64,000 nucleotides of DNA, from positions 1 through 64,000 of the forward strand of contig NZ_JACIZD010000006.1 in NCBI RefSeq assembly GCF_014359565.1. Reading direction: 5' to 3'. The notes beneath the pieces were generated by a model. The model worked only from the letters and a program-made list of their open reading frames with translations, had not been told where the DNA came from and ran no database searches. Shown in pieces: positions 1 through 64,000 of this stretch. This DNA is from Immundisolibacter sp. (GTDB lineage Bacteria; Pseudomonadota; Gammaproteobacteria; Immundisolibacterales; Immundisolibacteraceae). The first letter of the stretch is position 1. Every line of letters starts with the position of its first letter. Position numbers and translations under genes: made by a program.

Positions 1-185
1 TGGCGTTTGCGGGCGCGGCACAGCCTCAGTGCGTCCTGAGGGAGCCCAAAACCCGAAATACCCGGCTGAAACGCGTACATTTACCCAATCCACATCCGAA
101 AACGGGCCGTTTTTCCCCCAGCTCGGTCACGCGTTGGCGCCGTCATGTCCACGGCGCCGGTTTCGGTGGATTGATCAGCGATTCC

Positions 186-1358
186 CTAACGGCTGCCCTT
201 GGCCGCCTCGCGTAGCAGGCGGATGCCGATGCTGGCGCGGTGCACCTCGGTGGCACCGTCGTAGATGCGAAAGCCGCGAATCTCGCGATAGAAATTGGCC
301 AGCGGCAGGTACTCGCTGATGCCGCGCGCCCCGCACATCTGCACCGCCCGATCAACGATGCGATTGACGGCCTCGGCCACGAACACCTTGGTCATGCTGG
401 TCTCGTGCAGGGCCTGCTGGCCGCGGTCCAGGCACCAGGCGGCCTGCCAGATCATCAGCCGCGAGGCGTGCATCTCGATGGCCGATTCGGCCACCAGGCG
501 CTGCATTTCCTGGTGCTGGGCGAGGCGCTTGCCGAACGACTCGCGCCGGTTGACGTAGTCCATGGCGATGTCGAGCGCGCGTCCGGCGATGCCCAGCCAG
601 CGCATGCAGTGCGTCAGGCGCCCAGGCCCCAGGCGCAGCTGAGCGTAGTCGTAGCCCTTGCCGATCTCGCCCAGCACCGCATCGGCACCGACCCGGCAAT
701 CGGCGAAGCGCATCTCGCAGTGGCCGCCGGGGAAGGCGTGGTCGAGCGTTGGCGTGAGCGCGGTGATCTGGTAACCGGGGTTGTCGGCGTCGACCAGGAA
801 CAGGGTCGGGCCGTCGTCGGTACGCGCCATGCAGATGGCAAATGCCGCGCCTTGCGCGCCACTGATGAACCACTTGTCGCCGTCGATCACCCAGCCGTCG
901 CCATCGCGCACGGCGCGCGTGAGCAGCATGGCCGGATCGGAACCGGCACCCGGTGCCGGCTCGGTCATGGCAAAGCAGGAGCGTATGTCGCCGCGCGCCA
1001 GCGGCGCGTAGTAACGGGCCCGCTGCTGGGCCGTACCGACGGCATGCAGCAGGTGCATGTTGCCCTCGTCCGGCGCCGCGCAGTTGAGCGCCTGCGGTCC
1101 GAGCAGGCTGCGCCCGGCGGCCTCGAACACCAGCGCGCTGTCGCGCCAGTCCAGACCCAGGCCGCCGTATTCGACCGGCACGCGCGGCGCGAACACACCG
1201 GCCGCGCGCGCCGCCTGTTGCAATTCGGCGCGGACGCTTTCCAGCCGGCCCGGTTCGGCAGCGACATCGGCTTCGCGCGGGATGACGACCGCATCGACGA
1301 AGCCTCGGACCTGAGTCACCAGCGCCTCGATCTCGGGGCGCGGGGAGAAATCGAACAT
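186..1358 (-). CDS. acyl-CoA dehydrogenase family protein (ACAD10/11-like)
   Basis: A 390-residue FAD-dependent acyl-CoA dehydrogenase of normal family length, expected to oxidise an acyl-CoA to the 2-enoyl-CoA and pass electrons to ETF. The N-terminal helical domain, the middle beta-domain signature around residues 130-165 (AMTEPAPGAGSD, then DKWFISGAQG) and the C-terminal helical domain (RRESFGKRLAQHQ, near 271) are all present. The C-terminal motif reads RIYDGATEVHR, so Asp367 stands where medium-chain enzymes carry the catalytic Glu (YEG). As I recall, ACAD10/11-type proteins read YDGPDEVH there. It runs away from the diguanylate cyclase gene and is not obviously in an operon. Family is secure; substrate unknown. 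Confidence 0.9.
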   Translation of the reverse strand: MFDFSPRPEIEALVTQVRGFVDAVVIPREADVAAEPGRLESVRAELQQAARAAGVFAPRVPVEYGGLGLDWRDSALVFEAAGRSLLGPQALNCAAPDEGNMHLLHAVGTAQQRARYYAPLARGDIRSCFAMTEPAPGAGSDPAMLLTRAVRDGDGWVIDGDKWFISGAQGAAFAICMARTDDGPTLFLVDADNPGYQITALTPTLDHAFPGGHCEMRFADCRVGADAVLGEIGKGYDYAQLRLGPGRLTHCMRWLGIAGRALDIAMDYVNRRESFGKRLAQHQEMQRLVAESAIEMHASRLMIWQAAWCLDRGQQALHETSMTKVFVAEAVNRIVDRAVQMCGARGISEYLPLANFYREIRGFRIYDGATEVHRASIGIRLLREAAKGSR

Positions 1359-1581
1359 CCGCGGGCCTCCTGGGTGTGCCGGCCCGGGATTCTATCCTCG
1401 CCCCGTGCCTGCGCCGGAATTTCGACGGTGTGTGTCACGCGCCGCCAGTCGGGCGTCGGAGTTCTGGCACACTGCCGCGTGTTTACATTCCGCCGCGGTC
1501 GGGCGGCAAGTCGATGGTAAATCGCGTGTGAGCAAGCAAATACAAGCCTTTGTTATTTTGGCGCCTTGTGTCTTCGGCGGT

Positions 1582-1597
1582 TGGCATACAAGCTGCT
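1582..1597 (+). promoter_or_regulatory. candidate sigma-54 promoter upstream of the GGDEF gene
   Basis: TGGCAT-N5-CTGCTT matches the -24/-12 sigma-54 pattern (TGGCAC-N5-TTGCA/T), with GG and GC exactly ten bases apart. It lies about 60 bp upstream of the diguanylate cyclase ATG, inside the roughly 300-bp divergent gap 1359-1655. No enhancer site was identified, and the second half has one mismatch. The rest of the gap shows only an AT-richer stretch and an AGGAC ribosome-binding site. Confidence 0.35.
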
Positions 1598-1655
1598 TTG
1601 GAAGCCCCCGACGCTGGACGGAATTCCGGCTGGCGAATCAGGGACATAACAGGAC

Positions 1656-2561
1656 ATGAAGCTGATCAATATTCTGTCCGATCACTCGCAGACGGCACCG
1701 GCGCAGGCGAAGCCGCTCCCCCGCAAACCGGTTGATCTGGCCCGTCACGCGCTCGAGCTGGCCGCGACCCTGTCGCGGCATCTCGATCTGGATGCGCTGA
1801 TCGATCACTTCTCGCGTCGGCTTGGCGAGGTCTTGCCGTACGACAGCCTCAGTTTCCGGCATGAGCTTGCCGGTCAATGGCATGCCATTGCTCACGGCTC
1901 GGGTGGTCGCCATTCCTGCACCTACCAGCTGCAGGTCGAGGAAGTACCGCTGGGCACGCTGCGCATCGCCCGCCGCCAGCGCTTCGAAGAGCCAGAACTG
2001 GCGATGCTGGAGCAGTTGATCGGCGTGATCGTCTATCCGCTGCGCAATGCTCTGCTGTACCGGCGTGCCCAGCATGACGCGGCCACAGACCCGTTGACCG
2101 GGCTTTCCAACCGGGGCGTTTTCGACGACGCACTGCCCCGCGAGATCAGCCGTGCCCTGCGGTATGGCACCCATTTGACGCTGCTGATGGTCGACGTCGA
2201 CAACCTGAAGCACATCAATGATCGGGCCGGGCACAGCGCGGGCGACCGGGCTCTGCAACAGGTGGCCGGCATGCTGCGGGCCGGTGTACGCGACTCGGAT
2301 CAGGTGTTTCGTTACGCCGGCGATGAGTTCGCCGTGTTGTTGGTCGGCGGCGACGCGACTACGGCGCGGGAAGTCGCCGAGCGCCTGCGCAGCCGCGTCG
2401 ACCAGCTGCCGGCGGATGCCGGCGCCGCCCGCCCGACGCTGAGCATTGGCCTCGCGCCCCTGCGCGACGCGGACAGCGGCCAGACCCTTTTCGAGCGAGC
2501 CGACAGGGCGCTGTACGCCGCCAAACAGGCCGGCCGCAACTGCGTGTGCAGCGCCGACTGA
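1656..2561 (+). CDS. diguanylate cyclase (AGDEF variant) with N-terminal GAF-like region
   Basis: A 301-residue soluble protein predicted to make cyclic di-GMP from two GTP. Residues about 25-135 form a GAF-like sensory region with no membrane segment. Residues about 140-298 are a complete GGDEF domain (DPLTGLSNRGVFDD, DVDNLKHIND, then RYAGDEF at 219-225). The signature is AGDEF rather than GGDEF, a variant tolerated in some active cyclases. An inhibitory I-site R212-x-x-D215 sits at the usual distance, so product feedback is likely. The ATG follows AGGAC. The gene ends seven bases from the convergent isochorismatase gene. Confidence 0.88.
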   Translation: MKLINILSDHSQTAPAQAKPLPRKPVDLARHALELAATLSRHLDLDALIDHFSRRLGEVLPYDSLSFRHELAGQWHAIAHGSGGRHSCTYQLQVEEVPLGTLRIARRQRFEEPELAMLEQLIGVIVYPLRNALLYRRAQHDAATDPLTGLSNRGVFDDALPREISRALRYGTHLTLLMVDVDNLKHINDRAGHSAGDRALQQVAGMLRAGVRDSDQVFRYAGDEFAVLLVGGDATTAREVAERLRSRVDQLPADAGAARPTLSIGLAPLRDADSGQTLFERADRALYAAKQAGRNCVCSAD

Positions 2562-2567
2562 GTCGGT

Positions 2568-3128
2568 TCAGGCAATCCCCAGGAACTGCCGTGCGGTCCG
2601 GCAATCCACGCCGATGGCGGCCATGTCCGCGATATTGGCCTGCGCCACGGCGTCCGTCTGGGCGGAACACGCGTCCGTCACCAGCGTGACCGCGTAATCC
2701 AGGCACACCGCGTCCAGCACAGTGGCGCGGATGCAGTTCGGGTACTGCGTGCCGCTGACCACGAGTTCATCCACGCCCAGTCTGCGCAGCAGCAGGTCCA
2801 GCGGTGTGCCCATGAAGGCGCTGAAGCGCGGCTTGATCAGCACATGTTCGCCCGGCACAGGGGCGAGCTCGTGCACGATCTGCGCGCCCGGTGAGCCCGG
2901 CAGCAGGTACTGTGGCCCGCGCAGGAATGCGTCTCGCCGAAACGCCTCGACGTCGCTGCCATCCGCCCGGTAGGCACGGGTGATGTGCAGCACCGGCCAA
3001 CTTCGCGCGCGAAACGCGTCGAGCAGGCGGCGAATGGTCGGCACCGTGGCGAGCGCCCCCGCCACCGTCACTGGGCTGTCGGGTAGCACGAAATCGTTCT
3101 GCATGTCGATGATGAGCAGTGCGCGCAT
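2568..3128 (-). CDS. isochorismatase-fold cysteine hydrolase
   Basis: A 186-residue member of the isochorismatase/nicotinamidase superfamily of C-N hydrolases. The expected triad is visible: Asp8 in LLIIDMQNDF, Lys99 in LIKPRF, and Cys132 in GTQYPNCIRATVLDA. The start MRALLIID was chosen because the sequence upstream belongs to the amidase. It lies 13 bp downstream of the amidase stop, so the two are very probably co-transcribed as the last genes of a long minus-strand run. The substrate is not evident: nicotinamidase, biuret hydrolase and carbamoylsarcosine amidase all share this fold. A small amide or imide released by the upstream enzymes is plausible. Confidence 0.85.
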   Translation of the reverse strand: MRALLIIDMQNDFVLPDSPVTVAGALATVPTIRRLLDAFRARSWPVLHITRAYRADGSDVEAFRRDAFLRGPQYLLPGSPGAQIVHELAPVPGEHVLIKPRFSAFMGTPLDLLLRRLGVDELVVSGTQYPNCIRATVLDAVCLDYAVTLVTDACSAQTDAVAQANIADMAAIGVDCRTARQFLGIA

Positions 3129-3141
3129 GTCGGACTGGCGG

Positions 3142-4596
3142 TCAAAGTCCGTCCGGGATCGTCGCCAGCTCGCCGCGCGCGTGCTCGAAGGCGTGCGCCA
3201 GCGCCAGCAGCCGCCCCTCGCTGAACGCCGGGCCGATGAAGCTGATGCCCACCGGCGTGCCGTCGTCGGCAAAGCCCGCCGGTACCGTCACGGCCGGGTA
3301 GCCGGCCTTGCCGGTCAGCTTGGCGGCCACGCCACCCGGCGTCAGCAGCGCATCGAGCCCGTACTGCCGGCACACGGCGTCGACGCCGAGCTCGCGTGTG
3401 AGCGTGATATCCCGTAGGCGGTCGGTGTGGTACGCGGGGTCATCGAGGCCATTGGTGCGCTCGGCGTTCTCCGCCAGTGCCTGACCGTAGGCGAGGCACT
3501 GGCCTGGATGCGCGGCATTGAAGGCGATGATGTCGGCCAGCGTGCAGACGGGCGCTGCATCGCCTTGGCTCGCCAAAAAGGCATTCAGGCCGACCTTGAA
3601 CTCGCGGGCGAACACGCTGGAGCGAAGGCGGGCGACCTCCTGAGCGGTGGGCACATCGGCCGGATCGACGATGATGGCCCCGGCCGCGCGCAACGTGGCG
3701 ATGGCCTCTTCGATAATTTCCTCGGCCGCTTCCTGACCGGGTCGGCCGAAATAGACCTGTCGAGGCACACCGATACGTGCCCCACGCAGCGCATGCGGAT
3801 CAAGGAATCGTGCGTAATCGGCTTGGATGTGCGGCGCCGCGCTCAGCGTGAGGCTGTCGCCCAGGTCCACGCCGGCCAGGGCTGACAGCAGCAGTGCCGC
3901 GTCCGCGACGCTGCGGGTGAGTGGCCCTGCCGTATCCTGACTCATGGCGAGCGGCACAACGCCAGTGCGACTGACCAGACCAACGGTGGGTTTGAGACCC
4001 ACCACGCCGGACTGGCTGGCCGGCGTCTGGATGGAGTTCTGCGTCTCGCTGCCAATGGCCGCGGCACACAGCCCGGCTGCCACCGCGCAGGCCGGCCCGA
4101 CGCTGGAGCCGCCGCCGCGGTCGTAACGCTTGCCGTAAGGATGGCGCACCACGCCACCGGCGGAACTGAACTCGGACGGCATCACGTCGCCCAGATAGTC
4201 AGCGAACTCGGTCATGTTGCATTTGCCCAGAATTACCGCGCCCGCCACCCGCAGGCGGCGCACCAGCTCGGCATCCTGACGTGGCCGCAGATCGGCCAGG
4301 GCCAGCGAGCCGGCCGTGCAGGCCATGCCGTCGCCGGTGGCGATGTTGTCCTTGAGCAAAACCGGAATACCGTGCAGTGGGCCGCGCACCAGGCCGGCGC
4401 GCCGCTCGTCGTCCAGGCTGCGGGCGGTGTCCAGCGCCTGCGGGTTGACCTCCCGCACGGCGTTCAGCGCCGGTCCGGCGTGATTCAGCGCGCCGATGCG
4501 GTCCAGGAAGTGCTGTGTCAGTTCACTCGCGCTCAGCCGGCCATCCACCATCGCCCGGCCGAGCTCGGCGATGCCTTGGGTGTGCCACATGGTCAT
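3142..4596 (-). CDS. amidase-signature family hydrolase
   Basis: A 484-residue amidase-signature enzyme hydrolysing a C-N amide bond through a Lys / cis-Ser / Ser triad. Lys82 (LLKDN), Ser164 in GGGSSVGPA and Ser188 in SETQNSIQTPAS have the family spacing. The residues before the nucleophile read TQN, not the usual TGG or TDG, while downstream GVVGLKPT is conserved. The start overlaps the stop of the dehydrogenase upstream as ATGA (4593-4596), a classic translational-coupling arrangement. It sits between the dehydrogenase and the isochorismatase-fold hydrolase. It is not part of a GatCAB operon: no gatB or gatC is nearby. Substrate unknown. Confidence 0.87.
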   Translation of the reverse strand: MTMWHTQGIAELGRAMVDGRLSASELTQHFLDRIGALNHAGPALNAVREVNPQALDTARSLDDERRAGLVRGPLHGIPVLLKDNIATGDGMACTAGSLALADLRPRQDAELVRRLRVAGAVILGKCNMTEFADYLGDVMPSEFSSAGGVVRHPYGKRYDRGGGSSVGPACAVAAGLCAAAIGSETQNSIQTPASQSGVVGLKPTVGLVSRTGVVPLAMSQDTAGPLTRSVADAALLLSALAGVDLGDSLTLSAAPHIQADYARFLDPHALRGARIGVPRQVYFGRPGQEAAEEIIEEAIATLRAAGAIIVDPADVPTAQEVARLRSSVFAREFKVGLNAFLASQGDAAPVCTLADIIAFNAAHPGQCLAYGQALAENAERTNGLDDPAYHTDRLRDITLTRELGVDAVCRQYGLDALLTPGGVAAKLTGKAGYPAVTVPAGFADDGTPVGISFIGPAFSEGRLLALAHAFEHARGELATIPDGL

Positions 4597-5612
4597 GGCG
4601 TCTGGTCGAGGCTCAGTCGGCGACCTTCGCGGGCTGACTGGCGAATGGCGTCGATCACCCGCGCGGCGGCGAGCCCGGCCCCGCCAGGCACCGGCGGCTC
4701 GGTGCCGGCTCTCAGAGCCTCGCTGAAAGCGGCTAATTCCAAGTGATAGGGACCGGCGGCGGGCAGTTCGAGCGGGCACTCAGTTAGGCCCTGGTCGCCG
4801 CCGGCAAGCAGCCGGCCCCAGGTGCCGATGCCGATGGTGTTCTCGCCCACCACGCAGCCCTGTTCTCCGTAAAAAGCAAGTTCGCTGCGCGGGGCGGTGA
4901 CGGCGGTAGAGCAGGTCAGCGTGGCCAGCGTACCGCAGGCAAAGTGCAGAACCGCCGAGCAGGTATCTTCGGTTTCGTAGCCATACGCGCCGTTATCCAT
5001 CTGCGCCTGCACCCGGGACACGGGGCCCAGCAGCCACAGCAGCAAATCGACCAGGTGCGTGCCCAAGTCCGCGGTGGCCCAGCCACCGCCGGCGGTGGAC
5101 AGGTGACGGCGCCATTCGGACGGTGGAAATGGATAGCGGAAACACGCTTGGACATGCGCGTAGGCAATCCGCCCCAGTTCGCCAGTGGCGATTCGGCGGG
5201 CCATTTCCTGATGCACCGGGTTGAAACGCATCTGGTAGCCCACCCCGAGCTTGACGCCCGCATCCTGGCATGCCTGCAGCGCGCGCTGCGCGTCCGCTGC
5301 GGTGGGAGCGAGCGGCTTGTCGCACAGCACATGTTTGCCGGCGGCGGCGCAGGCCAGCACGTCAGCCACGTGCCTGTCGTTGGGGGTTGCAATGAATACC
5401 GCGTCGAGTTCCGGATCGGCAAGAAACTGCTGCAAATCAGAATAAGGTCGGGCCTCGTAAGGCGCACAAAAACGCGCAGCGCGTTCCGCATCGCGGCTGC
5501 AGGCACTGTGCAAGCGCGCGCCCGGCAGCGCAGCCAGCGCAGGAGCGATCGCGTCGCTGCTTATCCAGCCGCAGCCCAGAATACCCCAGCGTACAGGTTT
5601 GGTTTGATTCAC
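4593..5612 (-). CDS. Gfo/Idh/MocA family NAD(P)-dependent oxidoreductase
   Basis: A 339-residue two-domain dehydrogenase. The N-terminal Rossmann fold begins WGILGCGWISSDAI, and the family lysine motif appears as CDKPLAPTAADA near residue 97 (DKP in place of the common EKP). The C-terminal alpha/beta domain carries the dimer sheet and substrate site. Members oxidise or reduce sugars, inositols or other hydroxy compounds. It is coupled by ATGA overlap to the amidase. About 105 bp separates it from the flavin monooxygenase upstream. That gap contains a short GC stem (5665-5684) with no T-run. Confidence 0.85.
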   Translation of the reverse strand: MNQTKPVRWGILGCGWISSDAIAPALAALPGARLHSACSRDAERAARFCAPYEARPYSDLQQFLADPELDAVFIATPNDRHVADVLACAAAGKHVLCDKPLAPTAADAQRALQACQDAGVKLGVGYQMRFNPVHQEMARRIATGELGRIAYAHVQACFRYPFPPSEWRRHLSTAGGGWATADLGTHLVDLLLWLLGPVSRVQAQMDNGAYGYETEDTCSAVLHFACGTLATLTCSTAVTAPRSELAFYGEQGCVVGENTIGIGTWGRLLAGGDQGLTECPLELPAAGPYHLELAAFSEALRAGTEPPVPGGAGLAAARVIDAIRQSAREGRRLSLDQTP

Positions 5613-5717
5613 GGATTCCCCACTACGAAACTACGAATAACGACGTTCGGCGACTGACCCTTCGGGCGGGCATTGTTTCCCGCCGGGAGGGCGCCAAAAG
5701 GACTCTTCGTCTCGATA

Positions 5718-6785
5718 TCAGAGGAAGGCTGGCATTACTGACCGCGCGAACAGTTCCTGCGTGCGATACGCCTTCCAGGGTGCGATGTCGCCATAATGGC
5801 TGACGATATTGAACTCGTTGAACTTCACCTTGGCATGGAAGTCCTCGAGCTTGCGGGTGATCTGGGCGGGCGTACCGACCCAGACCATTTCGCGCTCCAG
5901 GAGTTCCTCGTAGCTGAAATGACGCATGCCCTGCAGCAGATCACTGGCATAAAAGCCATACCCGCTGTTTTTGAGCCGCTCCTTGAGGGCTTCGTCCCCG
6001 AGCAGCGAATCGTGCGGACGGATGTTGAATTCGTAGAAATTCAGAATGGCATCGCGCGCTTCACGATGCGCGGTATTCTCGTCATCGGCAAGGAATACGC
6101 CGCGTATATAGCCGAAGTCGGGCTGGGTGCCATACTGCACGCAGGCCTTGCGGTAAGTTTCAATACTGGACTCAAATACCTCGAATGGCGCTGGCCCGCC
6201 GCAGCAGATACCCCAACCACGCTCGGCCGCCTGCGTGAAAGCCTGGCCGCTGGTGCCGGTCATATAAATTTTTGGATAGGGCCGCTGCAAGGGCTTCGGA
6301 ACCACGGACACGTTATCCACGTTGTAATAGTTGCCGTGGTAGCTGAAGCGTTCCTCGCTCCACGCCAGGTGCAAAATGTCCAGTGATTCCCGGTAACGCT
6401 GCTGACTTTCTTCCATGGGAATGCTGAGCGGCTCGTAGAGCCAGCCATGTCCCCGACCAACGCCAATTTCAAGACGGCCGTCGGTGAGAATGTCTGCTTC
6501 TGCTATTTCGCCCGCCAGCACGATTGGGTTGTGCAATGGCAAGGTATGACACAGAGTCCGAAAGCGCAGTTGCCGCGTGCGCTGTGCGGCCGCGCTGAAC
6601 ATTGCCAATGGATTGGCGGAAATGCCAAAGCTCGGAAAACAGTGGTGCTCGATCAAGCTGAATACCGAGTAGCCTAGGCTATCGGCGTGCTCCATCAAAC
6701 GAAAAACCTCCCAGATCAGATCGGCGTGGGGCTTTTCGGGCGCGGTTTGCATTTCGCAATAAATACCGAAACGTAGGTCGGACAT
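5718..6785 (-). CDS. LLM-class flavin-dependent monooxygenase
   Basis: A 355-residue bacterial-luciferase-like TIM-barrel oxidoreductase expected to use FMNH2 and O2. Recognisable blocks are FSLIEHHCF near residue 45, the long LAGEIAEADILTDGRLEIGVGRGHG segment typical of the family, and VWVGTPAQITRKLEDF near the C-terminus. The ATG is preceded by GGGAG at good spacing. It is one of two oxygenases in this gene run, the other being the Rieske protein. No flavin reductase is encoded nearby, so reduced flavin must come from elsewhere. Substrate unknown. Confidence 0.88.
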   Translation of the reverse strand: MSDLRFGIYCEMQTAPEKPHADLIWEVFRLMEHADSLGYSVFSLIEHHCFPSFGISANPLAMFSAAAQRTRQLRFRTLCHTLPLHNPIVLAGEIAEADILTDGRLEIGVGRGHGWLYEPLSIPMEESQQRYRESLDILHLAWSEERFSYHGNYYNVDNVSVVPKPLQRPYPKIYMTGTSGQAFTQAAERGWGICCGGPAPFEVFESSIETYRKACVQYGTQPDFGYIRGVFLADDENTAHREARDAILNFYEFNIRPHDSLLGDEALKERLKNSGYGFYASDLLQGMRHFSYEELLEREMVWVGTPAQITRKLEDFHAKVKFNEFNIVSHYGDIAPWKAYRTQELFARSVMPAFL

Positions 6786-6847
6786 ATCGTCTCCCTTGAA
6801 TTAGCGGTGCTCGGATCAGCACACGATGATTTACATGCGTAATTTGG

Positions 6848-7336
6848 TCAAAGCCCGGTTCGCGGATTAAGACCCCACGGCTGGTCGAACGGCGTCGCAA
6901 GTCGAACATTCAGGCGTACATGATGGAAGTACCAGCGCTCGTCGCGGCGGATGAAGGTGGCATCGTAAGTGCCACCACACCAAACCGAAGTCGGCTCGCT
7001 ACCGGTGCTGGCCACCGTGGCGGTTTCCCACAGGTACCAGCTGCCCCGCGCGCAGTCGCCATCAAGATCAACGGTTGGTGAGACCATGTAGTGCAGTGTC
7101 CACAGAATCTGCTTTTGTGCGGTTTCGGACAGGGCCTTGGCTATCGTCTCGCGGCCTTCGAAACGGCCAAAGCCCTCACATTCCCACACGCCGTCTTCAG
7201 CAAACAGGGGTCCCATGATGGTCGGGTCGTTCTTGCGGTCAGCGCCGATGGCGTAGCGACCGATCAGGCCGCGGATGGCCTCCATATCCTGCAGCTGCCG
7301 CAGTTGCGCGGCCAAGGCCGCCAGTTGCTGTTCCAT
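6848..7336 (-). CDS. NTF2-like (SnoaL-type) small protein
   Basis: A 162-residue cone-fold protein of the SnoaL_4/NTF2-like type. The N-terminal helix EAIRGLIGRYAIGADRKN is followed by FAEDGVWECEGFGRFEGRETIAKAL, and the C-terminal strand WYFHHVRLNVR closes the cone. Members are ring-hydroxylating-dioxygenase beta subunits, cyclases, isomerases or dehydratases. With a Rieske alpha subunit three genes upstream in the transcript, a beta-subunit role is possible but unproven. It starts 10 bp after the unrecognised 123-residue gene. Confidence 0.75.
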   Translation of the reverse strand: MEQQLAALAAQLRQLQDMEAIRGLIGRYAIGADRKNDPTIMGPLFAEDGVWECEGFGRFEGRETIAKALSETAQKQILWTLHYMVSPTVDLDGDCARGSWYLWETATVASTGSEPTSVWCGGTYDATFIRRDERWYFHHVRLNVRLATPFDQPWGLNPRTGL

Positions 7337-7346
7337 GGGCGGCCCC

Positions 7347-7718
7347 TCATGCACTGGCGTAGATATTGCCGAGGTAGTTGGGCACGGCCCCATGGTCTGC
7401 GACGAAGCGTTCCTCCTCGAAACTGTATGGCACCCTGGGGTTGCCACGATATAGCTCTACATGAGGTGCCACTTCGGCCAGCGACAAAGTCAGATAGAGC
7501 AGCCGCGCCTGCGGCGGCGGCATGTCCCCCAGCGGGAAGGTATTCAGGTGCGCGATGATGGCTTCCATCTGGCCGACCATGGCGTCGTAAAACGCCTGCA
7601 GGTCGGCACTGCTGCTGGCGCGCCTTGCAGCCTCGCGAGCGTTCTGGGTATCGAGCGCCCAGCGCTCCACCCAGCATTCGAGTTCGGAAAAAGCTTCTGG
7701 CAGTACGCTTTCGGTCAT
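7347..7718 (-). CDS. unrecognised 123-residue protein in the oxygenase operon
   Basis: No family was recognised. It is predicted soluble and acidic, with helical segments (EAFSELECWVERWALDTQ; LQAFYDAMVGQMEAIIAHLNTF) and a C-terminal part containing HVELYRGNPRVPYSFEEERF. It has no signal peptide, membrane segment or cysteine cluster. ATG 7718 was chosen because AGGAG lies 8 bp upstream; an in-frame GTG at 7727 would leave no room for a ribosome-binding site. It is tightly placed between the Rieske gene (41 bp) and the NTF2-like gene (10 bp), which argues for a role with the oxygenase, for example as an accessory or chaperone. Confidence 0.72.
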   Translation of the reverse strand: MTESVLPEAFSELECWVERWALDTQNAREAARRASSSADLQAFYDAMVGQMEAIIAHLNTFPLGDMPPPQARLLYLTLSLAEVAPHVELYRGNPRVPYSFEEERFVADHGAVPNYLGNIYASA

Positions 7719-7759
7719 GAGAATCACTCCTTTGGTTCCGCAAACGCGCGTGTAGGCCT

Positions 7760-8950
7760 CTAGCCGTTGACGTAATCATCAACGGCCTTGTAGCCGTGGC
7801 GAATTAGAATTTCATGGTCCTGCAGATGCATGAATTTTTTGGCGCCGGACTTCAATGCGGCATGCGTGGCTTCCATCGTGGCGGTGTCCTCCAGCCAGGC
7901 ATTGCGTTGCAACACCTGCCCATACTCGTGGCTGAAGCGTTCGCCGGCGTTTTGCGGGGGACGGAAATACTGGATTCCCTCCCACAGCGTCTTGTCGACC
8001 GCGATCGGCTCGAACTGGTGCGTGAAATACAGGCCATCCATGACGTGGACCAGAAAATTTGGAAACAACACGGCCAAGTCGAACGCAAATGTCGGGTCGC
8101 GGCGCGGATTGATTCGCGGCGGCAACTCGGTCCGTGCGCCGGGCTTGGCGATGGAAGACGTGCCTAGGCGATGGGCAAGACTAGCGACCGGCGTCGGTTT
8201 GGGGCCTTTCTCGGTCATGTATATGGCGCTGCTGCGATGAGGGCCGAACAGCTCGACGTCCCAGATCTTGGCCGCGAAGCCGTCCGGGAACGAGCCAGCG
8301 TGAATGGTGGACACGTGATAGGCCTCCGAAAAGGCATCCTGCGCCACCTTCCAGTTACAGTTCAGGACTGTGCGGTAGCTGTAGACAGCGGTCATTTCGC
8401 CAAACGGAAAGCCACTGTAGCGTGTGCCGGCCTCGCCCAGAAAATCCTCAAGCGACTGAGGCGGCTGCGGATCAAGGTGGGCGAATACAAAGCCCTCCCA
8501 GACCTGCACCGCTACCGGTGTCAAGCCGTTGTCGCAGCGCTTGAAGCTGTCAAAAAACTCTTCCTCCTGCGGCACATCGGTCAACTGACCCTGGGTGTCG
8601 TAGGTCCAACCGTGAAAGTGGCAGAAAAAGCTGCGGCTGCGGCCGCGGCCTTCTTCCGCCCATATCACGCGGTTACCACGATGCGAGCAGGTATTGTGAA
8701 ACCCCCTGATTCGGTTATCGTTTCCACGCACAAGAATGATGGTTGTGTCCCAGATGGGCATCGGCTTGAGCTTCCATGAGCCAGGTCCACTGAATTCCTC
8801 TATGCGACCAACCTTTAACCACACACGCTTGAACAACTTTTCTTTCTCGCGATGAAAATATTCATCGGAAATGCAGGGATCAACTGGAACGGGGTCTGTC
8901 CCCAAGTTCGGGAAGGTGCGAGCCCAGACATGATCGGCCAATTTATTCAT
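7760..8950 (-). CDS. Rieske non-heme iron oxygenase, alpha subunit
   Basis: A 396-residue aromatic-ring-hydroxylating-type oxygenase. The Rieske [2Fe-2S] ligands are C88-x-H90 (CSHRGNRV) and C110-x2-H113 (FFCHFHGW). The mononuclear iron site has H212 and H217 (AYHVSTIH), with D355 as a candidate carboxylate ligand. The residue expected to bridge the two centres, Asp in most family members, is Glu209 (SEAYHV). AGGAG precedes the ATG. No ferredoxin or reductase gene is present in the window, so electron donors are encoded elsewhere. The product could be a cis-diol, a hydroxylated or a demethylated compound. Confidence 0.9.
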   Translation of the reverse strand: MNKLADHVWARTFPNLGTDPVPVDPCISDEYFHREKEKLFKRVWLKVGRIEEFSGPGSWKLKPMPIWDTTIILVRGNDNRIRGFHNTCSHRGNRVIWAEEGRGRSRSFFCHFHGWTYDTQGQLTDVPQEEEFFDSFKRCDNGLTPVAVQVWEGFVFAHLDPQPPQSLEDFLGEAGTRYSGFPFGEMTAVYSYRTVLNCNWKVAQDAFSEAYHVSTIHAGSFPDGFAAKIWDVELFGPHRSSAIYMTEKGPKPTPVASLAHRLGTSSIAKPGARTELPPRINPRRDPTFAFDLAVLFPNFLVHVMDGLYFTHQFEPIAVDKTLWEGIQYFRPPQNAGERFSHEYGQVLQRNAWLEDTATMEATHAALKSGAKKFMHLQDHEILIRHGYKAVDDYVNG

Positions 8951-9005
8951 GATAAATCTCCTTCGGTAGGGTCAATAAGACCGATGTGATCGACATTGCG
9001 CGGGT

Positions 9006-10280
9006 CTAGTTCATGCCATCTTTCCCAGCTGCGAATGTAGACAGAATATTTGCACTAAAATTTTCTTCTTTTAAGGTGGGGTCGTTAATTTTATAATTCT
9101 GCGAATCAATATAGGTGGCCCTCTCAAACTGAAAATCAATTGCCTGAGTGTGAGTAAAGCCCAATCCCGGATATCCGTCAACGCTTTTAATTGGCGCATA
9201 GGATTGCCGCCAAATTCTCCAGAATTGCCCCTTCTTGTCATAAATTTCGGACAGAACGAAAGTTGGAAAGCTCGTTTCCATATAAAGAGTTTTTTTGCCG
9301 TACGGGTGCTCGGCGGGAGGAGTTGCTTCGATCACATAAACTTCCCGGGGCTCCCACTCGACGTTGATCGGGTTCCAATAGGGTGGTTGCATGTCGAGCC
9401 GATCTTTGAGTTCGTGTGGCAGATTGGGGTCGGGCGCATGCATTACGGCAAGAAGCCAGCGTTTTTCGATCAACTTAAAATCCTTATACCACAATGGCCA
9501 TGCGTCAATCCCCTGATTGTCATCGTTAAGCAGGTCCATTTGCGGCTGAGGATCCATCCATACGCCACTACCGGACACTCGACGCACTCGCCGAAGGGAT
9601 TTTACGTACACCCAAACATCGTCTGGGCGCCCATCCGCATATTGCATTTGGAAATTACCTATGCCGGCAACGTCGTACGGCTTGCTAAGGGCTAGTACCA
9701 ATCGAATGTGCTCCAGCCCGCTGCCCAATTTGGAATCGGTGCCTGTATAACGGCCGCTCATGCGAAAACGATAGTTGCTTCCACGCAAGCTCCTGATTAC
9801 GCCATCTTTTTTTGCGGTAATGGCGATTGGCGCATCGGCGATCCAGACATCTGGAATGACTGGGTTCGCAAGTCGGTGATTCCAGATCAGTTTATATGCC
9901 GCGTTGGGGTCAGTCATGTCCACGGTTGGAAATGGAATGCCGGCCACATGCCCAGTCACGGTTTTCGAAGCAGGGTCAAAGATCGCCTTCCCGGAATTCT
10001 GATTGGTTGCTGCTATGTATCTTGGGTCCAGCTCAATAGTTTCATGACGACGCAATGGCATTTTGAGGCCGTGGTTACGAACCCACATCGCCATTTGTCC
10101 GGTGAGCAAGTCCTTGATTTTATGGCCTTCAAATGTATCCTCCCAAACGGCGTCAATGTTGCTGGATTCGATAACGAATCCTGGGGGTAACTCTTTGGCA
10201 TTAGCTGTCGCTGAGCTCATGCCAATCATGGCTAGGGCCAATGAAGTGGTGGTGCGGAGAGACGGCCATATCGTTTTCAT
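9006..10280 (-). CDS. DUF1329 outer-membrane-associated protein
   Basis: A 424-residue secreted protein with an N-terminal signal peptide (cleavage probable after SATANA). It belongs to the DUF1329 family, which has a LolA/LolB-like fold and is almost always paired with DUF1302, as here. Typical blocks are a GQMAMWVRNHG segment, tryptophan-rich DDVWVYVKSLRRVRRVSG, and the C-terminal WRIWRQSYAP. Pairs of this type are repeatedly found near catabolic genes for hydrophobic compounds and are thought to help move such compounds across the outer membrane. It is noticeably AT-rich: the line 9061-9120 is 35% GC by count. Confidence 0.88.
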   Translation of the reverse strand: MKTIWPSLRTTTSLALAMIGMSSATANAKELPPGFVIESSNIDAVWEDTFEGHKIKDLLTGQMAMWVRNHGLKMPLRRHETIELDPRYIAATNQNSGKAIFDPASKTVTGHVAGIPFPTVDMTDPNAAYKLIWNHRLANPVIPDVWIADAPIAITAKKDGVIRSLRGSNYRFRMSGRYTGTDSKLGSGLEHIRLVLALSKPYDVAGIGNFQMQYADGRPDDVWVYVKSLRRVRRVSGSGVWMDPQPQMDLLNDDNQGIDAWPLWYKDFKLIEKRWLLAVMHAPDPNLPHELKDRLDMQPPYWNPINVEWEPREVYVIEATPPAEHPYGKKTLYMETSFPTFVLSEIYDKKGQFWRIWRQSYAPIKSVDGYPGLGFTHTQAIDFQFERATYIDSQNYKINDPTLKEENFSANILSTFAAGKDGMN

Positions 10281-10336
10281 GAGATATAAAACTCCAAGTC
10301 AGTGAGGTTCGGTGGTTCGCTTTGCGTGTGTGTTGG

Positions 10337-11851
10337 CTAGAATTGATATGTCACTCTTGCGACCAGCTGGTTGTTGTTGTCAAACGTGCCAAAGGTGTGC
10401 GTGCAACCCAGCCCCTTTCCCGAGGGCGATGTCGAGCACGTGTCCTGACTTTTGTAAAATAAATACGTTTCGCCCTTGATGCGCCAATGGTTGCCGGGCT
10501 TGTATTCGATTCCGGGGATAACCACCCCTCCACCATAGCTTACGTCATGAATCAAGACCAGTGAAGGCGATAGGGAATCATGGCGAAAATTCATGGAAAA
10601 TAGCGCCGTTCCTACGATGGAATGCTCTTTCTTTCTGGCGGTGAAATCGGTGATCTGGTCGGATCGGTCGTAGTCGACAATCCAGGTATCAAAGAGCTGT
10701 AAAGTGAGCTGCGGGGGACCGCTGGTTTGCGGGCCGATAGAGCGTATGGATCGATCATATCCAAGCATGAGGCGAGCCGTGTCTTTTTCGATCACGCCGC
10801 CGGCACCGGCATTGGGCGTGCCGATCAGGCCAAAGTTATAGGGCTTGTTCGGGGTATAGGCTATCTCAGAACGCCAGACTCCGCCCCATATTGGGCCACT
10901 CACTGTTCCGCCAAAAATGTCTACATCGGGGAAAATGAATTCCCCTAGTCCGTTTTTAGGGGCGTTTCCGTATGGATTGCCAATGAAATTCAGAACCGCC
11001 TCCTGCTGCATTGTGTGATAATAGTTGAGGGAATAGGTCAGGTTGCTGATGTCGCCGACCCAGCGCGCACCGTAGGATGGATCATCCTCGTCGCCTTTTT
11101 CATGATGGAAATTGTAGGGAAAGATGCGCAAGGTGTTGGTGCCCTTGTTAGGCTGGCCAGCCCAACGGCCACCGAACAGATCATAGGTGTTTCCCATATC
11201 TGAACCACTGTCTAATCCAGGACGTATCACCGCCTGTAGTGAGCCATTCCATTCAAATATGGAGTATTCGAGATTGACTAGCCACAAGGGCTTTCGCCAC
11301 TCTTCGTTTTCGGCTTGAAACTGGACGATGCTATTGTCGTAACCGTGGATTACGTCCATGGCTTGAAAGAAGTCTGTCTCGCCCCACACCACCTGTTGCT
11401 TGCCAAGACGCAGGCGGAGGCGCTCCGTGAGGTTTGCGTCCATGTAAAGCTCACGCAGTTCGTCGGCGTCGTAGTGTTCGAGCAGATCCACTGGCGTACC
11501 TTTTGCGTCGGCTGCATCCTCCAGATCATCCAAGTAGCCCGTGTTGGCCTCTCGGGAAAAACGTCCGATTGCTACCCAATTGGTTGGTCCAAGTTGCGTT
11601 TGTAACTGCAGCAAGGTGCTGAAGCGGGCCATGCTGAGGTCGCCTTTTCCGTCTACCGGTTTGCCGTCGGCGCCGAGTTCCGGATGGTCTTGCAGGTTCA
11701 TGGCGAACCATCCGCGCGCATAGCCGGTGAGGTTCAGCTCGACCTCGGGAGAAAGTTCCAGGGTGATTGAATTTGCGGACGAAGACGCGGCAATCATGAC
11801 TGCGCATATGGCTAGCGGACGAATGGGCGTTGCGGTCGGACCTGGCTTCAT
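10337..11851 (-). CDS. DUF1302 outer-membrane beta-barrel protein
   Basis: A 504-residue protein with a signal peptide (cleavage likely near SSSANS). It has a porin-like pattern of alternating strands ending in the aromatic C-terminus RVTYQF, the usual signal for outer-membrane barrel insertion. Family features seen are LTGYARGWFAMNLQ, LGKQQVVWGETDFFQAMD and repeated short amphipathic strands. It is the first gene of the run and 56 bp upstream of DUF1329; the pair is a recurrent unit of a hydrophobic-substrate uptake or efflux system. GGGAG lies at good distance from the ATG. A sampled line (10861-10920) is 53% GC. Confidence 0.88.
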   Translation of the reverse strand: MKPGPTATPIRPLAICAVMIAASSSANSITLELSPEVELNLTGYARGWFAMNLQDHPELGADGKPVDGKGDLSMARFSTLLQLQTQLGPTNWVAIGRFSREANTGYLDDLEDAADAKGTPVDLLEHYDADELRELYMDANLTERLRLRLGKQQVVWGETDFFQAMDVIHGYDNSIVQFQAENEEWRKPLWLVNLEYSIFEWNGSLQAVIRPGLDSGSDMGNTYDLFGGRWAGQPNKGTNTLRIFPYNFHHEKGDEDDPSYGARWVGDISNLTYSLNYYHTMQQEAVLNFIGNPYGNAPKNGLGEFIFPDVDIFGGTVSGPIWGGVWRSEIAYTPNKPYNFGLIGTPNAGAGGVIEKDTARLMLGYDRSIRSIGPQTSGPPQLTLQLFDTWIVDYDRSDQITDFTARKKEHSIVGTALFSMNFRHDSLSPSLVLIHDVSYGGGVVIPGIEYKPGNHWRIKGETYLFYKSQDTCSTSPSGKGLGCTHTFGTFDNNNQLVARVTYQF

Positions 11852-11963
11852 TGCTGTTCTCCCTGGAGGTCGATGGGTATGAGTCGCTACGTGGTCAAGG
11901 CAGTGTCATGTCACGCGGGGACGAAGGCCGGTTTTGGTCGAGAACTAGTCAGTAACGTGAACG

Positions 11964-11991
11964 ATTGCATGGTGGGATAGGCCGAAGTCAA
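11964..11991 (-). promoter_or_regulatory. candidate sigma-70 promoter for the DUF1302-led gene run
   Basis: Read on the minus strand, TTGACT (11991-11986), a 16-bp spacer and TGCAAT (11969-11964) lie about 110 bp upstream of the DUF1302 start. The -35 is a 5/6 match and the -10 a 4/6 match. The surrounding gap 11852-12132 is AT-rich and otherwise holds only the hairpin at 12041-12081. Confidence 0.35.
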
Positions 11992-12040
11992 TTCAAAAAT
12001 GTATTTCATATTGGTTTAAGCATTTGGTGTGCCATGTTGT

Positions 12041-12081
12041 CGGCCGCCGCGACCGCTGGGCGGTTCGGGTCGCAACGGCCG
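12041..12081. other. 14-bp inverted repeat downstream of aceB
   Basis: The arms 12041-12054 and 12068-12081 pair over 14 positions on the minus strand, two of them G-T, with a 13-base loop. It lies about 50 bp beyond the aceB stop and has no T-run, so it could be an RNA-stabilising hairpin or a factor-dependent terminator separating aceB from the catabolic genes. Confidence 0.45.
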
Positions 12082-12132
12082 GGTATGCAGCGCGGAAACT
12101 CAAGCGCAGGCTTACTTTTACGGAAATCGTTT

Positions 12133-13752
12133 TTAATTTTTATCGTTCGTTAATGCGTCGTACGCCTGCAGGGTGAGGAACTCGTGGAAGTATTGGTCGA
12201 AGACTAAGTGGTCAAAAATGGTGCGCGCTTGCCTTAGCGCGGTGCGCCCTAGTGGCGAGAGGGTGGGCGCGAGGTCCGCGCATGCGCGGTCGGCTAGTTC
12301 GGTGACCGAGGCCAGGGTTATGGGGTTGTGGGTGTCGGTCGAGGCGCCGTGATGAATCCACTGCCACAGCTGGGCGCGGGCGATTTCTGCTGTGGCGGCG
12401 TCTTCCATCAGGTTGTTGATGGCCACCGCGCCGGAGCCTTGCAACCAGGCGGTCAGGTACTGCAGCGACACATAGACGTTGTTGTGCACCCCTGCGTCGG
12501 TGATGGTGGCGCCGGGTACGTGGACGTCGAGCAGCTGTTGGGCAGTGACGGCAACCTCGGGTCTTTGGCGCCGCAATTGATTGTCTGCAGGCCCGAGCTT
12601 CGTCTCGAAGACGTCCAGCGCGACCGGAACCAGATCCGGGTGTGCCACCCAGCTACCGTCAAAGCCGTCGTCGGCCTCGCGCTGTTTGTCCGCTCGCACC
12701 GCGGCCAGGGCGCGCTCTGTGACTTGGGCGTCGCGCCGGTTCGGAATGAACGCGGCCATGCCGCCGATGGCGTGAATACCGCGTCGGTGGCACGTTTGAA
12801 CCAGCAGCTCGGTGTAGGCACGCATGAACGGTACGGTCATCGTGACCTGTGCGCGGTCGGGCAACAGAAAATCGGCGCGGCTGTTGAACTTCTTGATGAT
12901 GCTGAAGATGTAATCCCAGCGACCCGCGTTCAGGCCCACGATGTGTTCGCGCAGTGCGTAGATGATTTCGTCCATCTCCAGCGCCGCCAGGACGGTCTCG
13001 ATCAGCACTGTTGCCCGAATGCTGCTTCGGGGCAGCCCGAGCCGGTCTTCGGTGAAGTCGAAAACCTGGTTCCACCAGGCCGCCTCGTGGTTGCTTTCAA
13101 GCTTGGGCAGGTAGAAATAGGGCCCGCTGTCCCTGGCCAACAGTTCCTGGGCGTTGTTGAAGCAGTACAGGCCAAAGTCGAACAACGCGCCTGCAACCGG
13201 TGAGCCGTCTACGAAGAAATGGCGCTCAGGCAGATGCAGCCCGCGCGGACGCACAACCAGAGTGGCTGTGCTTGGCTTGAGGCGGTATTCGGGCCCGCCT
13301 TCCTGCTGGTAGCGGATGGTCCTGCGCACCGCGTCCATGAGGTTTACCTGGCCCTGCAGGCAGTTGTCCCATGTGGGTGCGTTGGCGTCCTCGAGGTCCG
13401 CCATGAAGACTTTGGCGCCTGAATTGAGCGCGTTGATCATCATCTTGCGCTCCACCGGCCCGGTGATCTCGATTTTTCGGTTCTGCAAGTCGGCTGGCGC
13501 GGGGTTTGCTTGCCACTGTGCCGCCCGCAGGTCCTGCGTCTGCGCTGGGAAGTCCGGCAGGTAGCCTGCGTCGAACTGCTCCTGGCGTCGCGCCCGCACA
13601 GCAAGTAGTTCCAGCCGCGAGGCATCGAAACGCCGGTGTAGTTCGGCGACAAACTGCATGGCCGATGGGTTCAGGGCATCGGCATAGGAAGCCTTCCAGT
13701 CGCCGCGAAGATCGACGCCTGCCGGTACGGGCGGGATTGTAACTTTGTTCAT
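12133..13752 (-). CDS. aceB: malate synthase A
   Basis: A 539-residue glyoxylate-bypass enzyme condensing acetyl-CoA with glyoxylate to malate (EC 2.3.3.9), close in length to E. coli AceB (533). The family signature GLNAGRWDYIFSIIKKF is followed by the conserved TVPFMRAYTELLVQTCHRRG and IGGMAAFIPNRRD blocks; EITGPVERKMMINALNSGAKVFMADLEDA is the barrel region. The start MNKVTIPPVP was preferred over longer in-frame options that run into the promoter. No isocitrate lyase gene lies in the window. It is divergent from an IclR-type regulator, which is the obvious candidate to control it. Confidence 0.95.
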   Translation of the reverse strand: MNKVTIPPVPAGVDLRGDWKASYADALNPSAMQFVAELHRRFDASRLELLAVRARRQEQFDAGYLPDFPAQTQDLRAAQWQANPAPADLQNRKIEITGPVERKMMINALNSGAKVFMADLEDANAPTWDNCLQGQVNLMDAVRRTIRYQQEGGPEYRLKPSTATLVVRPRGLHLPERHFFVDGSPVAGALFDFGLYCFNNAQELLARDSGPYFYLPKLESNHEAAWWNQVFDFTEDRLGLPRSSIRATVLIETVLAALEMDEIIYALREHIVGLNAGRWDYIFSIIKKFNSRADFLLPDRAQVTMTVPFMRAYTELLVQTCHRRGIHAIGGMAAFIPNRRDAQVTERALAAVRADKQREADDGFDGSWVAHPDLVPVALDVFETKLGPADNQLRRQRPEVAVTAQQLLDVHVPGATITDAGVHNNVYVSLQYLTAWLQGSGAVAINNLMEDAATAEIARAQLWQWIHHGASTDTHNPITLASVTELADRACADLAPTLSPLGRTALRQARTIFDHLVFDQYFHEFLTLQAYDALTNDKN

Positions 13753-13825
13753 GTTTGGCCTTTTGGTAGGGGGGCGTGTGTGGGAACTGCGGGGTACGCC
13801 CATGTTCATGACACGAGCGAGCTGA

Positions 13826-13853
13826 ACTCTACGTCGCACTGTTTTGTTGTCAA
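13826..13853 (-). promoter_or_regulatory. candidate sigma-70 promoter of aceB
   Basis: On the minus strand a perfect TTGACA (13853-13848), a 16-bp spacer and TAGAGT (13831-13826) stand about 75 bp upstream of the aceB ATG, within the 211-bp divergent region shared with the IclR-type gene. An operator for that regulator would be expected here; I saw no clear palindrome. Confidence 0.5.
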
Positions 13854-13963
13854 TAGGCGAAGTAATATTCCATTTGACGAAAAACTTAGCTTTGGATCGG
13901 TACCAAGGCGCGGGCCGATGCGATACTTCACAGCAGCTCGTCCGCGGATGGAGACCGCACGAT

Positions 13964-14809
13964 ATGGAAAACAATGGCCATACGGCCGAAATCCAAACCG
14001 TTTCAACGCCGTCCCGCGCCGGCCGGCGACGTAGTGCCAGTGCTGCGCAGAGGGGGAGCGTGCGGGCGCTCGAACGGGGCTTGGCTCTGCTCGAGGCCCT
14101 GGCGCAGGCACCTCATAACAACCTGAACGACCTGGCGCAGCGGGTGAAGTTGCCGGCCAGTACCGCGTTTCGTCTGCTGGATACGTTGCAGAAGCAGGGG
14201 TTCGCCACCCAGTCCGAGCAAACAGGCCAATACCAGCTGGGTGTGCGTGCGTTTGAGGTCGGCAGCGCCTTCGTGCCGCGTCTGCAACTGAATGACGTTG
14301 CGCTTCCCGTCATGAAGGCACTGATGCAGGAGGTTGGCGAGACGGTGAACCTGGCCATCCGGGATCAGGCCGACGCGGTCTATATTGCCCAGGTCGAAAG
14401 CCAGCAAATGCTGCGCATGTTCACGCGCCTGGGTGCCCGTACACCGGCTTATTGCAGCGGCGTCGGCAAGGTGTTGCTGGCGTGGTTACCGCTGACCAGC
14501 GTCCGCAGTTTGCTGGGTGTCGGCCCATGGCCGGCCTTCAGCCCCGGCACTATCACCGCGTTTGACGTCCTGGAGCGCGAACTGATCAAGATTCGGCATC
14601 TTGGTTATGGAATGGACAACGAGGAGCGGGAAGTGGGGGTGCGCTGCATAGCGGTGCCGATTACGGACGCCAGCGGCGGCGTGGCTGCCGCACTCAGCCT
14701 GTCAGCACCATCGGTGCGTTTTTCGCAGGAACGGGTGCAGCGCACCATTCCGTTGATCGTCGCCGCGGGCCAGAAGATTTCCGAGCAACTTTGTTTGGCT
14801 GCCAGGTAA
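13964..14809 (+). CDS. IclR-family transcriptional regulator
   Basis: A 281-residue regulator. The N-terminal winged helix-turn-helix (about residues 30-95) includes SVRALERGLALLEALAQAP and LPASTAFRLLDTLQKQGF, followed by an IclR effector-binding domain (YCSGVGKVLLAWLP; MDNEEREVGVRCIAVPI). ATG 13964 was chosen with GGAG about 10 bp upstream; longer in-frame starts extend into the shared promoter region. Divergence from aceB suggests it controls the glyoxylate bypass, with glyoxylate or pyruvate-like effectors as in E. coli IclR. That link is inferred from position. Confidence 0.88.
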   Translation: MENNGHTAEIQTVSTPSRAGRRRSASAAQRGSVRALERGLALLEALAQAPHNNLNDLAQRVKLPASTAFRLLDTLQKQGFATQSEQTGQYQLGVRAFEVGSAFVPRLQLNDVALPVMKALMQEVGETVNLAIRDQADAVYIAQVESQQMLRMFTRLGARTPAYCSGVGKVLLAWLPLTSVRSLLGVGPWPAFSPGTITAFDVLERELIKIRHLGYGMDNEEREVGVRCIAVPITDASGGVAAALSLSAPSVRFSQERVQRTIPLIVAAGQKISEQLCLAAR

Positions 14810-14834
14810 CGTGGTTTGGCTGCCAGGTAACGTG
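14793..14834 (+). repeat. two perfect tandem copies of a 21-bp unit across the IclR stop codon
   Basis: Bases 14793-14813 and 14814-14834 are identical and adjacent. The first copy contains the last codons and TAA stop of the regulator gene; the second repeats them just downstream. It looks like a recent slippage duplication with no effect on the protein. Confidence 0.9.
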
Positions 14835-14916
14835 GGGTATTTAAAGACTCACTTTCCCGGCTTGCCGGCCGTGGGGTACATGATGAAATATTCAGCGCTC
14901 CGCTGAGCGTTACAAG

Positions 14917-14980
14917 CCCTCGGAAAAGCCCGCCTTTCCGAGGGCGGGCGCCGAGAAATCCAGCAGGGATTTCTCGGCGC
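14917..14980. terminator. paired hairpins between convergent genes
   Basis: Two stem-loops lie in the 200-bp gap between the convergent IclR and sensor-kinase genes. The first (14917-14944) has a 10-bp stem. The second (14948-14961 with 14967-14980) has a perfect 14-bp stem around a five-base loop. Neither has a T-run, so they may act as factor-dependent terminators or mRNA 3' protectors for both directions. Confidence 0.5.
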
Positions 14981-15007
14981 TCCCACGACGGATCGGGCGT
15001 CGATCAG

Positions 15008-16360
15008 TCAGCCGGCTGGCAGACGCACCGTGACCCGCGCCCCGCCCAGGCGCGGCGAGTCGTCGATGTCGAGGCTGCCGCCGTAGGCGATGGCGATGTC
15101 GCGCACCACGGCAAGGCCGATGCCCTGGCCGGCAACGCGCCGGTCGGCGCGGGCACCGCGCTCCAGGACCGCCTCGCGCAGCGGCGGCGGCACGCCGGGG
15201 CCGTCGTCCTCGAGCGTCAGTTCCAGATTGCGCGGGGCAATCCCGTCGTCGCCGGTCGGCTGCACGCTCAGCCACACCTGCCGTTCGCACCACTTGTAGG
15301 CGTTGTCGAGCAGGCAGCCGAGCAGTTCGTACAGGTCACCCGCGTCGCCGGCGAACTGTACGCCGTGCGGGTCGTCCAGTTCCGCGGCCACGCCCTTGTC
15401 GGCATAGACCTTGTCCAGGCCGGCCATGATGCGGGCGGCTACCTGCGCCACGCCCACTGCGGCGGTGAACGCGGTGCGGCCGGAGGCAGCGGCACGCCGT
15501 GCCTGGTAGGCCAGCGAGGCGTCGATGGCGTCGACGGCGTCGGTCAGCAGGCGCTGCTGGGCCGGCGACACATCGGCCGCGGCGTTGCGTAGCACCGCCA
15601 GCGGCGTCTTGATGCTGTGGGCCAGGTCCGCCAGCGCGTTTCGCTGGCGCAACAGCTGCGCGCGTTCGTGGCGCAGCAGCGCATTCAGGCCGTCCGTGAG
15701 CGGCAACAGTTCGGCCGGATAGCGGCCGGCCAGATCGTCGCGCTCGCCGCGTTCGATGACCCGCAGGTCGTCCGCCACCTGCCGCAGCGGACGCAGGCCC
15801 CAGCGCACGATCAGCATCTGCGTCAGCAGCAGCAGGCCGGCGGCGCCGCCCAGCCACAGCATCAGCGTGGTTTCGAACTGGCCGATCTCGGCCGCCAGCT
15901 CGTCCAGGCGCGCGGCGGTGGAAAACGTGAACTGCTGCGCTGCGCCGCCCTGCACTTCCCAGCCGACGCCGAAGCTGTACGCCAGCAGCGTCTCGCCGTC
16001 GGCGCGTACGCGGGTCCAGGATTCACGTCCCGGCGCGAGGCCGCGCACGAACGGCAGATTCAGTCCCACCGACGAGGGCGAGCGCCACAGCACCTTGCCG
16101 TCGCGGGCGCTGACTTCGGCGTAGCGCCCGGAGCCGGGCACTTCGAGCCGGCTTTCGGGCAGATCCTGGGGTAGTTCCAGCGTGCCGCGCCGCAGCTCGG
16201 CGGCCGACAGTAGGGCGTAGATGTCGGTTTTCAGCCGGGCCCGCAGGGCGTTTTCGGCACTGTCGCGATAGGCCCGGTCCAGCGCCACCGCGGTGGCGCC
16301 CAGGAATACCGCCAGCACCAGCAGCGACGACAGCAGCAGGCGGCGCCGGATCGACCCCAT
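15008..16360 (-). CDS. PhoQ-like membrane sensor histidine kinase
   Basis: A 450-residue kinase with two membrane helices (about 8-28 and 165-185) enclosing a roughly 135-residue periplasmic sensor. A short HAMP-like linker follows, then the phospho-acceptor His248 in ADLAHSIKTPLAVL, the N box (LGCLLDNAYKW), G1 (LEDDGPGVP) and G2 (GQGIGLAVV). Layout and H-box resemble PhoQ. The ATG directly follows the TGA of the response regulator, so the two are translated as a unit. The envelope genes upstream in the same orientation suggest an envelope stress or cation signal. Confidence 0.9.
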   Translation of the reverse strand: MGSIRRRLLLSSLLVLAVFLGATAVALDRAYRDSAENALRARLKTDIYALLSAAELRRGTLELPQDLPESRLEVPGSGRYAEVSARDGKVLWRSPSSVGLNLPFVRGLAPGRESWTRVRADGETLLAYSFGVGWEVQGGAAQQFTFSTAARLDELAAEIGQFETTLMLWLGGAAGLLLLTQMLIVRWGLRPLRQVADDLRVIERGERDDLAGRYPAELLPLTDGLNALLRHERAQLLRQRNALADLAHSIKTPLAVLRNAAADVSPAQQRLLTDAVDAIDASLAYQARRAAASGRTAFTAAVGVAQVAARIMAGLDKVYADKGVAAELDDPHGVQFAGDAGDLYELLGCLLDNAYKWCERQVWLSVQPTGDDGIAPRNLELTLEDDGPGVPPPLREAVLERGARADRRVAGQGIGLAVVRDIAIAYGGSLDIDDSPRLGGARVTVRLPAG

Positions 16361-17038
16361 TCAGGCCCGGCGCAGTGCCAGCCGGTAGCCGCGCCCGCGC
16401 AGGGTTTCGATCGGGTTCAGGCGCTCGTCCGGATCGAGCTTCTGGCGCAGACGGCGGATGAACACTTCCAGCACGTTGCTGTCGCGGCTGGCGTCGTCCG
16501 GGTACAGGTGTTCGGTCAGCTCGGTCTTGGACACCACCTCGCCGGCATGCAGGATCAGGTACTCGAGCACCTGGTATTCGTAGGCGGTCAGGTCGAGCTC
16601 GGTGTCGTCGATGTAGGCGCGCCGCTCGCGGGTGTCGAGCCGCAGCGGCGGGCAGGCGATGACGCTGTCGGCCCAGCCGGCGGTGCGTCGGATCAGCGCC
16701 CGCAGGCGGGCAATCAGCTCCGCCATCTCGAAGGGCTTGACCAGGTAATCGTCGGCGCCGGCATCCAGGCCGGCCACCTTGTCCTGCCAGTTGTCGCGGG
16801 CGGTCAGGATCAGGATCGGGTAGCGGCTGCCGCGCGCACGCAGGCGGCGGATAACGGCCATGCCGTCGCGCCGCGGCAGGCCAAGGTCGATGACCGCCAC
16901 GTCGTAGGGAAATTCCAGGCCGTAGTACTCGGCCTCCATGCCGTCGCCGGCGCTGTCGACCACGAAGCCGGCCCCGACCAGGCCACCGACCAGTTGCTCG
17001 CGCAGCGCGACGTCGTCCTCGACCACCAGGGCACGCAT
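16361..17038 (-). CDS. PhoP/OmpR-family response regulator
   Basis: A 225-residue regulator with an N-terminal receiver domain (acidic ED at 7-9, phospho-acceptor Asp51 in VIDLGLP, conserved Lys in LVKPFEM) and a C-terminal OmpR-type winged helix (LTAYEYQVLEYLILHAGEVVSKTELTEHLY; SNVLEVFIRRLRQKL). It sits between the Arg/Asp-rich envelope protein gene (12 bp upstream) and the kinase gene (no gap). It probably controls the operon it belongs to, as PhoP does elsewhere; that part is inferred. Confidence 0.93.
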   Translation of the reverse strand: MRALVVEDDVALREQLVGGLVGAGFVVDSAGDGMEAEYYGLEFPYDVAVIDLGLPRRDGMAVIRRLRARGSRYPILILTARDNWQDKVAGLDAGADDYLVKPFEMAELIARLRALIRRTAGWADSVIACPPLRLDTRERRAYIDDTELDLTAYEYQVLEYLILHAGEVVSKTELTEHLYPDDASRDSNVLEVFIRRLRQKLDPDERLNPIETLRGRGYRLALRRA

Positions 17039-17050
17039 GTCGGTGCTCGC

Positions 17051-17551
17051 TCAGCGCTGCCGGTCGTCGCGCGGGTCGACATAGCGCTCGCGCACGTAGC
17101 CGTCCGGGGTCAGCACGCGCACCCGGTAGCCGCGATCGCCGGTGGGTTCCGACGACAGCACCCGGCCGCGTTCATCGCGGCGCACGGCGTCGGCGGCACG
17201 CCGGGCCTCGCTGCCGTGGCGGTTGCGCTGGTCCGGATTGCGGTACCGGTCGTCCCGGCGTTCCCATTGATGGTCGCCGGAGCGTCCGCGGTGGTCATCG
17301 TACGAGGTGCCCAGCGGACGCTCCTGGGCCCGCGTGCGCTCGCCGGACCGTGACCGGCTCGAGCCGCGATCGCGGCTGCCGTATTCGCCCCGCCGATCAT
17401 CGGACTGATAGCTGCCGCGCCGATCGTCGCCACGCTGGTAGCCGCGCCGGTCATCGGAGCCACCCAGTGCCGGACCGGCTAACAGCGGACCGCTGGCCGC
17501 CAGCACGAGCAGGCAGGTTGCGAGGCGAAGGCCATGTCGTGTGCGCTTCAT
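17051..17551 (-). CDS. secreted Arg/Asp-rich protein with PepSY-like C-terminus
   Basis: A 166-residue exported protein. A signal peptide (MKRTRHGLRLATCLLVLAAS..., cleavage near LAGPALG) is followed by a low-complexity region in which DDRRG recurs three times with seven- to ten-residue spacing. The last 45 residues (ADAVRRDERGRVLSSEP then YRVRVLTPDGYVRERYVD) resemble the PepSY-type fold seen in periplasmic partners of PhoPQ-like systems. Its position 12 bp before the response regulator supports a role in sensing. The middle region is probably disordered. Confidence 0.72.
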   Translation of the reverse strand: MKRTRHGLRLATCLLVLAASGPLLAGPALGGSDDRRGYQRGDDRRGSYQSDDRRGEYGSRDRGSSRSRSGERTRAQERPLGTSYDDHRGRSGDHQWERRDDRYRNPDQRNRHGSEARRAADAVRRDERGRVLSSEPTGDRGYRVRVLTPDGYVRERYVDPRDDRQR

Positions 17552-17579
17552 GGTGCTGTCCCGCGCCCGGCGCGGGCGC

Positions 17580-18119
17580 TCAGTAGTCATCCTGTGGCTG
17601 CACCGCCACGCGCACGCGGATTCGGTCACCGGGCTCGTAGTCGGTGATGGTCACGTGTTCGCGGCCGGCGTAGGCGTAGGTCACCCGGTAGCCGTCAATG
17701 CGCTGCTCGGAAGTGTACTCGCGGCGTACCTCGCAGCGTTCGCGCGAGGTGTAGTAGCCCTCGTCGCTGCGGCGCCGGTTGCTCAGGTCGCGTCCCACCG
17801 AAGCGCCCAGCACCGTGCCGGCGGCGGTCGCTATCCCTTCGTGGTGACGCCCGCCAAGCTCGTGCCCCAGCACGCCGCCGACGATGCCGCCCAGGATGAC
17901 GCCGGTGTGCGAGCGATAACCGGGCCGCTCGACGTACACCTCCTCGTCCCAGCACTCGCGCCGCGGTTGCTCCACGCGCACCGTGCGGTACATGGGTTCG
18001 ACGTGAACCACCCGGGCGTCCACGTAGTAGTGGTCACGGTCGCCCCGATAGCCGGCCGCGGCATTGCTGGCGCAGCCGGCAGACAGGGGCAGGATCAGGA
18101 GCAGTGGTGCCAGTTTCAT
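17580..18119 (-). CDS. glycine-zipper outer-membrane lipoprotein
   Basis: A 179-residue lipoprotein with lipobox LSAGC (Cys16). A glycine-zipper 2TM segment (GVILGGIVGGVLGHELGG, then GIATAAGTVLGASVG) resembles the SlyB/RcsF-environment family. The C-terminal half is rich in Arg, Tyr and Glu and ends RIRVRVAVQPQDDY. GGAGG seven bases before ATG 18119 fixes the start. SlyB-type lipoproteins belong to the PhoP regulon in enterics, which fits its place upstream of a PhoPQ-like pair. Confidence 0.83.
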   Translation of the reverse strand: MKLAPLLLILPLSAGCASNAAAGYRGDRDHYYVDARVVHVEPMYRTVRVEQPRRECWDEEVYVERPGYRSHTGVILGGIVGGVLGHELGGRHHEGIATAAGTVLGASVGRDLSNRRRSDEGYYTSRERCEVRREYTSEQRIDGYRVTYAYAGREHVTITDYEPGDRIRVRVAVQPQDDY

Positions 18120-18145
18120 GTCATATCCTCCACGCACCCGTCGTC

Positions 18146-18487
18146 TCAGTCGTCGTAACGGCTGTAGTCGACCAGGAACCCGACCAGTCCGCTGTCGTAG
18201 TAGCCGACGTGCCCACAGCCGCGATAGTGGCGGTGGTAGTGCGACGGGTAGTAGTGGCGCGGCGGGGCGTAGTAATGACCATACGGACGATAGCCCCAGC
18301 CATGCCGATAACCATGCCCGCCGTGGTATCGATCATGGCCCCGCCAGTGGCCGCCACCGCCGTGGTGGCGATACTCGTGGTGCTGGCCGAGGTAACGCTC
18401 GCCGGCCTGGGTCGGCGCGGCGAGCAGTAACGCGCCAGCCAGGGCCGACATCAGCAGCAGATTTTTAAGTACCCTTCCGGTAGTCAT
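18146..18487 (-). CDS. small secreted His/Tyr/Gly-rich protein
   Basis: A 113-residue protein with a signal peptide (cleavage near PTQA). The mature part of about 84 residues contains 15 histidines plus many Tyr, Gly and Arg residues, in runs such as HHEYRHHGGGGHWRGH. This composition suggests binding of transition-metal ions at the envelope, by analogy only; no family was recognised. GGAGGG six bases upstream supports ATG 18487. It is the first gene of the five-gene run ending with the PhoQ-like kinase. Confidence 0.75.
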   Translation of the reverse strand: MTTGRVLKNLLLMSALAGALLLAAPTQAGERYLGQHHEYRHHGGGGHWRGHDRYHGGHGYRHGWGYRPYGHYYAPPRHYYPSHYHRHYRGCGHVGYYDSGLVGFLVDYSRYDD

Positions 18488-18615
18488 GGCATATCCCTCC
18501 ACGGGGATTCGCTGCGGGGCCCATCCCCGCTGCGTGAGGCCACCTTAGGACCCGTTGCCTGAACGCACGCTGAACGCCCGTTTCATCCCCGAAATCCCGG
18601 TCGGAGTCTTTGCGC

Positions 18616-19410
18616 ATGATGCTCAAGCGTTTGTTTGTCCTGCTGCCCCTGGCCGTGCTGGCCGCCTGTACCACCTCGCCGCTGGGTCGCAGCCAGCTGC
18701 AGTTGTTCTCGGACGCGGACCTGTCGCAGATGGGCCTGGCCGCCTACGACGACATCCGGAAAAAACAGCCCACCGACGCCAATCCGGCAGCCAACGCCTA
18801 CGTACGCTGCGTGGCCGATGCCATCACCGCGGTGGTGCCGGGCAACGGCCAGTCCTGGCAGGTGACGCTGTTTCGGGACGACTCGGCCAACGCCTTCGCG
18901 CTGCCGGGCGGCAAGATCGGCGTCAACAGCGGCCTTCTGAAAGTCGCAACCAACCAGGATCAACTGGCCACGGTGGTCGGCCACGAGGTGGCGCACGTGC
19001 TGGCCCGCCATTCCGGCGAGCGGCTGTCGAACCAGGCCGTCGTGGACACCGGCCTGCAGGCGGCGCAGGCCATCAGCGGCAGCATGTCGCCGGCCAAGCA
19101 GCAGCTGATGGGCCTGCTCGGCGTCGGCGCGCAGGTCGGCGTGCTGCTGCCGTTCTCGCGCACGCAGGAGAGCGAGGCCGATCTGCTGGGCCTGGACCTG
19201 ATGGCGCGCGCCGGCTTCGATCCGCGGCAAAGCGTCGCCCTGTGGCAGAACATGGAGCGCGCCAACAGCGGCGGGCCGCCGGTCTTTCTGTCCACCCACC
19301 CCTCGTCTGGTGGCCGTATCGAGGCGCTGCAAAACCGTCTGCCGCAGGCGCTGGAGCTGTACCAGCAGGCACGGGCCCAGGGTCGCAAGCCGGCCTGCCG
19401 GGCGCCCTGA
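18616..19410 (+). CDS. M48-family zinc metalloprotease lipoprotein
   Basis: A 264-residue periplasm-facing protease resembling LoiP/YcaL. Lipobox LAAC with Cys18; zinc-binding HEVAH at 123-127; a downstream ESEADLLGLDLM supplies the third zinc ligand. ALPGGKIGVNSGLL and STHPSSGGRI are further family blocks. Members degrade misfolded outer-membrane proteins. GGAG lies about 9 bp before ATG 18616; ATG 18619 is an alternative. It is divergent from the His-rich protein gene and so shares its regulatory region. Confidence 0.9.
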   Translation: MMLKRLFVLLPLAVLAACTTSPLGRSQLQLFSDADLSQMGLAAYDDIRKKQPTDANPAANAYVRCVADAITAVVPGNGQSWQVTLFRDDSANAFALPGGKIGVNSGLLKVATNQDQLATVVGHEVAHVLARHSGERLSNQAVVDTGLQAAQAISGSMSPAKQQLMGLLGVGAQVGVLLPFSRTQESEADLLGLDLMARAGFDPRQSVALWQNMERANSGGPPVFLSTHPSSGGRIEALQNRLPQALELYQQARAQGRKPACRAP

Positions 19411-19465
19411 CAACGGGGTACATCGACCGCCGAGAACGGACAACAAACCAGGGAGGAGCAATCCG

Positions 19466-21067
19466 TTGGACGCAGATTTCATCATCGTGGGCGCGGGTTC
19501 GGCCGGCTGCGTGCTGGCCAACCGGCTGACCGCCAGCGGCCGGCACAGCGTGCTGCTGCTGGAGGCCGGCAAGGACGACAACAGCCTGATCGTGCGCATG
19601 CCCAAGGGCTTCGGCAAGCTGCTGTTCGACCAGCACCACGTGCGCCGCTTCGACACCGAGCCGGAGCCGGGCAACGGCAACGCGTCCGAATCCTGGCCGC
19701 GCGGGCGCATGCTGGGCGGCTCCAGCGCCGTCAACGGCATGTTCTACACCCGCGGCCAGCCGCAGGATTTCGACGACTGGGCGGCGGCCGGCAACCCCGG
19801 CTGGGCCTGGGCCGACATCGCGCCCTGCTTCAAGGCCATGGAGGACCACGAACTGGGCGCCGACGAGGTGCGCGGCGCCGGTGGCCCGCTGCACATCAGC
19901 AATCACCCGAACCCGCACCCGTTGTGCGACGCCGCCATCGCCGCCGGCAGCCGGCTGGGCCTTACGGTCAAGAACGACCTGAACCGGCCCGAGCAGGAAG
20001 GCATCGGCTACGTGCAGTTCACCATCCGCAACGGCCGCCGCGAGGACGCCGCAACGGCCTTCCTGCGCCCGGTCATGAACCGTTCGAACCTGCGCGTGGT
20101 GACCGGCTTTCTGGCCGGGCGGGTGCTGTTCGAAGGCACGCGCGCGGTGGGCATCGCCGGCACGCTCAACGGCCAGCCGCAGGAATACCGCTGCGGCAGG
20201 GAAGTGATTCTGGCCGGCGGCACGCTGCAATCGCCGCAGCTGCTGCAGCTGTCCGGCATCGGCCCGGCGCAGCAGCTTTCCGACCTGGGCATCCATGTGG
20301 TCAGCGACCTGCCGGGCGTAGGCCAGAACCTGCGCGAGCACCGCATGATGATGGTGCAGTTTCGCCTGCGCGAGCCGATCAGCCTGAACGGCCAGTTCGG
20401 CGGCTGGCGCCTGGGCCGCAACCTCGTCCGGTACCTGCTCACGCGCAAGGGCCTGATGGCCACCGGCTCGCATGACGTGGTGGCCTTCGTGCGCAGCACG
20501 CCGGACCTGACCCGGCCGGACGTGGAGCTGGTCATGGCACCGTTCTCGCTCAAGCCCGGCAGGATGTCGATGGCCTTCGAGCAGGCCCACGGCATGCAGA
20601 TCTTCGGCTACCAGCTGCGCCCGCAAAGCCAGGGCAGCGTGATGATCAGCAGCCGTGATCCGGCCGCCGCGCCGCGCATCCAGTCCGGCTTCTTTACCGA
20701 TGCCGGCGACCGCCAGATGAGCGGGCGCATCCTGCGCTACATCCGCAATCTGGCCGCCCAGTCACCGCTGGCCGAGAAACTGGTCGAGGAAACCAGCCCC
20801 GGCGCACAGGTGCAGACCGATCAGGACGCGCTGGCCTTCCACAGCGAGTTCGGCGGCCCGGTGGCCCACCCGGCCGGCACCTGCAAGATGGGTTGGGACC
20901 CGCTGGCGGTGGTCGACGCGCGCCTGCGCGTGCATGGCGTCACCGGCCTGCGGGTGATCGACTGTTCGATCATGCCGACCCTGGTATCGGCGCACACCAA
21001 TGCGGCGACGATGGCGATCGCCTGGCGCGGCGCGCAATTGATCGAGGAGGATCTGGCGGCTCGGTGA
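19466..21067 (+). CDS. GMC-family FAD-dependent oxidoreductase (choline/alcohol dehydrogenase type)
   Basis: A 533-residue flavoprotein of the glucose-methanol-choline family, like AlkJ or BetA. The N-terminal ADP-binding fold is DFIIVGAGSAGCVLANRL; GMC signatures are PRGRMLGGSSAVNGM and GTLQSPQLLQLSGIGPA; the C-terminal active-site block is HPAGTCKMG with the catalytic His. The start is TTG at 19466, supported by AGGAG seven bases upstream and by the family N-terminus. Probable activity is oxidation of an alcohol to an aldehyde, with electrons passed to the respiratory chain. Confidence 0.9.
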   Translation: MDADFIIVGAGSAGCVLANRLTASGRHSVLLLEAGKDDNSLIVRMPKGFGKLLFDQHHVRRFDTEPEPGNGNASESWPRGRMLGGSSAVNGMFYTRGQPQDFDDWAAAGNPGWAWADIAPCFKAMEDHELGADEVRGAGGPLHISNHPNPHPLCDAAIAAGSRLGLTVKNDLNRPEQEGIGYVQFTIRNGRREDAATAFLRPVMNRSNLRVVTGFLAGRVLFEGTRAVGIAGTLNGQPQEYRCGREVILAGGTLQSPQLLQLSGIGPAQQLSDLGIHVVSDLPGVGQNLREHRMMMVQFRLREPISLNGQFGGWRLGRNLVRYLLTRKGLMATGSHDVVAFVRSTPDLTRPDVELVMAPFSLKPGRMSMAFEQAHGMQIFGYQLRPQSQGSVMISSRDPAAAPRIQSGFFTDAGDRQMSGRILRYIRNLAAQSPLAEKLVEETSPGAQVQTDQDALAFHSEFGGPVAHPAGTCKMGWDPLAVVDARLRVHGVTGLRVIDCSIMPTLVSAHTNAATMAIAWRGAQLIEEDLAAR

Positions 21068-21096
21068 GCGGCCGGACCGCCGGGCGGCGCCCGGAT

Positions 21097-21159
21097 GTGG
21101 GAGGCCCGCCCCGGGCCGAATGCTTGATTCGAGGATTCGCGGCGGGGCGCCGCTCCCAC
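21097..21159. repeat. REP pair, family A (copy 1)
   Basis: Two adjacent palindromic units with GTGGGAG heads in inverted orientation: one starting GTGGGAGGCCCG and ending CCGAATG, the other the complement of GTGGGAGCGGCG...CGCGAAT. It fills the gap between the GMC and SDR genes. The layout is that of a BIME (paired REPs). Confidence 0.75.
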
Positions 21160-21202
21160 CGCGGCGCCGCTCCCGCAGGGCGCCGACGCTTCCGCGGCGC
21201 AA

Positions 21203-22021
21203 TCAGTCCAGGAACAGATCCAGCAGCGGCTCGCGGGCCGGGTCCACGGCGTAGCGGTCAAAGTCGGTCACGCCGGCCTGCGCCAGCACGGCTTCGTCGA
21301 TGTAGAAATTGCCGCTTACGTCGCGGCTGGGCCGGGTCAGGATCCAGTGCGCGGCGTCGGCCACGATCTCCGGTCGCCGGCAGGCGGCCGGGTCGACGTC
21401 CGGCAGCAGGTCGATGGCGGCCGTCGCGATCACCGTGCGCGGCCACAGAGCGTTGACGGCCACGCCGCGCTCGCGAAACTCCTCCGCCAGGCCGAGCATG
21501 CACAGGCTCATGCCGTACTTGCTGGTGGTGTAGGCCGGGTGCGGCGCCAGCCAGCGCGGCTCCAGATTCAGCGGCGGCGACAGCACCAGGATGTGCGGGT
21601 TCTCGGCCCGCAGCAGGTGCGGCAGGCAGGTACGCGACGCCAGCCAGGTGCCGCGCAGGTTCACGTCCATCATCAGGTCGAAGCGCTTGACCGGCGTGTC
21701 CAGCGTGCCGGTCAGGCTGATGGCGGACGCGTTGTTGACCAGGATGTCGATGCCGCCGAAGTGCGCCACGGCCTGCGCCACGGCGGCTTCCACGGCCTCC
21801 GCGTTGCGCACGTCCATGACCAGCGGCAGGGCACGCCCGCCGGCGTCCTCGATTTCCTGCGCCGCCGTGTGGATGGTGCCCGGCAGCCTGGGGTGCGGCT
21901 GGCTGGTCTTGGCGGCGATGACGATGTTGGCACCGTCCTCGGCGGCGCGCAGCGCGATCGCCTTGCCGATGCCGCGGCTGGCGCCGGTGATGAAAAGCGT
22001 TTTTCCGTACAGGCTGTCCAT
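21203..22021 (-). CDS. short-chain dehydrogenase (HSDL2-like)
   Basis: A 272-residue classical SDR: TGASRGIGKAIAL cofactor loop, NNASAISLTGT, active-site Tyr-Lys in YTTSKYG. An extended C-terminal part includes SGNFYIDEAVLAQAGVTDFDRY, as in hydroxysteroid dehydrogenase-like protein 2 relatives. The substrate-binding Ser region reads VLSPPLNLEPRW. It starts 5 bp downstream of the EamA transporter gene, so the two are probably co-transcribed. Substrate unknown; often associated with acyl or lipid metabolism. Confidence 0.87.
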   Translation of the reverse strand: MDSLYGKTLFITGASRGIGKAIALRAAEDGANIVIAAKTSQPHPRLPGTIHTAAQEIEDAGGRALPLVMDVRNAEAVEAAVAQAVAHFGGIDILVNNASAISLTGTLDTPVKRFDLMMDVNLRGTWLASRTCLPHLLRAENPHILVLSPPLNLEPRWLAPHPAYTTSKYGMSLCMLGLAEEFRERGVAVNALWPRTVIATAAIDLLPDVDPAACRRPEIVADAAHWILTRPSRDVSGNFYIDEAVLAQAGVTDFDRYAVDPAREPLLDLFLD

Positions 22022-22026
22022 CGGGT

Positions 22027-22959
22027 TCAACTCGATTCGGTGGCCGGCGCGCGCCGCAGGCGCTGCAGCCACTGGGGTCCAAGCGCCGCCAGCAGGCTGC
22101 CGCCGACCACCAGCACCGCGCCGGCAAGCTGATAGCTGCGCATCGGTTCGTGCAGCAGCAGGGTCGACAGGGCGACAGTGTAGACGGGCGTCATGTTCAT
22201 GAAGGCCATGGCCTCGGACGCGCCGACCGCCTTGACGCCGGCGTTCCACGCCAGCAGGGCGCCGACGCCGACGAACACGGCGATGAAGGCCAGCGCCTGC
22301 CACACCCACGGCGTGAACCGTGGCTCGGTGGTGGCGAATTCCCAAAGGCCCCAGGGCGCGACCATCAGCAGCGACAGTGCCGACGTGAGGACGGTCACCG
22401 ACAGCACCGAGCGGCGGCGCATCACCGCGCGTCCGGCGATCGAGTAGGCGCCCCACAGCACCATAGAGCCGAGCAGCAGCAGATCGCCGCCGTTGAAGTG
22501 CAGCCTGGCGAGCCGCTCGAGGCTGCCGGCCGATAGGATCACGCCAATGCCGGCCAGTGACAGCAGCGCCCCGAACCACTGCACCGGGCGCACCACCGCG
22601 CGCAGCACCAGATAGGCCAGCGCCAGTGCCACCAGCGGACCTGCGGCATTCATCAGCGCGGCGTTGATGGCGTCCGTGTAGCGCAGGCCCAGGTAGAACA
22701 CGCCCTGAAAGCCGGCCACGCCGCTGAAGGCCATGAAGCACAGGCGCCAGAAGTCCTCGCGCAGCGGCGGTTCGTCGTCGCGGCGCAGGAAGCGCAGCAG
22801 CACCGCCAGCACCACCAGCGACATCGCGCCGCGCAGGCTCACGATCAGCCCAGGCCCGAGGTAGTCGCGCAGTGCCCGGCCGATCACCATGTTGCCGGCC
22901 CAGAACACGCAGGCCAGGTTCAGCCACAGGTAGGGCAGGGCGCGGCGCAGCGCGGTCAT
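22027..22959 (-). CDS. EamA/DMT-family inner-membrane transporter
   Basis: A 310-residue polytopic protein with about ten hydrophobic helices in two tandem EamA repeats (the first ending near AYLVLRAVVRPVQW, the second near residue 295). Family motifs include NLACVFWAGNMVIGRAL and AAGPLVALALAYLVL. It probably exports a metabolite or amino acid. It lies between thrB (4 bp upstream) and the SDR (5 bp downstream) in one compact minus-strand group. Confidence 0.88.
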   Translation of the reverse strand: MTALRRALPYLWLNLACVFWAGNMVIGRALRDYLGPGLIVSLRGAMSLVVLAVLLRFLRRDDEPPLREDFWRLCFMAFSGVAGFQGVFYLGLRYTDAINAALMNAAGPLVALALAYLVLRAVVRPVQWFGALLSLAGIGVILSAGSLERLARLHFNGGDLLLLGSMVLWGAYSIAGRAVMRRRSVLSVTVLTSALSLLMVAPWGLWEFATTEPRFTPWVWQALAFIAVFVGVGALLAWNAGVKAVGASEAMAFMNMTPVYTVALSTLLLHEPMRSYQLAGAVLVVGGSLLAALGPQWLQRLRRAPATESS

Positions 22960-22963
22960 CGCT

Positions 22964-23917
22964 TCAGGCCGGCCACAGCCGGGCAGTGCGCTGCGGCTGC
23001 GCGATGCGCAGGCGCAGGATGCGCTCGAAGTGGCCCGGATCCTTGACGTGGGTGATTTCGCCGGCGCGCGGGAAATGCAGGTCGTACAGGCGCGACAGCC
23101 AGAAGCGCAGCGCCGCCGCGCGCAACATCGCCGGCAGCGCCGCCGCCTCGCCGGCCACCGGCGGGCGACCGCTGACGTAGGCGGCCACGAAGGCGCGCGC
23201 CCGGGCGTCGTCGAAGTCGCCGTCCGGCACCACGCACCAGTCGTTCAGGCAGATGGCCAGGTCGTACAGCAGGATGTCGTTGCAGGCGGCGTAGAAGTCG
23301 ATCACGCCGGACAGGCGCTCGCCCTCGAACAACACGTTGTCGCGAAACAGGTCGGCGTGGATCACCCCGCGGGGCAGGTGCTGGGTGTCGAAGGCCGCCT
23401 GGAAGGCGATCTCGGCGTCGATCAGCGCCATGGTGTCGGCCTGCAGCACGCCGCGCAGGGCGTCGGCGGTCACCCGCCACCAGGCCGGGCCGCGTTCGTT
23501 GCTGCGGCGCCGGTGCACGTGGCGGCCGATGCGGTGGATGCGCCCCAGGGCCTCGCCGACCGCCGCGCACTGCGCCACCGACGGCTCGTTTACCGCCTTG
23601 CCGGGCAGGCGCTCGACCAGCGCCGCCGGCCGCTGCGCCAGGCGGCGCAAATAACTGCCGTCGTCGGCCATGATCGGCCGCGGGCAGGCCAGGCCGTGGT
23701 CGGCCAGGGTGACCATCAGCTCCAGGAAATATTCGAGCTCCACCTCGGCATGGCGCTCGAACAGCGTCAGCACGAAGCGCCCGCCGCGCGTGGTGACGAA
23801 GTAGTTGGTGTTCTCGATGCCGTCGGCGATGCCCTGCAGGTCCAGCAGCTCACCGACCGCGTAATCGCGCAGGAACGCCGCGACTTCGGCCGCCTCGACC
23901 CGGGTGTATACCGACAC
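22964..23917 (-). CDS. thrB: homoserine kinase (choline-kinase fold, Pseudomonas type)
   Basis: A 317-residue aminoglycoside-phosphotransferase-fold kinase converting homoserine to O-phosphohomoserine for threonine synthesis. The start MSVYTRVEAAEVAAFLRDYAVGEL, the IENTNYFV loop, Brenner-type HADLFRDNVLFEG and metal-binding VIDFYAACND match the non-GHMP ThrB found in pseudomonads. The order polA (divergent), DUF2782, thrB is the same as in Pseudomonas, which adds support. It is followed after 4 bp by the EamA transporter. Confidence 0.92.
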   Translation of the reverse strand: MSVYTRVEAAEVAAFLRDYAVGELLDLQGIADGIENTNYFVTTRGGRFVLTLFERHAEVELEYFLELMVTLADHGLACPRPIMADDGSYLRRLAQRPAALVERLPGKAVNEPSVAQCAAVGEALGRIHRIGRHVHRRRSNERGPAWWRVTADALRGVLQADTMALIDAEIAFQAAFDTQHLPRGVIHADLFRDNVLFEGERLSGVIDFYAACNDILLYDLAICLNDWCVVPDGDFDDARARAFVAAYVSGRPPVAGEAAALPAMLRAAALRFWLSRLYDLHFPRAGEITHVKDPGHFERILRLRIAQPQRTARLWPA

Positions 23918-23940
23918 GCCAGTCCCCGCCGGTCAACCGC

Positions 23941-24330
23941 CTACCAGCGCAGCAGCACCCAGCGCGGCACCGGGGGCGGGTTCTTGACGTCGTTGATCTG
24001 CTGGCTGAACTCGCCCTGGCCGGTCGGATCGACCAGGTAATAGGCGGGGCCGACGGCCGGCTTGACCTTGACCATATACACGCGGCCGTTGATCGAGTAC
24101 TCCTCGCGCGTGTCCTTGCCGTCGCGCTTGATGGTGACCTCGGGCGAGGGCGCCTCGCCCTCCTGCGGCGCCACCTGCAGCTCGGGCGGCACCTCGCTGC
24201 CGGCCGGCGGGGCGTCGTCGCGACGCTCGACCTGCAGCTCCGGCAGGACTTCGCTGCCGGGCGGTGGGCCATCCTCGGCGGCCTGCGCCGCTGCGGCCAG
24301 CAGAAGACCGATAAGCAGCATGCGGCGCAT
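23941..24330 (-). CDS. DUF2782 secreted protein
   Basis: A 129-residue protein with a signal peptide (MRRMLLIGLLLAAAAQAA) and a Pro/Glu-rich linker containing a duplicated GSEVxPELQV segment. A conserved C-terminal DUF2782 domain follows (REEYSINGRVYMVKVKPAVGPAYYLVD). AGGAG lies about 8 bp before ATG 24330; a second Met follows three codons later. Function unknown in all relatives; it is conserved next to polA and thrB. Confidence 0.87.
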   Translation of the reverse strand: MRRMLLIGLLLAAAAQAAEDGPPPGSEVLPELQVERRDDAPPAGSEVPPELQVAPQEGEAPSPEVTIKRDGKDTREEYSINGRVYMVKVKPAVGPAYYLVDPTGQGEFSQQINDVKNPPPVPRWVLLRW

Positions 24331-24485
24331 GGGTTGAACTCCTGCAAAAAGGCTTGAAATGCTGGCCAAAGCATAGCATCGCCGTGCCGCCCGGCCGGCG
24401 TTGCGGCAGGCCGTCAGGGTCCTCGGGTCGCTGCGCTACACTGCCGGCCGGCCCGTCCCTGCGCCGTATGAACTTCCCGGTCAGC

Positions 24486-27230
24486 ATGTCCGAATCACCG
24501 CTCGTCGTCCTGGTGGACGGCTCGTCCTACCTGTTTCGCGCCTTCCATGCGCTGCCGCCGCTGACCAACTCCCAGGGCCAGCCGACCGGCGTCACCTACG
24601 GCGTGATCAACATGCTGCGCCGGCTCGAGCGCGACTACCCGGACGCCCACATCGCGGTGGTGTTCGACGCCAAGGGGCCGACCTTCCGTCACGAGAGCTT
24701 TGCCGACTACAAGGCCAACCGCCCGCCGATGCCGCCCGATCTGGCTGTGCAGATCGGCCCGACACAGGAACTGGTGCGGGCGCTCGGCCTGCCGCTGCTG
24801 GTGATCGATGGCGTGGAGGCGGACGACGTGATCGGCACCCTGGCCCGGCGCGCGGCCAGTCGCGGCGAGCAGGTGCTGATCTCGACCGCCGACAAGGACC
24901 TGGCGCAGCTGGTGGATGGCCGGGTGCGGCTGGTCAACACCATGAGCAACACCGTGCTCGACGTGGCCGGCGTGCGGGAAAAATTCGGCGTGCCGCCGGA
25001 GCTGATTGCCGACTTCCTGGCCCTGACCGGCGACACGGTCGACAACATCCCCGGCGTACCCAAGGTCGGCCCCAAGACCGCTGCCAAATGGCTCACCGAC
25101 TACGGCTCGCTCGACGGCGTGATCGCCCATGCCGGCGACATCGGCGGCAAGGTGGGCGAGAACCTGCGCGCCACGCTGGGGCAGTTGCCGCTGTACCGGG
25201 AGCTGGCCACGGTGCGCTGCGACGTGCCGCTGGACATCGATCCGGACAACCTGAACCGCGGCGCGCCGGACGTGGACACGCTGCGCCGGCTGTTCACGCA
25301 GCTCGAGTTCAGATCCTGGCTCAAGGAGCTGGACGGCGGCTCGGTGGGTGGGCAGGCGCTTCCCGCCACGGATAAGACCAAGCCGGAGGCGCCCGCCGTT
25401 GCGGCCGCGCAGGTGATCGACCGCGAGGCCTACGAAACCGTGCTCGACGAGACGGCGCTCGAGCGCTGGTGCGAACGCCTGGCGGCGGCCGAGGCGTTCA
25501 GTTTCGATCTGGAGACCGACCGCCTGGACGCCATCACGGCGCAGATCGTCGGCCTGTCGTTCGCGGTCGCGCCCGGCGAGGCGGCCTACGTGCCGGTCGG
25601 CCACGACTACCCGGGCGCAGCGGATCAGCTTGCCCGGGACGCCGTGCTGGCGCGCTTGAAGCCGCTCTTGGAGGCCGAATCGCCGCGCAAGATCGGCCAG
25701 GGCTTCAAGTTCGACTACACGGTGCTGGCCCGCTACGGCATCACCCCGGCCGGACCGGCCTTCGACACCATGCTCGAATCCTACGTGCTGGACAGCACCG
25801 CCAGCCGCCACGACATGGACACCCTGTCCGCCAAGCATCTTGGCCACGCCACCATCGCCTTCAAGGACGTGGCCGGCAGCGGCAAGAACCAGCTCAGCTT
25901 CAACCAGGTGGACATCGAGACCGCCACCCGCTACGCGGCCGAGGATGCCGACGTCACGCTGCGCCTGCACCGGCACTTCTGGCCGCAGATCGAGGCGGAG
26001 CCGGCGCTGCGGCGCGTGTTCGAGCAGATCGAAATGCCGCTGCTGCCGGTGCTCTCGCGCATCGAGCGCCACGGCGTGCTGATCGACGCCGCCCTGCTGC
26101 GCGCGCAAAGCGGCGAGCTGGCCGCCGCCATGCAGCGCCTGGAGGCCGAGGCCCACGAGCTGGCCGGGCACCCGTTCAACCTGGGCTCGCCGCTGCAGAT
26201 TCAGCAGGTGTTGTACGAGGAACAGAAACTGCCGGTGCTGGGCCGCACCCCGACCAAGCAGCCGTCCACCGCCGAGGACGTGCTGCACGAGCTCGCCCTG
26301 CACTACCCGCTGCCGCGGGTAATCCTGGAGCACCGCGGTTTGTCCAAGCTGCGCTCCACCTACACCGACAAGCTGCCGCAGCAGGTCAACCCGGCCACCG
26401 GCCGCGTGCATACCTCGTATCACCAGGCGGTGGCCTCCACCGGCCGGCTGTCGTCGTCGGATCCGAATCTGCAGAACATCCCGGTGCGCACCGCCGAGGG
26501 CCGGCGCATCCGCCAGGCCTTCATCGCGCCGCCCGGCTGCGTGCTGCTGTCGGCCGACTACTCGCAGATCGAGCTGCGCATCATGGCTCACCTGTCGGGC
26601 GATGAAGGTCTGGTCAAGGCCTTCGCACAGGGCCTGGACGTGCACCGCGCCACGGCGGGCGAAATCTTCGGCCTGGCGCCGGAGGCGGTCGGCAGCGAGC
26701 AACGGCGCGCCGCCAAGGCCATCAACTTCGGCCTCATCTACGGCATGTCGGCGTTCGGGCTGGCACAGCAGCTGGGCATCGACCGCGGCGCCGCGCAGCG
26801 CTACGTGGACCAGTACTTCGAACGCTACCCCGGCGTGCGCGCCTACATGGACGCCACCCGCGCCGCGGCGCGCGAGCGCGGCTACGTGGAAACCGTCTAC
26901 GGCCGGCGCCTGTACCTGCCGGACATCCGCGCCGGCAACAACCAGCGCCGCCAGTACGCCGAGCGCACCGCCATCAACGCGCCCATGCAGGGCACGGCCG
27001 CCGACCTGATCAAGCTGGCGATGATCCGCATCGACCGCTGGCTGCACGACAATGGCCAGCCGGCGCGCATGATCATGCAGGTGCACGACGAACTGGTGTT
27101 CGAACTGCCGGCCGAGCGCGCCGAGGCGGTGCGGGCGCAGGTCACGGCCCTGATGACCGCCGACAATCCGCTGACCGTGCCGCTGGAAGTGGAAACCGGC
27201 GTTGGCCTCAACTGGGACGAAGCCCACTGA
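24486..27230 (+). CDS. polA: DNA polymerase I
   Basis: A 914-residue polymerase (E. coli 928) for Okazaki-fragment maturation and repair. The N-terminal 5' nuclease has LVVLVDGSSYLFRAFHALPP, ISTADKDLAQLV and GVPKVGPKTA. The 3'-5' exonuclease domain keeps its acidic residues (SFDLETDRLD; AEDADVTLRLH), so proofreading should be active. The polymerase domain has SADYSQIELR, RRAAKAINFGLIYGMS and MQVHDELVFE. ATG 24486 (MSESPLVVLVDG) best matches family N-termini; ATG 24468 is in frame upstream. Confidence 0.96.
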   Translation: MSESPLVVLVDGSSYLFRAFHALPPLTNSQGQPTGVTYGVINMLRRLERDYPDAHIAVVFDAKGPTFRHESFADYKANRPPMPPDLAVQIGPTQELVRALGLPLLVIDGVEADDVIGTLARRAASRGEQVLISTADKDLAQLVDGRVRLVNTMSNTVLDVAGVREKFGVPPELIADFLALTGDTVDNIPGVPKVGPKTAAKWLTDYGSLDGVIAHAGDIGGKVGENLRATLGQLPLYRELATVRCDVPLDIDPDNLNRGAPDVDTLRRLFTQLEFRSWLKELDGGSVGGQALPATDKTKPEAPAVAAAQVIDREAYETVLDETALERWCERLAAAEAFSFDLETDRLDAITAQIVGLSFAVAPGEAAYVPVGHDYPGAADQLARDAVLARLKPLLEAESPRKIGQGFKFDYTVLARYGITPAGPAFDTMLESYVLDSTASRHDMDTLSAKHLGHATIAFKDVAGSGKNQLSFNQVDIETATRYAAEDADVTLRLHRHFWPQIEAEPALRRVFEQIEMPLLPVLSRIERHGVLIDAALLRAQSGELAAAMQRLEAEAHELAGHPFNLGSPLQIQQVLYEEQKLPVLGRTPTKQPSTAEDVLHELALHYPLPRVILEHRGLSKLRSTYTDKLPQQVNPATGRVHTSYHQAVASTGRLSSSDPNLQNIPVRTAEGRRIRQAFIAPPGCVLLSADYSQIELRIMAHLSGDEGLVKAFAQGLDVHRATAGEIFGLAPEAVGSEQRRAAKAINFGLIYGMSAFGLAQQLGIDRGAAQRYVDQYFERYPGVRAYMDATRAAARERGYVETVYGRRLYLPDIRAGNNQRRQYAERTAINAPMQGTAADLIKLAMIRIDRWLHDNGQPARMIMQVHDELVFELPAERAEAVRAQVTALMTADNPLTVPLEVETGVGLNWDEAH

Positions 27231-27279
27231 GGCGTCCCCGAAACCAGACATTCCCGAATCCTGAAGGAGGAAACCACCC

Positions 27280-28743
27280 ATGATCCCATTCGAGAAACTC
27301 ACTGCCCCGACCCGCCTCTACATCAACGGCGAGTACCAGGACGCCGCCGGCGGCGCCCGCTTCGACAACATCAACCCGGCCACCGGCCAGTCGCTGGGCG
27401 AGGTCGCCAAGGGCGCGGCGGCGGACATCGACCGCGCCGTCAAGGCCGCCCGGGCGGCATTCGAGGCCGATTCCTGGGCCGGCATGGCGGCGGCCGATCG
27501 CGAGCGCCTGCTGCACCGCTTCGCCGACCTGATCGAACAGAACACCGACGCCCTGGCGGCGCTGGAGACCTACGACACCGGCAAGCCCTTCGGCGACGCG
27601 CGCAAGGTGGACCTGCCGCTGTCGGTGCAGACCTTGCGCTACTACGCCGGCTGGCCGACCAAGCTGCGCGGCGAGACGGTGCCGGTGCGCGGGCCGTTTC
27701 ACACCTACACGCTGCGCGAGCCGATCGGCGTCATCGGCCAGATCGTGCCGTGGAATTTCCCGCTGTTCATGGCGGTGATGAAGCTGGCCCCGGCCCTGGC
27801 CGCCGGCAACACGGTGGTACTCAAGCCGGCCGAGCAGACGCCCCTGACGGCCCTGTACCTGGGCAACCTGATCAACCAGGCGGGCTTTCCGCCCGGCGTG
27901 GTGAACATCGTTTCCGGCCTCGGCACCGAGGCCGGCGAGGCGCTGATCACGCACCCGGACGTGGACAAGATCGCGTTCACCGGCAGCACCCGCACCGGCC
28001 AGCACATCATGCGCCAGGCCGCCGGCACGCTGAAACGCATCAGCCTGGAACTGGGCGGCAAGTCGCCGCACATCATCTTTGCCGATGCCGACCTCAAATC
28101 GGCCATGCGCGCCATCGGCGCGGCCATCTTCTACAACCAGGGCGAGGTGTGCATCGCCGGCTCGCGGCTGTTCGTCGAAAAGCCGCTGTACGAGCAGGCG
28201 CTCGAAGCCGCCAGTCAGTCCGCCGCGCGCATGAAGGTGGGCGACCCCTTCGCCGAGGACACGCGCGTCGGCGCGCTGGTGTCCGAACAGCACTGGAAGC
28301 GCGTGGACGAGTACGTGAAGCTGGGCGTGTCCGAGGGCGCCACGGTGGTCGCCGGCGGCGGCCCGGCGGATGTCGGCGGGCGCGGCTTTTTCTACCAGCC
28401 GACCGTGTTGGCCGGCGTCAGCAACACCATGCGCGTGGCGCAGGAGGAAATCTTCGGCCCGGTGCTGGCGGTGATTCCCTTCGAGGACGAAGCCGAGGTG
28501 CTGACCCTGGCCAACGACACCCAGTTCGGCCTGGCGGCGGGCCTGTGGACGCAGAACGTCGGCAAGGCGCACCGCGTGGCGCGGGCGATCAAGGCCGGCA
28601 CCGTGTACATCAACGCCTACGGCGTGCTCGACGCTGCGGTGCCCTTCGGTGGCTACAAGATGTCCGGCCTGGGCCGCGAGAACGGCGAGGAGGGCATTGC
28701 CATGTACACCGAGCTCAAGAGCGTCTGGACCGGCCTGAAGTGA
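27280..28743 (+). CDS. NAD(P)-dependent aldehyde dehydrogenase
   Basis: A 487-residue class 1/2-type aldehyde dehydrogenase. Cofactor and active-site motifs are intact: PWNFPLFMAVMKLAPALAAG, FTGSTRTGQ, the catalytic Glu in LELGGKSP and the catalytic Cys in NQGEVCIAGSR. It probably converts a broad aldehyde such as phenylacetaldehyde or betaine aldehyde to the acid; substrate not determined. AAGGAGG precedes the ATG. It lies 50 bp after polA and is followed by a REP pair and an SDR gene in the same direction. Confidence 0.9.
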   Translation: MIPFEKLTAPTRLYINGEYQDAAGGARFDNINPATGQSLGEVAKGAAADIDRAVKAARAAFEADSWAGMAAADRERLLHRFADLIEQNTDALAALETYDTGKPFGDARKVDLPLSVQTLRYYAGWPTKLRGETVPVRGPFHTYTLREPIGVIGQIVPWNFPLFMAVMKLAPALAAGNTVVLKPAEQTPLTALYLGNLINQAGFPPGVVNIVSGLGTEAGEALITHPDVDKIAFTGSTRTGQHIMRQAAGTLKRISLELGGKSPHIIFADADLKSAMRAIGAAIFYNQGEVCIAGSRLFVEKPLYEQALEAASQSAARMKVGDPFAEDTRVGALVSEQHWKRVDEYVKLGVSEGATVVAGGGPADVGGRGFFYQPTVLAGVSNTMRVAQEEIFGPVLAVIPFEDEAEVLTLANDTQFGLAAGLWTQNVGKAHRVARAIKAGTVYINAYGVLDAAVPFGGYKMSGLGRENGEEGIAMYTELKSVWTGLK

Positions 28744-28751
28744 ATCTGGGC

Positions 28752-28819
28752 ATTCGCGGCGGGGGCGCCGCTCCCACGGGTACCGGACAGATGTGGGAGG
28801 CCCGCCCCCGGGCCGAATG
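28752..28819. repeat. REP pair, family A (copy 2)
   Basis: Two inverted GTGGGAG-headed palindromes (the complement of GTGGGAGCGGCG... and the unit starting GTGGGAGGCCCG and ending CCGAATG), separated by 15 bp, between the aldehyde dehydrogenase and SDR genes. The unit order is opposite to copy 1. Confidence 0.8.
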
Positions 28820-28849
28820 ATCTTCACCACCCATCGGCAGGAGACAGCC

Positions 28850-29632
28850 ATGGACATCAACCTCAAGGGCAAGGTCGCCATCGTCACCGGCGGCCGGCAG
28901 GGCATCGGCCACTGCATCACGCAGACCTTTCTGGAAGCCGGTGCCAGCGTGCTCACCTGCGCCCGCGACGGCGCCGGGCTGAATGCGCAGATCGAGCAAT
29001 GGCGCGCCAGCCACGGTGATCGCATCGCGGGCATACAGGCCGACGTGGGCCAGGCCGAGGACATCGACCGCCTGCTGGCGCAGGCCAAGACCCGCTTCGG
29101 CGGCGTGGACGTGCTGGTCAACAACGCCGCCACGTCCGAATCCGGCACCCTGGCCAGCCTCAGCGACGACCAGTGGCACAAGGAATTCGACGTCAAGCTG
29201 ATGGCCATGATCCGCACCGCGCGCGCCGCCGTGCCGCTGATGCTGGCGCGCGGCGGCGGCAGCATCATCAACATCAACGCCATCTTCGCCCGCCAGCCGG
29301 ACCTGACTTTCTACGCATCCAGCGTGGTGCGCGCCGGCTGCCTGGCCTTCACCAAGCTGCTGGCCAGGGAACATGCCGCGCAGGGCGTGCGCGCCAACGC
29401 GATCGGGCTGGGTCTGGTCGAAACCCCGGCCTGGGAGACGTGGCACGACCCGGCGCAGGGCAGCTACGAGGCCTTCCTGAAGTCCAGCGCCGAGTTCTAC
29501 CGCGTGCCCATGGGCCGCGTCGGGCGCATGCAGGAAGTCGGCAACGTGGCGCTGTTCCTGGCCTCCGACGCCGCCAGCTACGTCACCGGCACGCAGCTGG
29601 ACGTGGACGGCGGCATGGCGGCGTATCTGTAG
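28850..29632 (+). CDS. SDR-fold oxidoreductase with non-canonical active site
   Basis: A 260-residue short-chain dehydrogenase by fold: TGGRQGIGHCI cofactor loop, DVLVNNAATSESG, and the C-terminal VTGTQLDVDGGMAAYL. The catalytic stretch is unusual. After GGSIININAIFARQPDLTFY the tyrosine is followed by ASSVVRAG, so the YxxxK lysine is absent and Arg falls six residues after Tyr. The usual Ser is also missing (ININ). Either catalysis differs or the protein has another role. The start is fixed by GCAGGAG eight bases upstream. Confidence 0.83.
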   Translation: MDINLKGKVAIVTGGRQGIGHCITQTFLEAGASVLTCARDGAGLNAQIEQWRASHGDRIAGIQADVGQAEDIDRLLAQAKTRFGGVDVLVNNAATSESGTLASLSDDQWHKEFDVKLMAMIRTARAAVPLMLARGGGSIININAIFARQPDLTFYASSVVRAGCLAFTKLLAREHAAQGVRANAIGLGLVETPAWETWHDPAQGSYEAFLKSSAEFYRVPMGRVGRMQEVGNVALFLASDAASYVTGTQLDVDGGMAAYL

Positions 29633-29765
29633 GTTACGGTCTGGTCCGTGTCCGGATGGTGGATGACCGGCCGGCGGGCGTGACAAGCGCTGCGCAGGCC
29701 GCCTGCTCAACAAGTGCGCCGGGCGGCCGATAATCCAGGCAACCGTGTTCGCCCGAGGTTCGCTG

Positions 29766-30719
29766 ATGGCGCGTGTCGTCCCGCTCGATTCCGCTTCCGA
29801 GGCCGCCGCCACGCTGTCGGGCGTGCGCGCGCAGCTGGCCACCGTCTGGCTGGGCGCAGGCGGCGTGCTGGACCTGCTGCTGATCACGGTGCTGGCCGGC
29901 GGGCACGTGCTGCTCGAGGACGTGCCCGGCGTCGGCAAGACCACACTGGCCAAGGGCCTGGCGCGGGTGCTCGGGGTGGCCTTCAACCGCGTCCAGTTCA
30001 CCTCCGACCTGCTGCCGGCCGACGTGCTGGGCGGCAGCGTGTATCACCCCGGCGACGGCCGTTTCGAGTTCGTGGCCGGGCCCATCTTCACCGACCTGCT
30101 GCTGGCCGACGAGATCAACCGCGCGCCCACGCGCAGCCAGTCGGCCTTCCTGCAGGCGATGGAAGAAGGGCAGGTGACGGCCGACGGCGTCAGCCACCCG
30201 CTGTCGCCGCTGTTCACGGTCATCGCCACCCAGAACCCGATCGACTTCGACAGCACCAACCCGCTGCCGGAGGCTCAGCTGGACCGCTTCCTGATCGCCA
30301 CGCGCCTGGGTTATCCGGATGCCGCCGCGGAGCGCTCGCTGCTGGGCGAGTACCGCACGGCGCCACCGCTGATGCCGGTGCTCGACCCGGCCGGCCTGCT
30401 GCGCTTGCGGGAGCAGACGCGCGAGGTTTATCTGCATCCGGACCTGGCGCACTACATCGTCGCCCTGGCCCGCGCCACGCGCGACGACCCGCGCGTGCGG
30501 TTGGGCATTTCGCCGCGCGGCGCCATGCACCTGGCCGAAGCCGCGCGCGCCCGCGCCCTGCTGCACGGCCGCAGCGCCGTGCAGGCCGAGGACGTGCGCG
30601 CCCTGATGCACCCGGTGTGGGACCACCGCCTGCTGCCGCGCCAGGGCCGCGAGCACGACCGGCGCATCACCGCCGCGCTGCTGGATGAGCTGACCGCCGG
30701 CGTGCCGCTGCCGCGTTGA
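29766..30719 (+). CDS. MoxR-family AAA+ ATPase
   Basis: A 317-residue AAA+ ATPase: Walker A LEDVPGVGKTTLAKGLA, Walker B LLADEINRAPTRSQSAFLQAMEE, sensor 1 VIATQNPID, and the C-terminal helical lid around LGISPRGAMHLAEAARARALL. MoxR proteins act as chaperones for metalloenzyme or envelope assembly, normally beside DUF58 and von Willebrand A-domain genes; none is present here. ATG 29766 was preferred over GTG 29745 for fit to the family. It is followed by a REP and the disrupted glycosyltransferase region. Confidence 0.88.
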   Translation: MARVVPLDSASEAAATLSGVRAQLATVWLGAGGVLDLLLITVLAGGHVLLEDVPGVGKTTLAKGLARVLGVAFNRVQFTSDLLPADVLGGSVYHPGDGRFEFVAGPIFTDLLLADEINRAPTRSQSAFLQAMEEGQVTADGVSHPLSPLFTVIATQNPIDFDSTNPLPEAQLDRFLIATRLGYPDAAAERSLLGEYRTAPPLMPVLDPAGLLRLREQTREVYLHPDLAHYIVALARATRDDPRVRLGISPRGAMHLAEAARARALLHGRSAVQAEDVRALMHPVWDHRLLPRQGREHDRRITAALLDELTAGVPLPR

Positions 30720-30766
30720 GTTGGGGGAGCGCAGCGTGGCTGCGCGATTGGCTCGATGCGCGAAAC

Positions 30767-30815
30767 ACCATCGCCCGGCGCAGCCGGGCTCCTACACGGG
30801 CAATGATCAGCCGCC
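30767..30815. repeat. REP family B (copy 1), at the 3' end of the glycosyltransferase remnant
   Basis: On the minus strand the core reads GTAGGAGCCCGGCTGCGCC..., a GTAG-headed REP palindrome. The similarity to copy 2 (31951-32003) continues through TGATCAGCCGCCAA, beyond the REP core. Here that tail overlaps the last codons of the truncated glycosyltransferase gene. Confidence 0.7.
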
Positions 30816-31140
30816 AATCCGCCGCACGGCAGCCTCCAACTCCGCGCCCGACGCGCCCCAGGCCGGCTGCGGGCCATAACCCACCGCGCCGAGATCCGGG
30901 GCCGACACCAGCGCCCCGGCCAGCGCCGCCGCGTCGCCGGTCGCCACCAGCCGGTCCAGAAAATCCCGCAGGCGTCTGCAAATACCGTGGGCCGTGCCGG
31001 CCGTGCGACTGGCCACCACCGGCCGGCCGCAGGCCATCGCCTCGTACCGCTTGACGGGGTAGTTGTAATCGCCGAACGCGCCCGGCGTGTTCACCACCGC
31101 CGCCACGAACGGCGCCTGGATGGGTAGAATCGCGCCGACA
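30807..31140 (-). pseudogene. C-terminal remnant of a glycosyltransferase gene
   Basis: About 110 codons matching the C-terminal Rossmann half of a GT4-type glycosyltransferase: FVAAVVNTPGAFGDYNYPVKRYEAMACGRPVVAS is the characteristic donor-binding segment around the family E-x7-E region, followed by helices to the stop at 30807. No start, N-terminal acceptor domain or first Rossmann half exists: upstream the frame runs into antisense of hicB. The gene was probably cut when the toxin-antitoxin pair and repeats arrived or when neighbouring genes recombined. Confidence 0.72.
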
Positions 31141-31193
31141 GCCACACCATGCAGTTTGCTGCGCAGTCGCCGGACGATTTTTGGAGCGCGAAC

Positions 31194-31400
31194 ATGAAAT
31201 TCAACGTAACGATCGATCGGGACGAAGATGGCGTTTGGATCGCCGAATGCCCAGCTATTCCAGGCTGCATCAGCCAAGGCGAAACCAAAGACGAAGCGAT
31301 CCGCAACATTGCAGAGGCCATTGCGCTTTGCCTGGAAGTACGAGCCGAGAAAGGGTTGCCGCTTACCCTTGAGACGCGGCAAATCGAGGTTGCTGCGTAG
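31194..31400 (+). CDS. hicB: HicB-family antitoxin
   Basis: A 68-residue single-domain HicB: MKFNVTIDRDEDGVWIAECPAIPGCISQG, then the helix KDEAIRNIAEAIALCLEV. It lacks the C-terminal DNA-binding domain that longer HicB proteins carry. It should bind and silence HicA. GGAG lies about 8 bp before the ATG. The stop codon overlaps the toxin start by one base (TAGTG), giving the antitoxin-first order hicB-hicA. It sits directly against the broken glycosyltransferase gene, which is on the other strand. Confidence 0.88.
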   Translation: MKFNVTIDRDEDGVWIAECPAIPGCISQGETKDEAIRNIAEAIALCLEVRAEKGLPLTLETRQIEVAA

Positions 31401-31621
31401 TGGCGGTGCTGCCCTCGCTGAGCGGCAGCGAAGTCGTTCGAGCTTTCAAAACCCTTGGCTGGAACGTGGCGCGTCAGAGCGGCAGCCACATCATCATGAC
31501 GAAAGACGGAGAAATGGCGACCCTCTCCGTACCCAACCACAAGGCAGTCGCCATCGGGACACTGAGGGGGCTGATCCGCGCGGCCAATCTTACGGTCGAC
31601 GAGTTTTCCGCAGCCACCTGA
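31400..31621 (+). CDS. hicA: HicA-family mRNA interferase toxin
   Basis: A 73-residue dsRBD-fold toxin: SGSEVVRAFKTLGWNVARQSGSHIIM with the catalytic His30, then SVPNHKAVAIGTLRGLIRAANLTVDEF, matching HicA throughout. It cleaves mRNA without ribosomes when HicB is depleted. The start is GTG, overlapping the last base of the hicB stop. It appears intact, so the pair is likely active. REP elements begin 65 bp downstream. Confidence 0.9.
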   Translation: MAVLPSLSGSEVVRAFKTLGWNVARQSGSHIIMTKDGEMATLSVPNHKAVAIGTLRGLIRAANLTVDEFSAAT

Positions 31622-31685
31622 TCTGCGGCGCAGCCTGCAAAGGAGCGAGACCCAAGTATGTTGGTCGGATTTCCGCGGTAGGTCG

Positions 31686-31768
31686 GTAGCCCGTATGCAG
31701 CGCAGCGAAATACGGGGAACATTCATTGCCCAACCATTCCGGATTCCGCTGCGCTCCATCCAGGGTAC
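31686..31768. repeat. REP pair, family C (copy 1)
   Basis: Two GTAG-headed palindromes facing each other: GTAGCCCGTATGCAGCGCAG... and the complement of GTAGCCTGGATGGAGCGCAG..., separated by a short AT-richer linker. Nearly identical to the copy at 32019-32101 (only a few differences). Confidence 0.8.
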
Positions 31769-31800
31769 TTTCGCTGACCACCGTATTGACCCGGCAACAC

Positions 31801-31830
31801 CCCGGATTCCGCTGCGCTCCATCCAGGCTG
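31801..31830. repeat. REP family C, single half
   Basis: A lone copy of the GCTGCGCTCCATCCAGGCTG half of family C, 33 bp after copy 1. Confidence 0.7.
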
Positions 31831-31838
31831 CTTTTGTT

Positions 31839-31920
31839 GTGGGAGCGGCGCCCCTGTGGGAGCGGCGCCCCCGCCGCGAATCTTCAATTCACCCATTCGG
31901 CCCGAGGGCGGGCCTCCCAC
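31839..31920. repeat. REP family A (copy 3), three heads
   Basis: A short extra GTGGGAGCGGCGCCCC head (31839-31854) is followed by a full GTGGGAGCGGCG...CGCGAAT unit (31856-31881) and the complement of the GTGGGAGGCCCG...CCGAATG unit (31894-31920). It is part of the roughly 0.5-kb repeat array 31686-32101, which contains no gene. Confidence 0.78.
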
Positions 31921-31950
31921 GCCCACTGCAGAAGCGCGGCTTTGCTGCGC

Positions 31951-32003
31951 GATGATCGCCCGGCGTAGCCGGGCTCCTAAAAGGGCGATGATCAGCCGCC
32001 AAC
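31951..32003. repeat. REP family B (copy 2)
   Basis: Minus-strand core TAGGAGCCCGGCTACGCCGG... plus the same ATGATCAGCCGCCAA tail as copy 1. At copy 1 the tail is the end of a glycosyltransferase reading frame, so copy 2 may mark the lost 3' end of a second such gene. Confidence 0.68.
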
Positions 32004-32018
32004 GCATGGCAGTCAGTG

Positions 32019-32101
32019 GTAGCCCGTATGCAGCGCAGCGGAATACGGGGAACATTCATTGCCCAACCACTCCGGATTCCGCTGCGCTCCATCCAGGCTA
32101 C
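32019..32101. repeat. REP pair, family C (copy 2)
   Basis: The second full family C pair. It ends 41 bp before the glycosyltransferase ATG at 32143, so it lies in the promoter or 5' leader region of that gene. Confidence 0.8.
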
Positions 32102-32142
32102 TTTTGCTACCGTTGCACCGCGTAGTCCGTCAGAATTCACAC

Positions 32143-33165
32143 ATGAATACCCCATGCGTTTGGTTCTTAGCGATCCGTGCCGGCAGCGGTGCGGACGTGT
32201 TCACGCAACGTCTGGCCGACGCGCTCAATCAGCACGGAATTCGAACCGAGATCACATGGTTACCGCATCGGGCGGAGTACGCACCGTGGTCGGTTACTGT
32301 TCCCTCGCCGCCGTCCTGGGCGAACATGGTTCATGTCAATACCTGGCTGCACACTCGCTTTATTCCGCCGAATCTTCCGGTGTTGGCCACCGTGCATCAC
32401 ATCGTCCATGATCCGATCCTGCGCCCCTACAAGAGCCCGGCGCAGCGGCTCTATCATGCGGCGTGGATCAAGGGGATCGAAGCGGCTGTATTGGATCGCG
32501 CGCAAGCTGTGACAGCGGTAAGCGCCTTCACCGCGGGTCAAGTACGCCGTGTGTTTGGTCTGCAAGATGTGCAGGTGATTCACAACTGGGTCGATACCGA
32601 TCGCTTCCAGCCCGGCCGCGAGCGGGCGCCGCACCGCCCTTTTCGGCTGCTATTCGTTGGCAACTGGAGCCGGCGCAAAGGTGCCGACCTGCTGCCGGCC
32701 ATCATGGAAAAGCTGGGGCCGGAGTTCGAGCTGTGGAGCACGGCCGGCCTGCGTGGGCGCCGCGCCAGGCGCCGACTGCCGTCGAACATACGCTTTCGGG
32801 GGCGTGTGGACGGTACCGAGGAGTTGGTTCGCCTGTACCAGGATGCGGACGCTTTGCTTCTGCCTTCCCGACTCGAGGGATTCGGGCTGGTGGCGCTGGA
32901 GGCACAAGCGTGCGGGCTTCCGGTGATCGCGACGGACGGTTCGGCGCTGCCCGAAGTGGTCAAGGACGGAAGCACCGGTCTGCTATGTCCACTTGACGAC
33001 GTGAGCCGATTTGTGGCGGCCGCTAATCTGATCGCAACGGATGACGAGCTCAGAAATCGCATGCGGCGGTCCGGGCGGCAGCACGTACTCGCTGAGTTTT
33101 CCAAGGATCAAGCAGTGCTAAGGTATATTGAAATTTATTCGAGCCTTTTAGCGCCAGTCTCGTAA
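32143..33165 (+). CDS. GT4-family glycosyltransferase
   Basis: A 340-residue GT-B glycosyltransferase. The N-terminal half binds the acceptor (VWFLAIRAGSGADVFTQRLADAL). The C-terminal half has FRLLFVGNWSRRKGADLLPAIMEKL and the nucleotide-sugar motif LPSRLEGFGLVALEAQACGLPVIATD with both conserved Glu residues. It probably adds a sugar to a surface polysaccharide precursor on the cytoplasmic face. No clear Shine-Dalgarno sequence precedes ATG 32143, and a REP pair sits just upstream. Convergent with the minus-strand polysaccharide genes. Confidence 0.88.
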   Translation: MNTPCVWFLAIRAGSGADVFTQRLADALNQHGIRTEITWLPHRAEYAPWSVTVPSPPSWANMVHVNTWLHTRFIPPNLPVLATVHHIVHDPILRPYKSPAQRLYHAAWIKGIEAAVLDRAQAVTAVSAFTAGQVRRVFGLQDVQVIHNWVDTDRFQPGRERAPHRPFRLLFVGNWSRRKGADLLPAIMEKLGPEFELWSTAGLRGRRARRRLPSNIRFRGRVDGTEELVRLYQDADALLLPSRLEGFGLVALEAQACGLPVIATDGSALPEVVKDGSTGLLCPLDDVSRFVAAANLIATDDELRNRMRRSGRQHVLAEFSKDQAVLRYIEIYSSLLAPVS

Positions 33166-33177
33166 CACGATGCCTAT

Positions 33178-33209
33178 AAAAAAAGACTAACCCATGGGCT
33201 GGAGTCTTT
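33178..33209 (-). terminator. rho-independent terminator of the minus-strand polysaccharide genes
   Basis: Read on the minus strand, AAAGACT (33209-33203) pairs with AGTCTTT (33188-33182) around a loop containing CCCATGGG, and a run of seven T follows to 33178. It lies 47 bp past the stop of the glycosyltransferase at 33256 and may also act weakly for the convergent plus-strand gene. Confidence 0.72.
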
Positions 33210-33255
33210 ATGTCTGACTCAATTTAATGAACGTCAATCCAGATACCTAGACTAT

Positions 33256-34380
33256 TTAGGGATGATGTCCCACTTTTTTGAGTATCTCCGCCATCACAGC
33301 CCCGGCTTCATCCCAGCCCGCACTGGTAGGCGAGGGGCGCGGGCCATCGTCTTCAAGTATTCTCAGTAGCCCGCGCTTGATCCCCTCCTTGTCAGGCGTG
33401 ACATATACGGCATCGGGGCCGCCAGCCTCGCGCAGTTCCGGAATATCGGAAGCGACAACTCGCGTTCCTGAAGCTCGCGCCTCTAGGACCGGAATTCCGA
33501 AGCCTTCGTACAATGATGGCATGACGAATGCGGCGGCTGCCTGATAAAGAGCGGCCAAGTCATCGTCCGCCACATAACCGAGCCAACGAACACGATCTGC
33601 GTCAGCCGCCGCAAGTTGTCGAGTGACGGGGGCATTCTTCCACCCGGGCTGCCCCACGATCACAAGTCGGTAACCCGCAATTGGATGCGATGTGCATAGC
33701 TCCAAGAAAGCAGCTATCAAGGGGCTAAGATTCTTGCGCGGTTCCAATGTTCCGACCGCCAAGAAGTAAGGCGGATGGACCCCGATGCGTTTGAGTCGAG
33801 CTTCAATATCTGATCTTTCCTGGTTGGCAAAAGCACCAGAAACCCCTGGCCTAGCGATGCCATTGGCGCGTATTCCAAGATGCGCGGTCAGTCGCGTCGC
33901 AGTGCCCCTGGAATTGGTGATCACCGCATCTGCGCGCCGCACGTCGTGATAGAAAAATAAACGATGCGCAAACCGGGTGAACGTCGGCATCGACGCAGGA
34001 ACGAGTAGATGGTTCAGGTCATGTACCGTCGTCACCGTTCTTAATGTAGCTCCCGACCTGGGTAGAATTGTTCGCGTGGCCCAGAATAGCCCTACGCCAT
34101 CCGCTGCACACAAGCGATGAACACGGGCTTTTAGCCACCAGTACGAGGGTACCCGGCAAGCCAAAGGATGGCTGTCGACACGTGCTATCCAACGGAGCGA
34201 CGGCAAGGCGACCGTGATTGGCCTCGGGCTGTAGCAATAGAAGGTCGCGTCTGGCAAACGCGCATCCAACTCACGGCACAGTTCAAGGACATAACGTCCG
34301 ATTCCAGCCCGTGAGGTAGCCAAGGGCTGGGCGTCAAGGCCTATCTTTAGGGGGGTGTCGCCGATTTCGGAACTTGGCAT
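33256..34380 (-). CDS. GT4-family glycosyltransferase
   Basis: A 374-residue GT-B enzyme of the mannosyltransferase-like type. The N-terminus IGLDAQPLATSRAGIGRYVLELCREL carries the glycine-rich acceptor-domain loop. PYFLAVGTLEPRKNLSPLIAAFLEL opens the second domain, and MPSLYEGFGIPVLEARASGTRVVASDIPELREA is the donor site with the E-x7-E pair. It is the last gene of the flippase / methyltransferase / glycosyltransferase run and ends at a good terminator. GC is lower than in neighbouring housekeeping genes, as is common for surface-polysaccharide loci. Confidence 0.9.
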   Translation of the reverse strand: MPSSEIGDTPLKIGLDAQPLATSRAGIGRYVLELCRELDARLPDATFYCYSPRPITVALPSLRWIARVDSHPLACRVPSYWWLKARVHRLCAADGVGLFWATRTILPRSGATLRTVTTVHDLNHLLVPASMPTFTRFAHRLFFYHDVRRADAVITNSRGTATRLTAHLGIRANGIARPGVSGAFANQERSDIEARLKRIGVHPPYFLAVGTLEPRKNLSPLIAAFLELCTSHPIAGYRLVIVGQPGWKNAPVTRQLAAADADRVRWLGYVADDDLAALYQAAAAFVMPSLYEGFGIPVLEARASGTRVVASDIPELREAGGPDAVYVTPDKEGIKRGLLRILEDDGPRPSPTSAGWDEAGAVMAEILKKVGHHP

Positions 34381-34399
34381 TGTTTAGCTCTAATCGTGC

Positions 34400-35449
34400 T
34401 CAGCCTGGCTTGTGGGCGATTGCGATTAGTTCTACTCCACAAGTCGGCTTGACCCAAGCAACTGCTTCGTGCATCGCGCCACGCAGCGCAATACCAGGAT
34501 GTATCGAAGTGACCGATCCGGCGACCGCGCCGTTTTTAATGTTGGTACTGTCTTGCATTACCCCAGCGATACACCAGCCACGAGGTTTGTACTGCGGGGA
34601 TGCTATTCCGGCGTTCCGAAAAGCGAAATCCAGCGAATCGAGGCTGAAGAGCGTGAGGTGACGAGGTATTTCAAGCATTGGCCAAAACGGACCGAACCGT
34701 GCAGCTACGGGTGGAGTCACGTTCGGCGTGCCTATCCAGAGTAGACCACCTGGCCGGACAAGCCGCCAGCACGCACGTAGGAACGCGACCGGGTCATGAA
34801 CGTGCTCCACGACCTGGTTTGCCGTTACGACGTCGAAGCTTTCTTCGAGAAAGGGGCTGTCTTCGAGCGTTCCAACATACACGTCAAGACCCCGCCCCCG
34901 TGCGACACCGGCAGCGGTGGGATCGAAATCCAGTCCATGGACAGTCCATCCGGCGTGCTGCGCGCGCAGAAGAAAATCGCCATTTCCGCATCCCACGTCG
35001 AGTAGCCGATTCCGGCCGGGCACAGGGCGCGGCAGGTGTCGCATGTAATGGTCCCATTCCAAGCGCAACGGCGGGGGTAGTAAATACATCAGCAGCCACG
35101 CCCAATCGCTGGTGGGCTGGCGCCGTCCGCCATATCTCCGGTTGATGTAGCTGTTGCGTACGATGGCCGCGAAGCGGCTGAGACCACTTCGAGCGAGATC
35201 GTTCCTCTCCGACACCCTATGCGTCGGATAACGTGCGTAGGCGCGTACGACACTCTGGAGTGTTGGCCGCGGATCGAGATAGCCGCTGCCGCATCCCTGG
35301 CATTTCCAGAGTGTCCAGTGCCCGGGCGCGCACCGTTGGTTGACGTCCGTTAAATTATCGTAGATCAAAGCTCGTGCAGGATTCTCGCAGACTGGGCAGC
35401 GACCAAGGCGCTCCAGGTCTTCCGTAGGCCATTCACCGGCGGCGGACAA
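34400..35449 (-). CDS. SAM-dependent methyltransferase with N-terminal zinc-ribbon-like segment
   Basis: A 349-residue class I methyltransferase. The N-terminal CPVCENP...KCQGCGSGYLDPRP has four Cys in a zinc-ribbon arrangement, as in sugar or O-antigen methyltransferases of this family. The SAM site is LLDVGCGNGDFLLRAQ, with motif IV near DVVTANQVVEHVHDP. TTG 35449 was chosen because AGGGAGG lies 5 bp upstream; a TTG at 35470 is an alternative. The gene overlaps the flippase stop by 17 bp. It probably methylates a glycan end. Confidence 0.85.
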   Translation of the reverse strand: MSAAGEWPTEDLERLGRCPVCENPARALIYDNLTDVNQRCAPGHWTLWKCQGCGSGYLDPRPTLQSVVRAYARYPTHRVSERNDLARSGLSRFAAIVRNSYINRRYGGRRQPTSDWAWLLMYLLPPPLRLEWDHYMRHLPRPVPGRNRLLDVGCGNGDFLLRAQHAGWTVHGLDFDPTAAGVARGRGLDVYVGTLEDSPFLEESFDVVTANQVVEHVHDPVAFLRACWRLVRPGGLLWIGTPNVTPPVAARFGPFWPMLEIPRHLTLFSLDSLDFAFRNAGIASPQYKPRGWCIAGVMQDSTNIKNGAVAGSVTSIHPGIALRGAMHEAVAWVKPTCGVELIAIAHKPG

Positions 35450-36677
35450 GCAGACCTCCCTGTACTGCAATAAGGCTGAGTTCGGTTGCGTATGCAGCCG
35501 CGATTGCGCCGGTTAGACCCAACGATGGCACCCATGCGGCGGTAGCAACCACGCTGGTGAGGGCGCCCACCGTATACGTCAGTAGGAAGTGCCGTTCGCC
35601 ACCGCGAGCCGCAAGCGCAAAGGTGAGTAGTGATCGGACGACGAACGCAGCAGGCAGCAGGGCGAATGCTCGGACGAGGCTTTCTATTCCGGCAAAGCTA
35701 GGACCGAGAAGGGCCGGTAGCAGCGGTGCGCTTAATGCGAGCAGGCCGCCGCCTGCGATGCTCAATACGAGCGGGCCAGTACCGATGCGAAGCACCGTGT
35801 AGAGCGGCCGTTGCGCCCGGTATGCGCGTGGCAGCAAGGTGTCGAGAGCGGCGGTAACGGGCAGCAGGACCACGTCCATCACTCGTTGCGCCGCACTGAA
35901 CGCACCGACTCCCGCTAGTGTGTCAAGCCGGGCGAGGATGGGTTTATTGGCCTCGGCCTGCACGCGCATGGCCCCCCCGGCAAATGCGAATGGAAAGCCG
36001 GCGCGCACCAGTGCTGAAAGGTTATCGCCAGACCACACGGGGCGGCCAAAGGTCATCGCCGCCGCCCAGGTCGCCAGGGCTGTGTAGCCAAGGCTCACCG
36101 CGCCGTATAGCACCGCCCATTGCGCGGGATTGGGTACAGTGAGGGTGGTCAGCATCAAGAAAGCTGCCAGCCGAGTCAGAATCAGCCCGGACATAACGGC
36201 GCCGAAACCAGCCATCCGCTGATGCGCCTGCCAGGTCCGCGCCATCAGCTCCAGCAGGCTGGCACCGGCGAGGTCCGCCAGAACGATGGCGGCGACTGCG
36301 TAGGCTGGCAGAGCGGGCGGGACCAGGAGGCGGCAGGCGACGAAGGCCGCCACGGACAGCGGCACCACGCTGATGGCCCACAGCCGCAGCGCGTCGCCGA
36401 GATGGGTCGCCAGATGTTCCGGATTACGGGCGCCGTCGCGCACCAGCAGGGCCTGCCCACCGAGGCCCGCGAGCGGGGCGAAAAGGGTGGCAATCGCCAT
36501 CACCGCAATCAGCGATCCGTAGCCCTCCGCCCCCAGCGTGCGCGCCACGAGCACGAACAGCGCCATCTGCGCCACGGTGCGCAGCGCCAGCCAGCCGAAC
36601 AGCACGCCGCTGGCGCGCAGATAGCCACCCGGTCGCCAGGCGCGCAGGCGTGTCAGTGTGGCGGTGGTTGCAGTCAA
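35433..36677 (-). CDS. oligosaccharide flippase (Wzx-like, MOP superfamily)
   Basis: A 414-residue integral membrane protein with about 12 hydrophobic helices, matching polysaccharide-biosynthesis (MATE-like) flippases: LFVLVARTLGAEGYGSLIAVMAIATLFAPLAGLGGQALLVRDGA near the N-terminus is characteristic. It should flip lipid-linked oligosaccharide across the inner membrane. It is the first gene of the minus-strand polysaccharide run, reading out of the 434-bp REP-containing gap. A polymerase (Wzy) was not found in the window. Confidence 0.87.
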   Translation of the reverse strand: MTATTATLTRLRAWRPGGYLRASGVLFGWLALRTVAQMALFVLVARTLGAEGYGSLIAVMAIATLFAPLAGLGGQALLVRDGARNPEHLATHLGDALRLWAISVVPLSVAAFVACRLLVPPALPAYAVAAIVLADLAGASLLELMARTWQAHQRMAGFGAVMSGLILTRLAAFLMLTTLTVPNPAQWAVLYGAVSLGYTALATWAAAMTFGRPVWSGDNLSALVRAGFPFAFAGGAMRVQAEANKPILARLDTLAGVGAFSAAQRVMDVVLLPVTAALDTLLPRAYRAQRPLYTVLRIGTGPLVLSIAGGGLLALSAPLLPALLGPSFAGIESLVRAFALLPAAFVVRSLLTFALAARGGERHFLLTYTVGALTSVVATAAWVPSLGLTGAIAAAYATELSLIAVQGGLLVRRR

Positions 36678-36804
36678 GGGGAGGGTGTTTCAGCAGTTGT
36701 GTTGGATGTCGAGCAGCGACGGCGCGTGATCATGGATAACGTCGCGCGCGGCGCACAGGATAACGACGCGGCCGGGGCGGCGCTTGAGCGTCGGCCGGTG
36801 CGAC

Positions 36805-36991
36805 TGGGAATCCTCTGTCACACGAAGCTTTCGTGGGAGGTTCGCCCTTGGGCTGATTGGCCGGAACATTCGCGGCGGGGGCGCCGCTCCCACAAATTGG
36901 GAATCCTCTGTCACAAACAGCGAGGCTTTCGTGGGAGGCCCGCCCTCGGGCCGAATGATTGGCCGGAAGATTCGCGGCGGGGCACCGCTTG
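36805..36991. repeat. tandem pair of about 93-bp units containing family A REPs
   Basis: Unit 1 (36805-36897) and unit 2 (36898-36991) both begin TGGGAATCCTCTGTCACA, continue with CTTTCGTGGGAGG and CTGATTGGCCGGAA-like sequence, and end in the complement of the GTGGGAGCGGCG REP. They differ by small insertions (AACAG; AATG) and scattered substitutions. They occupy most of the gene-free interval 36678-37111; the rest of that gap shows nothing recognisable. Confidence 0.78.
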
Positions 36992-37111
36992 TATGTTGCG
37001 CGTGCCTTTACGGCAGTTAACGCTTCACGGGGGAGGCTGTTCGCTCCTGGAGGCAAGAGGGTTTCTTGACCTCGTCTGTAGAGCGGCTACAGCCGCCTGG
37101 CGGCGACGGTT

Positions 37112-37780
37112 CTACGGCTGGTTGGCCCAGGTGCTCAGATCGCGCAGGAGGGCGTAGTCGTCCTTCGGATCGGTGAACACGGCGTGCAGGCGCGCCTGCG
37201 GGTCCAGCACGTAAAGGGTCTCGGAGTGCGTCACCGTGTAGGCGGGGGTGCCGTGATCGGCATGGCCGGTGTGCGCGGCATGTTCGCCTGCCGGCTGCGC
37301 GGTGTAGGCATAGCTCACGCCAAGCTCGCGCAGCAGCGGTGCCAGCTCGCCCAGCGGCGCCGTGGCGCCGACGAAGCCCTGCCCGAACTGACCGACGTAC
37401 TGGGCCAGCCGCTGCGGCGTGTCGCGCATTGGGTCCACCGACACCAGCATGAAGCGCACCTTCGGGCGCAGCGCTTCCGGCAGCCGCCGCTGCACGCCGG
37501 CCAGGCGCGCCAGGGTGGTCGGGCACACGTCCGGGCAGTGCGTGAAGCCGAAAAACAGCACCGTCCACCGGCCAGCCAGCGTGGAGGGGGTGATCGGTGC
37601 ACCCTGGTGGTCGACGAGCGACAGGTTGGCGATTGGCCTTGGCGGGGTAATGACGGTGCCGCCTCCCGGCGCGGCCAGGCCAGGCAATGGCAGCAGCACG
37701 AGCGCCGCCAGCAAGGCTCCGAAAGGTGCCGCCAGCGGCCGGCGATATACTCCACATGCCCAGTGCCTGGGCTGGCGCAT
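37112..37780 (-). CDS. SCO1/SenC-type copper chaperone
   Basis: A 222-residue thioredoxin-fold protein for assembly of the CuA centre of cytochrome oxidase or for periplasmic redox. The N-terminal hydrophobic segment (17-37) anchors or exports it. Copper ligands are Cys82 and Cys86 (FFGFTHCPDVCPTT) and His185 (YTVTHSETLYV). An unusual insert at about 166-176 has four further His residues (EHAAHTGHADH). ATG 37780 was chosen; ATG 37786 would overlap the divergent hemW start codon. No cytochrome oxidase gene is in the window. Confidence 0.88.
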   Translation of the reverse strand: MRQPRHWACGVYRRPLAAPFGALLAALVLLPLPGLAAPGGGTVITPPRPIANLSLVDHQGAPITPSTLAGRWTVLFFGFTHCPDVCPTTLARLAGVQRRLPEALRPKVRFMLVSVDPMRDTPQRLAQYVGQFGQGFVGATAPLGELAPLLRELGVSYAYTAQPAGEHAAHTGHADHGTPAYTVTHSETLYVLDPQARLHAVFTDPKDDYALLRDLSTWANQP

Positions 37781-37784
37781 CCCC

Positions 37785-39019
37785 ATGACCTTCAAATCCC
37801 TCACGTTCCACCGCCCGGCGGATGGCGCGGCGGCGCAGTTTAGCAGCGCCCCGCCGCTGTCCCTGTACGTGCATCTGCCCTGGTGCGTGCGCAAGTGCCC
37901 GTACTGCGACTTCAATTCCCACGCCGCCGGCGGCGAGTTGCCGCAGGGCGACTACATCGATGCCCTGCTGCGGGATCTGGAAGCCGACCTGCCGCGCGTG
38001 TGGGGCCGGCCGGTGATGAGTGTGTTCATCGGCGGCGGCACGCCCAGCCTGTTCGAGCCGCATGTCATTGCCCGGTTGTTGTCGGACCTGCGTGCCCGGC
38101 TGCCGCTGCTGCCCGCCGCGGAGATCACGCTGGAGGCCAATCCCGGCACGCTGGACACGGCGCGCCTGGAAGGTTTCAGGCGGGCCGGCGTGAACCGCCT
38201 GTCGCTGGGCGTGCAGAGCTTCCACGACCGACAGCTCAAGGCGCTGGGCCGCATTCACGACGGCGCCGCCGCCAGGCGGGCGATCGAGGTGGCGCTGTCG
38301 GTCGGTTTCGAGCGGGTGAACATCGATCTCATGTTCGGCTTGCCGGGACAGGACGTGAAGCGGGCGCTGGCCGATCTGGACGCTGCGCTGGCCTACGACA
38401 CCGGTCACGTGTCCTGGTATCAGCTCACGCTGGAGCCGAACACCGTTTTCCACAGTCACCCGCCGGTGCTGCCGGAGCCGGACCTGATGGAGGCGATCTA
38501 CGAGGCCGGCCTGGCGCGTCTGGCGGCGGCCGGTTGCCGGCGCTACGAGGTGTCCGCCTACGCCCGGCCGGGACAGGAGTGCCGGCACAACCTCAACTAC
38601 TGGCAGTTCGGCGATTACCTTGGCATCGGCGCCGGGGCGCACGGCAAGCTGACCCTGCCGGACGGCATCCTGCGCCTGGCCAAGTACCGCCAGCCGCAGA
38701 CCTATATGACCCGCGCCAGCGCCGGCGATGCGGTGGCTGACCAACGCTTTTTGAGCGCCGACGAGCGGGCCTTCGAGTTTCTGCTGAACGCGCTGCGCCT
38801 GTGCGCCGGCTTCAGCTGGACGCAGTTTCGCGAGCGCACCGGCCTGCCGCTGACCACCATCCGCCCGCGTCTCGAGCAGGCCGCGCAGCGCGGTTTGGTG
38901 ACGCTGGACGGGGCGGGCGCCCGCGCCACCGAGCGCGGCTTCGATCTGCTCGACAGCGTGCTGGAGGAGTTCTTGCCCGCGGCGACGGCCGGCAGCGGCC
39001 GCGAATCGTCGGCAAGCGC

Positions 39020-39023
<4 letters not shown>
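37785..39023 (+). CDS. hemW: radical SAM heme chaperone HemW
   Basis: A 412-residue radical SAM protein of the HemW family, formerly annotated as oxygen-independent coproporphyrinogen oxidase. The cluster motif WCVRKCPYCDFNSH has Cys34, Cys38 and Cys41. GGGTPSLFEP, EANPGTLD and NRLSLGVQSFHDRQLKALGR are HemW signatures, and a C-terminal HemW domain (ERAFEFLLNALRL) completes it. A leader of about 25 residues precedes the usual N-terminus, but no other start codon is available. The stop overlaps yoaA as ATGA. Confidence 0.93.
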
Positions 39024-40944
<1,921 letters not shown>

Positions 40945-40948
<4 letters not shown>

Positions 40949-41616
40949 ACCTGCTGGCGCTGGAAACCGCCACCGACTGCTGCTCGGTGGCGCTGCTCAC
41001 CCACGCCGGCGTGCTGGAGGACCACCGCCTGGCGCCGCGCCAGCACGCGGCGCTGATCCTGCCGATGATCGAGGATTTGCTGGCGCAGGCCGGCCTGACG
41101 CGTCAGGCGCTGGACGTGATCGCGTTTGGCCGCGGGCCGGGCGCCTTCACGGGACTGCGTATCGCCGCCGGCGTGGCGCAGGGCCTGGCGCTGGGCCTCG
41201 ACCGGCCGGTGGTGCCCGTGTCCACGCTGGCGGCCCTGGCGCAGGCGAGCGGGGCGGACCGGACATTCGCCGCGCTCGATGCGCGTCTGGGCGAGGTCTA
41301 TTTCGGTTACTACACGCGCGGCGCGGACGGTCTGGTGGTGGCGGATGCTGCCGATGGCCTGGCACCGCCGGAGGCGATTGCGCTGCCGGCCGATCCGGCA
41401 TGGCGCGGCGCGGGCGTCGGGCCGGGCTGGGGTGCGTACGGCGAGGTACTCGGCGCCCGGCTGGGCCACTGCATCGACGCGGTGGATGCCGATGTGCAGC
41501 CGCGCGCCGGTGGTCTGGCCCGGTTGGCAGCGGCCGCGTACGCGCGTGGCGAGGCGGTATCCGCCGAGCGGGCGCTGCCGGTGTATCTGCGCGACCGGGT
41601 GACGCACGGCAGCTGA
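40945..41616 (+). CDS. tsaB: tRNA threonylcarbamoyladenosine biosynthesis protein TsaB
   Basis: A 223-residue ASKHA-fold protein that scaffolds the TsaD/TsaE complex making t6A37 on ANN-decoding tRNAs. The N-terminal LLALETATDCCSVALL and the diagnostic FGRGPGAFTGLRIAAGVAQGLALG are present. It lacks the metal-binding His pair of TsaD, as expected. It overlaps yoaA by ATGA; yoaA-tsaB adjacency is common in gammaproteobacteria. Confidence 0.94.
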
Positions 41617-41682
41617 CCGGCGGGCGATCCGGACGGCTTTGCTCTATCCTTGCCGGCCTTTTTCTGCACCTGTTTCTGGCAA

Positions 41683-43347
41683 ATGGCTCAATACGTTTTC
41701 ACCATGAACCGCGTCGGCAAGGTCGTGCCGCCGAAGCGGGAGATTCTCAAGGACATCTCACTGTCGTTCTTCCCGGGCGCCAAGATCGGCGTGCTGGGCC
41801 TGAACGGCTCCGGCAAGTCGACGCTGCTGCGCATCATGGCCGGCGTGGATACCGAGATCGAGGGCGAGGCGGTGCCGATGCCCGGCATCCGCATCGGCTA
41901 TCTGCCGCAGGAGCCGCAGCTGGACGCCACGCAGACCGTGCGCCAGGCGGTGGAGGAGGGCATCGGCGGCGTGCTGGCGGCGCAAAAGCGTCTGGAGGAG
42001 GTCTACGCCGCCTACGGCGACCCGGATGCCGACTTCGACAAGCTGGCCGAGGAACAGGCGCGCCTGGAAGCCGAGATCGCCGCCGCCGATGGCGACAGTG
42101 CCGGTGTGCAGCTGGAAGTGGCCGCCGATGCGCTGCGTCTGCCGCCATGGGAGGCGCAGATCGGCAAGCTGTCCGGTGGCGAGAAGCGGCGCGTGGCGCT
42201 GTGCCGGCTGCTGCTGTCCAAGCCCGACATGCTGCTGCTGGACGAGCCGACCAATCACCTGGATGCGGAGTCCGTGGACTGGCTGGAGCAGTTCCTGCAC
42301 CGCTTCCCGGGCACCGTGGTGGCGGTGACGCATGATCGGTATTTCCTGGACAACGTGGCCGAGTGGATCCTGGAACTGGATCGCGGGCGCGGCATTCCCT
42401 TCAAGGGCAACTACAGCGACTGGCTGGAGCAGAAAAGCCAGCGCCTGAAGCAGGAAGAATCCAGCGAATCGGCCCGCCAGAAGGCGATGGCGCAGGAACT
42501 CGAATGGGTGCGCCAGAACCCCAAGGGCCGCCAGGCCAAGAGCAAGGCGCGCCTGAACCGCTTCGAGGAGCTGTCCAGCCACGACTACCAGAAGCGCAAC
42601 GAAACCAAGGAAATCTTCATCCCGGTCGCCGAGCGCCTGGGCAACGAGGTGATCGAGTTCGAGCACGTCAGGAAGGGCTACGGCGACCGCCTGCTGATCG
42701 ACGACCTGAGCTTCAAGATTCCGCCGGGCGCGATCGTGGGCATCATCGGTCCCAACGGCGCCGGCAAGTCGACGCTGTTCCGGATGCTGACCGGCAAAGA
42801 GCAGCCGGACGGCGGCAGCATCAAGATCGGCCAGTCGGTGCAGATCGCCCTGGTCGACCAGAGCCGCGACGAACTGGCCAACGACAAGACGGCCTGGGAA
42901 GACATCTCCGGCGGCGCCGACATCATCACCGTCGGCAAGTTCGAGATGCCGTCGCGGGCGTATCTGGGCCGCTTCAACTTCAAGGGCGCGGATCAGCAAA
43001 AGCGGGTCGGCAGCCTGTCCGGCGGCGAGCGCGGGCGCCTGCACCTGGCCAAGACGTTGCTCAAGGGCGGCAACGTGCTGCTGTTGGACGAGCCGTCGAA
43101 TGACCTCGACGTCGAGACCCTGCGCGCGCTGGAAGAGGCGCTGCTGGAGTTCGCCGGCTCCGCGCTGGTGATCAGCCACGACCGCTGGTTCCTGGACCGC
43201 ATCGCCACCCACATCCTGGCCGCCGAGGGCGACTCGCAGTGGACCTTCTTCGCCGGCAACTACCAGGAATACGAGGCCGACAAGCGGCGTCGCCTGGGCG
43301 ACGAAGCCGCCCGGCCGCATCGCATCCGCTTCAAGGCGCTGCGCTGA
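41683..43347 (+). CDS. ettA: energy-dependent translational throttle protein EttA (ABC-F)
   Basis: A 554-residue ABC-F ATPase (E. coli 555) with two complete nucleotide-binding domains: Walker A GLNGSGKST and GPNGAGKST, signatures LSGGEKRRVALCR and LSGGERGRLHLAK, Walker B LLLDEPTNHLD and LLLDEPSNDLD. The arm and linker region (about 240-300) contains KSKARLNRFEEL. It binds the ribosomal E site and gates the first peptide bond according to ATP/ADP ratio. Probably monocistronic: 66 bp separates it from tsaB. Confidence 0.95.
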   Translation: MAQYVFTMNRVGKVVPPKREILKDISLSFFPGAKIGVLGLNGSGKSTLLRIMAGVDTEIEGEAVPMPGIRIGYLPQEPQLDATQTVRQAVEEGIGGVLAAQKRLEEVYAAYGDPDADFDKLAEEQARLEAEIAAADGDSAGVQLEVAADALRLPPWEAQIGKLSGGEKRRVALCRLLLSKPDMLLLDEPTNHLDAESVDWLEQFLHRFPGTVVAVTHDRYFLDNVAEWILELDRGRGIPFKGNYSDWLEQKSQRLKQEESSESARQKAMAQELEWVRQNPKGRQAKSKARLNRFEELSSHDYQKRNETKEIFIPVAERLGNEVIEFEHVRKGYGDRLLIDDLSFKIPPGAIVGIIGPNGAGKSTLFRMLTGKEQPDGGSIKIGQSVQIALVDQSRDELANDKTAWEDISGGADIITVGKFEMPSRAYLGRFNFKGADQQKRVGSLSGGERGRLHLAKTLLKGGNVLLLDEPSNDLDVETLRALEEALLEFAGSALVISHDRWFLDRIATHILAAEGDSQWTFFAGNYQEYEADKRRRLGDEAARPHRIRFKALR

Positions 43348-43433
43348 CGCCGCATGGTTTCCGCAGCTAAGTTCTTGTCCGTCGACCCCTGTCGCTTGCG
43401 CTGCGGGAACCTGGCCTTCGCGGTTAGCGGGCT

Positions 43434-43490
43434 CATTCGGCCCGGGGCGGGCCTCCCACGAGTAGTGGGAGCGGCGCCCCCGCCGCGAAC
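43434..43490. repeat. REP pair, family A (copy 5)
   Basis: The complement of the GTGGGAGGCCCG...CCGAATG unit, a 5-bp gap, then GTGGGAGCGGCG...CGCGAA. It is the reverse complement of the layout of copy 2 and lies between ettA and ppnP. Confidence 0.8.
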
Positions 43491-43543
43491 GGTGCCGGAT
43501 GAGTCCAGCCGACGTCCTTAGATCTTCCGACACGAGCAATCCA

Positions 43544-43858
43544 ATGAGCGACCGTTACCAGAACGCCACCGTCCTGAAACAGGCCAATGTCTACTTCGAC
43601 GGTCAGTGTGTCAGCCATACCGTGTTGCTGGCCGACGGCACGCGCAAGAGCCTGGGCGTGATCTTCCCGTCCACGCTCACCTTCAGCACCGGCGCGCCGG
43701 AGCGGATGGAAATCCTCGCCGGCCGCTGCCGGGTGCGCCCGGCCGGTTCAGGCGACTGGCTTGAGTACGGCGCCGGCCAGGCCTTCGACGTGCCCGGCGA
43801 CAGCAGTTTCGACATCCAGACGCTGGAGCGCATCGACTACGTCTGCCACTTCGGATAA
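43544..43858 (+). CDS. ppnP: pyrimidine/purine nucleoside phosphorylase PpnP
   Basis: A 104-residue single-domain cupin, the PpnP (YaiE, DUF1255) family that phosphorolyses several nucleosides to base and ribose-1-phosphate. It starts with [21 protein letters not shown] and runs through [21 protein letters not shown] and [12 protein letters not shown] to YVCHFG. ATG 43544 gives the usual family length. Convergent with uppP, 15 bp apart. Confidence 0.93.
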
Positions 43859-43873
43859 GCGCCGGTCCGGCCT

Positions 43874-44686
43874 TCAGTAAAAGACTGCGATCAGGTACAC
43901 GCCCAGCAACAGGCGGTAGACCACGAACGGCGTCATGCCGCGGCTCTGCAGCAAACGCATCAGGAAGGCGATGGCGAGGTACCCGCTGACGGCTGCCGCC
44001 GCGGCCGCAAGGAGTGCCTTGTCGAGTTCGGACGGCGCGCCGGCCTGCACCAGCTTGAGGATTTCGTAGCCGCCGGCCAGCGCGGTGATCGGGATCGACA
44101 GCAGGAACGAGAACCGCGCCGCCCCGGCGCGCGTGAGCCCGGCCAGCAGGCCGGCCGTCATGGTCACCCCGGAACGCGAGGTGCCGGGCACCAGCGCCAG
44201 CACCTGCGCGCAGGCGATCAACGCGGCATCGCGCCAGCGGAAGGTGTACTCGTCGCGCCCCTGCTTGCCGATGCGGTCGGCCAGCAGCAGCAGCAGGCCG
44301 TAGCCGATGGTGGTGGCGGCAATGACTTTCGGGCTGCGCAGCGGGCCTTCGATGAGGTCGTGCAGCAGCAGGCCGGCGATCGCCGCCGGCAGTGTGCCGA
44401 GCAGCACCGCCCAGGCCAGACGGCCGTTCGGGGTCAGGCCCTGGCCACGCAGGCTGGCGCCAAAATCCCGTGTCAGCGGCCACAGGTTCTTGCGGAAATA
44501 CCACAGCACGGCGGTCAGTGTGCCGACGTGCATGGCGCCGTCGAAGGCCAGGCCCTGGTCCGGCCAGCCCAGCAGCTGCGGCACCAGGATCAGGTGCGCC
44601 GAGCTGGAAATCGGCAGGAATTCGGTGATGCCCTGCACCACGGCCAGCACGATCACTTGCAGCAGGCTCGGTTCGGCGGGCGGCAT
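43874..44686 (-). CDS. uppP: undecaprenyl-diphosphatase UppP (BacA)
   Basis: A 270-residue polytopic enzyme that recycles undecaprenyl pyrophosphate to the monophosphate carrier for peptidoglycan and surface-polysaccharide synthesis. Catalytic motifs QGITEFLPISSSAHL and VPGTSRSGVTMTAGLL are intact. It lies 84 bp downstream of the DUF4399 gene, apparently at the end of the argG-metX-metW run. Confidence 0.95.
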   Translation of the reverse strand: MPPAEPSLLQVIVLAVVQGITEFLPISSSAHLILVPQLLGWPDQGLAFDGAMHVGTLTAVLWYFRKNLWPLTRDFGASLRGQGLTPNGRLAWAVLLGTLPAAIAGLLLHDLIEGPLRSPKVIAATTIGYGLLLLLADRIGKQGRDEYTFRWRDAALIACAQVLALVPGTSRSGVTMTAGLLAGLTRAGAARFSFLLSIPITALAGGYEILKLVQAGAPSELDKALLAAAAAAVSGYLAIAFLMRLLQSRGMTPFVVYRLLLGVYLIAVFY

Positions 44687-44770
44687 GAAGCGTCCTTGGA
44701 AAGTTCAGGGGCGGGACAGGCGCACGGACGGTGCCGCGGCGTGATGCCGCGGCCGGCGCCAGGATGGGTC

Positions 44771-45187
44771 TTACTCGACGGTGATGCTGATCGGCGCCGA
44801 CATCACCGGCGGGTCGTGCGGGATGTGCGCGAAGTCGCCCAGCAGCAGTTGCAGCGTATGTTTGCCAGGCGGCAGCGTGATGACGGTCTCGGTCTGACCG
44901 GCGCCGAAGTGCCTGTGGTGATCGTCGTTGGGCACCGGCTGGTCGAGCGGCGGCAGCGGGGCATCGATCAGCAGGTGATGGTGGCCGGTGGCGTCCTTCT
45001 GCATGCCGGCCGGGGCCACGCCCATGCCCTTCAGGCCGAAGCGCACGGTTACCGGACTGTTCACCGTTTCGCCATCCTTGGGCGAGATGAAATAGACCTC
45101 GGCGCCCGGCGGCGCGGGCGTGGCGGCCAGTGTCAGCAGCGGACTGAGCAGCAGCGGCAGTGCCAGGTTTCGCAGCGCGGTTTTCAT
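44771..45187 (-). CDS. DUF4399 secreted protein
   Basis: A 138-residue exported protein with a signal peptide (cleavage near LTLAATPA). The DUF4399 domain contains EVYFISPKDGETVNSPVTVRFGLKGMGVAPAG, a His-rich GHHHLLIDAPLP and PPGKHTLQLLLGDFAHIPHDPPV. The His clusters suggest metal binding, but the function is unknown. Its ATG overlaps the metW stop as ATGA (45184-45187). Confidence 0.88.
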   Translation of the reverse strand: MKTALRNLALPLLLSPLLTLAATPAPPGAEVYFISPKDGETVNSPVTVRFGLKGMGVAPAGMQKDATGHHHLLIDAPLPPLDQPVPNDDHHRHFGAGQTETVITLPPGKHTLQLLLGDFAHIPHDPPVMSAPISITVE

Positions 45188-45915
45188 GGGCGATCTCCAT
45201 GGAGTGATGGGGCAGCCGGATGGCCGAGGTCAGTCTTGCGCTCGAACCGATACAGCGCAACCTCGCCCAGCAGGTTGGGCAGCAGGCGCGCGCCCAGTGA
45301 CCGGCGGTGCTGATGATTGACCACCGTGCGCTGCAGGATGCGGATGCCCAGCGTGGCGCACAGGGACTCGAAGTCGCGGATGGTGCACAGGTGGATGTTG
45401 TCGGTCTCGTACCAGGTCTCCGGCAGCGCCGACGAGACCGGCATGTGGCCGCCGAAGGCCAGTTGCAGGCGGCAGTTCAGGTGCCCGAAGTTCGGAAAGG
45501 CGACGATGCCCTCGCGCCCGACGCGCAGCATCTCGGCCAGCAGCCGGGCCGGAAAGTACACCGCCTGCAGGGTCAGGCTCATGATCACGTAGTCAAAGGA
45601 GGCGGTGTCGAAATCGGCCAGGCCGGCGTCGAGGTCGCCCTGGATCACGTTCACGCCGCGCTCGATGCAGCGCACCACGCGGTCGATTTCAAGCTCGATG
45701 CCGTAGCCGGTCACCGCCCGTTCGGCGCGCAAATGTGCCAGCAGGCCGCCGTCGCCGCAGCCCAGATCGAGCACCCGGCTGCCGGGCCGGATCCACTGCG
45801 CGATCAGGGCGTGGTCGCCGCGCAGGTGCCTGGTTTCATGCCGCTGGTCGGTGGCGCGGCGCTGCAGGTGCGGCTGGCCGACGGTGTCGTGGCGCCGGTC
45901 CGTGGGGGCTGTCAT
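45184..45915 (-). CDS. metW: methionine biosynthesis protein MetW
   Basis: A 243-residue SAM-methyltransferase-fold protein. [46 protein letters not shown] and [24 protein letters not shown] are the MetW signatures. It works with MetX, for which it appears to be an activating partner in several proteobacteria. The N-terminus is about 25 residues longer than usual, but this ATG is coupled to the metX stop by ATGA. Confidence 0.92.
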
Positions 45916-47063
45916 GCGGCCACCTCAAGTTCGGCATGGATGCGGTTCAGGAACGCCCGCAGTACGGCGAAGTAGTGGTCGTTGGGCAGCAGGAAGGCAT
46001 CGTGGCCGTCCGGCGAGTCGATGGCGGCGTAGCTGACGGCGCTGCCGCCGGTGTGCAGGGCCTTGACGATCTCGCGTGAGCGTTCCGGCGCGAAGCGCCA
46101 GTCGCTGGAGAAGGCCACCACCAGAAAGCGCGCCTGCGCCCGCGCCAGGGCGCGGGCCAGATCCCCGTCGTACTCGGCTGCCGGGTCGAAGTAATCCAGC
46201 GCCTTGGTCATCAAAAGATAGGTGTTGGCGTCGAAGCGGTCCACGAAGGTCTCGCCCTGATGGCGCAGGTAGGACTCGATCTGGAACTCGACGTCGAAGC
46301 CGAAGTTCAGCTTGCCCTCGCGCAGCTCGCGACCGAATTTCTGCCGCATCAGGCCGTCCGACAGGTACGTGATGTGCCCGAGCATGCGCGCCAGCATCAA
46401 GCCGCGACGCGGCACCACGCCCTGTTCGGCATAGCGGCCCTCGTGGAAATCCGGGTCGGACATGATGGCCTTGCGCGCCACCTCGTTGAAGGCGATGTTC
46501 TGCGCCGACAGGCGCGGCGCGGCGGCAATCAACAGCGCACTGCGTACCCGGCCCGGGAACTCGATGGTCCACTGCAGGGCCTGCATGCCGCCCAGGCTGC
46601 CGCCGGCCACGGCGGCGAAGCGTTCGATGCCCAGGTGATCGGCCAGCAGGGCCTGGCTGCGCACCCAGTCGCGCACGGTGACGATGGGGAAGTCCGGCCC
46701 CCACAGGCGGCCAGTGGCCGGGTTGATGCTGTTCGGGCCGGTCGAGCCGGCGCAACCACCCAGGTTGTTGCAGGCCACCACGAAGAACTTGTCGGTGTCG
46801 ATCGGCTTGCCGGGGCCGATGCAGTTGTCCCACCAGCCGGGGCGCTTGTCCTGCGCGCCGTGCCAGCCGGCGGCATGATGATCGCCCGACAGCGCATGAC
46901 AGACCAGGATGGCGTTGCTGCGGGCGGCGTTCAGGCTGCCGTAGGTCTCGTACTTCAGATCGAAGCCGGGCAGCTCGCGGCCACAGTCGAGCGCCAGCGG
47001 CTGCTCGTGGCGGAAGCTGCGCGGCTCGACCAGCCCCACCGAATCCGGGCTCAGCGGGCCCAC
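45912..47063 (-). CDS. metX: homoserine O-acyltransferase (MetX)
   Basis: A 383-residue alpha/beta-hydrolase-fold acyltransferase that activates homoserine for methionine synthesis. It has [32 protein letters not shown], the nucleophile Ser in [12 protein letters not shown], and catalytic Asp and His towards the C-terminus ([10 protein letters not shown]). GTG 47063 was preferred because [13 protein letters not shown] then aligns with family N-termini and the gene clears argG by 16 bp; a GTG at 47108 is possible. Whether it uses acetyl- or succinyl-CoA cannot be decided; pairing with MetW fits a succinyl-type enzyme. Confidence 0.92.
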
Positions 47064-47079
47064 GATGTCGGCCAAGTGC

Positions 47080-48300
<1,221 letters not shown>

Positions 48301-48433
48301 GAAGGAGTTTGCTCCGCTGGGCGGCATCGAGGGGCGCCTATTCTAGGCCAAGCCGATCCGGCGGCAGCGCGTGCCCCGGTCCGGTACGGGATGCTGCCGT
48401 CGCGGCAGACAGACACACAAACGGAGGGCTGCC

Positions 48434-51397
48434 ATGCCCGAGCAGCTGGACAACGGGGGGCAGGAGCGTCGCCGCCTGGCGCGAACAGGCGCGAGCCTGC
48501 GCACCATCGCGTCGGTTGTGGTGTTGCTGGTGGCGCTGCCGATCGTGGCCCTGCTGTGGTGGTCGGCCGAGGAACTGCAAGTGGCGGCGCGCCAGGACAC
48601 GGTTGCGCATGCCCAGGCGATGGCCGACGGCGTGGCCCGGCGGCATGCCCAGCTGGTGGCCGAGGTGCGCTCGATGTTGACGGTAACGGCGCAGCTGCCG
48701 CGCCTGGTCGACGAGCCGGCTTACTGCACTGCCCTGATGCAGCGCTTGCTGGCCAGCGACCAGGCGTTCGCCAACCTTGGCGTCATCGCCACTGACGGGC
48801 GGGTACTGTGTTCAGCCCTGCCGTTTCGCGATGGCCTGAACCTTAGCGATCGCAGCTATTTCCGGCGGGCACTCGAAACCCGCAGCTTCGCGGCCGGGAC
48901 ATATCAGACCGGACGCATCACCGGCGTGCCGGGCATCAATTTCGGTTTCCCGGTTACCGGCGCCGACGGCGAGGTGGTGGGGGTGGTTTTCGCCGCCATC
49001 GGCAGCCAGTGGCTGGCTGAGCTGACCGATCCGGCCGCACTGCCGGGCGGGGCCACGCTGGCCTTGCTGGACCATGAGCTGCACGAGCTGCTGCGCCATC
49101 CGGCACAGGCGCCGGATGGCCTGGTCATGCCGGTGCCGCAGGCGGCGCTGGCAGCGCTGATCCAGCGCCAGCCGCTGGGCGGCAGTATCCCCATGCAGGC
49201 GGCCGGTGCGGCCGATCCGTCACGTCATTACACCTACCTGCGCCTGGGCGGGGACGTGGTTTACGACGCGCCCTACCTGGTGCTTGGCTGGCCGCAGGAT
49301 GCGCTCGCGACATCGCTCACGGCCATTGCGCGCAGGCAGCCGCTGGTGGTGTTCGGGGCCCTGTTGCTGCTGGCTGCGCTGTTCTGGCTGCTGGTCAATG
49401 CGGTGGTGATGGAGCCGGTCCGCCAGCTGGCCGCTGCCGCGTCGCGTCTGGCCAGAGGCGAGCAGGGCGTGCGCCTGCCGGCCGGTGGCAGGGTCGCCGA
49501 ACTGTTTGCCATGAGCAGCGCCTTCAACCACATGGCCGACCGCATCGACGGCGCCATGCGGGCGTATGCGGTCCTGAGCAGCGGTAACCGCATCCTGCTG
49601 CGAGAGCAGGACGAGCGGTCGTTGTTGGAGGCGATGTGCAGGGTAGGGGTCGAGGTGGGCGGCTATCGTTGCGCCGGGGTGGTCTATGTCACCGAAACCG
49701 GTATCGAGACGATGGCCCGGGCGGGCGACGACGGTGGCTTTGCCGCTTACCTGCAGGCGCACTGGGACACCGCACTGGCCCACCAGACACCGACCGCGCG
49801 GGCCATCGCCAGCGGTGAGGCGGTGGTCATGAAGGACGCCACGGCGACGCCCGCGACACACGAGTTGTTCCAGGCGGCCGCCGGCCGTGGCCTGCGGTCC
49901 GGACTCGTGCTGCCGCTGCGGGTGGACGGCAGCGTCATCGGTGCTCTGACCCTTCATTCCGCCGAGGCGGATGCATTCGACGCGCGCGAAGTGGCGCTGC
50001 TGTCCGAAATGGCTGACGATCTATCGTTTGGCATCGCCACCGCCCGCCTGCGCGAGCGCGGGCGGGCGGCGGAGGTAAGGCTGCGTCACCTGGCCTATTT
50101 CGACGCGGTGACTGGCCTTCCCAACCAGGCCAGTTTTGTCGAGCACACGACCGGTGTAGCCGCCGGCAGCCCCGGTTCCCTTGCCGTGCTGGTGGTGCAG
50201 GTCCAGAACTACTGGGAAATAGCGGCCACGCTCGGACAGGCCAGCGGCGATGAGTTCCTGAACGACGTCGCCCGACGGCTGGAGGCACTGTCGCCGACGC
50301 TGCTGGCGCGTGTGGCGCAGTCCGAATTTGCGCTGCTTCTGTCCGAGGCCGACGAGTCGGCCGCGAACCGCGAGGCCAATCGGGCGCTGGCCAGCCTGGC
50401 GCCCCCGGCGCAGCTGGTTTCGATTAGTTTGGACATCCAGGCCACCATCGGCATTGCCGTCGGCGGGCGCCGGCCGGGCGATGCCGAGCGCCTGCTGCAG
50501 GCGGCGAAACTGGCCGCGCACGAGGCCGGCGATGGCGCTTCCCGGGTGTTGCTCGCCCATCCGGAGCTGGACAAGGAATGGCGCGAGCGGCTGCTTCTGG
50601 CAGGCGATTTGCGCGCCGCGATCGACATGCGGACGCTGCAAGTGCACGTGCAGCCGCAGCTCGACCTGCGGTCCGGGCGCATCTGCGGCATGGAGGCCCT
50701 GGCCCGCTGGCGTCGTCCGCTGCATGGCGATGTGTCGCCGGCCCGCTTCATCGGCCTGGCCGAGAAAACCGGCCTGATTCGGCCGCTGACCTACGCGATT
50801 CTGGACGGCGTGTGCGACCTTGCCGCGCGCCATGCCGCCGCCGGGTTGCTGCTGCCGATCGCGGTCAACGTGTCCACGCGCAATCTGCATGACCCGCAGT
50901 TCGTTGGGCGCATCAAGGAGCTGCTCGACCGCTGGCCGCTGCCGCGAAACTGCCTGCACCTGGAGCTGACCGAAACCGCCATCATGGATGATCCGGTGCG
51001 CAGTCTGAAGGTATTGCAGGACCTGCACGCCCTGGGCCTGCCGATCTACCTGGACGACTTCGGTACGGGCTACTCGTCGATGGCCTATTTGCGCGAGTTG
51101 CCCCTGAGCGGTCTCAAGATCGACCGCGCTTTCACCATCGGCCTGGCGCAGCCGGACACGCGGCGCATCGTGCAGACGATGATCGACCTCGGGCACGCGC
51201 TCGGCCTGAAAGTGGTGGCCGAGGGTACGGAGGACGAGACCACGCTGGCGATCCTGGCCGACATGGGCTGCGACATTGCGCAGGGGTATGGCATCGCCCG
51301 TCCGATGCCGAACGCCGACATGGCCGCCTGGATTGCTCGCTGGCCCGGGCGCCGGATGCCCGGCGCCTCGAACGGCGATGCATCGCCGGGACGGTGA
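48434..51397 (+). CDS. membrane-bound Cache-HAMP-GAF-GGDEF(degenerate)-EAL c-di-GMP phosphodiesterase
   Basis: A 987-residue inner-membrane protein. Helix about 25-45, a periplasmic Cache-type sensor (about 50-305), a second helix (about 312-332), HAMP, a GAF-like domain (about 390-540), a GGDEF domain (about 555-705) and a C-terminal EAL domain (about 720-970). The GGDEF signature reads AQSEF, so cyclase activity is probably lost. EAL motifs are complete: MEALARWRRP, LELTETA, YLDDFGTGYSS, LKIDRAF, AEGTED and AQGYGIARP. It should therefore hydrolyse c-di-GMP under control of an external ligand. GGAGGG precedes ATG 48434. Confidence 0.9.
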   Translation: MPEQLDNGGQERRRLARTGASLRTIASVVVLLVALPIVALLWWSAEELQVAARQDTVAHAQAMADGVARRHAQLVAEVRSMLTVTAQLPRLVDEPAYCTALMQRLLASDQAFANLGVIATDGRVLCSALPFRDGLNLSDRSYFRRALETRSFAAGTYQTGRITGVPGINFGFPVTGADGEVVGVVFAAIGSQWLAELTDPAALPGGATLALLDHELHELLRHPAQAPDGLVMPVPQAALAALIQRQPLGGSIPMQAAGAADPSRHYTYLRLGGDVVYDAPYLVLGWPQDALATSLTAIARRQPLVVFGALLLLAALFWLLVNAVVMEPVRQLAAAASRLARGEQGVRLPAGGRVAELFAMSSAFNHMADRIDGAMRAYAVLSSGNRILLREQDERSLLEAMCRVGVEVGGYRCAGVVYVTETGIETMARAGDDGGFAAYLQAHWDTALAHQTPTARAIASGEAVVMKDATATPATHELFQAAAGRGLRSGLVLPLRVDGSVIGALTLHSAEADAFDAREVALLSEMADDLSFGIATARLRERGRAAEVRLRHLAYFDAVTGLPNQASFVEHTTGVAAGSPGSLAVLVVQVQNYWEIAATLGQASGDEFLNDVARRLEALSPTLLARVAQSEFALLLSEADESAANREANRALASLAPPAQLVSISLDIQATIGIAVGGRRPGDAERLLQAAKLAAHEAGDGASRVLLAHPELDKEWRERLLLAGDLRAAIDMRTLQVHVQPQLDLRSGRICGMEALARWRRPLHGDVSPARFIGLAEKTGLIRPLTYAILDGVCDLAARHAAAGLLLPIAVNVSTRNLHDPQFVGRIKELLDRWPLPRNCLHLELTETAIMDDPVRSLKVLQDLHALGLPIYLDDFGTGYSSMAYLRELPLSGLKIDRAFTIGLAQPDTRRIVQTMIDLGHALGLKVVAEGTEDETTLAILADMGCDIAQGYGIARPMPNADMAAWIARWPGRRMPGASNGDASPGR

Positions 51398-51496
51398 GGT
51401 GCGGAATGATCGTGCGACAGGCGTTTTTCTGCGCCGCTTGCCCGGCCGCTGCCCCGGCGCCGCGAGGTGTCGGCATGCGGCGGGTTTCGCCCGCGG

Positions 51497-52444
51497 TCAG
51501 CCGTCCAGTCCCACCCGCCAGGCGTCCTGCGCGTTCATGCCCAGCGATTGCCACCAGTCCGGCCGCTGCGCCACGATGATTTCGATGCACATGCCCATCA
51601 GCGGCGTGCTGTCCAGGTAGTAATAGCTCATGGCGTCGCCGATGGCGCCTTCCAGACGCACCGCAAGTCCGGCGCGGGCCAGGCCATCGCGCACGGCGGC
51701 AAAATCGGCCGGGTCGAGGATGGTCGGGAAGTAATGTTGCGGCCCTTCGCCATGGGCCGCCAGGAAACGCTGGTACATGCCGTCTCCGCCCAGCGGTTCC
51801 ATCAGCTCGCAGGCAAACTCACCGATACGACCAAAGGCCGTTCGCGCGTGATGCAGCGCCGGTTTGCCGTCTATCCACACCCGCAGGTCCTGGTCGGTGT
51901 GCAGTTCCATGCGCAGGAACCCGTCGATACCCAGCAGGCGCTGGTAGTTGCCGATGGCCAGCTCCCGGTCGCGCACCACCATGCCGATGTGGAACAGCTT
52001 CTGGGTCGGCAGCAGCGCCTCGTAGTGGAAGCTGCGCCGGCCGCTTACCGGTGACGGCGCCGACTGGGCCACCAGCGCCAGGCCGCCAAGCTGGGCGCGG
52101 CTGGCGATGGTGACCCGATCGCCGCTGATTTCCACCCCCATTCCAAGCGCCACCGCCTGCCCGGCGAGCTGCTCCCGGGCGTCGTCCCGGTCGGGCATGA
52201 ACACGGCGTGACTCATGCCCTCGCCGCGACGGTCGAAGAATTCACCCAGCACATCGCCGCCGGCGCTGCCTTCGATCAACTCAAGGCGCAGGCTGCCGAA
52301 GCCACCCAGCGCCGCCGGCCGGCCATCGATCCGGCACAGCTCGAACTGGCGGATGCCGAACACCTGGGCATAGGCCTTCATCGCGGCTTCGAGATTGCCA
52401 ACCACCATGCCGAAGCGGTTGAAGCGGCCAAGGCAGAGTGTCAT
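51497..52444 (-). CDS. two-domain VOC (glyoxalase/dioxygenase-fold) protein
   Basis: A 315-residue protein with two vicinal-oxygen-chelate domains. Domain 1 runs from RFNRFGMVVGNLEAAMKAYAQVFG to about 130. Domain 2 runs from LFHIGMVVRDRELAIGNYQRLLGIDGF, with metal-ligand-like His and Glu later (HYFPTILD; CIEIIVA). It may be a lyase, epimerase or dioxygenase; the substrate is unknown. It ends the operon with MmgE/PrpD and citryl-CoA lyase, separated by 71 bp, which suggests a role in the same carboxylic-acid pathway. Confidence 0.8.
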   Translation of the reverse strand: MTLCLGRFNRFGMVVGNLEAAMKAYAQVFGIRQFELCRIDGRPAALGGFGSLRLELIEGSAGGDVLGEFFDRRGEGMSHAVFMPDRDDAREQLAGQAVALGMGVEISGDRVTIASRAQLGGLALVAQSAPSPVSGRRSFHYEALLPTQKLFHIGMVVRDRELAIGNYQRLLGIDGFLRMELHTDQDLRVWIDGKPALHHARTAFGRIGEFACELMEPLGGDGMYQRFLAAHGEGPQHYFPTILDPADFAAVRDGLARAGLAVRLEGAIGDAMSYYYLDSTPLMGMCIEIIVAQRPDWWQSLGMNAQDAWRVGLDG

Positions 52445-52515
52445 GCGGTATTGACTCCAGTGATGACTGCGCCGCGCACGGCATGTTCGGCCGCCAGTGC
52501 GCAGCCGGTGCTCGG

Positions 52516-53892
52516 TCAGGGGCGCCGCGCCAGCTCGCGCAGGGGGAGCGGGTCGAATGGCTCGGGCCTGGCCAGCGCGCGCAGCCAATCGAGCAGGCGT
52601 TCGACCTGAGCGCTGTGAACCCCACCAGCGGCGGCGAGATTACGGAACTTGGCTTCCAGCTCCGGCACCGAAAGCGGATTTTCCGGATCGCCCTTCGGCC
52701 GGTCTTGCGTGGCCTTGAAGGTCCGGCCATCGGCCAGCGTGAGCTCCACGGCCGCCGACCAGCAGCCTGGGTACGCCGCCTCGCGCGCCGGATCGATGGC
52801 GACTTCGATGTGCGGCAGCAGCGCGCGCACGGCGCTGTCGGCCAGCGCCGCGTCCGAGAATTCCGCCAGGCCGACCTGGCCGCGCAGCAGGGCCGAGGCG
52901 ACGCAGAACTGCAGGCTGAACTTGGCGTCCGGCGCGGTGTGCGGGTCCGGTTTGTCGCACAGGGTCAGCGCTGCCCTGTAGGTGCTGACACGCACCGCAG
53001 TGATGGTCGCGTTGGGTGGCAACTGCGCGCGCAGCGCCAATGCCGCATCGATGGGCGCATGCGTGTGCCGGCAGGACGCGTGCGGTTTGATCGAGATTTT
53101 CTGCACACGCAGCGGCTCGCCGGTTTCGCCCAGGTGCGCCACCACCTGCTGCGGGTCGCCGCGCGGCGCAAGGCCGGCGAAGAAACCGCGCTCGCCCTCC
53201 AGGATGTGGCGGGCGCCGGTCAAGCCCAGGCGCGACAAGATGGCCGCCAGCACGCCGTTGGCAGCCGCCCGGCCGGGGTGCAGCGGCTTGGTGAGCGCGC
53301 CCTCGTCGTTGAACTGCCACAGGCCGGCGGCCTGCGTGCCGGCGTTGCCCAGCGCCCATACCAGCCGGTCGCGGTCCAGGTCCAGCAGCCAGCCGGCGGC
53401 GGCGGCGGCGCCGAACACGCCGGCCGTGGCGGTGTTGTGGAAGTGGTAGTAGTGCTCGGCGCCCAGCGCCGAGCCCACGCGCACCATGAGCTCGTAACCG
53501 GCCACTACGGCGGCCAGCAGGTCAAGGCCGCTGGCGCCGACCCGCTCGGCCACCGCCAGCGCGGCCGGCACCACCACCGCGCCGGGGTGCGTGACCGACT
53601 CGCGCTCGACGTCGTCCATCTCGACGATGTGCGACAGGGCGCCGTTGACCAGCGCCGCGACTTCCACCGAGCGGCCTTCGGACAGACCCAGCAAGGTCAC
53701 CTTGCCGGCCGGCTGCAGGCGCGCGTATTCCAGAAAAATGCGTCCGGTATCCGTGCCGATCCCGGCCAGGGCCGAACCGAGCCAGTCCAGCACCAGCAGG
53801 CGGGCGGCCTCGATGTCTGCGGCGGCGAAGCCGGTCTGGTGCTGGGCCAGTTGCCAGTCGGCCAGGCGCTCGGTGAGGCTGGCCTCAAGCAT
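52516..53892 (-). CDS. MmgE/PrpD family dehydratase
   Basis: A 458-residue MmgE/PrpD protein. The N-terminal helical domain contains VEMDDVERESVTHPGAVVVPAALAVAE and the FHNTATAGVFGAAAAAGWLL motif; KPLHPGRAAANGVLAAILSRLGL and ISIKPHASCRHTHAPIDAAL are further family blocks. Relatives are 2-methylcitrate dehydratase and cis-aconitate decarboxylase. The start overlaps the end of the citryl-CoA lyase gene by 8 bp, so the two are coupled; a citrate-like or citramalate-like substrate is reasonable. Confidence 0.88.
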   Translation of the reverse strand: MLEASLTERLADWQLAQHQTGFAAADIEAARLLVLDWLGSALAGIGTDTGRIFLEYARLQPAGKVTLLGLSEGRSVEVAALVNGALSHIVEMDDVERESVTHPGAVVVPAALAVAERVGASGLDLLAAVVAGYELMVRVGSALGAEHYYHFHNTATAGVFGAAAAAGWLLDLDRDRLVWALGNAGTQAAGLWQFNDEGALTKPLHPGRAAANGVLAAILSRLGLTGARHILEGERGFFAGLAPRGDPQQVVAHLGETGEPLRVQKISIKPHASCRHTHAPIDAALALRAQLPPNATITAVRVSTYRAALTLCDKPDPHTAPDAKFSLQFCVASALLRGQVGLAEFSDAALADSAVRALLPHIEVAIDPAREAAYPGCWSAAVELTLADGRTFKATQDRPKGDPENPLSVPELEAKFRNLAAAGGVHSAQVERLLDWLRALARPEPFDPLPLRELARRP

Positions 53893-54667
53893 CGGTTTTG
53901 AGGGCGGTTCCGGAATACTCGACCGCGTGCGTGGCGGCGTCCCAGATGCCGCGGGCGGCCGGGTTTTCGAGCTCCTCCTTGACATGGCCGACCAGACCGG
54001 CGGCCCGGGTGATGACCGCAAAGCCGCGCATGACCTCCACCGGGATGCCGATTTCCGACAGCACGGCGGCGATGGCGCCGGTGGCGTTGATGGTGATGTG
54101 ACGCTCATAGACGCGGTCCACGGCCTCGCCCAGCGCCAGCAGGGCGGCGATGTGCTTGCCCGGGACACCGGCGGCGGTGGCCACGGCCAGGATCTTCGGT
54201 GTGCGCGGATCGTCCGGCCGGTGCAGGTTGTGGCCAAAGCCGGGCAGGGCGGTCTTGCTCGCGCGATGCCGCTTGGCGATGCGCTCGGCGGCAGCTGGTA
54301 CGCCGTCCCCGGCGGCCATCATTTCGGCAATCAGTTCGGCCGCACCCTGCATGGTGCCCAGGAACTGCCCGCCGACCCCCAGCAGACCGGCCGCGACCGC
54401 GCCTTGCAGGGACTCGGGCGCGCTCATCAGCGTCAGGCGGGTGGCGATGGCGCTGGGCGTGATGCCGTGCTCCATCAGCGTGACCAGCACCGCGTCGACG
54501 ATCTTGACCTCGGCCGGCGTCGGCATGCGGCCCATGATCTGGAAGAACATCATCTGCGTGAAGGTGACCTCGCCGATCAGCTCGTCGACCAGGCTCTTGT
54601 CGCGCACGTAGATGGCGTCGCTGGTGTAGGCGCAGATGGCGGTGGTGGGCTGGCGTTGGTCGGCCAT
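53885..54667 (-). CDS. short citrate-synthase-family protein (citryl-CoA lyase type)
   Basis: A 260-residue protein of the citrate synthase fold, much shorter than true citrate synthase (about 430). The C-terminal catalytic part is kept: LPGFGHNLHRPDDPRTPKIL matches the family GxGHxxY-x3-DPR motif, and KEELENPAARGIW lies near the end. The size is that of stand-alone citryl-CoA lyases, which split citryl-CoA to acetyl-CoA and oxaloacetate. It is the first gene of the operon with MmgE/PrpD and the VOC protein. GGAG lies 11 bp before ATG 54667. It is divergent from phaC. Confidence 0.85.
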   Translation of the reverse strand: MADQRQPTTAICAYTSDAIYVRDKSLVDELIGEVTFTQMMFFQIMGRMPTPAEVKIVDAVLVTLMEHGITPSAIATRLTLMSAPESLQGAVAAGLLGVGGQFLGTMQGAAELIAEMMAAGDGVPAAAERIAKRHRASKTALPGFGHNLHRPDDPRTPKILAVATAAGVPGKHIAALLALGEAVDRVYERHITINATGAIAAVLSEIGIPVEVMRGFAVITRAAGLVGHVKEELENPAARGIWDAATHAVEYSGTALKTDA

Positions 54668-54817
54668 GACGGCGGTTTCTCCGGTGGTTCTGGGATGTGT
54701 TTTGGTCCGACGCGCGAAATGATGACAGTTTCGGGGCGGCCGCAACAGCAATCCGGCCGCGCGCCCACGCCGCTCGCCTTTACAGCCGATCGGCTTTTCA
54801 CTACCCTTCGAGGTGTC

Positions 54818-54834
54818 TTTTTGCAGTGCACAAT
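54818..54834 (+). promoter_or_regulatory. candidate PhaR operator upstream of phaC
   Basis: TTTTTGCAGTGCACAAT contains the palindrome TGCA-G-TGCA and differs at one position from the motif upstream of the phasin gene (61030-61046, minus strand). It lies 36 bp before the phaC ATG, in the 203-bp divergent region shared with the citryl-CoA lyase gene. Confidence 0.6.
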
Positions 54835-54842
54835 CCGCATCC

Positions 54843-54851
54843 GGGGGGGGG
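54843..54851 (+). repeat. nine-G homopolymer in the phaC leader
   Basis: An uninterrupted run of nine G lies between the candidate operator and the GGGAGG ribosome-binding site of phaC. Such tracts can slip, altering leader length. Confidence 0.8.
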
Positions 54852-54870
54852 CACTCCGGGAGGCTTATTC

Positions 54871-56655
54871 ATGCCGAATGAGAACAGCGCCACGATGGAT
54901 CCGGGCGCGGTGCTGGAGGAGCTGGCGCAGGTTGCCCAGCAGATACAGGACCAGATGCAGGATGCGTGGCAGCAGCCGGTGCTGGATGGCCCGGTGCTGA
55001 ACAGCATGGCAGGGGGGCTGCTGCAGGCCCTGGCGCTGTTCAACCAGTCCCTGCTCGCCGACCCCGGGCGCCTGTTGCAGGCGCAGGCCGAGCTCTGGGA
55101 AGGCTATGCCCAGCTGTGGCAACGCAGCCTGGCTGCCCTGGCCGGCCAGACGCCGCCACCTGCCGGCGTTGCGGCGGATCGCCGGTTTCGTGGCGCCGAC
55201 TGGCAACTGCCAGCCTTCGACCTGATACGCCAGTGCTATCTGCTGACCGGCCAGTGGCTGCTGGAACAGGTCAGCGGCGTGGGCGACCTCGATCCGGCCA
55301 CACGCCGCAAGCTGACCTTCTACACGCGCCAGTTCGCCGATGCGCTGTCGCCGTCGAACTTCGTCGCCACCAATCCGGAAGTGTTGCGCGCCACGGTGGA
55401 GTCCGGCGGACAGAACCTGCTGCACGGCCTGCGGCACATGCTGGAGGACATGCAGCGCGGCGGCGGGCGGCTGGATCCGCGCATGACCGATCCGGACGCA
55501 TTCGAGGTGGGCGTCAACATCGCGGCCACGCCCGGCAAGGTGGTGTTCCAGAACGCCCTCATGCAACTGATCCAGTACACCCCGGTTACCGATCAGGTGT
55601 ACCGGCGCCCGCTGCTGGTGGTGCCGCCGTGGATCAACAAGTTCTATGTGATGGACCTGCAGCCGAAGAATTCGCTGGTCGGCTGGTGGGTGGAGCAGGG
55701 CTACACGGTGTTCATGATTTCCTGGGTCAACCCGGGGCCCGAGCTGGCGGGAAAATCCTTCGAGGACTACATGCTCGAGGGCCCGCTGGCAGCGCTGGAC
55801 GCCATCGAACAAGCCTGCGGTGAGCGCGAGGTGAACGCAGTCGGCTACTGCATCGGCGGCACGCTGTTGCTGAGCACGCTGGCGTACATGGCGGCCACCG
55901 AGGACGAGCGGATCAAGTCGGCGACCACCTTCGCCAGCCTGCTCGACTTCACCGAGCCGGGCGACCTGGGGGTGTTCATCGACGAGGACCAGATATCCGC
56001 TCTGGAGGGCAAGATGGCCCAGACCGGTTATCTGGACAGTGCCGACATGGCCACGGCCTTCAACCTGCTGCGCGCGAACGACCTGATCTGGTCGTTCTTC
56101 GTCAACAACTATCTGCTGGGCAAGGACCCGGCGCCGTTCGACCTGCTGTTCTGGAACGCGGACGCAACGCGCATGCCGGCGGCCATGCACAGCTTTTATC
56201 TGCGCAACATGTACCTGCACAACCGCCTGCGCGAGCCGGGCGGCATCACCCTGGCCGGGGTGCCGATCGACCTGTCGAAAATCACCGTGCCGTGCTATTT
56301 CGTGGCTACCGCCGAGGACCACATCGCGCCGTGGCGCTCGGTCTACGCCGGAGCGCTGTTGCCGGGTGGCAGGACGCGTTTCGTGCTGTCCGGCTCCGGC
56401 CACATCGCCGGCATCATCAACCCGCCCGCCGCGCACAAATACCAGCACTGGACCTGCGACAGCCTGCCGGCGAGCCCGGAGGAATGGCGCACGGCGGCGC
56501 AGGAACACGCCGGTTCCTGGTGGCCGGACTGGAAGTTCTGGCTCGGCCGGCGGGCCGGCGGCAAGGTCATGGCCCGCATGCCCGGCACGGGCGGATTGCC
56601 GGCCATCGAAGACGCACCCGGTTCGTACGTACGCATGACCAGCCACAAGGAGTGA
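54871..56655 (+). CDS. phaC: class I polyhydroxyalkanoate synthase
   Basis: A 594-residue synthase polymerising 3-hydroxyacyl-CoA into PHA at the granule surface. The N-terminal domain is typical of class I. The alpha/beta-hydrolase domain has the lipase-like box GYCIGG with Cys327, Asp483 (TAEDHIAPW) and His511 (GSGHIAGIINPP) as triad. VPPWINKFYVMDL and GYTVFMISWVNPG are signature segments. GGGAGG lies about 7 bp before ATG 54871. It is followed 4 bp later by phaZ, so synthesis and degradation genes share a transcript. Confidence 0.95.
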   Translation: MPNENSATMDPGAVLEELAQVAQQIQDQMQDAWQQPVLDGPVLNSMAGGLLQALALFNQSLLADPGRLLQAQAELWEGYAQLWQRSLAALAGQTPPPAGVAADRRFRGADWQLPAFDLIRQCYLLTGQWLLEQVSGVGDLDPATRRKLTFYTRQFADALSPSNFVATNPEVLRATVESGGQNLLHGLRHMLEDMQRGGGRLDPRMTDPDAFEVGVNIAATPGKVVFQNALMQLIQYTPVTDQVYRRPLLVVPPWINKFYVMDLQPKNSLVGWWVEQGYTVFMISWVNPGPELAGKSFEDYMLEGPLAALDAIEQACGEREVNAVGYCIGGTLLLSTLAYMAATEDERIKSATTFASLLDFTEPGDLGVFIDEDQISALEGKMAQTGYLDSADMATAFNLLRANDLIWSFFVNNYLLGKDPAPFDLLFWNADATRMPAAMHSFYLRNMYLHNRLREPGGITLAGVPIDLSKITVPCYFVATAEDHIAPWRSVYAGALLPGGRTRFVLSGSGHIAGIINPPAAHKYQHWTCDSLPASPEEWRTAAQEHAGSWWPDWKFWLGRRAGGKVMARMPGTGGLPAIEDAPGSYVRMTSHKE

Positions 56656-56659
56656 TCGG

Positions 56660-57940
56660 ATGCTCTACCACATGCGGGAAATTGCCCACGCCGGTCTGGC
56701 CCCGGCCCGCGCGGCGGCGGACCTGACCAGCCGGATGCTGCGCCATCCGGACAATCCGTGGCGGGACACGGCCGCCGCGCGCTGGCTGTCGGCCAGCTGC
56801 GAGCTGTTCGACAACGTCACGCGCCGCTACGACAAGCCTGAATGGGGCCTGCCCAGCACGTTGATCGACGGCGTCCAGGTGCCGGTTACCCTTGAGGCTG
56901 TGCAGCGCGAGCCGTTCTGCGACCTGCTGCATTTTCGGCGCGGCGCGCTGCGCGACGACCCCCGCCTGCTGGTGGTGGCGCCGATGTCCGGCCACTACGC
57001 GACCCTGCTGCGCGACACCGTGCGCGCCCTGCTGCCGAATCACGACGTCTACATCACCGACTGGCTGGACGCGGCCATGGTGCCGCTGGTGGACGGCGGC
57101 TTCGACCTGGACGACTACATCGACTACGTGATCGGCTTTCTGCACACGCTGGGGCCGGACACGCACGTGCTGGCCGTATGCCAGCCGGCGGTGCCGGTGC
57201 TGGCGGCGGTGTCATTGATGGCCGCCCGCAAGGATCCGCTGGCGCCGCCCAGCATGACCCTGATCGGCGGGCCCATAGACACCCGCGTCAGCCCGACGGT
57301 ACCCAACGACCTGGCGATGAATCACCCACTGGAGTGGTTCGAGAGCAATCTGCTGGCCACGGTGCCGGCGACCTTCCCGGGCTTTGGGCGACGGGTCTAT
57401 CCGGGTTTCATGCAGCTGTCCGGTTTCATCAGCATGAACATCCAGCGTCACGTCGACGCGCACCAGGATTTCTTCAACTACCTGGTGCAGGGTGACGGCG
57501 ACAGCGCGCAGCAGCACCGGGATTTCTATCGCGAGTACCTGGCCGTGATGGACACGTCCGCGGAGTTCTACCTGCAAACCATCAGTACGGTGTTCCAGGA
57601 ACATGCCCTGCCGCGGGGCGTGATGCACCACCGCGGTGAACGGGTCGATCCGGCAGCCATCGAACACACGGCGCTGCTGACCATCGAGGGCGGGAAGGAC
57701 GACATTTCCGGGCCAGGCCAGACCGAAGCGGCGCAAGGCCTGTGCTGCAACCTGCCGGCGGCACGGAAACTGCATTACGTCCAACCGGAAGTCGGCCATT
57801 ACGGCACCTTCAGCGGCCGCCGCTGGCGCGAGTTGATCGTGCCGGTCATTGGCGAGTTCATACGCGCCAGCGCCGGGGAGCGGACGTCGGCAAAGGCCCC
57901 GGTGACCCGCGGCAGGAAAAAGCTCCCATCACCGCCGTAA
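56660..57940 (+). CDS. phaZ: intracellular PHA depolymerase
   Basis: A 426-residue PhaZ of the Ralstonia PhaZ1 type. The N-terminal MLYHMREIAHAGLAPARAAADL, central RLLVVAPMSGHYATLLRDTVRALLPNHDVYITDW and nucleophile motif AVCQPA with Cys174 are diagnostic: a cysteine rather than serine nucleophile is normal here. QPEVGHYGTFSGRRWREL near the C-terminus supplies the His. AAGGAG precedes the ATG. It mobilises stored PHA granules. Confidence 0.93.
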   Translation: MLYHMREIAHAGLAPARAAADLTSRMLRHPDNPWRDTAAARWLSASCELFDNVTRRYDKPEWGLPSTLIDGVQVPVTLEAVQREPFCDLLHFRRGALRDDPRLLVVAPMSGHYATLLRDTVRALLPNHDVYITDWLDAAMVPLVDGGFDLDDYIDYVIGFLHTLGPDTHVLAVCQPAVPVLAAVSLMAARKDPLAPPSMTLIGGPIDTRVSPTVPNDLAMNHPLEWFESNLLATVPATFPGFGRRVYPGFMQLSGFISMNIQRHVDAHQDFFNYLVQGDGDSAQQHRDFYREYLAVMDTSAEFYLQTISTVFQEHALPRGVMHHRGERVDPAAIEHTALLTIEGGKDDISGPGQTEAAQGLCCNLPAARKLHYVQPEVGHYGTFSGRRWRELIVPVIGEFIRASAGERTSAKAPVTRGRKKLPSPP

Positions 57941-58011
57941 CCATCGGCCGGGCGCGCGGTCTGAAGCAGCGCGGCGTTTCGTAGTTGAATCGGTAGAAGA
58001 GGAGAAACCCG

Positions 58012-58752
58012 ATGTCCCAAGCCCGGCAGGTGGCCATTGTCAGCGGCTCGTCCCGCGGCATTGGCCGCGCCATCGCACTCGAACTGGCCCGCCGCGGCAT
58101 GGCCGTGGTGGTCAACTACCGCAGCGCAGAAGCCGAAGCCAAGGCGGTGGCCGGCGAGGTGCGCGCCCTGGGTGTCGATTGCCTGTGTCTGCAGGCCGAT
58201 GTCGCCGACCCGGACCAGGCACGCGGCCTGATCGGCGAGGTACAGGCGCAGTGGGGACGCATCGACGTGCTGGTAAACAACGCCGGCATCACGCGCGACA
58301 AGACCCTGCGCAAGCTCACCGATGACGACTGGCTGCAGGTCATCAACACCAATCTGGGCAGCGTGTACTACTGCACCTCGGCCGTGATGCCGATCATGAT
58401 CGAGCAGAGCTACGGGCGCATCATCAACATCAGCTCGTACGTCGGCCAGGCCGGCAATTTCGGCCAGGCCAATTACGGCGCCAGCAAGGGCGGCATCATC
58501 GCCTTCACCAAGACCGCGGCGCTGGAACTGGCCCGCTACGGCATCACCGTGAACGCCATCGCGCCCGGCTTCACGGAGACCGAAATGCTGTCCAAGGTGC
58601 CGCCGGACGTGCAGGAAAAGATTCGCGCCCGCATTCCGATGGGACGCTTCGGCAAGGCGCAGGAGGTGGCCAAGGTGGTCGCCTTCATCGCCACCGAGGC
58701 CGACTACATCACCGGCCAGCAGATCAACGTCAACGGCGGCGTGTACATGTAG
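58012..58752 (+). CDS. phaB: acetoacetyl-CoA reductase
   Basis: A 246-residue NADPH-type SDR making (R)-3-hydroxybutyryl-CoA for PHA synthesis. SGSSRGIGRAIALEL, NNAGITRDKTLRKL, the catalytic NYGASKGGIIAFTK and TGQQINVNGGVYM match PhaB/FabG. Assignment to PhaB rests on position between phaZ and the class III synthase; FabG-like activity in fatty-acid synthesis cannot be excluded. AGAGGAG precedes the ATG. No beta-ketothiolase (phaA) is present in the window. Confidence 0.9.
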   Translation: MSQARQVAIVSGSSRGIGRAIALELARRGMAVVVNYRSAEAEAKAVAGEVRALGVDCLCLQADVADPDQARGLIGEVQAQWGRIDVLVNNAGITRDKTLRKLTDDDWLQVINTNLGSVYYCTSAVMPIMIEQSYGRIINISSYVGQAGNFGQANYGASKGGIIAFTKTAALELARYGITVNAIAPGFTETEMLSKVPPDVQEKIRARIPMGRFGKAQEVAKVVAFIATEADYITGQQINVNGGVYM

Positions 58753-58830
58753 CCATGTCCGGCAGGCGGGCACGCACCGTCGTGCTAGCATCCGCCGCCC
58801 TGTGGTCCATGCCGATTTCGCGTTGCTGCC

Positions 58831-59538
58831 GTGACCGCTTTCGCCCCGGCCGACTGGCTTGCCCTGTTCCAGGCGGCGCCTTCGATGCCCGCCGCAGCCG
58901 ATGCAGACCCCTTCGGTGGTGAACTGGAGGGCTACCGGGTGCTGCTCGACCAGTGGCAACAGGCCCTGGAGGCGGGGGCCGCGGAACCGGCGCGGGTCGC
59001 GCTGGCGGCGCTGGCAAGACACATCGACCGGCAGCGTCTGCGCCAGCTGCGCCGTGTGTGCAGCCCCGGGCCGTGGTTCGAGCCGCTGGTCGAACTGCCG
59101 GTGCCGGCCGTCGCGGCGCCTGAGCTGCCGGCCCTCCCGTTGCCCGGCTGGCTGGCGGCTGGCGCCGGGTTCTGGCTGGCACTGGCCGGCTACCGGCAAA
59201 AGCTCGATGCGTTCTGCCTGCCGTACCAAGGCCTGGGCACCCGCACGCTGAACCGGCTAGAGCAGGTCCGCCCGGCGACCGCCATCACGAGTGCAGCCGG
59301 GCTGTTTGTGCATTGGCAGCGCTGTCAGGATGAGGTCGAGTCGGAAATCGTTCGCGCGCCGACATGGGGCGCGTCATTGGCCGGCGTGGCGGCTGCCGCG
59401 GCGGCCCTGCGCGTCGCGCACCGGCAGTGCCTGGAGGCGGCCCTGGGCGTGCAGCTCGATGGCGCCGGCCAGCGGGCACTGAGCGAGGAGCTTGCTGCCA
59501 TTCGCCGGCAGCTTCGCAAGCTGGCGCAAGGCGCATGA
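58831..59538 (+). CDS. phaE: short PhaE-like subunit of a class III PHA synthase
   Basis: A 235-residue protein without sequence hallmarks beyond a PhaE-like layout: a Trp/Leu-rich N-terminus, LPLPGWLAAGAGFWLALAGYRQKLDAF, a helical FVHWQRCQDEVESEIV segment, and the C-terminal amphipathic helix ALSEELAAIRRQLRKLA typical of PhaE. Typical PhaE is longer (about 350-380 by recollection). The call depends largely on its ATGA overlap with a class III phaC. The start is GTG 58831. Confidence 0.68.
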   Translation: MTAFAPADWLALFQAAPSMPAAADADPFGGELEGYRVLLDQWQQALEAGAAEPARVALAALARHIDRQRLRQLRRVCSPGPWFEPLVELPVPAVAAPELPALPLPGWLAAGAGFWLALAGYRQKLDAFCLPYQGLGTRTLNRLEQVRPATAITSAAGLFVHWQRCQDEVESEIVRAPTWGASLAGVAAAAAALRVAHRQCLEAALGVQLDGAGQRALSEELAAIRRQLRKLAQGA

Positions 59539-60593
59539 TGTTTCCCGATCTGGACACCGACGCCGTGCGGGCGCAGCGGGAACGGATCGATGCCATGCTC
59601 GCCGCGCCGGCCGAGCCGGTGGTCTGGGCCGACCGCAGCGCCGAGCGCCTGTCCGTGGAAGGCAAGGCAAGCCTGCGCTACTACCCGCCACTTCGTGAGC
59701 CGGCAGCTCGCCCGTTGCTGTTGGTCTACTCGCTCGTCAACAGCCCGCAGGTGCTGGATCTGGCCCGCGGCAGCTCGATTGTCGAGTGCCTGCAGGGCCT
59801 CGGCCATCCGCTGTATCTGCTCGACTGGGGTCGCCCCGATGCCAGCGATGCCGGGCTGTCGCTGGCCGACTACGTATGCGGGTATCTGCACGGCGCGGTG
59901 CAGGTGGTGCAGCGTCACGCCGCTGCCGGCACGGTGGATCTGCTGGGTATCTGCCAGGGCGGTACGCTCGCCCTGTGCCTGGCCAGCCTGGAACCGCGCG
60001 CCCTGCATCGTCTGGTGACGCTGGTGACGCCGGTGGACTTTCACACGCCCGGCGACGTGCTGGCGCATCTGGCCAGAGTGCTCGACCTGCCCGCTCTACT
60101 GGCGCCCGATGGCAACCTGCCCGGCGCCGTGCTCGCCGCCGTGTTTGCCCTGCTGCGTCCGCTGCGGGGCGCCGGGGCAGTGCGCGCGCCCTGGCTGGAC
60201 GGCGCCGTCGATGCGCCGAGGCGCGAACGCCTGCGCAGGCTGCTGGCATGGCAGGGGGATTATCCGGATCAGGCCGGACGAGCCTGGCTTGAGTTCGTGA
60301 CCGGCTGCTATCGGGACAATGCTCTGGTGCGCGGCGCACTGGTCCTGGATGGCCGGACGGTCGATCTGTCGCGTTTGCGCCTGCCGATCCTGAATGTCCA
60401 TGCGCGGGCCGATCACCTGGTTCCGCCGGCCGCATCGCAGGCCCTGCGGCGTGCCATGGGCGGCCGGAATTACCGGGAGTTGGCCGTCGACGGCGGGCAT
60501 GTGGGCGTTTTCGCCGGGAGTCACGGTCTGGCCATCGTCCCGCCGGCCGTCAGCCGCTTTCTGCGCGCCAGTCCAAAAAGAAAGCCCCGCTGA
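59535..60593 (+). CDS. phaC: class III polyhydroxyalkanoate synthase subunit PhaC
   Basis: A 352-residue synthase, the length of class III PhaC rather than class I. The box LLGICQGG carries Cys140; Asp293 (HARADHLVPP) and His322 (VDGGHVGVF) complete the triad, all at class III spacing. PLYLLDWGRPD is the usual class III segment. It starts in the last codon of phaE (ATGA), so the two subunits are coupled. This is the second PHA synthase in the same locus. The 3' end overlaps a terminator serving the convergent phasin gene. Confidence 0.9.
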   Translation: MMFPDLDTDAVRAQRERIDAMLAAPAEPVVWADRSAERLSVEGKASLRYYPPLREPAARPLLLVYSLVNSPQVLDLARGSSIVECLQGLGHPLYLLDWGRPDASDAGLSLADYVCGYLHGAVQVVQRHAAAGTVDLLGICQGGTLALCLASLEPRALHRLVTLVTPVDFHTPGDVLAHLARVLDLPALLAPDGNLPGAVLAAVFALLRPLRGAGAVRAPWLDGAVDAPRRERLRRLLAWQGDYPDQAGRAWLEFVTGCYRDNALVRGALVLDGRTVDLSRLRLPILNVHARADHLVPPAASQALRRAMGGRNYRELAVDGGHVGVFAGSHGLAIVPPAVSRFLRASPKRKPR

Positions 60594-60612
60594 CGCGTCT
60601 GCGTCGCGGGGC
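60574..60612 (-). terminator. rho-independent terminator of the phasin gene
   Basis: On the minus strand GCCCCGC (60612-60606) and GACGC pair with GCGTC and GCGGGGC (60590-60584) around a short loop, followed by TTTCTTTTT (60583-60575). It lies 50 bp past the phasin stop and inside the end of the class III phaC gene. Confidence 0.8.
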
Positions 60613-60661
60613 CTTGGCAGAGGCCCCCGTCCGGCGTGCGGACGGGCTCGTGCGCGCCGGT

Positions 60662-61012
60662 TCAGGCGGGCTTGGTGCTCATCCAGGCCGGCATGGTGGT
60701 CATCGACTTCATGCTGCTTTCGAGCATGCCGGCCAGCGCCTGGTTGGCCTCGGCGATCACTTCCATGTCGAACTTGGCCAGATCGAACATTTTCTTGCCC
60801 ATGTCGGCCATGAAGGCCCCCTGCGCGCCCATCAGGGCCGGCAAGTCCGTCGGCGAGCTGTACTGGCGGGCTTGCGCCAGGCCGGATTCGAAGCAGTCAC
60901 CGGCCAGATCGACGTGTTTCTTGAGCAGTTTCTCAAACGCCTGGGTGCCGACCGCGGTCAGGTCCGCAAGGGGTTTCATCTGGTCTTTCATGCTGTCCAT
61001 GACGTTGTACAT
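60662..61012 (-). CDS. phasin family granule-associated protein
   Basis: A 116-residue all-helical amphipathic protein of the phasin_2 type (DQMKPLADLTAVGTQAFEKLLKKHVDLAGDCFESGLAQA; FDLAKFDMEVIAEANQALAGML). It coats PHA granules and controls their size. GGAGG lies 7 bp before the ATG. The candidate PhaR operator lies just upstream of that site. It ends at a strong terminator, so it forms its own short transcript downstream of phaR. Confidence 0.9.
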   Translation of the reverse strand: MYNVMDSMKDQMKPLADLTAVGTQAFEKLLKKHVDLAGDCFESGLAQARQYSSPTDLPALMGAQGAFMADMGKKMFDLAKFDMEVIAEANQALAGMLESSMKSMTTMPAWMSTKPA

Positions 61013-61029
61013 GCGCCTAACCTCCGCAA

Positions 61030-61046
61030 ATTCTGCACTGCAAAAA
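61030..61046 (-). promoter_or_regulatory. candidate PhaR operator upstream of the phasin gene
   Basis: On the minus strand TTTTTGCAGTGCAGAAT, a 16/17 match to the motif before phaC, ends 17 bp before the phasin ATG and abuts its ribosome-binding site. A weaker relative (TGCA-C-CGCA, 61094-61102) lies about 50 bp further upstream. A CTGC-N6-GCAG inverted repeat overlaps it (61038-61051). Confidence 0.62.
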
Positions 61047-61106
61047 CGCAGGGGTCATGCTAGGCGGCCACGTTTTCGATGTCAAGCAGTTTGTGCACCG
61101 CAGAAA

Positions 61107-61568
61107 TCACTTCTTGGCCGGGTTTCCCTCGCCCGCCGCATCGCCGCGCATGGAGTTCGCCAGGCGGCTCCAGATATCCAGATTCTGTTCGGCGAGGCGC
61201 GACATCATGTTCAGCGGGTGGCCGCTGAGCATGGTGCGCAACTGCTCATGAAAGGCGCCCTGCTGTTCCATGAACATGGCCATGCTGCGCTCCAGATACT
61301 CCCGCAGCAGGCCATGCAGGCTGTCGCCGTAAAAGCGGATCAGCTGGCGCAGCACCTCGTCGGTGAGCAGTGAGCTGCCGCTGTCGGCTTCCTGCTCGGC
61401 GATGATCTGCAGCAGCACGCTGCGGGTGATGACTTCGCCGGTCTTGGAGTCGTGGACCTCGAACGGCTCCCCGGACAGCACCAGGCGCTTGACGTCTTCG
61501 AGGGCCACAAAGCAGCTCTGGACGGTGTCGTACAGGCGGCGATTGGGATATTTCTTCAGAATCCGCAC
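61107..61568 (-). CDS. phaR: PHA synthesis transcriptional repressor PhaR
   Basis: A 153-residue regulator. The N-terminal PHB/PHA accumulation DNA-binding domain reads ILKKYPNRRLYDTVQSCFVALEDVKRLVLSGE, followed by VHDSKTGEVITRSVLLQIIAEQE and a helical C-terminus that senses granules. In other bacteria PhaR represses the phasin gene and itself until it is titrated onto nascent PHA. The start is GTG 61568 with GGAG about 10 bp upstream. It is divergent from ctpA and followed by the phasin gene. Confidence 0.93.
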   Translation of the reverse strand: MRILKKYPNRRLYDTVQSCFVALEDVKRLVLSGEPFEVHDSKTGEVITRSVLLQIIAEQEADSGSSLLTDEVLRQLIRFYGDSLHGLLREYLERSMAMFMEQQGAFHEQLRTMLSGHPLNMMSRLAEQNLDIWSRLANSMRGDAAGEGNPAKK

Positions 61569-61798
61569 GGGCTGTCGACTCCGCCTGATGGGACTGCACG
61601 ATCCGCGGCGCGATTTCGATCATGTCGCGATCGGAGGCTGGCTTACGAATTGTACACAGCCGGCGCAGTCCGCCCGGCGGCGGCCGGCGCGGGCCTGCGC
61701 GCCCCGGACTTCTGCGTTGCGGCCTTATACTTTCCGCGTAGATGAATCCTTGCCGGCAGGCGAGGTCGGTGCCGCCAGCGCGGCCTTTCGGAGTACTC

Positions 61799-63151
61799 AT
61801 GTCCAAGCTGTTCAAGGCGTCGGCCCTGATTGCCGTCGGATTTTTCTGCGCGTTGCTGGTACTGCGTGACGGTGCCCATGCCGAGCGCAGCGATGCTGCC
61901 CCGGCCGGCGCCACCATGGATCTGCCGGTGCAGGAACTGCGCCTGTTCAGCGAGGTGCTGGGCATCATTCGCCAGAATTACGTCGAGCCGGTCAGCGACG
62001 CCGACCTGCTCAAGAGCGCCATCCGCGGCATGTTGGCCGGCCTCGATCCGCACTCGGCCTACCTGGAGCAGGAAGAATTCCAGGAGCTGAAGGAAGGCAC
62101 CTCCGGTGAGTTCGGCGGCCTCGGCATCGAGGTCGGTATGGAAGACGGCTTCGTGAAGGTGGTGTCGCCGATCGACGATACGCCCGCCCAGAAAGCCGGC
62201 ATTCTGGCAGGCGATCTGATCATCCGGCTCGATGACACGGCCGTGAAGGGTCTGTCGCTGAACGAGGCGGTCAAGCTGATGCGCGGCGCGCCGGGGACCG
62301 ACATCACCCTGACCATCGTGCGCGAGGGCCAGGAGCGGCCGCTGCAGATCAAGCTCACGCGGGCGGTGATCAAGGTCAACAGCGTGCGCAGTCGTTCGCT
62401 GGAGCCCGGTTATGGCTATCTGCGCGTGTCCCAGTTCCAGGTCAATACCGGGCGCAAGCTGCGCGACGCGGTGACGGAGCTGAAGGAGAAGAACGGCGGC
62501 GCGCTGAAAGGACTCGTGCTGGACCTGCGCAACAACCCGGGCGGCGTGCTGACGGCGGCGGTGTCGGTGTCGGATGCCTTCATCAGTGACGGACTGATCG
62601 TCTACACCGAAGGCCGCGGACCGGAAGCGGCCCAGAAGTTTTCCGCCACTTCGGGCGACATTCTCGAAGGTGTGCCCATCGTGGTGCTGGTCAACGCCGG
62701 TTCGGCGTCGGCCTCGGAAATCGTCGCCGGTGCCCTGCAGGACAACGGCCGGGCCATCATCATGGGCGAGAAAACCTTCGGCAAGGGATCGGTGCAGACC
62801 ATCCTGCCGATCAGCGAGAGCGCGGCCCTGAAGCTGACCACGGCTCGTTATTTCACGCCCAAGGGGCGCTCCATCCAGGCCGAAGGCATCGAGCCGGACG
62901 TGCCGCTGGAGCGGGTGCAGCTGACCGCGCTCGAGCAGCCTTTCCAGCCACTCGGTGAGCGCGACCTGGCGCGGCACCTGGACAACCCCAACGGCAAGGC
63001 CAAGCCGGCCACGAGCGCCGCGCCCAAGGCGGCGCCTGACCAGCCGGCGACTGACACGAAGGAGGTGAGCCTGGCCAAGGCTGACTTCGGCGTGCACGAG
63101 GCGCTGAACCTGCTGCGGGCGCTCAACATCGTGCAATCGCGGGCCAAGTAG
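61799..63151 (+). CDS. ctpA: carboxy-terminal processing peptidase (S41 family)
   Basis: A 450-residue periplasmic protease. Signal peptide (cleavage near DGAHA), then the S41 N-terminal region (DPHSAYLEQEEFQEL) and a PDZ domain (GLGIEVGMEDGFVKVVSPIDDTPAQKAGILAGDLIIRLD). The catalytic core has LDLRNNPGG, the nucleophile Ser in NAGSASASEIVAGAL, and the general-base Lys in GEKTFGKGSVQT. It degrades or trims proteins from the C-terminus. GGAG precedes ATG 61799. Confidence 0.94.
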   Translation: MSKLFKASALIAVGFFCALLVLRDGAHAERSDAAPAGATMDLPVQELRLFSEVLGIIRQNYVEPVSDADLLKSAIRGMLAGLDPHSAYLEQEEFQELKEGTSGEFGGLGIEVGMEDGFVKVVSPIDDTPAQKAGILAGDLIIRLDDTAVKGLSLNEAVKLMRGAPGTDITLTIVREGQERPLQIKLTRAVIKVNSVRSRSLEPGYGYLRVSQFQVNTGRKLRDAVTELKEKNGGALKGLVLDLRNNPGGVLTAAVSVSDAFISDGLIVYTEGRGPEAAQKFSATSGDILEGVPIVVLVNAGSASASEIVAGALQDNGRAIIMGEKTFGKGSVQTILPISESAALKLTTARYFTPKGRSIQAEGIEPDVPLERVQLTALEQPFQPLGERDLARHLDNPNGKAKPATSAAPKAAPDQPATDTKEVSLAKADFGVHEALNLLRALNIVQSRAK

Positions 63152-63304
63152 CTCGGCGCGCGGCCGCCCGGCCGGGGTGTCGGGCGGCGTTGGTTGGCTA
63201 TACCGCGCCGCAGATGCTGTTGTCGGGGGCGTTCCCGATTGACCGTACGGTTACCTGACGTCTACCCTCGCGCTCTTTCAGTTGCGCATCGAGGAGAAAA
63301 CGCC

Positions 63305-64000
63305 ATGGCCACCGCCGCGTCCGATCTGCCGTCCGGTCAGTATTACCGGGACCTGAACGAATACATCGATGCCCTGGAGCGGGCCGGCAAGCTGCAGCGC
63401 GTCACCCGGCCGATCGACAAGGACACGCAGATGCACCCGCTGGTGCGGTTGCAGTTCCGGGGTCTTGAAGAAAAGGACCGCAAGGCCTGGCTGTTCGAGA
63501 ACATCACCGACGCCAAGGGCCGCAAGTACGACATGCCGCTGGTGCTGTGCGCCATGGCCGGCTCGTCGGACATCTACGCACTCGGTCTGCAGTGCACGGT
63601 CGAGGAAATCCCGCGCCGCTGGGACCATGCCCAGGCGCATCCGATCGCGCCGGTCATCGTCAGCACCGGTCCAGTGCACGAACAGATCCTGCGCGGCGAT
63701 GACCTGAAAGAGCGCTGCCTGTCGCGCCTGCCGATCCCGATCTCGACTCCCGGCTTCGACAACGCGCCCTACACCACCGCCTCGCACTGGATCAGCAAGG
63801 ATCCGGACACTGGCCTGCACAACGTCGGCAACTACCGCGGCATGGTCAAGGCCGAGGACCGCATCGGCGTGTATCCGGCCTCGCCCGGTTATGGCATGCG
63901 CCGGCACATCGAAATGTGGCGCGAGCGCGGCCACGACAGGATGCCGGCTGCCATCGTCATCGGCGTGCCGCCGGCCATTTCCTACGCCGCCGTCACCCGC
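63305..64000 (+). CDS. UbiD-family decarboxylase (5' part)
   Basis: The first 232 codons of a UbiD-family enzyme that runs off the window. YYRDLNEYIDALERAGKLQRVTRPIDKD is the family N-terminus, and DNAPYTTASHWISKDPDTGLHNVGNYRGMV is the metal/prenyl-FMN binding region. RIGVYPASPGYGMRRHIEMWRERG and MPAAIVIGVPPAISYAA follow. Members reversibly decarboxylate aromatic or unsaturated acids with prenylated FMN made by UbiX. GAGGAG precedes the ATG. True UbiD versus a catabolic (phenolic or phenylphosphate) carboxylase cannot be decided without the C-terminus. Confidence 0.9.
   Translation, partial: MATAASDLPSGQYYRDLNEYIDALERAGKLQRVTRPIDKDTQMHPLVRLQFRGLEEKDRKAWLFENITDAKGRKYDMPLVLCAMAGSSDIYALGLQCTVEEIPRRWDHAQAHPIAPVIVSTGPVHEQILRGDDLKERCLSRLPIPISTPGFDNAPYTTASHWISKDPDTGLHNVGNYRGMVKAEDRIGVYPASPGYGMRRHIEMWRERGHDRMPAAIVIGVPPAISYAAVTR

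Follow-up and report, generated by a model that had tools for sequence, protein, structure and literature searches.

Four adjacent genes in the window (the whole 64,000-nucleotide stretch of Immundisolibacter DNA that was analysed) constitute a genuine and well-supported system, encoding an LLM-class (luciferase-like) flavin monooxygenase, a SnoaL_4/NTF2-like protein, a 123-residue protein termed p123 here and the alpha subunit of a Rieske non-heme iron oxygenase. The nine-gene run in which they lie is a mosaic and not one inherited unit. The conserved unit comprises the Rieske oxygenase, p123, the SnoaL_4 protein, a flavin monooxygenase (here the LLM enzyme) and an amide hydrolase (here an amidase together with an isochorismatase-fold hydrolase). 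The reading we favour, with a confidence somewhat above even, is a pathway of mix-and-match composition that would act on an N-heteroaromatic or N-acyl aromatic compound, with p123 as a presumed dedicated Rieske partner.

Nine open reading frames, all on the minus strand and all confirmed as real, fill positions 2568-11851. They encode an isochorismatase-fold cysteine hydrolase of 186 residues (2568..3128; PF00857), an amidase-signature hydrolase of 484 residues (3142..4596; PF01425), a Gfo/Idh/MocA oxidoreductase (4593..5612; PF01408), the LLM monooxygenase of 355 residues (5718..6785; PF00296), the SnoaL_4 protein of 162 residues (6848..7336; PF13577), p123 (7347..7718; all-helical in its AF2 model and without a family match), the Rieske alpha subunit of 396 residues (7760..8950; PF00355 and PF00848, both above cut-off), a DUF1329/LolA-like protein (9006..10280; PF07044) and a DUF1302 outer-membrane protein (10337..11851; PF06980). 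From the isochorismatase to the DUF1302 gene the intergenic gaps are 13, -4, 105, 62, 10, 41, 55 and 56 bp, the negative value being an ATGA overlap between the amidase start and the Gfo/Idh stop. Strand, families and spacing (gaps of 10-105 bp plus the overlap) had been given in the same way by an earlier, sequence-only reading and were borne out by the open reading frames and Pfam. The run was counted as nine genes because a 281-bp gap ends it; next on the same strand comes a putative malate synthase (12133..13752), followed by a divergent, putative IclR-type regulator on the plus strand (13964..14809), both open frames named from a reading of their sequences. Predicted promoter-like and terminator-like sites in the run were no more frequent than in shuffled sequences, so that they neither split the run nor prove a single transcript.

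To place these genes in a wider context, a collection of genome contigs was scanned with a profile of the LLM enzyme; the alignment of p123 varied too much to be used on the whole collection. Plasmids were searched informatively with the p123 protein, and a plasmid search with the LLM protein returned distant LLM enzymes only (about 30% identity). The order Rieske-p123-SnoaL with an adjacent LLM gene recurs in Binatota, Myxococcota and sponge-type Gammaproteobacteria MAGs, and Rieske-p123-SnoaL, accompanied by FmdA, is also found on Acinetobacter and Novosphingobium plasmids; some LLM relatives have neither Rieske nor p123 nearby. Closer to home, another genus of the family (L118) carries the four core genes and a divergent isochorismatase, and one same-genus genome keeps six of the nine genes (isochorismatase, amidase, LLM, SnoaL, p123 and Rieske), the number of syntenic genes that the sequence-only reading had named as support for a system. 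Each complete module comes with an amide hydrolase, the family of which varies: an FmdA/AmdA acetamidase/formamidase follows SnoaL in the Binatota, Myxococcota and Gammaproteobacteria MAG loci and was found in none of the Immundisolibacteraceae searched, amidase plus isochorismatase takes this place here, and an asparaginase does so in the more distantly related clusters of Paroceanicella and Azospirillum. The proposal of two oxygenations and an amide cleavage is strengthened by this swapping, since different amide-hydrolase families fill the same slot.

Comparison with the same-genus genome revealed how the run was put together. The flanks are 90-93% identical at the DNA level, whereas the core LLM-SnoaL-p123-Rieske reaches just 67-72% and has a foreign codon composition, with GC3 values of 0.69-0.72 for the four core genes, 0.82-0.84 for amidase and isochorismatase, 0.54 for DUF1329 and 0.62 for DUF1302. 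Apparently the core was replaced in this genome from a donor relative outside the genus. The amidase is 89.6% identical in the same-genus genome and directly follows the LLM gene there, separated from it by 13 bp, with Gfo/Idh absent. Since the amidase and isochorismatase show vertical-like identity (90-93%) and the core does not, what ties them to the core is co-occurrence and adjacency; among the family genomes, isochorismatase orthologues (60-93% identity) are confined to the five with the module Rieske gene, which they adjoin. The Gfo/Idh gene has no orthologue in the family Immundisolibacteraceae (best matches 29-34%) and is an insertion confined to the present genome that probably lies outside the conserved system. 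DUF1329, DUF1302, malate synthase and IclR form an insertion at 8914-15008 that is present in this genome only and missing from the same-genus locus. Gfo/Idh, DUF1329/DUF1302 and malate synthase would have been inserted next to the replaced core.

These comparisons bear directly on the possibility that all nine genes form one operon and one pathway that handles a lipophilic amide, DUF1302/DUF1329 serving as uptake pair and Gfo/Idh as dehydrogenase. The tight spacing on a single strand and the lack of a clear internal terminator speak for it, and recently inserted genes may be co-transcribed with their neighbours. Core and hydrolases do co-occur, but neither the orthologous locus nor any of the 32 loci retrieved by the LLM profile contains DUF1329, DUF1302 or Gfo/Idh, and DUF1329 exists in ten copies in the genome, the locus copy included, at a very different GC3. 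Because of this absence, neither the uptake pair nor the dehydrogenation is supported as a pathway step, and we regard a single nine-gene pathway as improbable.

The Rieske enzyme carries conserved 2Fe-2S ligands (C88/H90/C110/H113) and the residues of a 2-His-1-carboxylate iron site (H212, H217 and, at the ligand position, D355). At the bridging carboxylate position it has E209, which aligns with E205 of CntA; a Glu is found here in 56/56 p123-linked Rieske enzymes in the tree, and an Asp in 20/20 genomic Rieske enzymes outside the branch. The p123-linked enzymes form one clade (98-100% SH-aLRT) throughout which a DAFxExYH motif is conserved, and their sister enzymes without p123 have the bridging Glu as well. 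F207 shows the same spacing to this Glu as CntA Y203, a match in the alignment from which alone a cation-pi contact does not follow.

p123, which the sequence-only reading had passed over, is the most unusual component of the run. No family in Pfam-A, NCBIfam or PHROGs and no sequence relative in the PDB was found for it, a scan of 27 members against Pfam and NCBIfam gave nothing consistent, and its AF2 model (mean pLDDT 85.7, six helices) found no fold match below E 3.5 in the PDB or below E 2.9 in PDB plus BFVD. Judged by sequence, p123 represents a previously unclassified family. Of 73 family matches, 62 lie beside a Rieske gene in the same orientation, several of these junctions being 4-bp ATGA overlaps, and p123 pairs almost one-to-one with the single Rieske clade. 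The distances among p123 proteins and among their Rieske enzymes correlate (r = 0.87, a value reached in 0 of 2000 permutations), a co-phylogeny that results from co-inheritance in an operon and by itself does not prove binding. Together, these data make p123 a candidate for a dedicated Rieske partner. The sister Rieske enzymes that have the Glu without p123, and two G007 members of the clade without p123 nearby, suggest that p123 may be dispensable.

The SnoaL_4 protein possesses a BaiE/LinA-type Asp-His dyad (D33 and H82) that is invariant in 15-16 relatives, and its AF2 model (pLDDT 88.8) best matches the folds of BaiE, LdpA and LinA (E about 1e-10); it shares fold and dyad with these proteins and with scytalone dehydratase at about 20% identity. 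For the LLM enzyme the closest solved relative is RslO1 (7BIP, E 4.9e-30; PMC8093152). The amidase matches NF005300 above its cut-off and likely hydrolyses an amide or a lactam.

Rieske beta subunits also adopt an NTF2-like fold, which together with the lack of recognisable catalytic residues in p123 could mean that p123 and SnoaL are small hitchhiking genes kept by operon inheritance, with SnoaL a degenerate beta subunit. The latter identity was rejected on the basis of the PF13577 match, the dyad and the fold matches; the Rieske beta-subunit family of Pfam does not match the protein, for which SnoaL_4 is the sole hit. Moreover, SnoaL is absent from most Rieske-p123 pairs, and p123 persists next to Rieske across phyla with W20, R28, R32, Y44, P67 and E88 conserved. 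Mere hitchhiking is accordingly improbable in our view. A less remote alternative, which we nevertheless consider unlikely, is that the Rieske enzyme belongs to the group V quaternary-ammonium oxygenases (CntA/OxyBAC-like) and that the pathway degrades a betaine or a quaternary N-heterocycle instead of an indole-type compound. In CntA, E205 is the bridging Glu and Y203 the aromatic residue that makes the cation-pi contact of clade Va (PMC7948474); our enzyme resembles it in the Glu, in the aromatic residue two positions before and in its length, which is of the alpha-only type, and its best profile match in the PDB is CntA. Its best NCBIfam match, GbcA NF058607, lies far below the family cut-off (95.9 vs 670 bits), however, the enzyme reaches the curated cut-off of no group V NCBIfam model, and p123, SnoaL, a flavin monooxygenase and amide hydrolases stand alongside it. 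The bridging Glu and the Phe recall quaternary-amine oxygenases, and an N-heteroaromatic substrate need not follow from them.

The neighbours on plasmids point elsewhere. On two Acinetobacter plasmids Rieske-p123-SnoaL-FmdA is followed by a StyA/IifC-like monooxygenase, a flavin reductase and an SDR, as in the iif/ind indole cluster, along with a ferredoxin and a reductase; a MetA-pathway porin lies upstream, and a cat cluster is near the module on one of the two. Such aromatic genes beside the module suggest an aromatic substrate. Described iif clusters of Acinetobacter and Cupriavidus include IifA, a dienelactone-hydrolase-like protein, and lack Rieske, p123 and FmdA (PMC6221969, PMC12538310, PMC10974035). 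In the window, the LLM enzyme replaces the StyA-type oxygenase, and Pfam detects no StyA/IifC-type oxygenase or flavin reductase among the nine genes. The LLM and isochorismatase-fold pair also recalls the Rut pathway of pyrimidine degradation, in which the LLM oxygenase RutA opens the ring oxidatively and the isochorismatase-fold amidohydrolase RutB then hydrolyses the amide. We know of no Rieske enzyme in that pathway, the RutB model scores 56.4 bits here against a cut-off of 377.95, and RutA is unmatched. A route through homarine or trigonelline (LLM plus formamidase) was considered and set aside; no link between Rieske, LLM and formamidase turned up in the literature searches.

In the mix-and-match pathway that we favour, a ferredoxin and a reductase encoded elsewhere in the genome would feed the Rieske enzyme, which would hydroxylate an N-bearing, probably N-heteroaromatic or N-acyl aromatic, substrate, while p123 would bind the alpha trimer and be needed for assembly, coupling or specificity. 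The SnoaL_4 protein might perform an acid-base elimination or lyase step through its Asp-His pair. The LLM enzyme may subsequently add a second oxygen and open the ring or cut a C-C or C-N bond, yielding an amide, lactam or N-formyl product that the hydrolases would then cleave; this order of steps, like the bond on which each hydrolase would act, is provisional.

Ferredoxins, reductases and NTF2-fold beta subunits are known partners of Rieske oxygenases. We are not aware of any earlier description of a small helical partner that tracks one Rieske clade across several phyla, nor of a characterised member of this clade. Should activity depend on p123, attempts to express clade members heterologously in its absence would fail, and this could account for the apparent lack of characterised members. 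We see about an even chance that p123 is a previously unrecognised component, small and all-helical, of Rieske systems of the bridging-Glu clade, and that the module is an undescribed route of N-aromatic oxidation with interchangeable flavin oxygenase and amide hydrolase. Immundisolibacter cernigliae has unusually many copies of ring-hydroxylating oxygenases with largely unknown roles (PMC9535955). For sponge symbionts, Binatota, manure Acinetobacter and PAH-soil bacteria, the module suggests a pathway for N-containing aromatics that can be put to the test.

The 64-kb window lies at the start of contig 6 of a genome of 3.09 Mb (G000), and open frames, family matches and gaps bore out the nine minus-strand genes at 2568-11851, with the families and spacings proposed in the sequence-only reading. 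That reading had named conserved order of at least six of the nine genes elsewhere as support for a system, and such an order is found in G002, a complete genome of the same genus (3,243,537 bp), which has the corresponding site and carries all but Gfo/Idh, DUF1329 and DUF1302. Window 1391-4590 (GGDEF, isochorismatase, amidase) and window 15008-21111 (sensor kinase onward) match G002 at 90.5% and 93.2% DNA identity, respectively, and the flanking isochorismatase and amidase proteins are 93.0% and 89.6% identical. Between these flanks, G002 has in common only LLM-SnoaL-p123-Rieske (window 5725-8914), where p123 is the 123-residue protein encoded at 7347..7718 (-), at 67-72% DNA and 55-75% protein identity. 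GC3 is 0.69-0.72 for the four core genes in the window versus 0.88-0.90 for the three whole genes measured in G002 (LLM, SnoaL, Rieske). Neither Gfo/Idh (window 4590-5725) nor DUF1329-DUF1302-malate synthase-IclR (window 8914-15008) is present at the G002 locus; no Gfo/Idh protein orthologue was found among nine related genomes (best 34%), and the closest relatives of the DUF1329 protein are 42-43% identical. Judged from these comparisons, the run is a mosaic. On the simplest reading, a relative of lower GC supplied a replacement for the core, and the genes of uptake and dehydrogenase type were inserted beside it. G000 holds ten DUF1329 copies. A second foreign-looking region of the window, 33256-36677, has low GC3 (0.57-0.73), and its genes read like glycosyltransferase and polysaccharide-export genes.

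The LLM-SnoaL-p123-Rieske core is very probably a conserved system. When 84,980 species genomes were scanned once with an LLM profile, 32 loci came up. In 13 of them the Rieske, p123 and SnoaL_4 genes occur in this order, and LLM is either adjacent or one gene further away: one in Immundisolibacteraceae NORP326 (L118), six of Binatota type (L122, L123, L125, L126, L129, L149), one in Myxococcota (L119) and five in Gammaproteobacteria (L127, L128, L133, L137, L146). The LLM gene lies before the Rieske gene in Binatota, is divergent in the five Gammaproteobacteria and follows SnoaL in Immundisolibacter; homologues of DUF1302, DUF1329, Gfo/Idh and malate synthase are absent from these loci. An amide hydrolase nearly always accompanies the module, but its family varies. 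SnoaL is followed by a PF03069 acetamidase/formamidase (FmdA) at the loci of Binatota and Myxococcota and at four of the five gammaproteobacterial ones; none was found in the Immundisolibacteraceae genomes searched. There, an isochorismatase orthologue occurs in all five genomes with the module Rieske and in no others searched; it adjoins this Rieske in the other genus and lies within the same run in Immundisolibacter, where it is separated from the oxygenases by an amidase-signature enzyme. A second Rieske-p123-isochorismatase operon (L084 8472-10739, contig C12 of G000), behind an acyl-CoA-synthetase-like gene, recurs in this order in two genomes of the genus, G002 and G001. Immundisolibacteraceae also keep a paralogous Rieske-LLM-p123 operon without SnoaL (L095 9921-12572 on contig C1 of G000; also L098, L100, L101 and L045), its LLM being 44-48% identical to that of the window. 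At three loci from Immundisolibacteraceae and related MAGs (L135, L136, L148), another LLM paralogue is directly followed by another isochorismatase-fold gene, with no adjoining Rieske.

Probably, p123 is a functional partner of the Rieske oxygenase. Rieske catalytic-domain (Ring_hydroxyl_A) matches number 48 in G000 and 65 in G002, genomes of just 3.1-3.2 Mb, and the eight p123 genes in each are paired one-to-one with eight Rieske genes. Across nine genomes, a listed Rieske gene lies no more than 1.6 kb from 62 of 73 p123 matches, in every case on the same strand, and for 55 of the 62 the distance is within 200 bp; the remaining 11 may be located at contig ends, or their Rieske genes may fall outside the scoring limit used in that search. 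The p123-linked Rieskes form one clade (SH-aLRT 100% in a tree of 61 rows and 98% once plasmid sequences were included); two members, in genome G007, lack a nearby p123, and one is located on a cut contig. For 53 pairs, distances in the Rieske tree and in the p123 tree are correlated (r = 0.87, a value reached in 0 of 2000 permutations), and several junctions are 4 bp ATGA overlaps. A correlation of this kind would also arise from operon inheritance alone; it therefore shows that the genes are lasting partners, not that the proteins bind. Within a sample of Gammaproteobacteria, p123 occurs in 7 of 369 genomes. It has no match in Pfam, NCBIfam, PHROGs or PDB sequences, and its AlphaFold2 model (23 sequences; six helices, mean pLDDT 85.7) matches no PDB or viral structure, an absence that is no proof of a new fold. 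The alignment of relatives has no conserved cysteines, which makes an electron-carrier role unlikely.

All p123-linked Rieskes in the tree (56 clade rows, one read by eye from the same output) carry Glu in DAFxExYH or a close variant, versus Asp in 20 of 20 genomic Rieskes outside this branch. In the alignment, this Glu corresponds to E205 of the carnitine monooxygenase CntA, the bridging residue in electron transfer between subunits (PMC7948474); two residues before the Glu, the clade has a Phe, spaced as Y203 is in CntA. Glu is also present in two sister Rieskes that lack p123, indicating that it predates p123. The SnoaL model (pLDDT 88.8) has BaiE, LdpA and LinA as top structural matches, a group with a His-Asp acid-base pair (PMC11476836), and Asp33 and His82 are kept in all relatives compared; a role as dehydratase or lyase is more probable for this protein than one as beta subunit. 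The closest solved relative of the LLM protein is RslO1 (7BIP), for which epoxide formation was proposed (PMC8093152).

On plasmids of Novosphingobium, Acinetobacter, Paroceanicella, Azospirillum, Rhodococcus and sphingomonads, a Rieske gene is immediately followed by a p123 homologue (34-50% identity). In Novosphingobium and on two Acinetobacter plasmids the module reads FmdA-Rieske-p123-SnoaL_4, and its Rieske falls in the same subclade as that of the window; in Paroceanicella and Azospirillum, which lie further away in the Rieske tree, the order is Rieske-p123-cupins-SnoaL_4-ferredoxin-asparaginase. On the two Acinetobacter plasmids, a styrene/indole-monooxygenase-type enzyme, a flavin reductase and an SDR stand in place of LLM, i.e. 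the flavin oxygenase family is interchangeable in the module; ferredoxin and reductase come next, a MetA-pathway porin lies upstream, and on one of them cat genes are close by. The IifC, IifD, IifB and IifE types of the iif indole cluster (PMC6221969, PMC12538310, PMC10974035) are all present there, without IifA. On hexachlorocyclohexane (lin) plasmids, p123 homologues (L203 6977-7339, L211 5977-6339) adjoin linC and an EthD gene between IS6100 copies, with no adjacent intact Rieske gene. The Novosphingobium EMRT-2 plasmid has two more pairs of Rieske and small hypothetical protein near the module (L200 1585-3210 and 13555-15098).

The module's enzymes belong to known superfamilies; the part of the literature surveyed contained no description of the p123 family, its pairing with bridging-Glu Rieskes or the module itself. 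From the conserved module, the pairing, the motifs and the observed interchange of hydrolases and flavin oxygenases, we infer a sequence of reactions. The Rieske, with p123 bound, would hydroxylate a nitrogen-bearing aromatic, SnoaL would carry out an elimination, and flavin oxygenation would open a ring to leave an amide, lactam or N-formyl group, which the amidase and/or isochorismatase would then hydrolyse; electron donors would necessarily come from elsewhere in G000. We consider it reasonably likely that the substrate contains nitrogen. An N-heteroaromatic, indole-type compound is proposed mainly because iif-type genes adjoin the module on the Acinetobacter plasmids, and an indole-type substrate is judged less likely than not. 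Skatole breakdown via 2-formamidoacetophenone, a possible route, would account for a formamidase.
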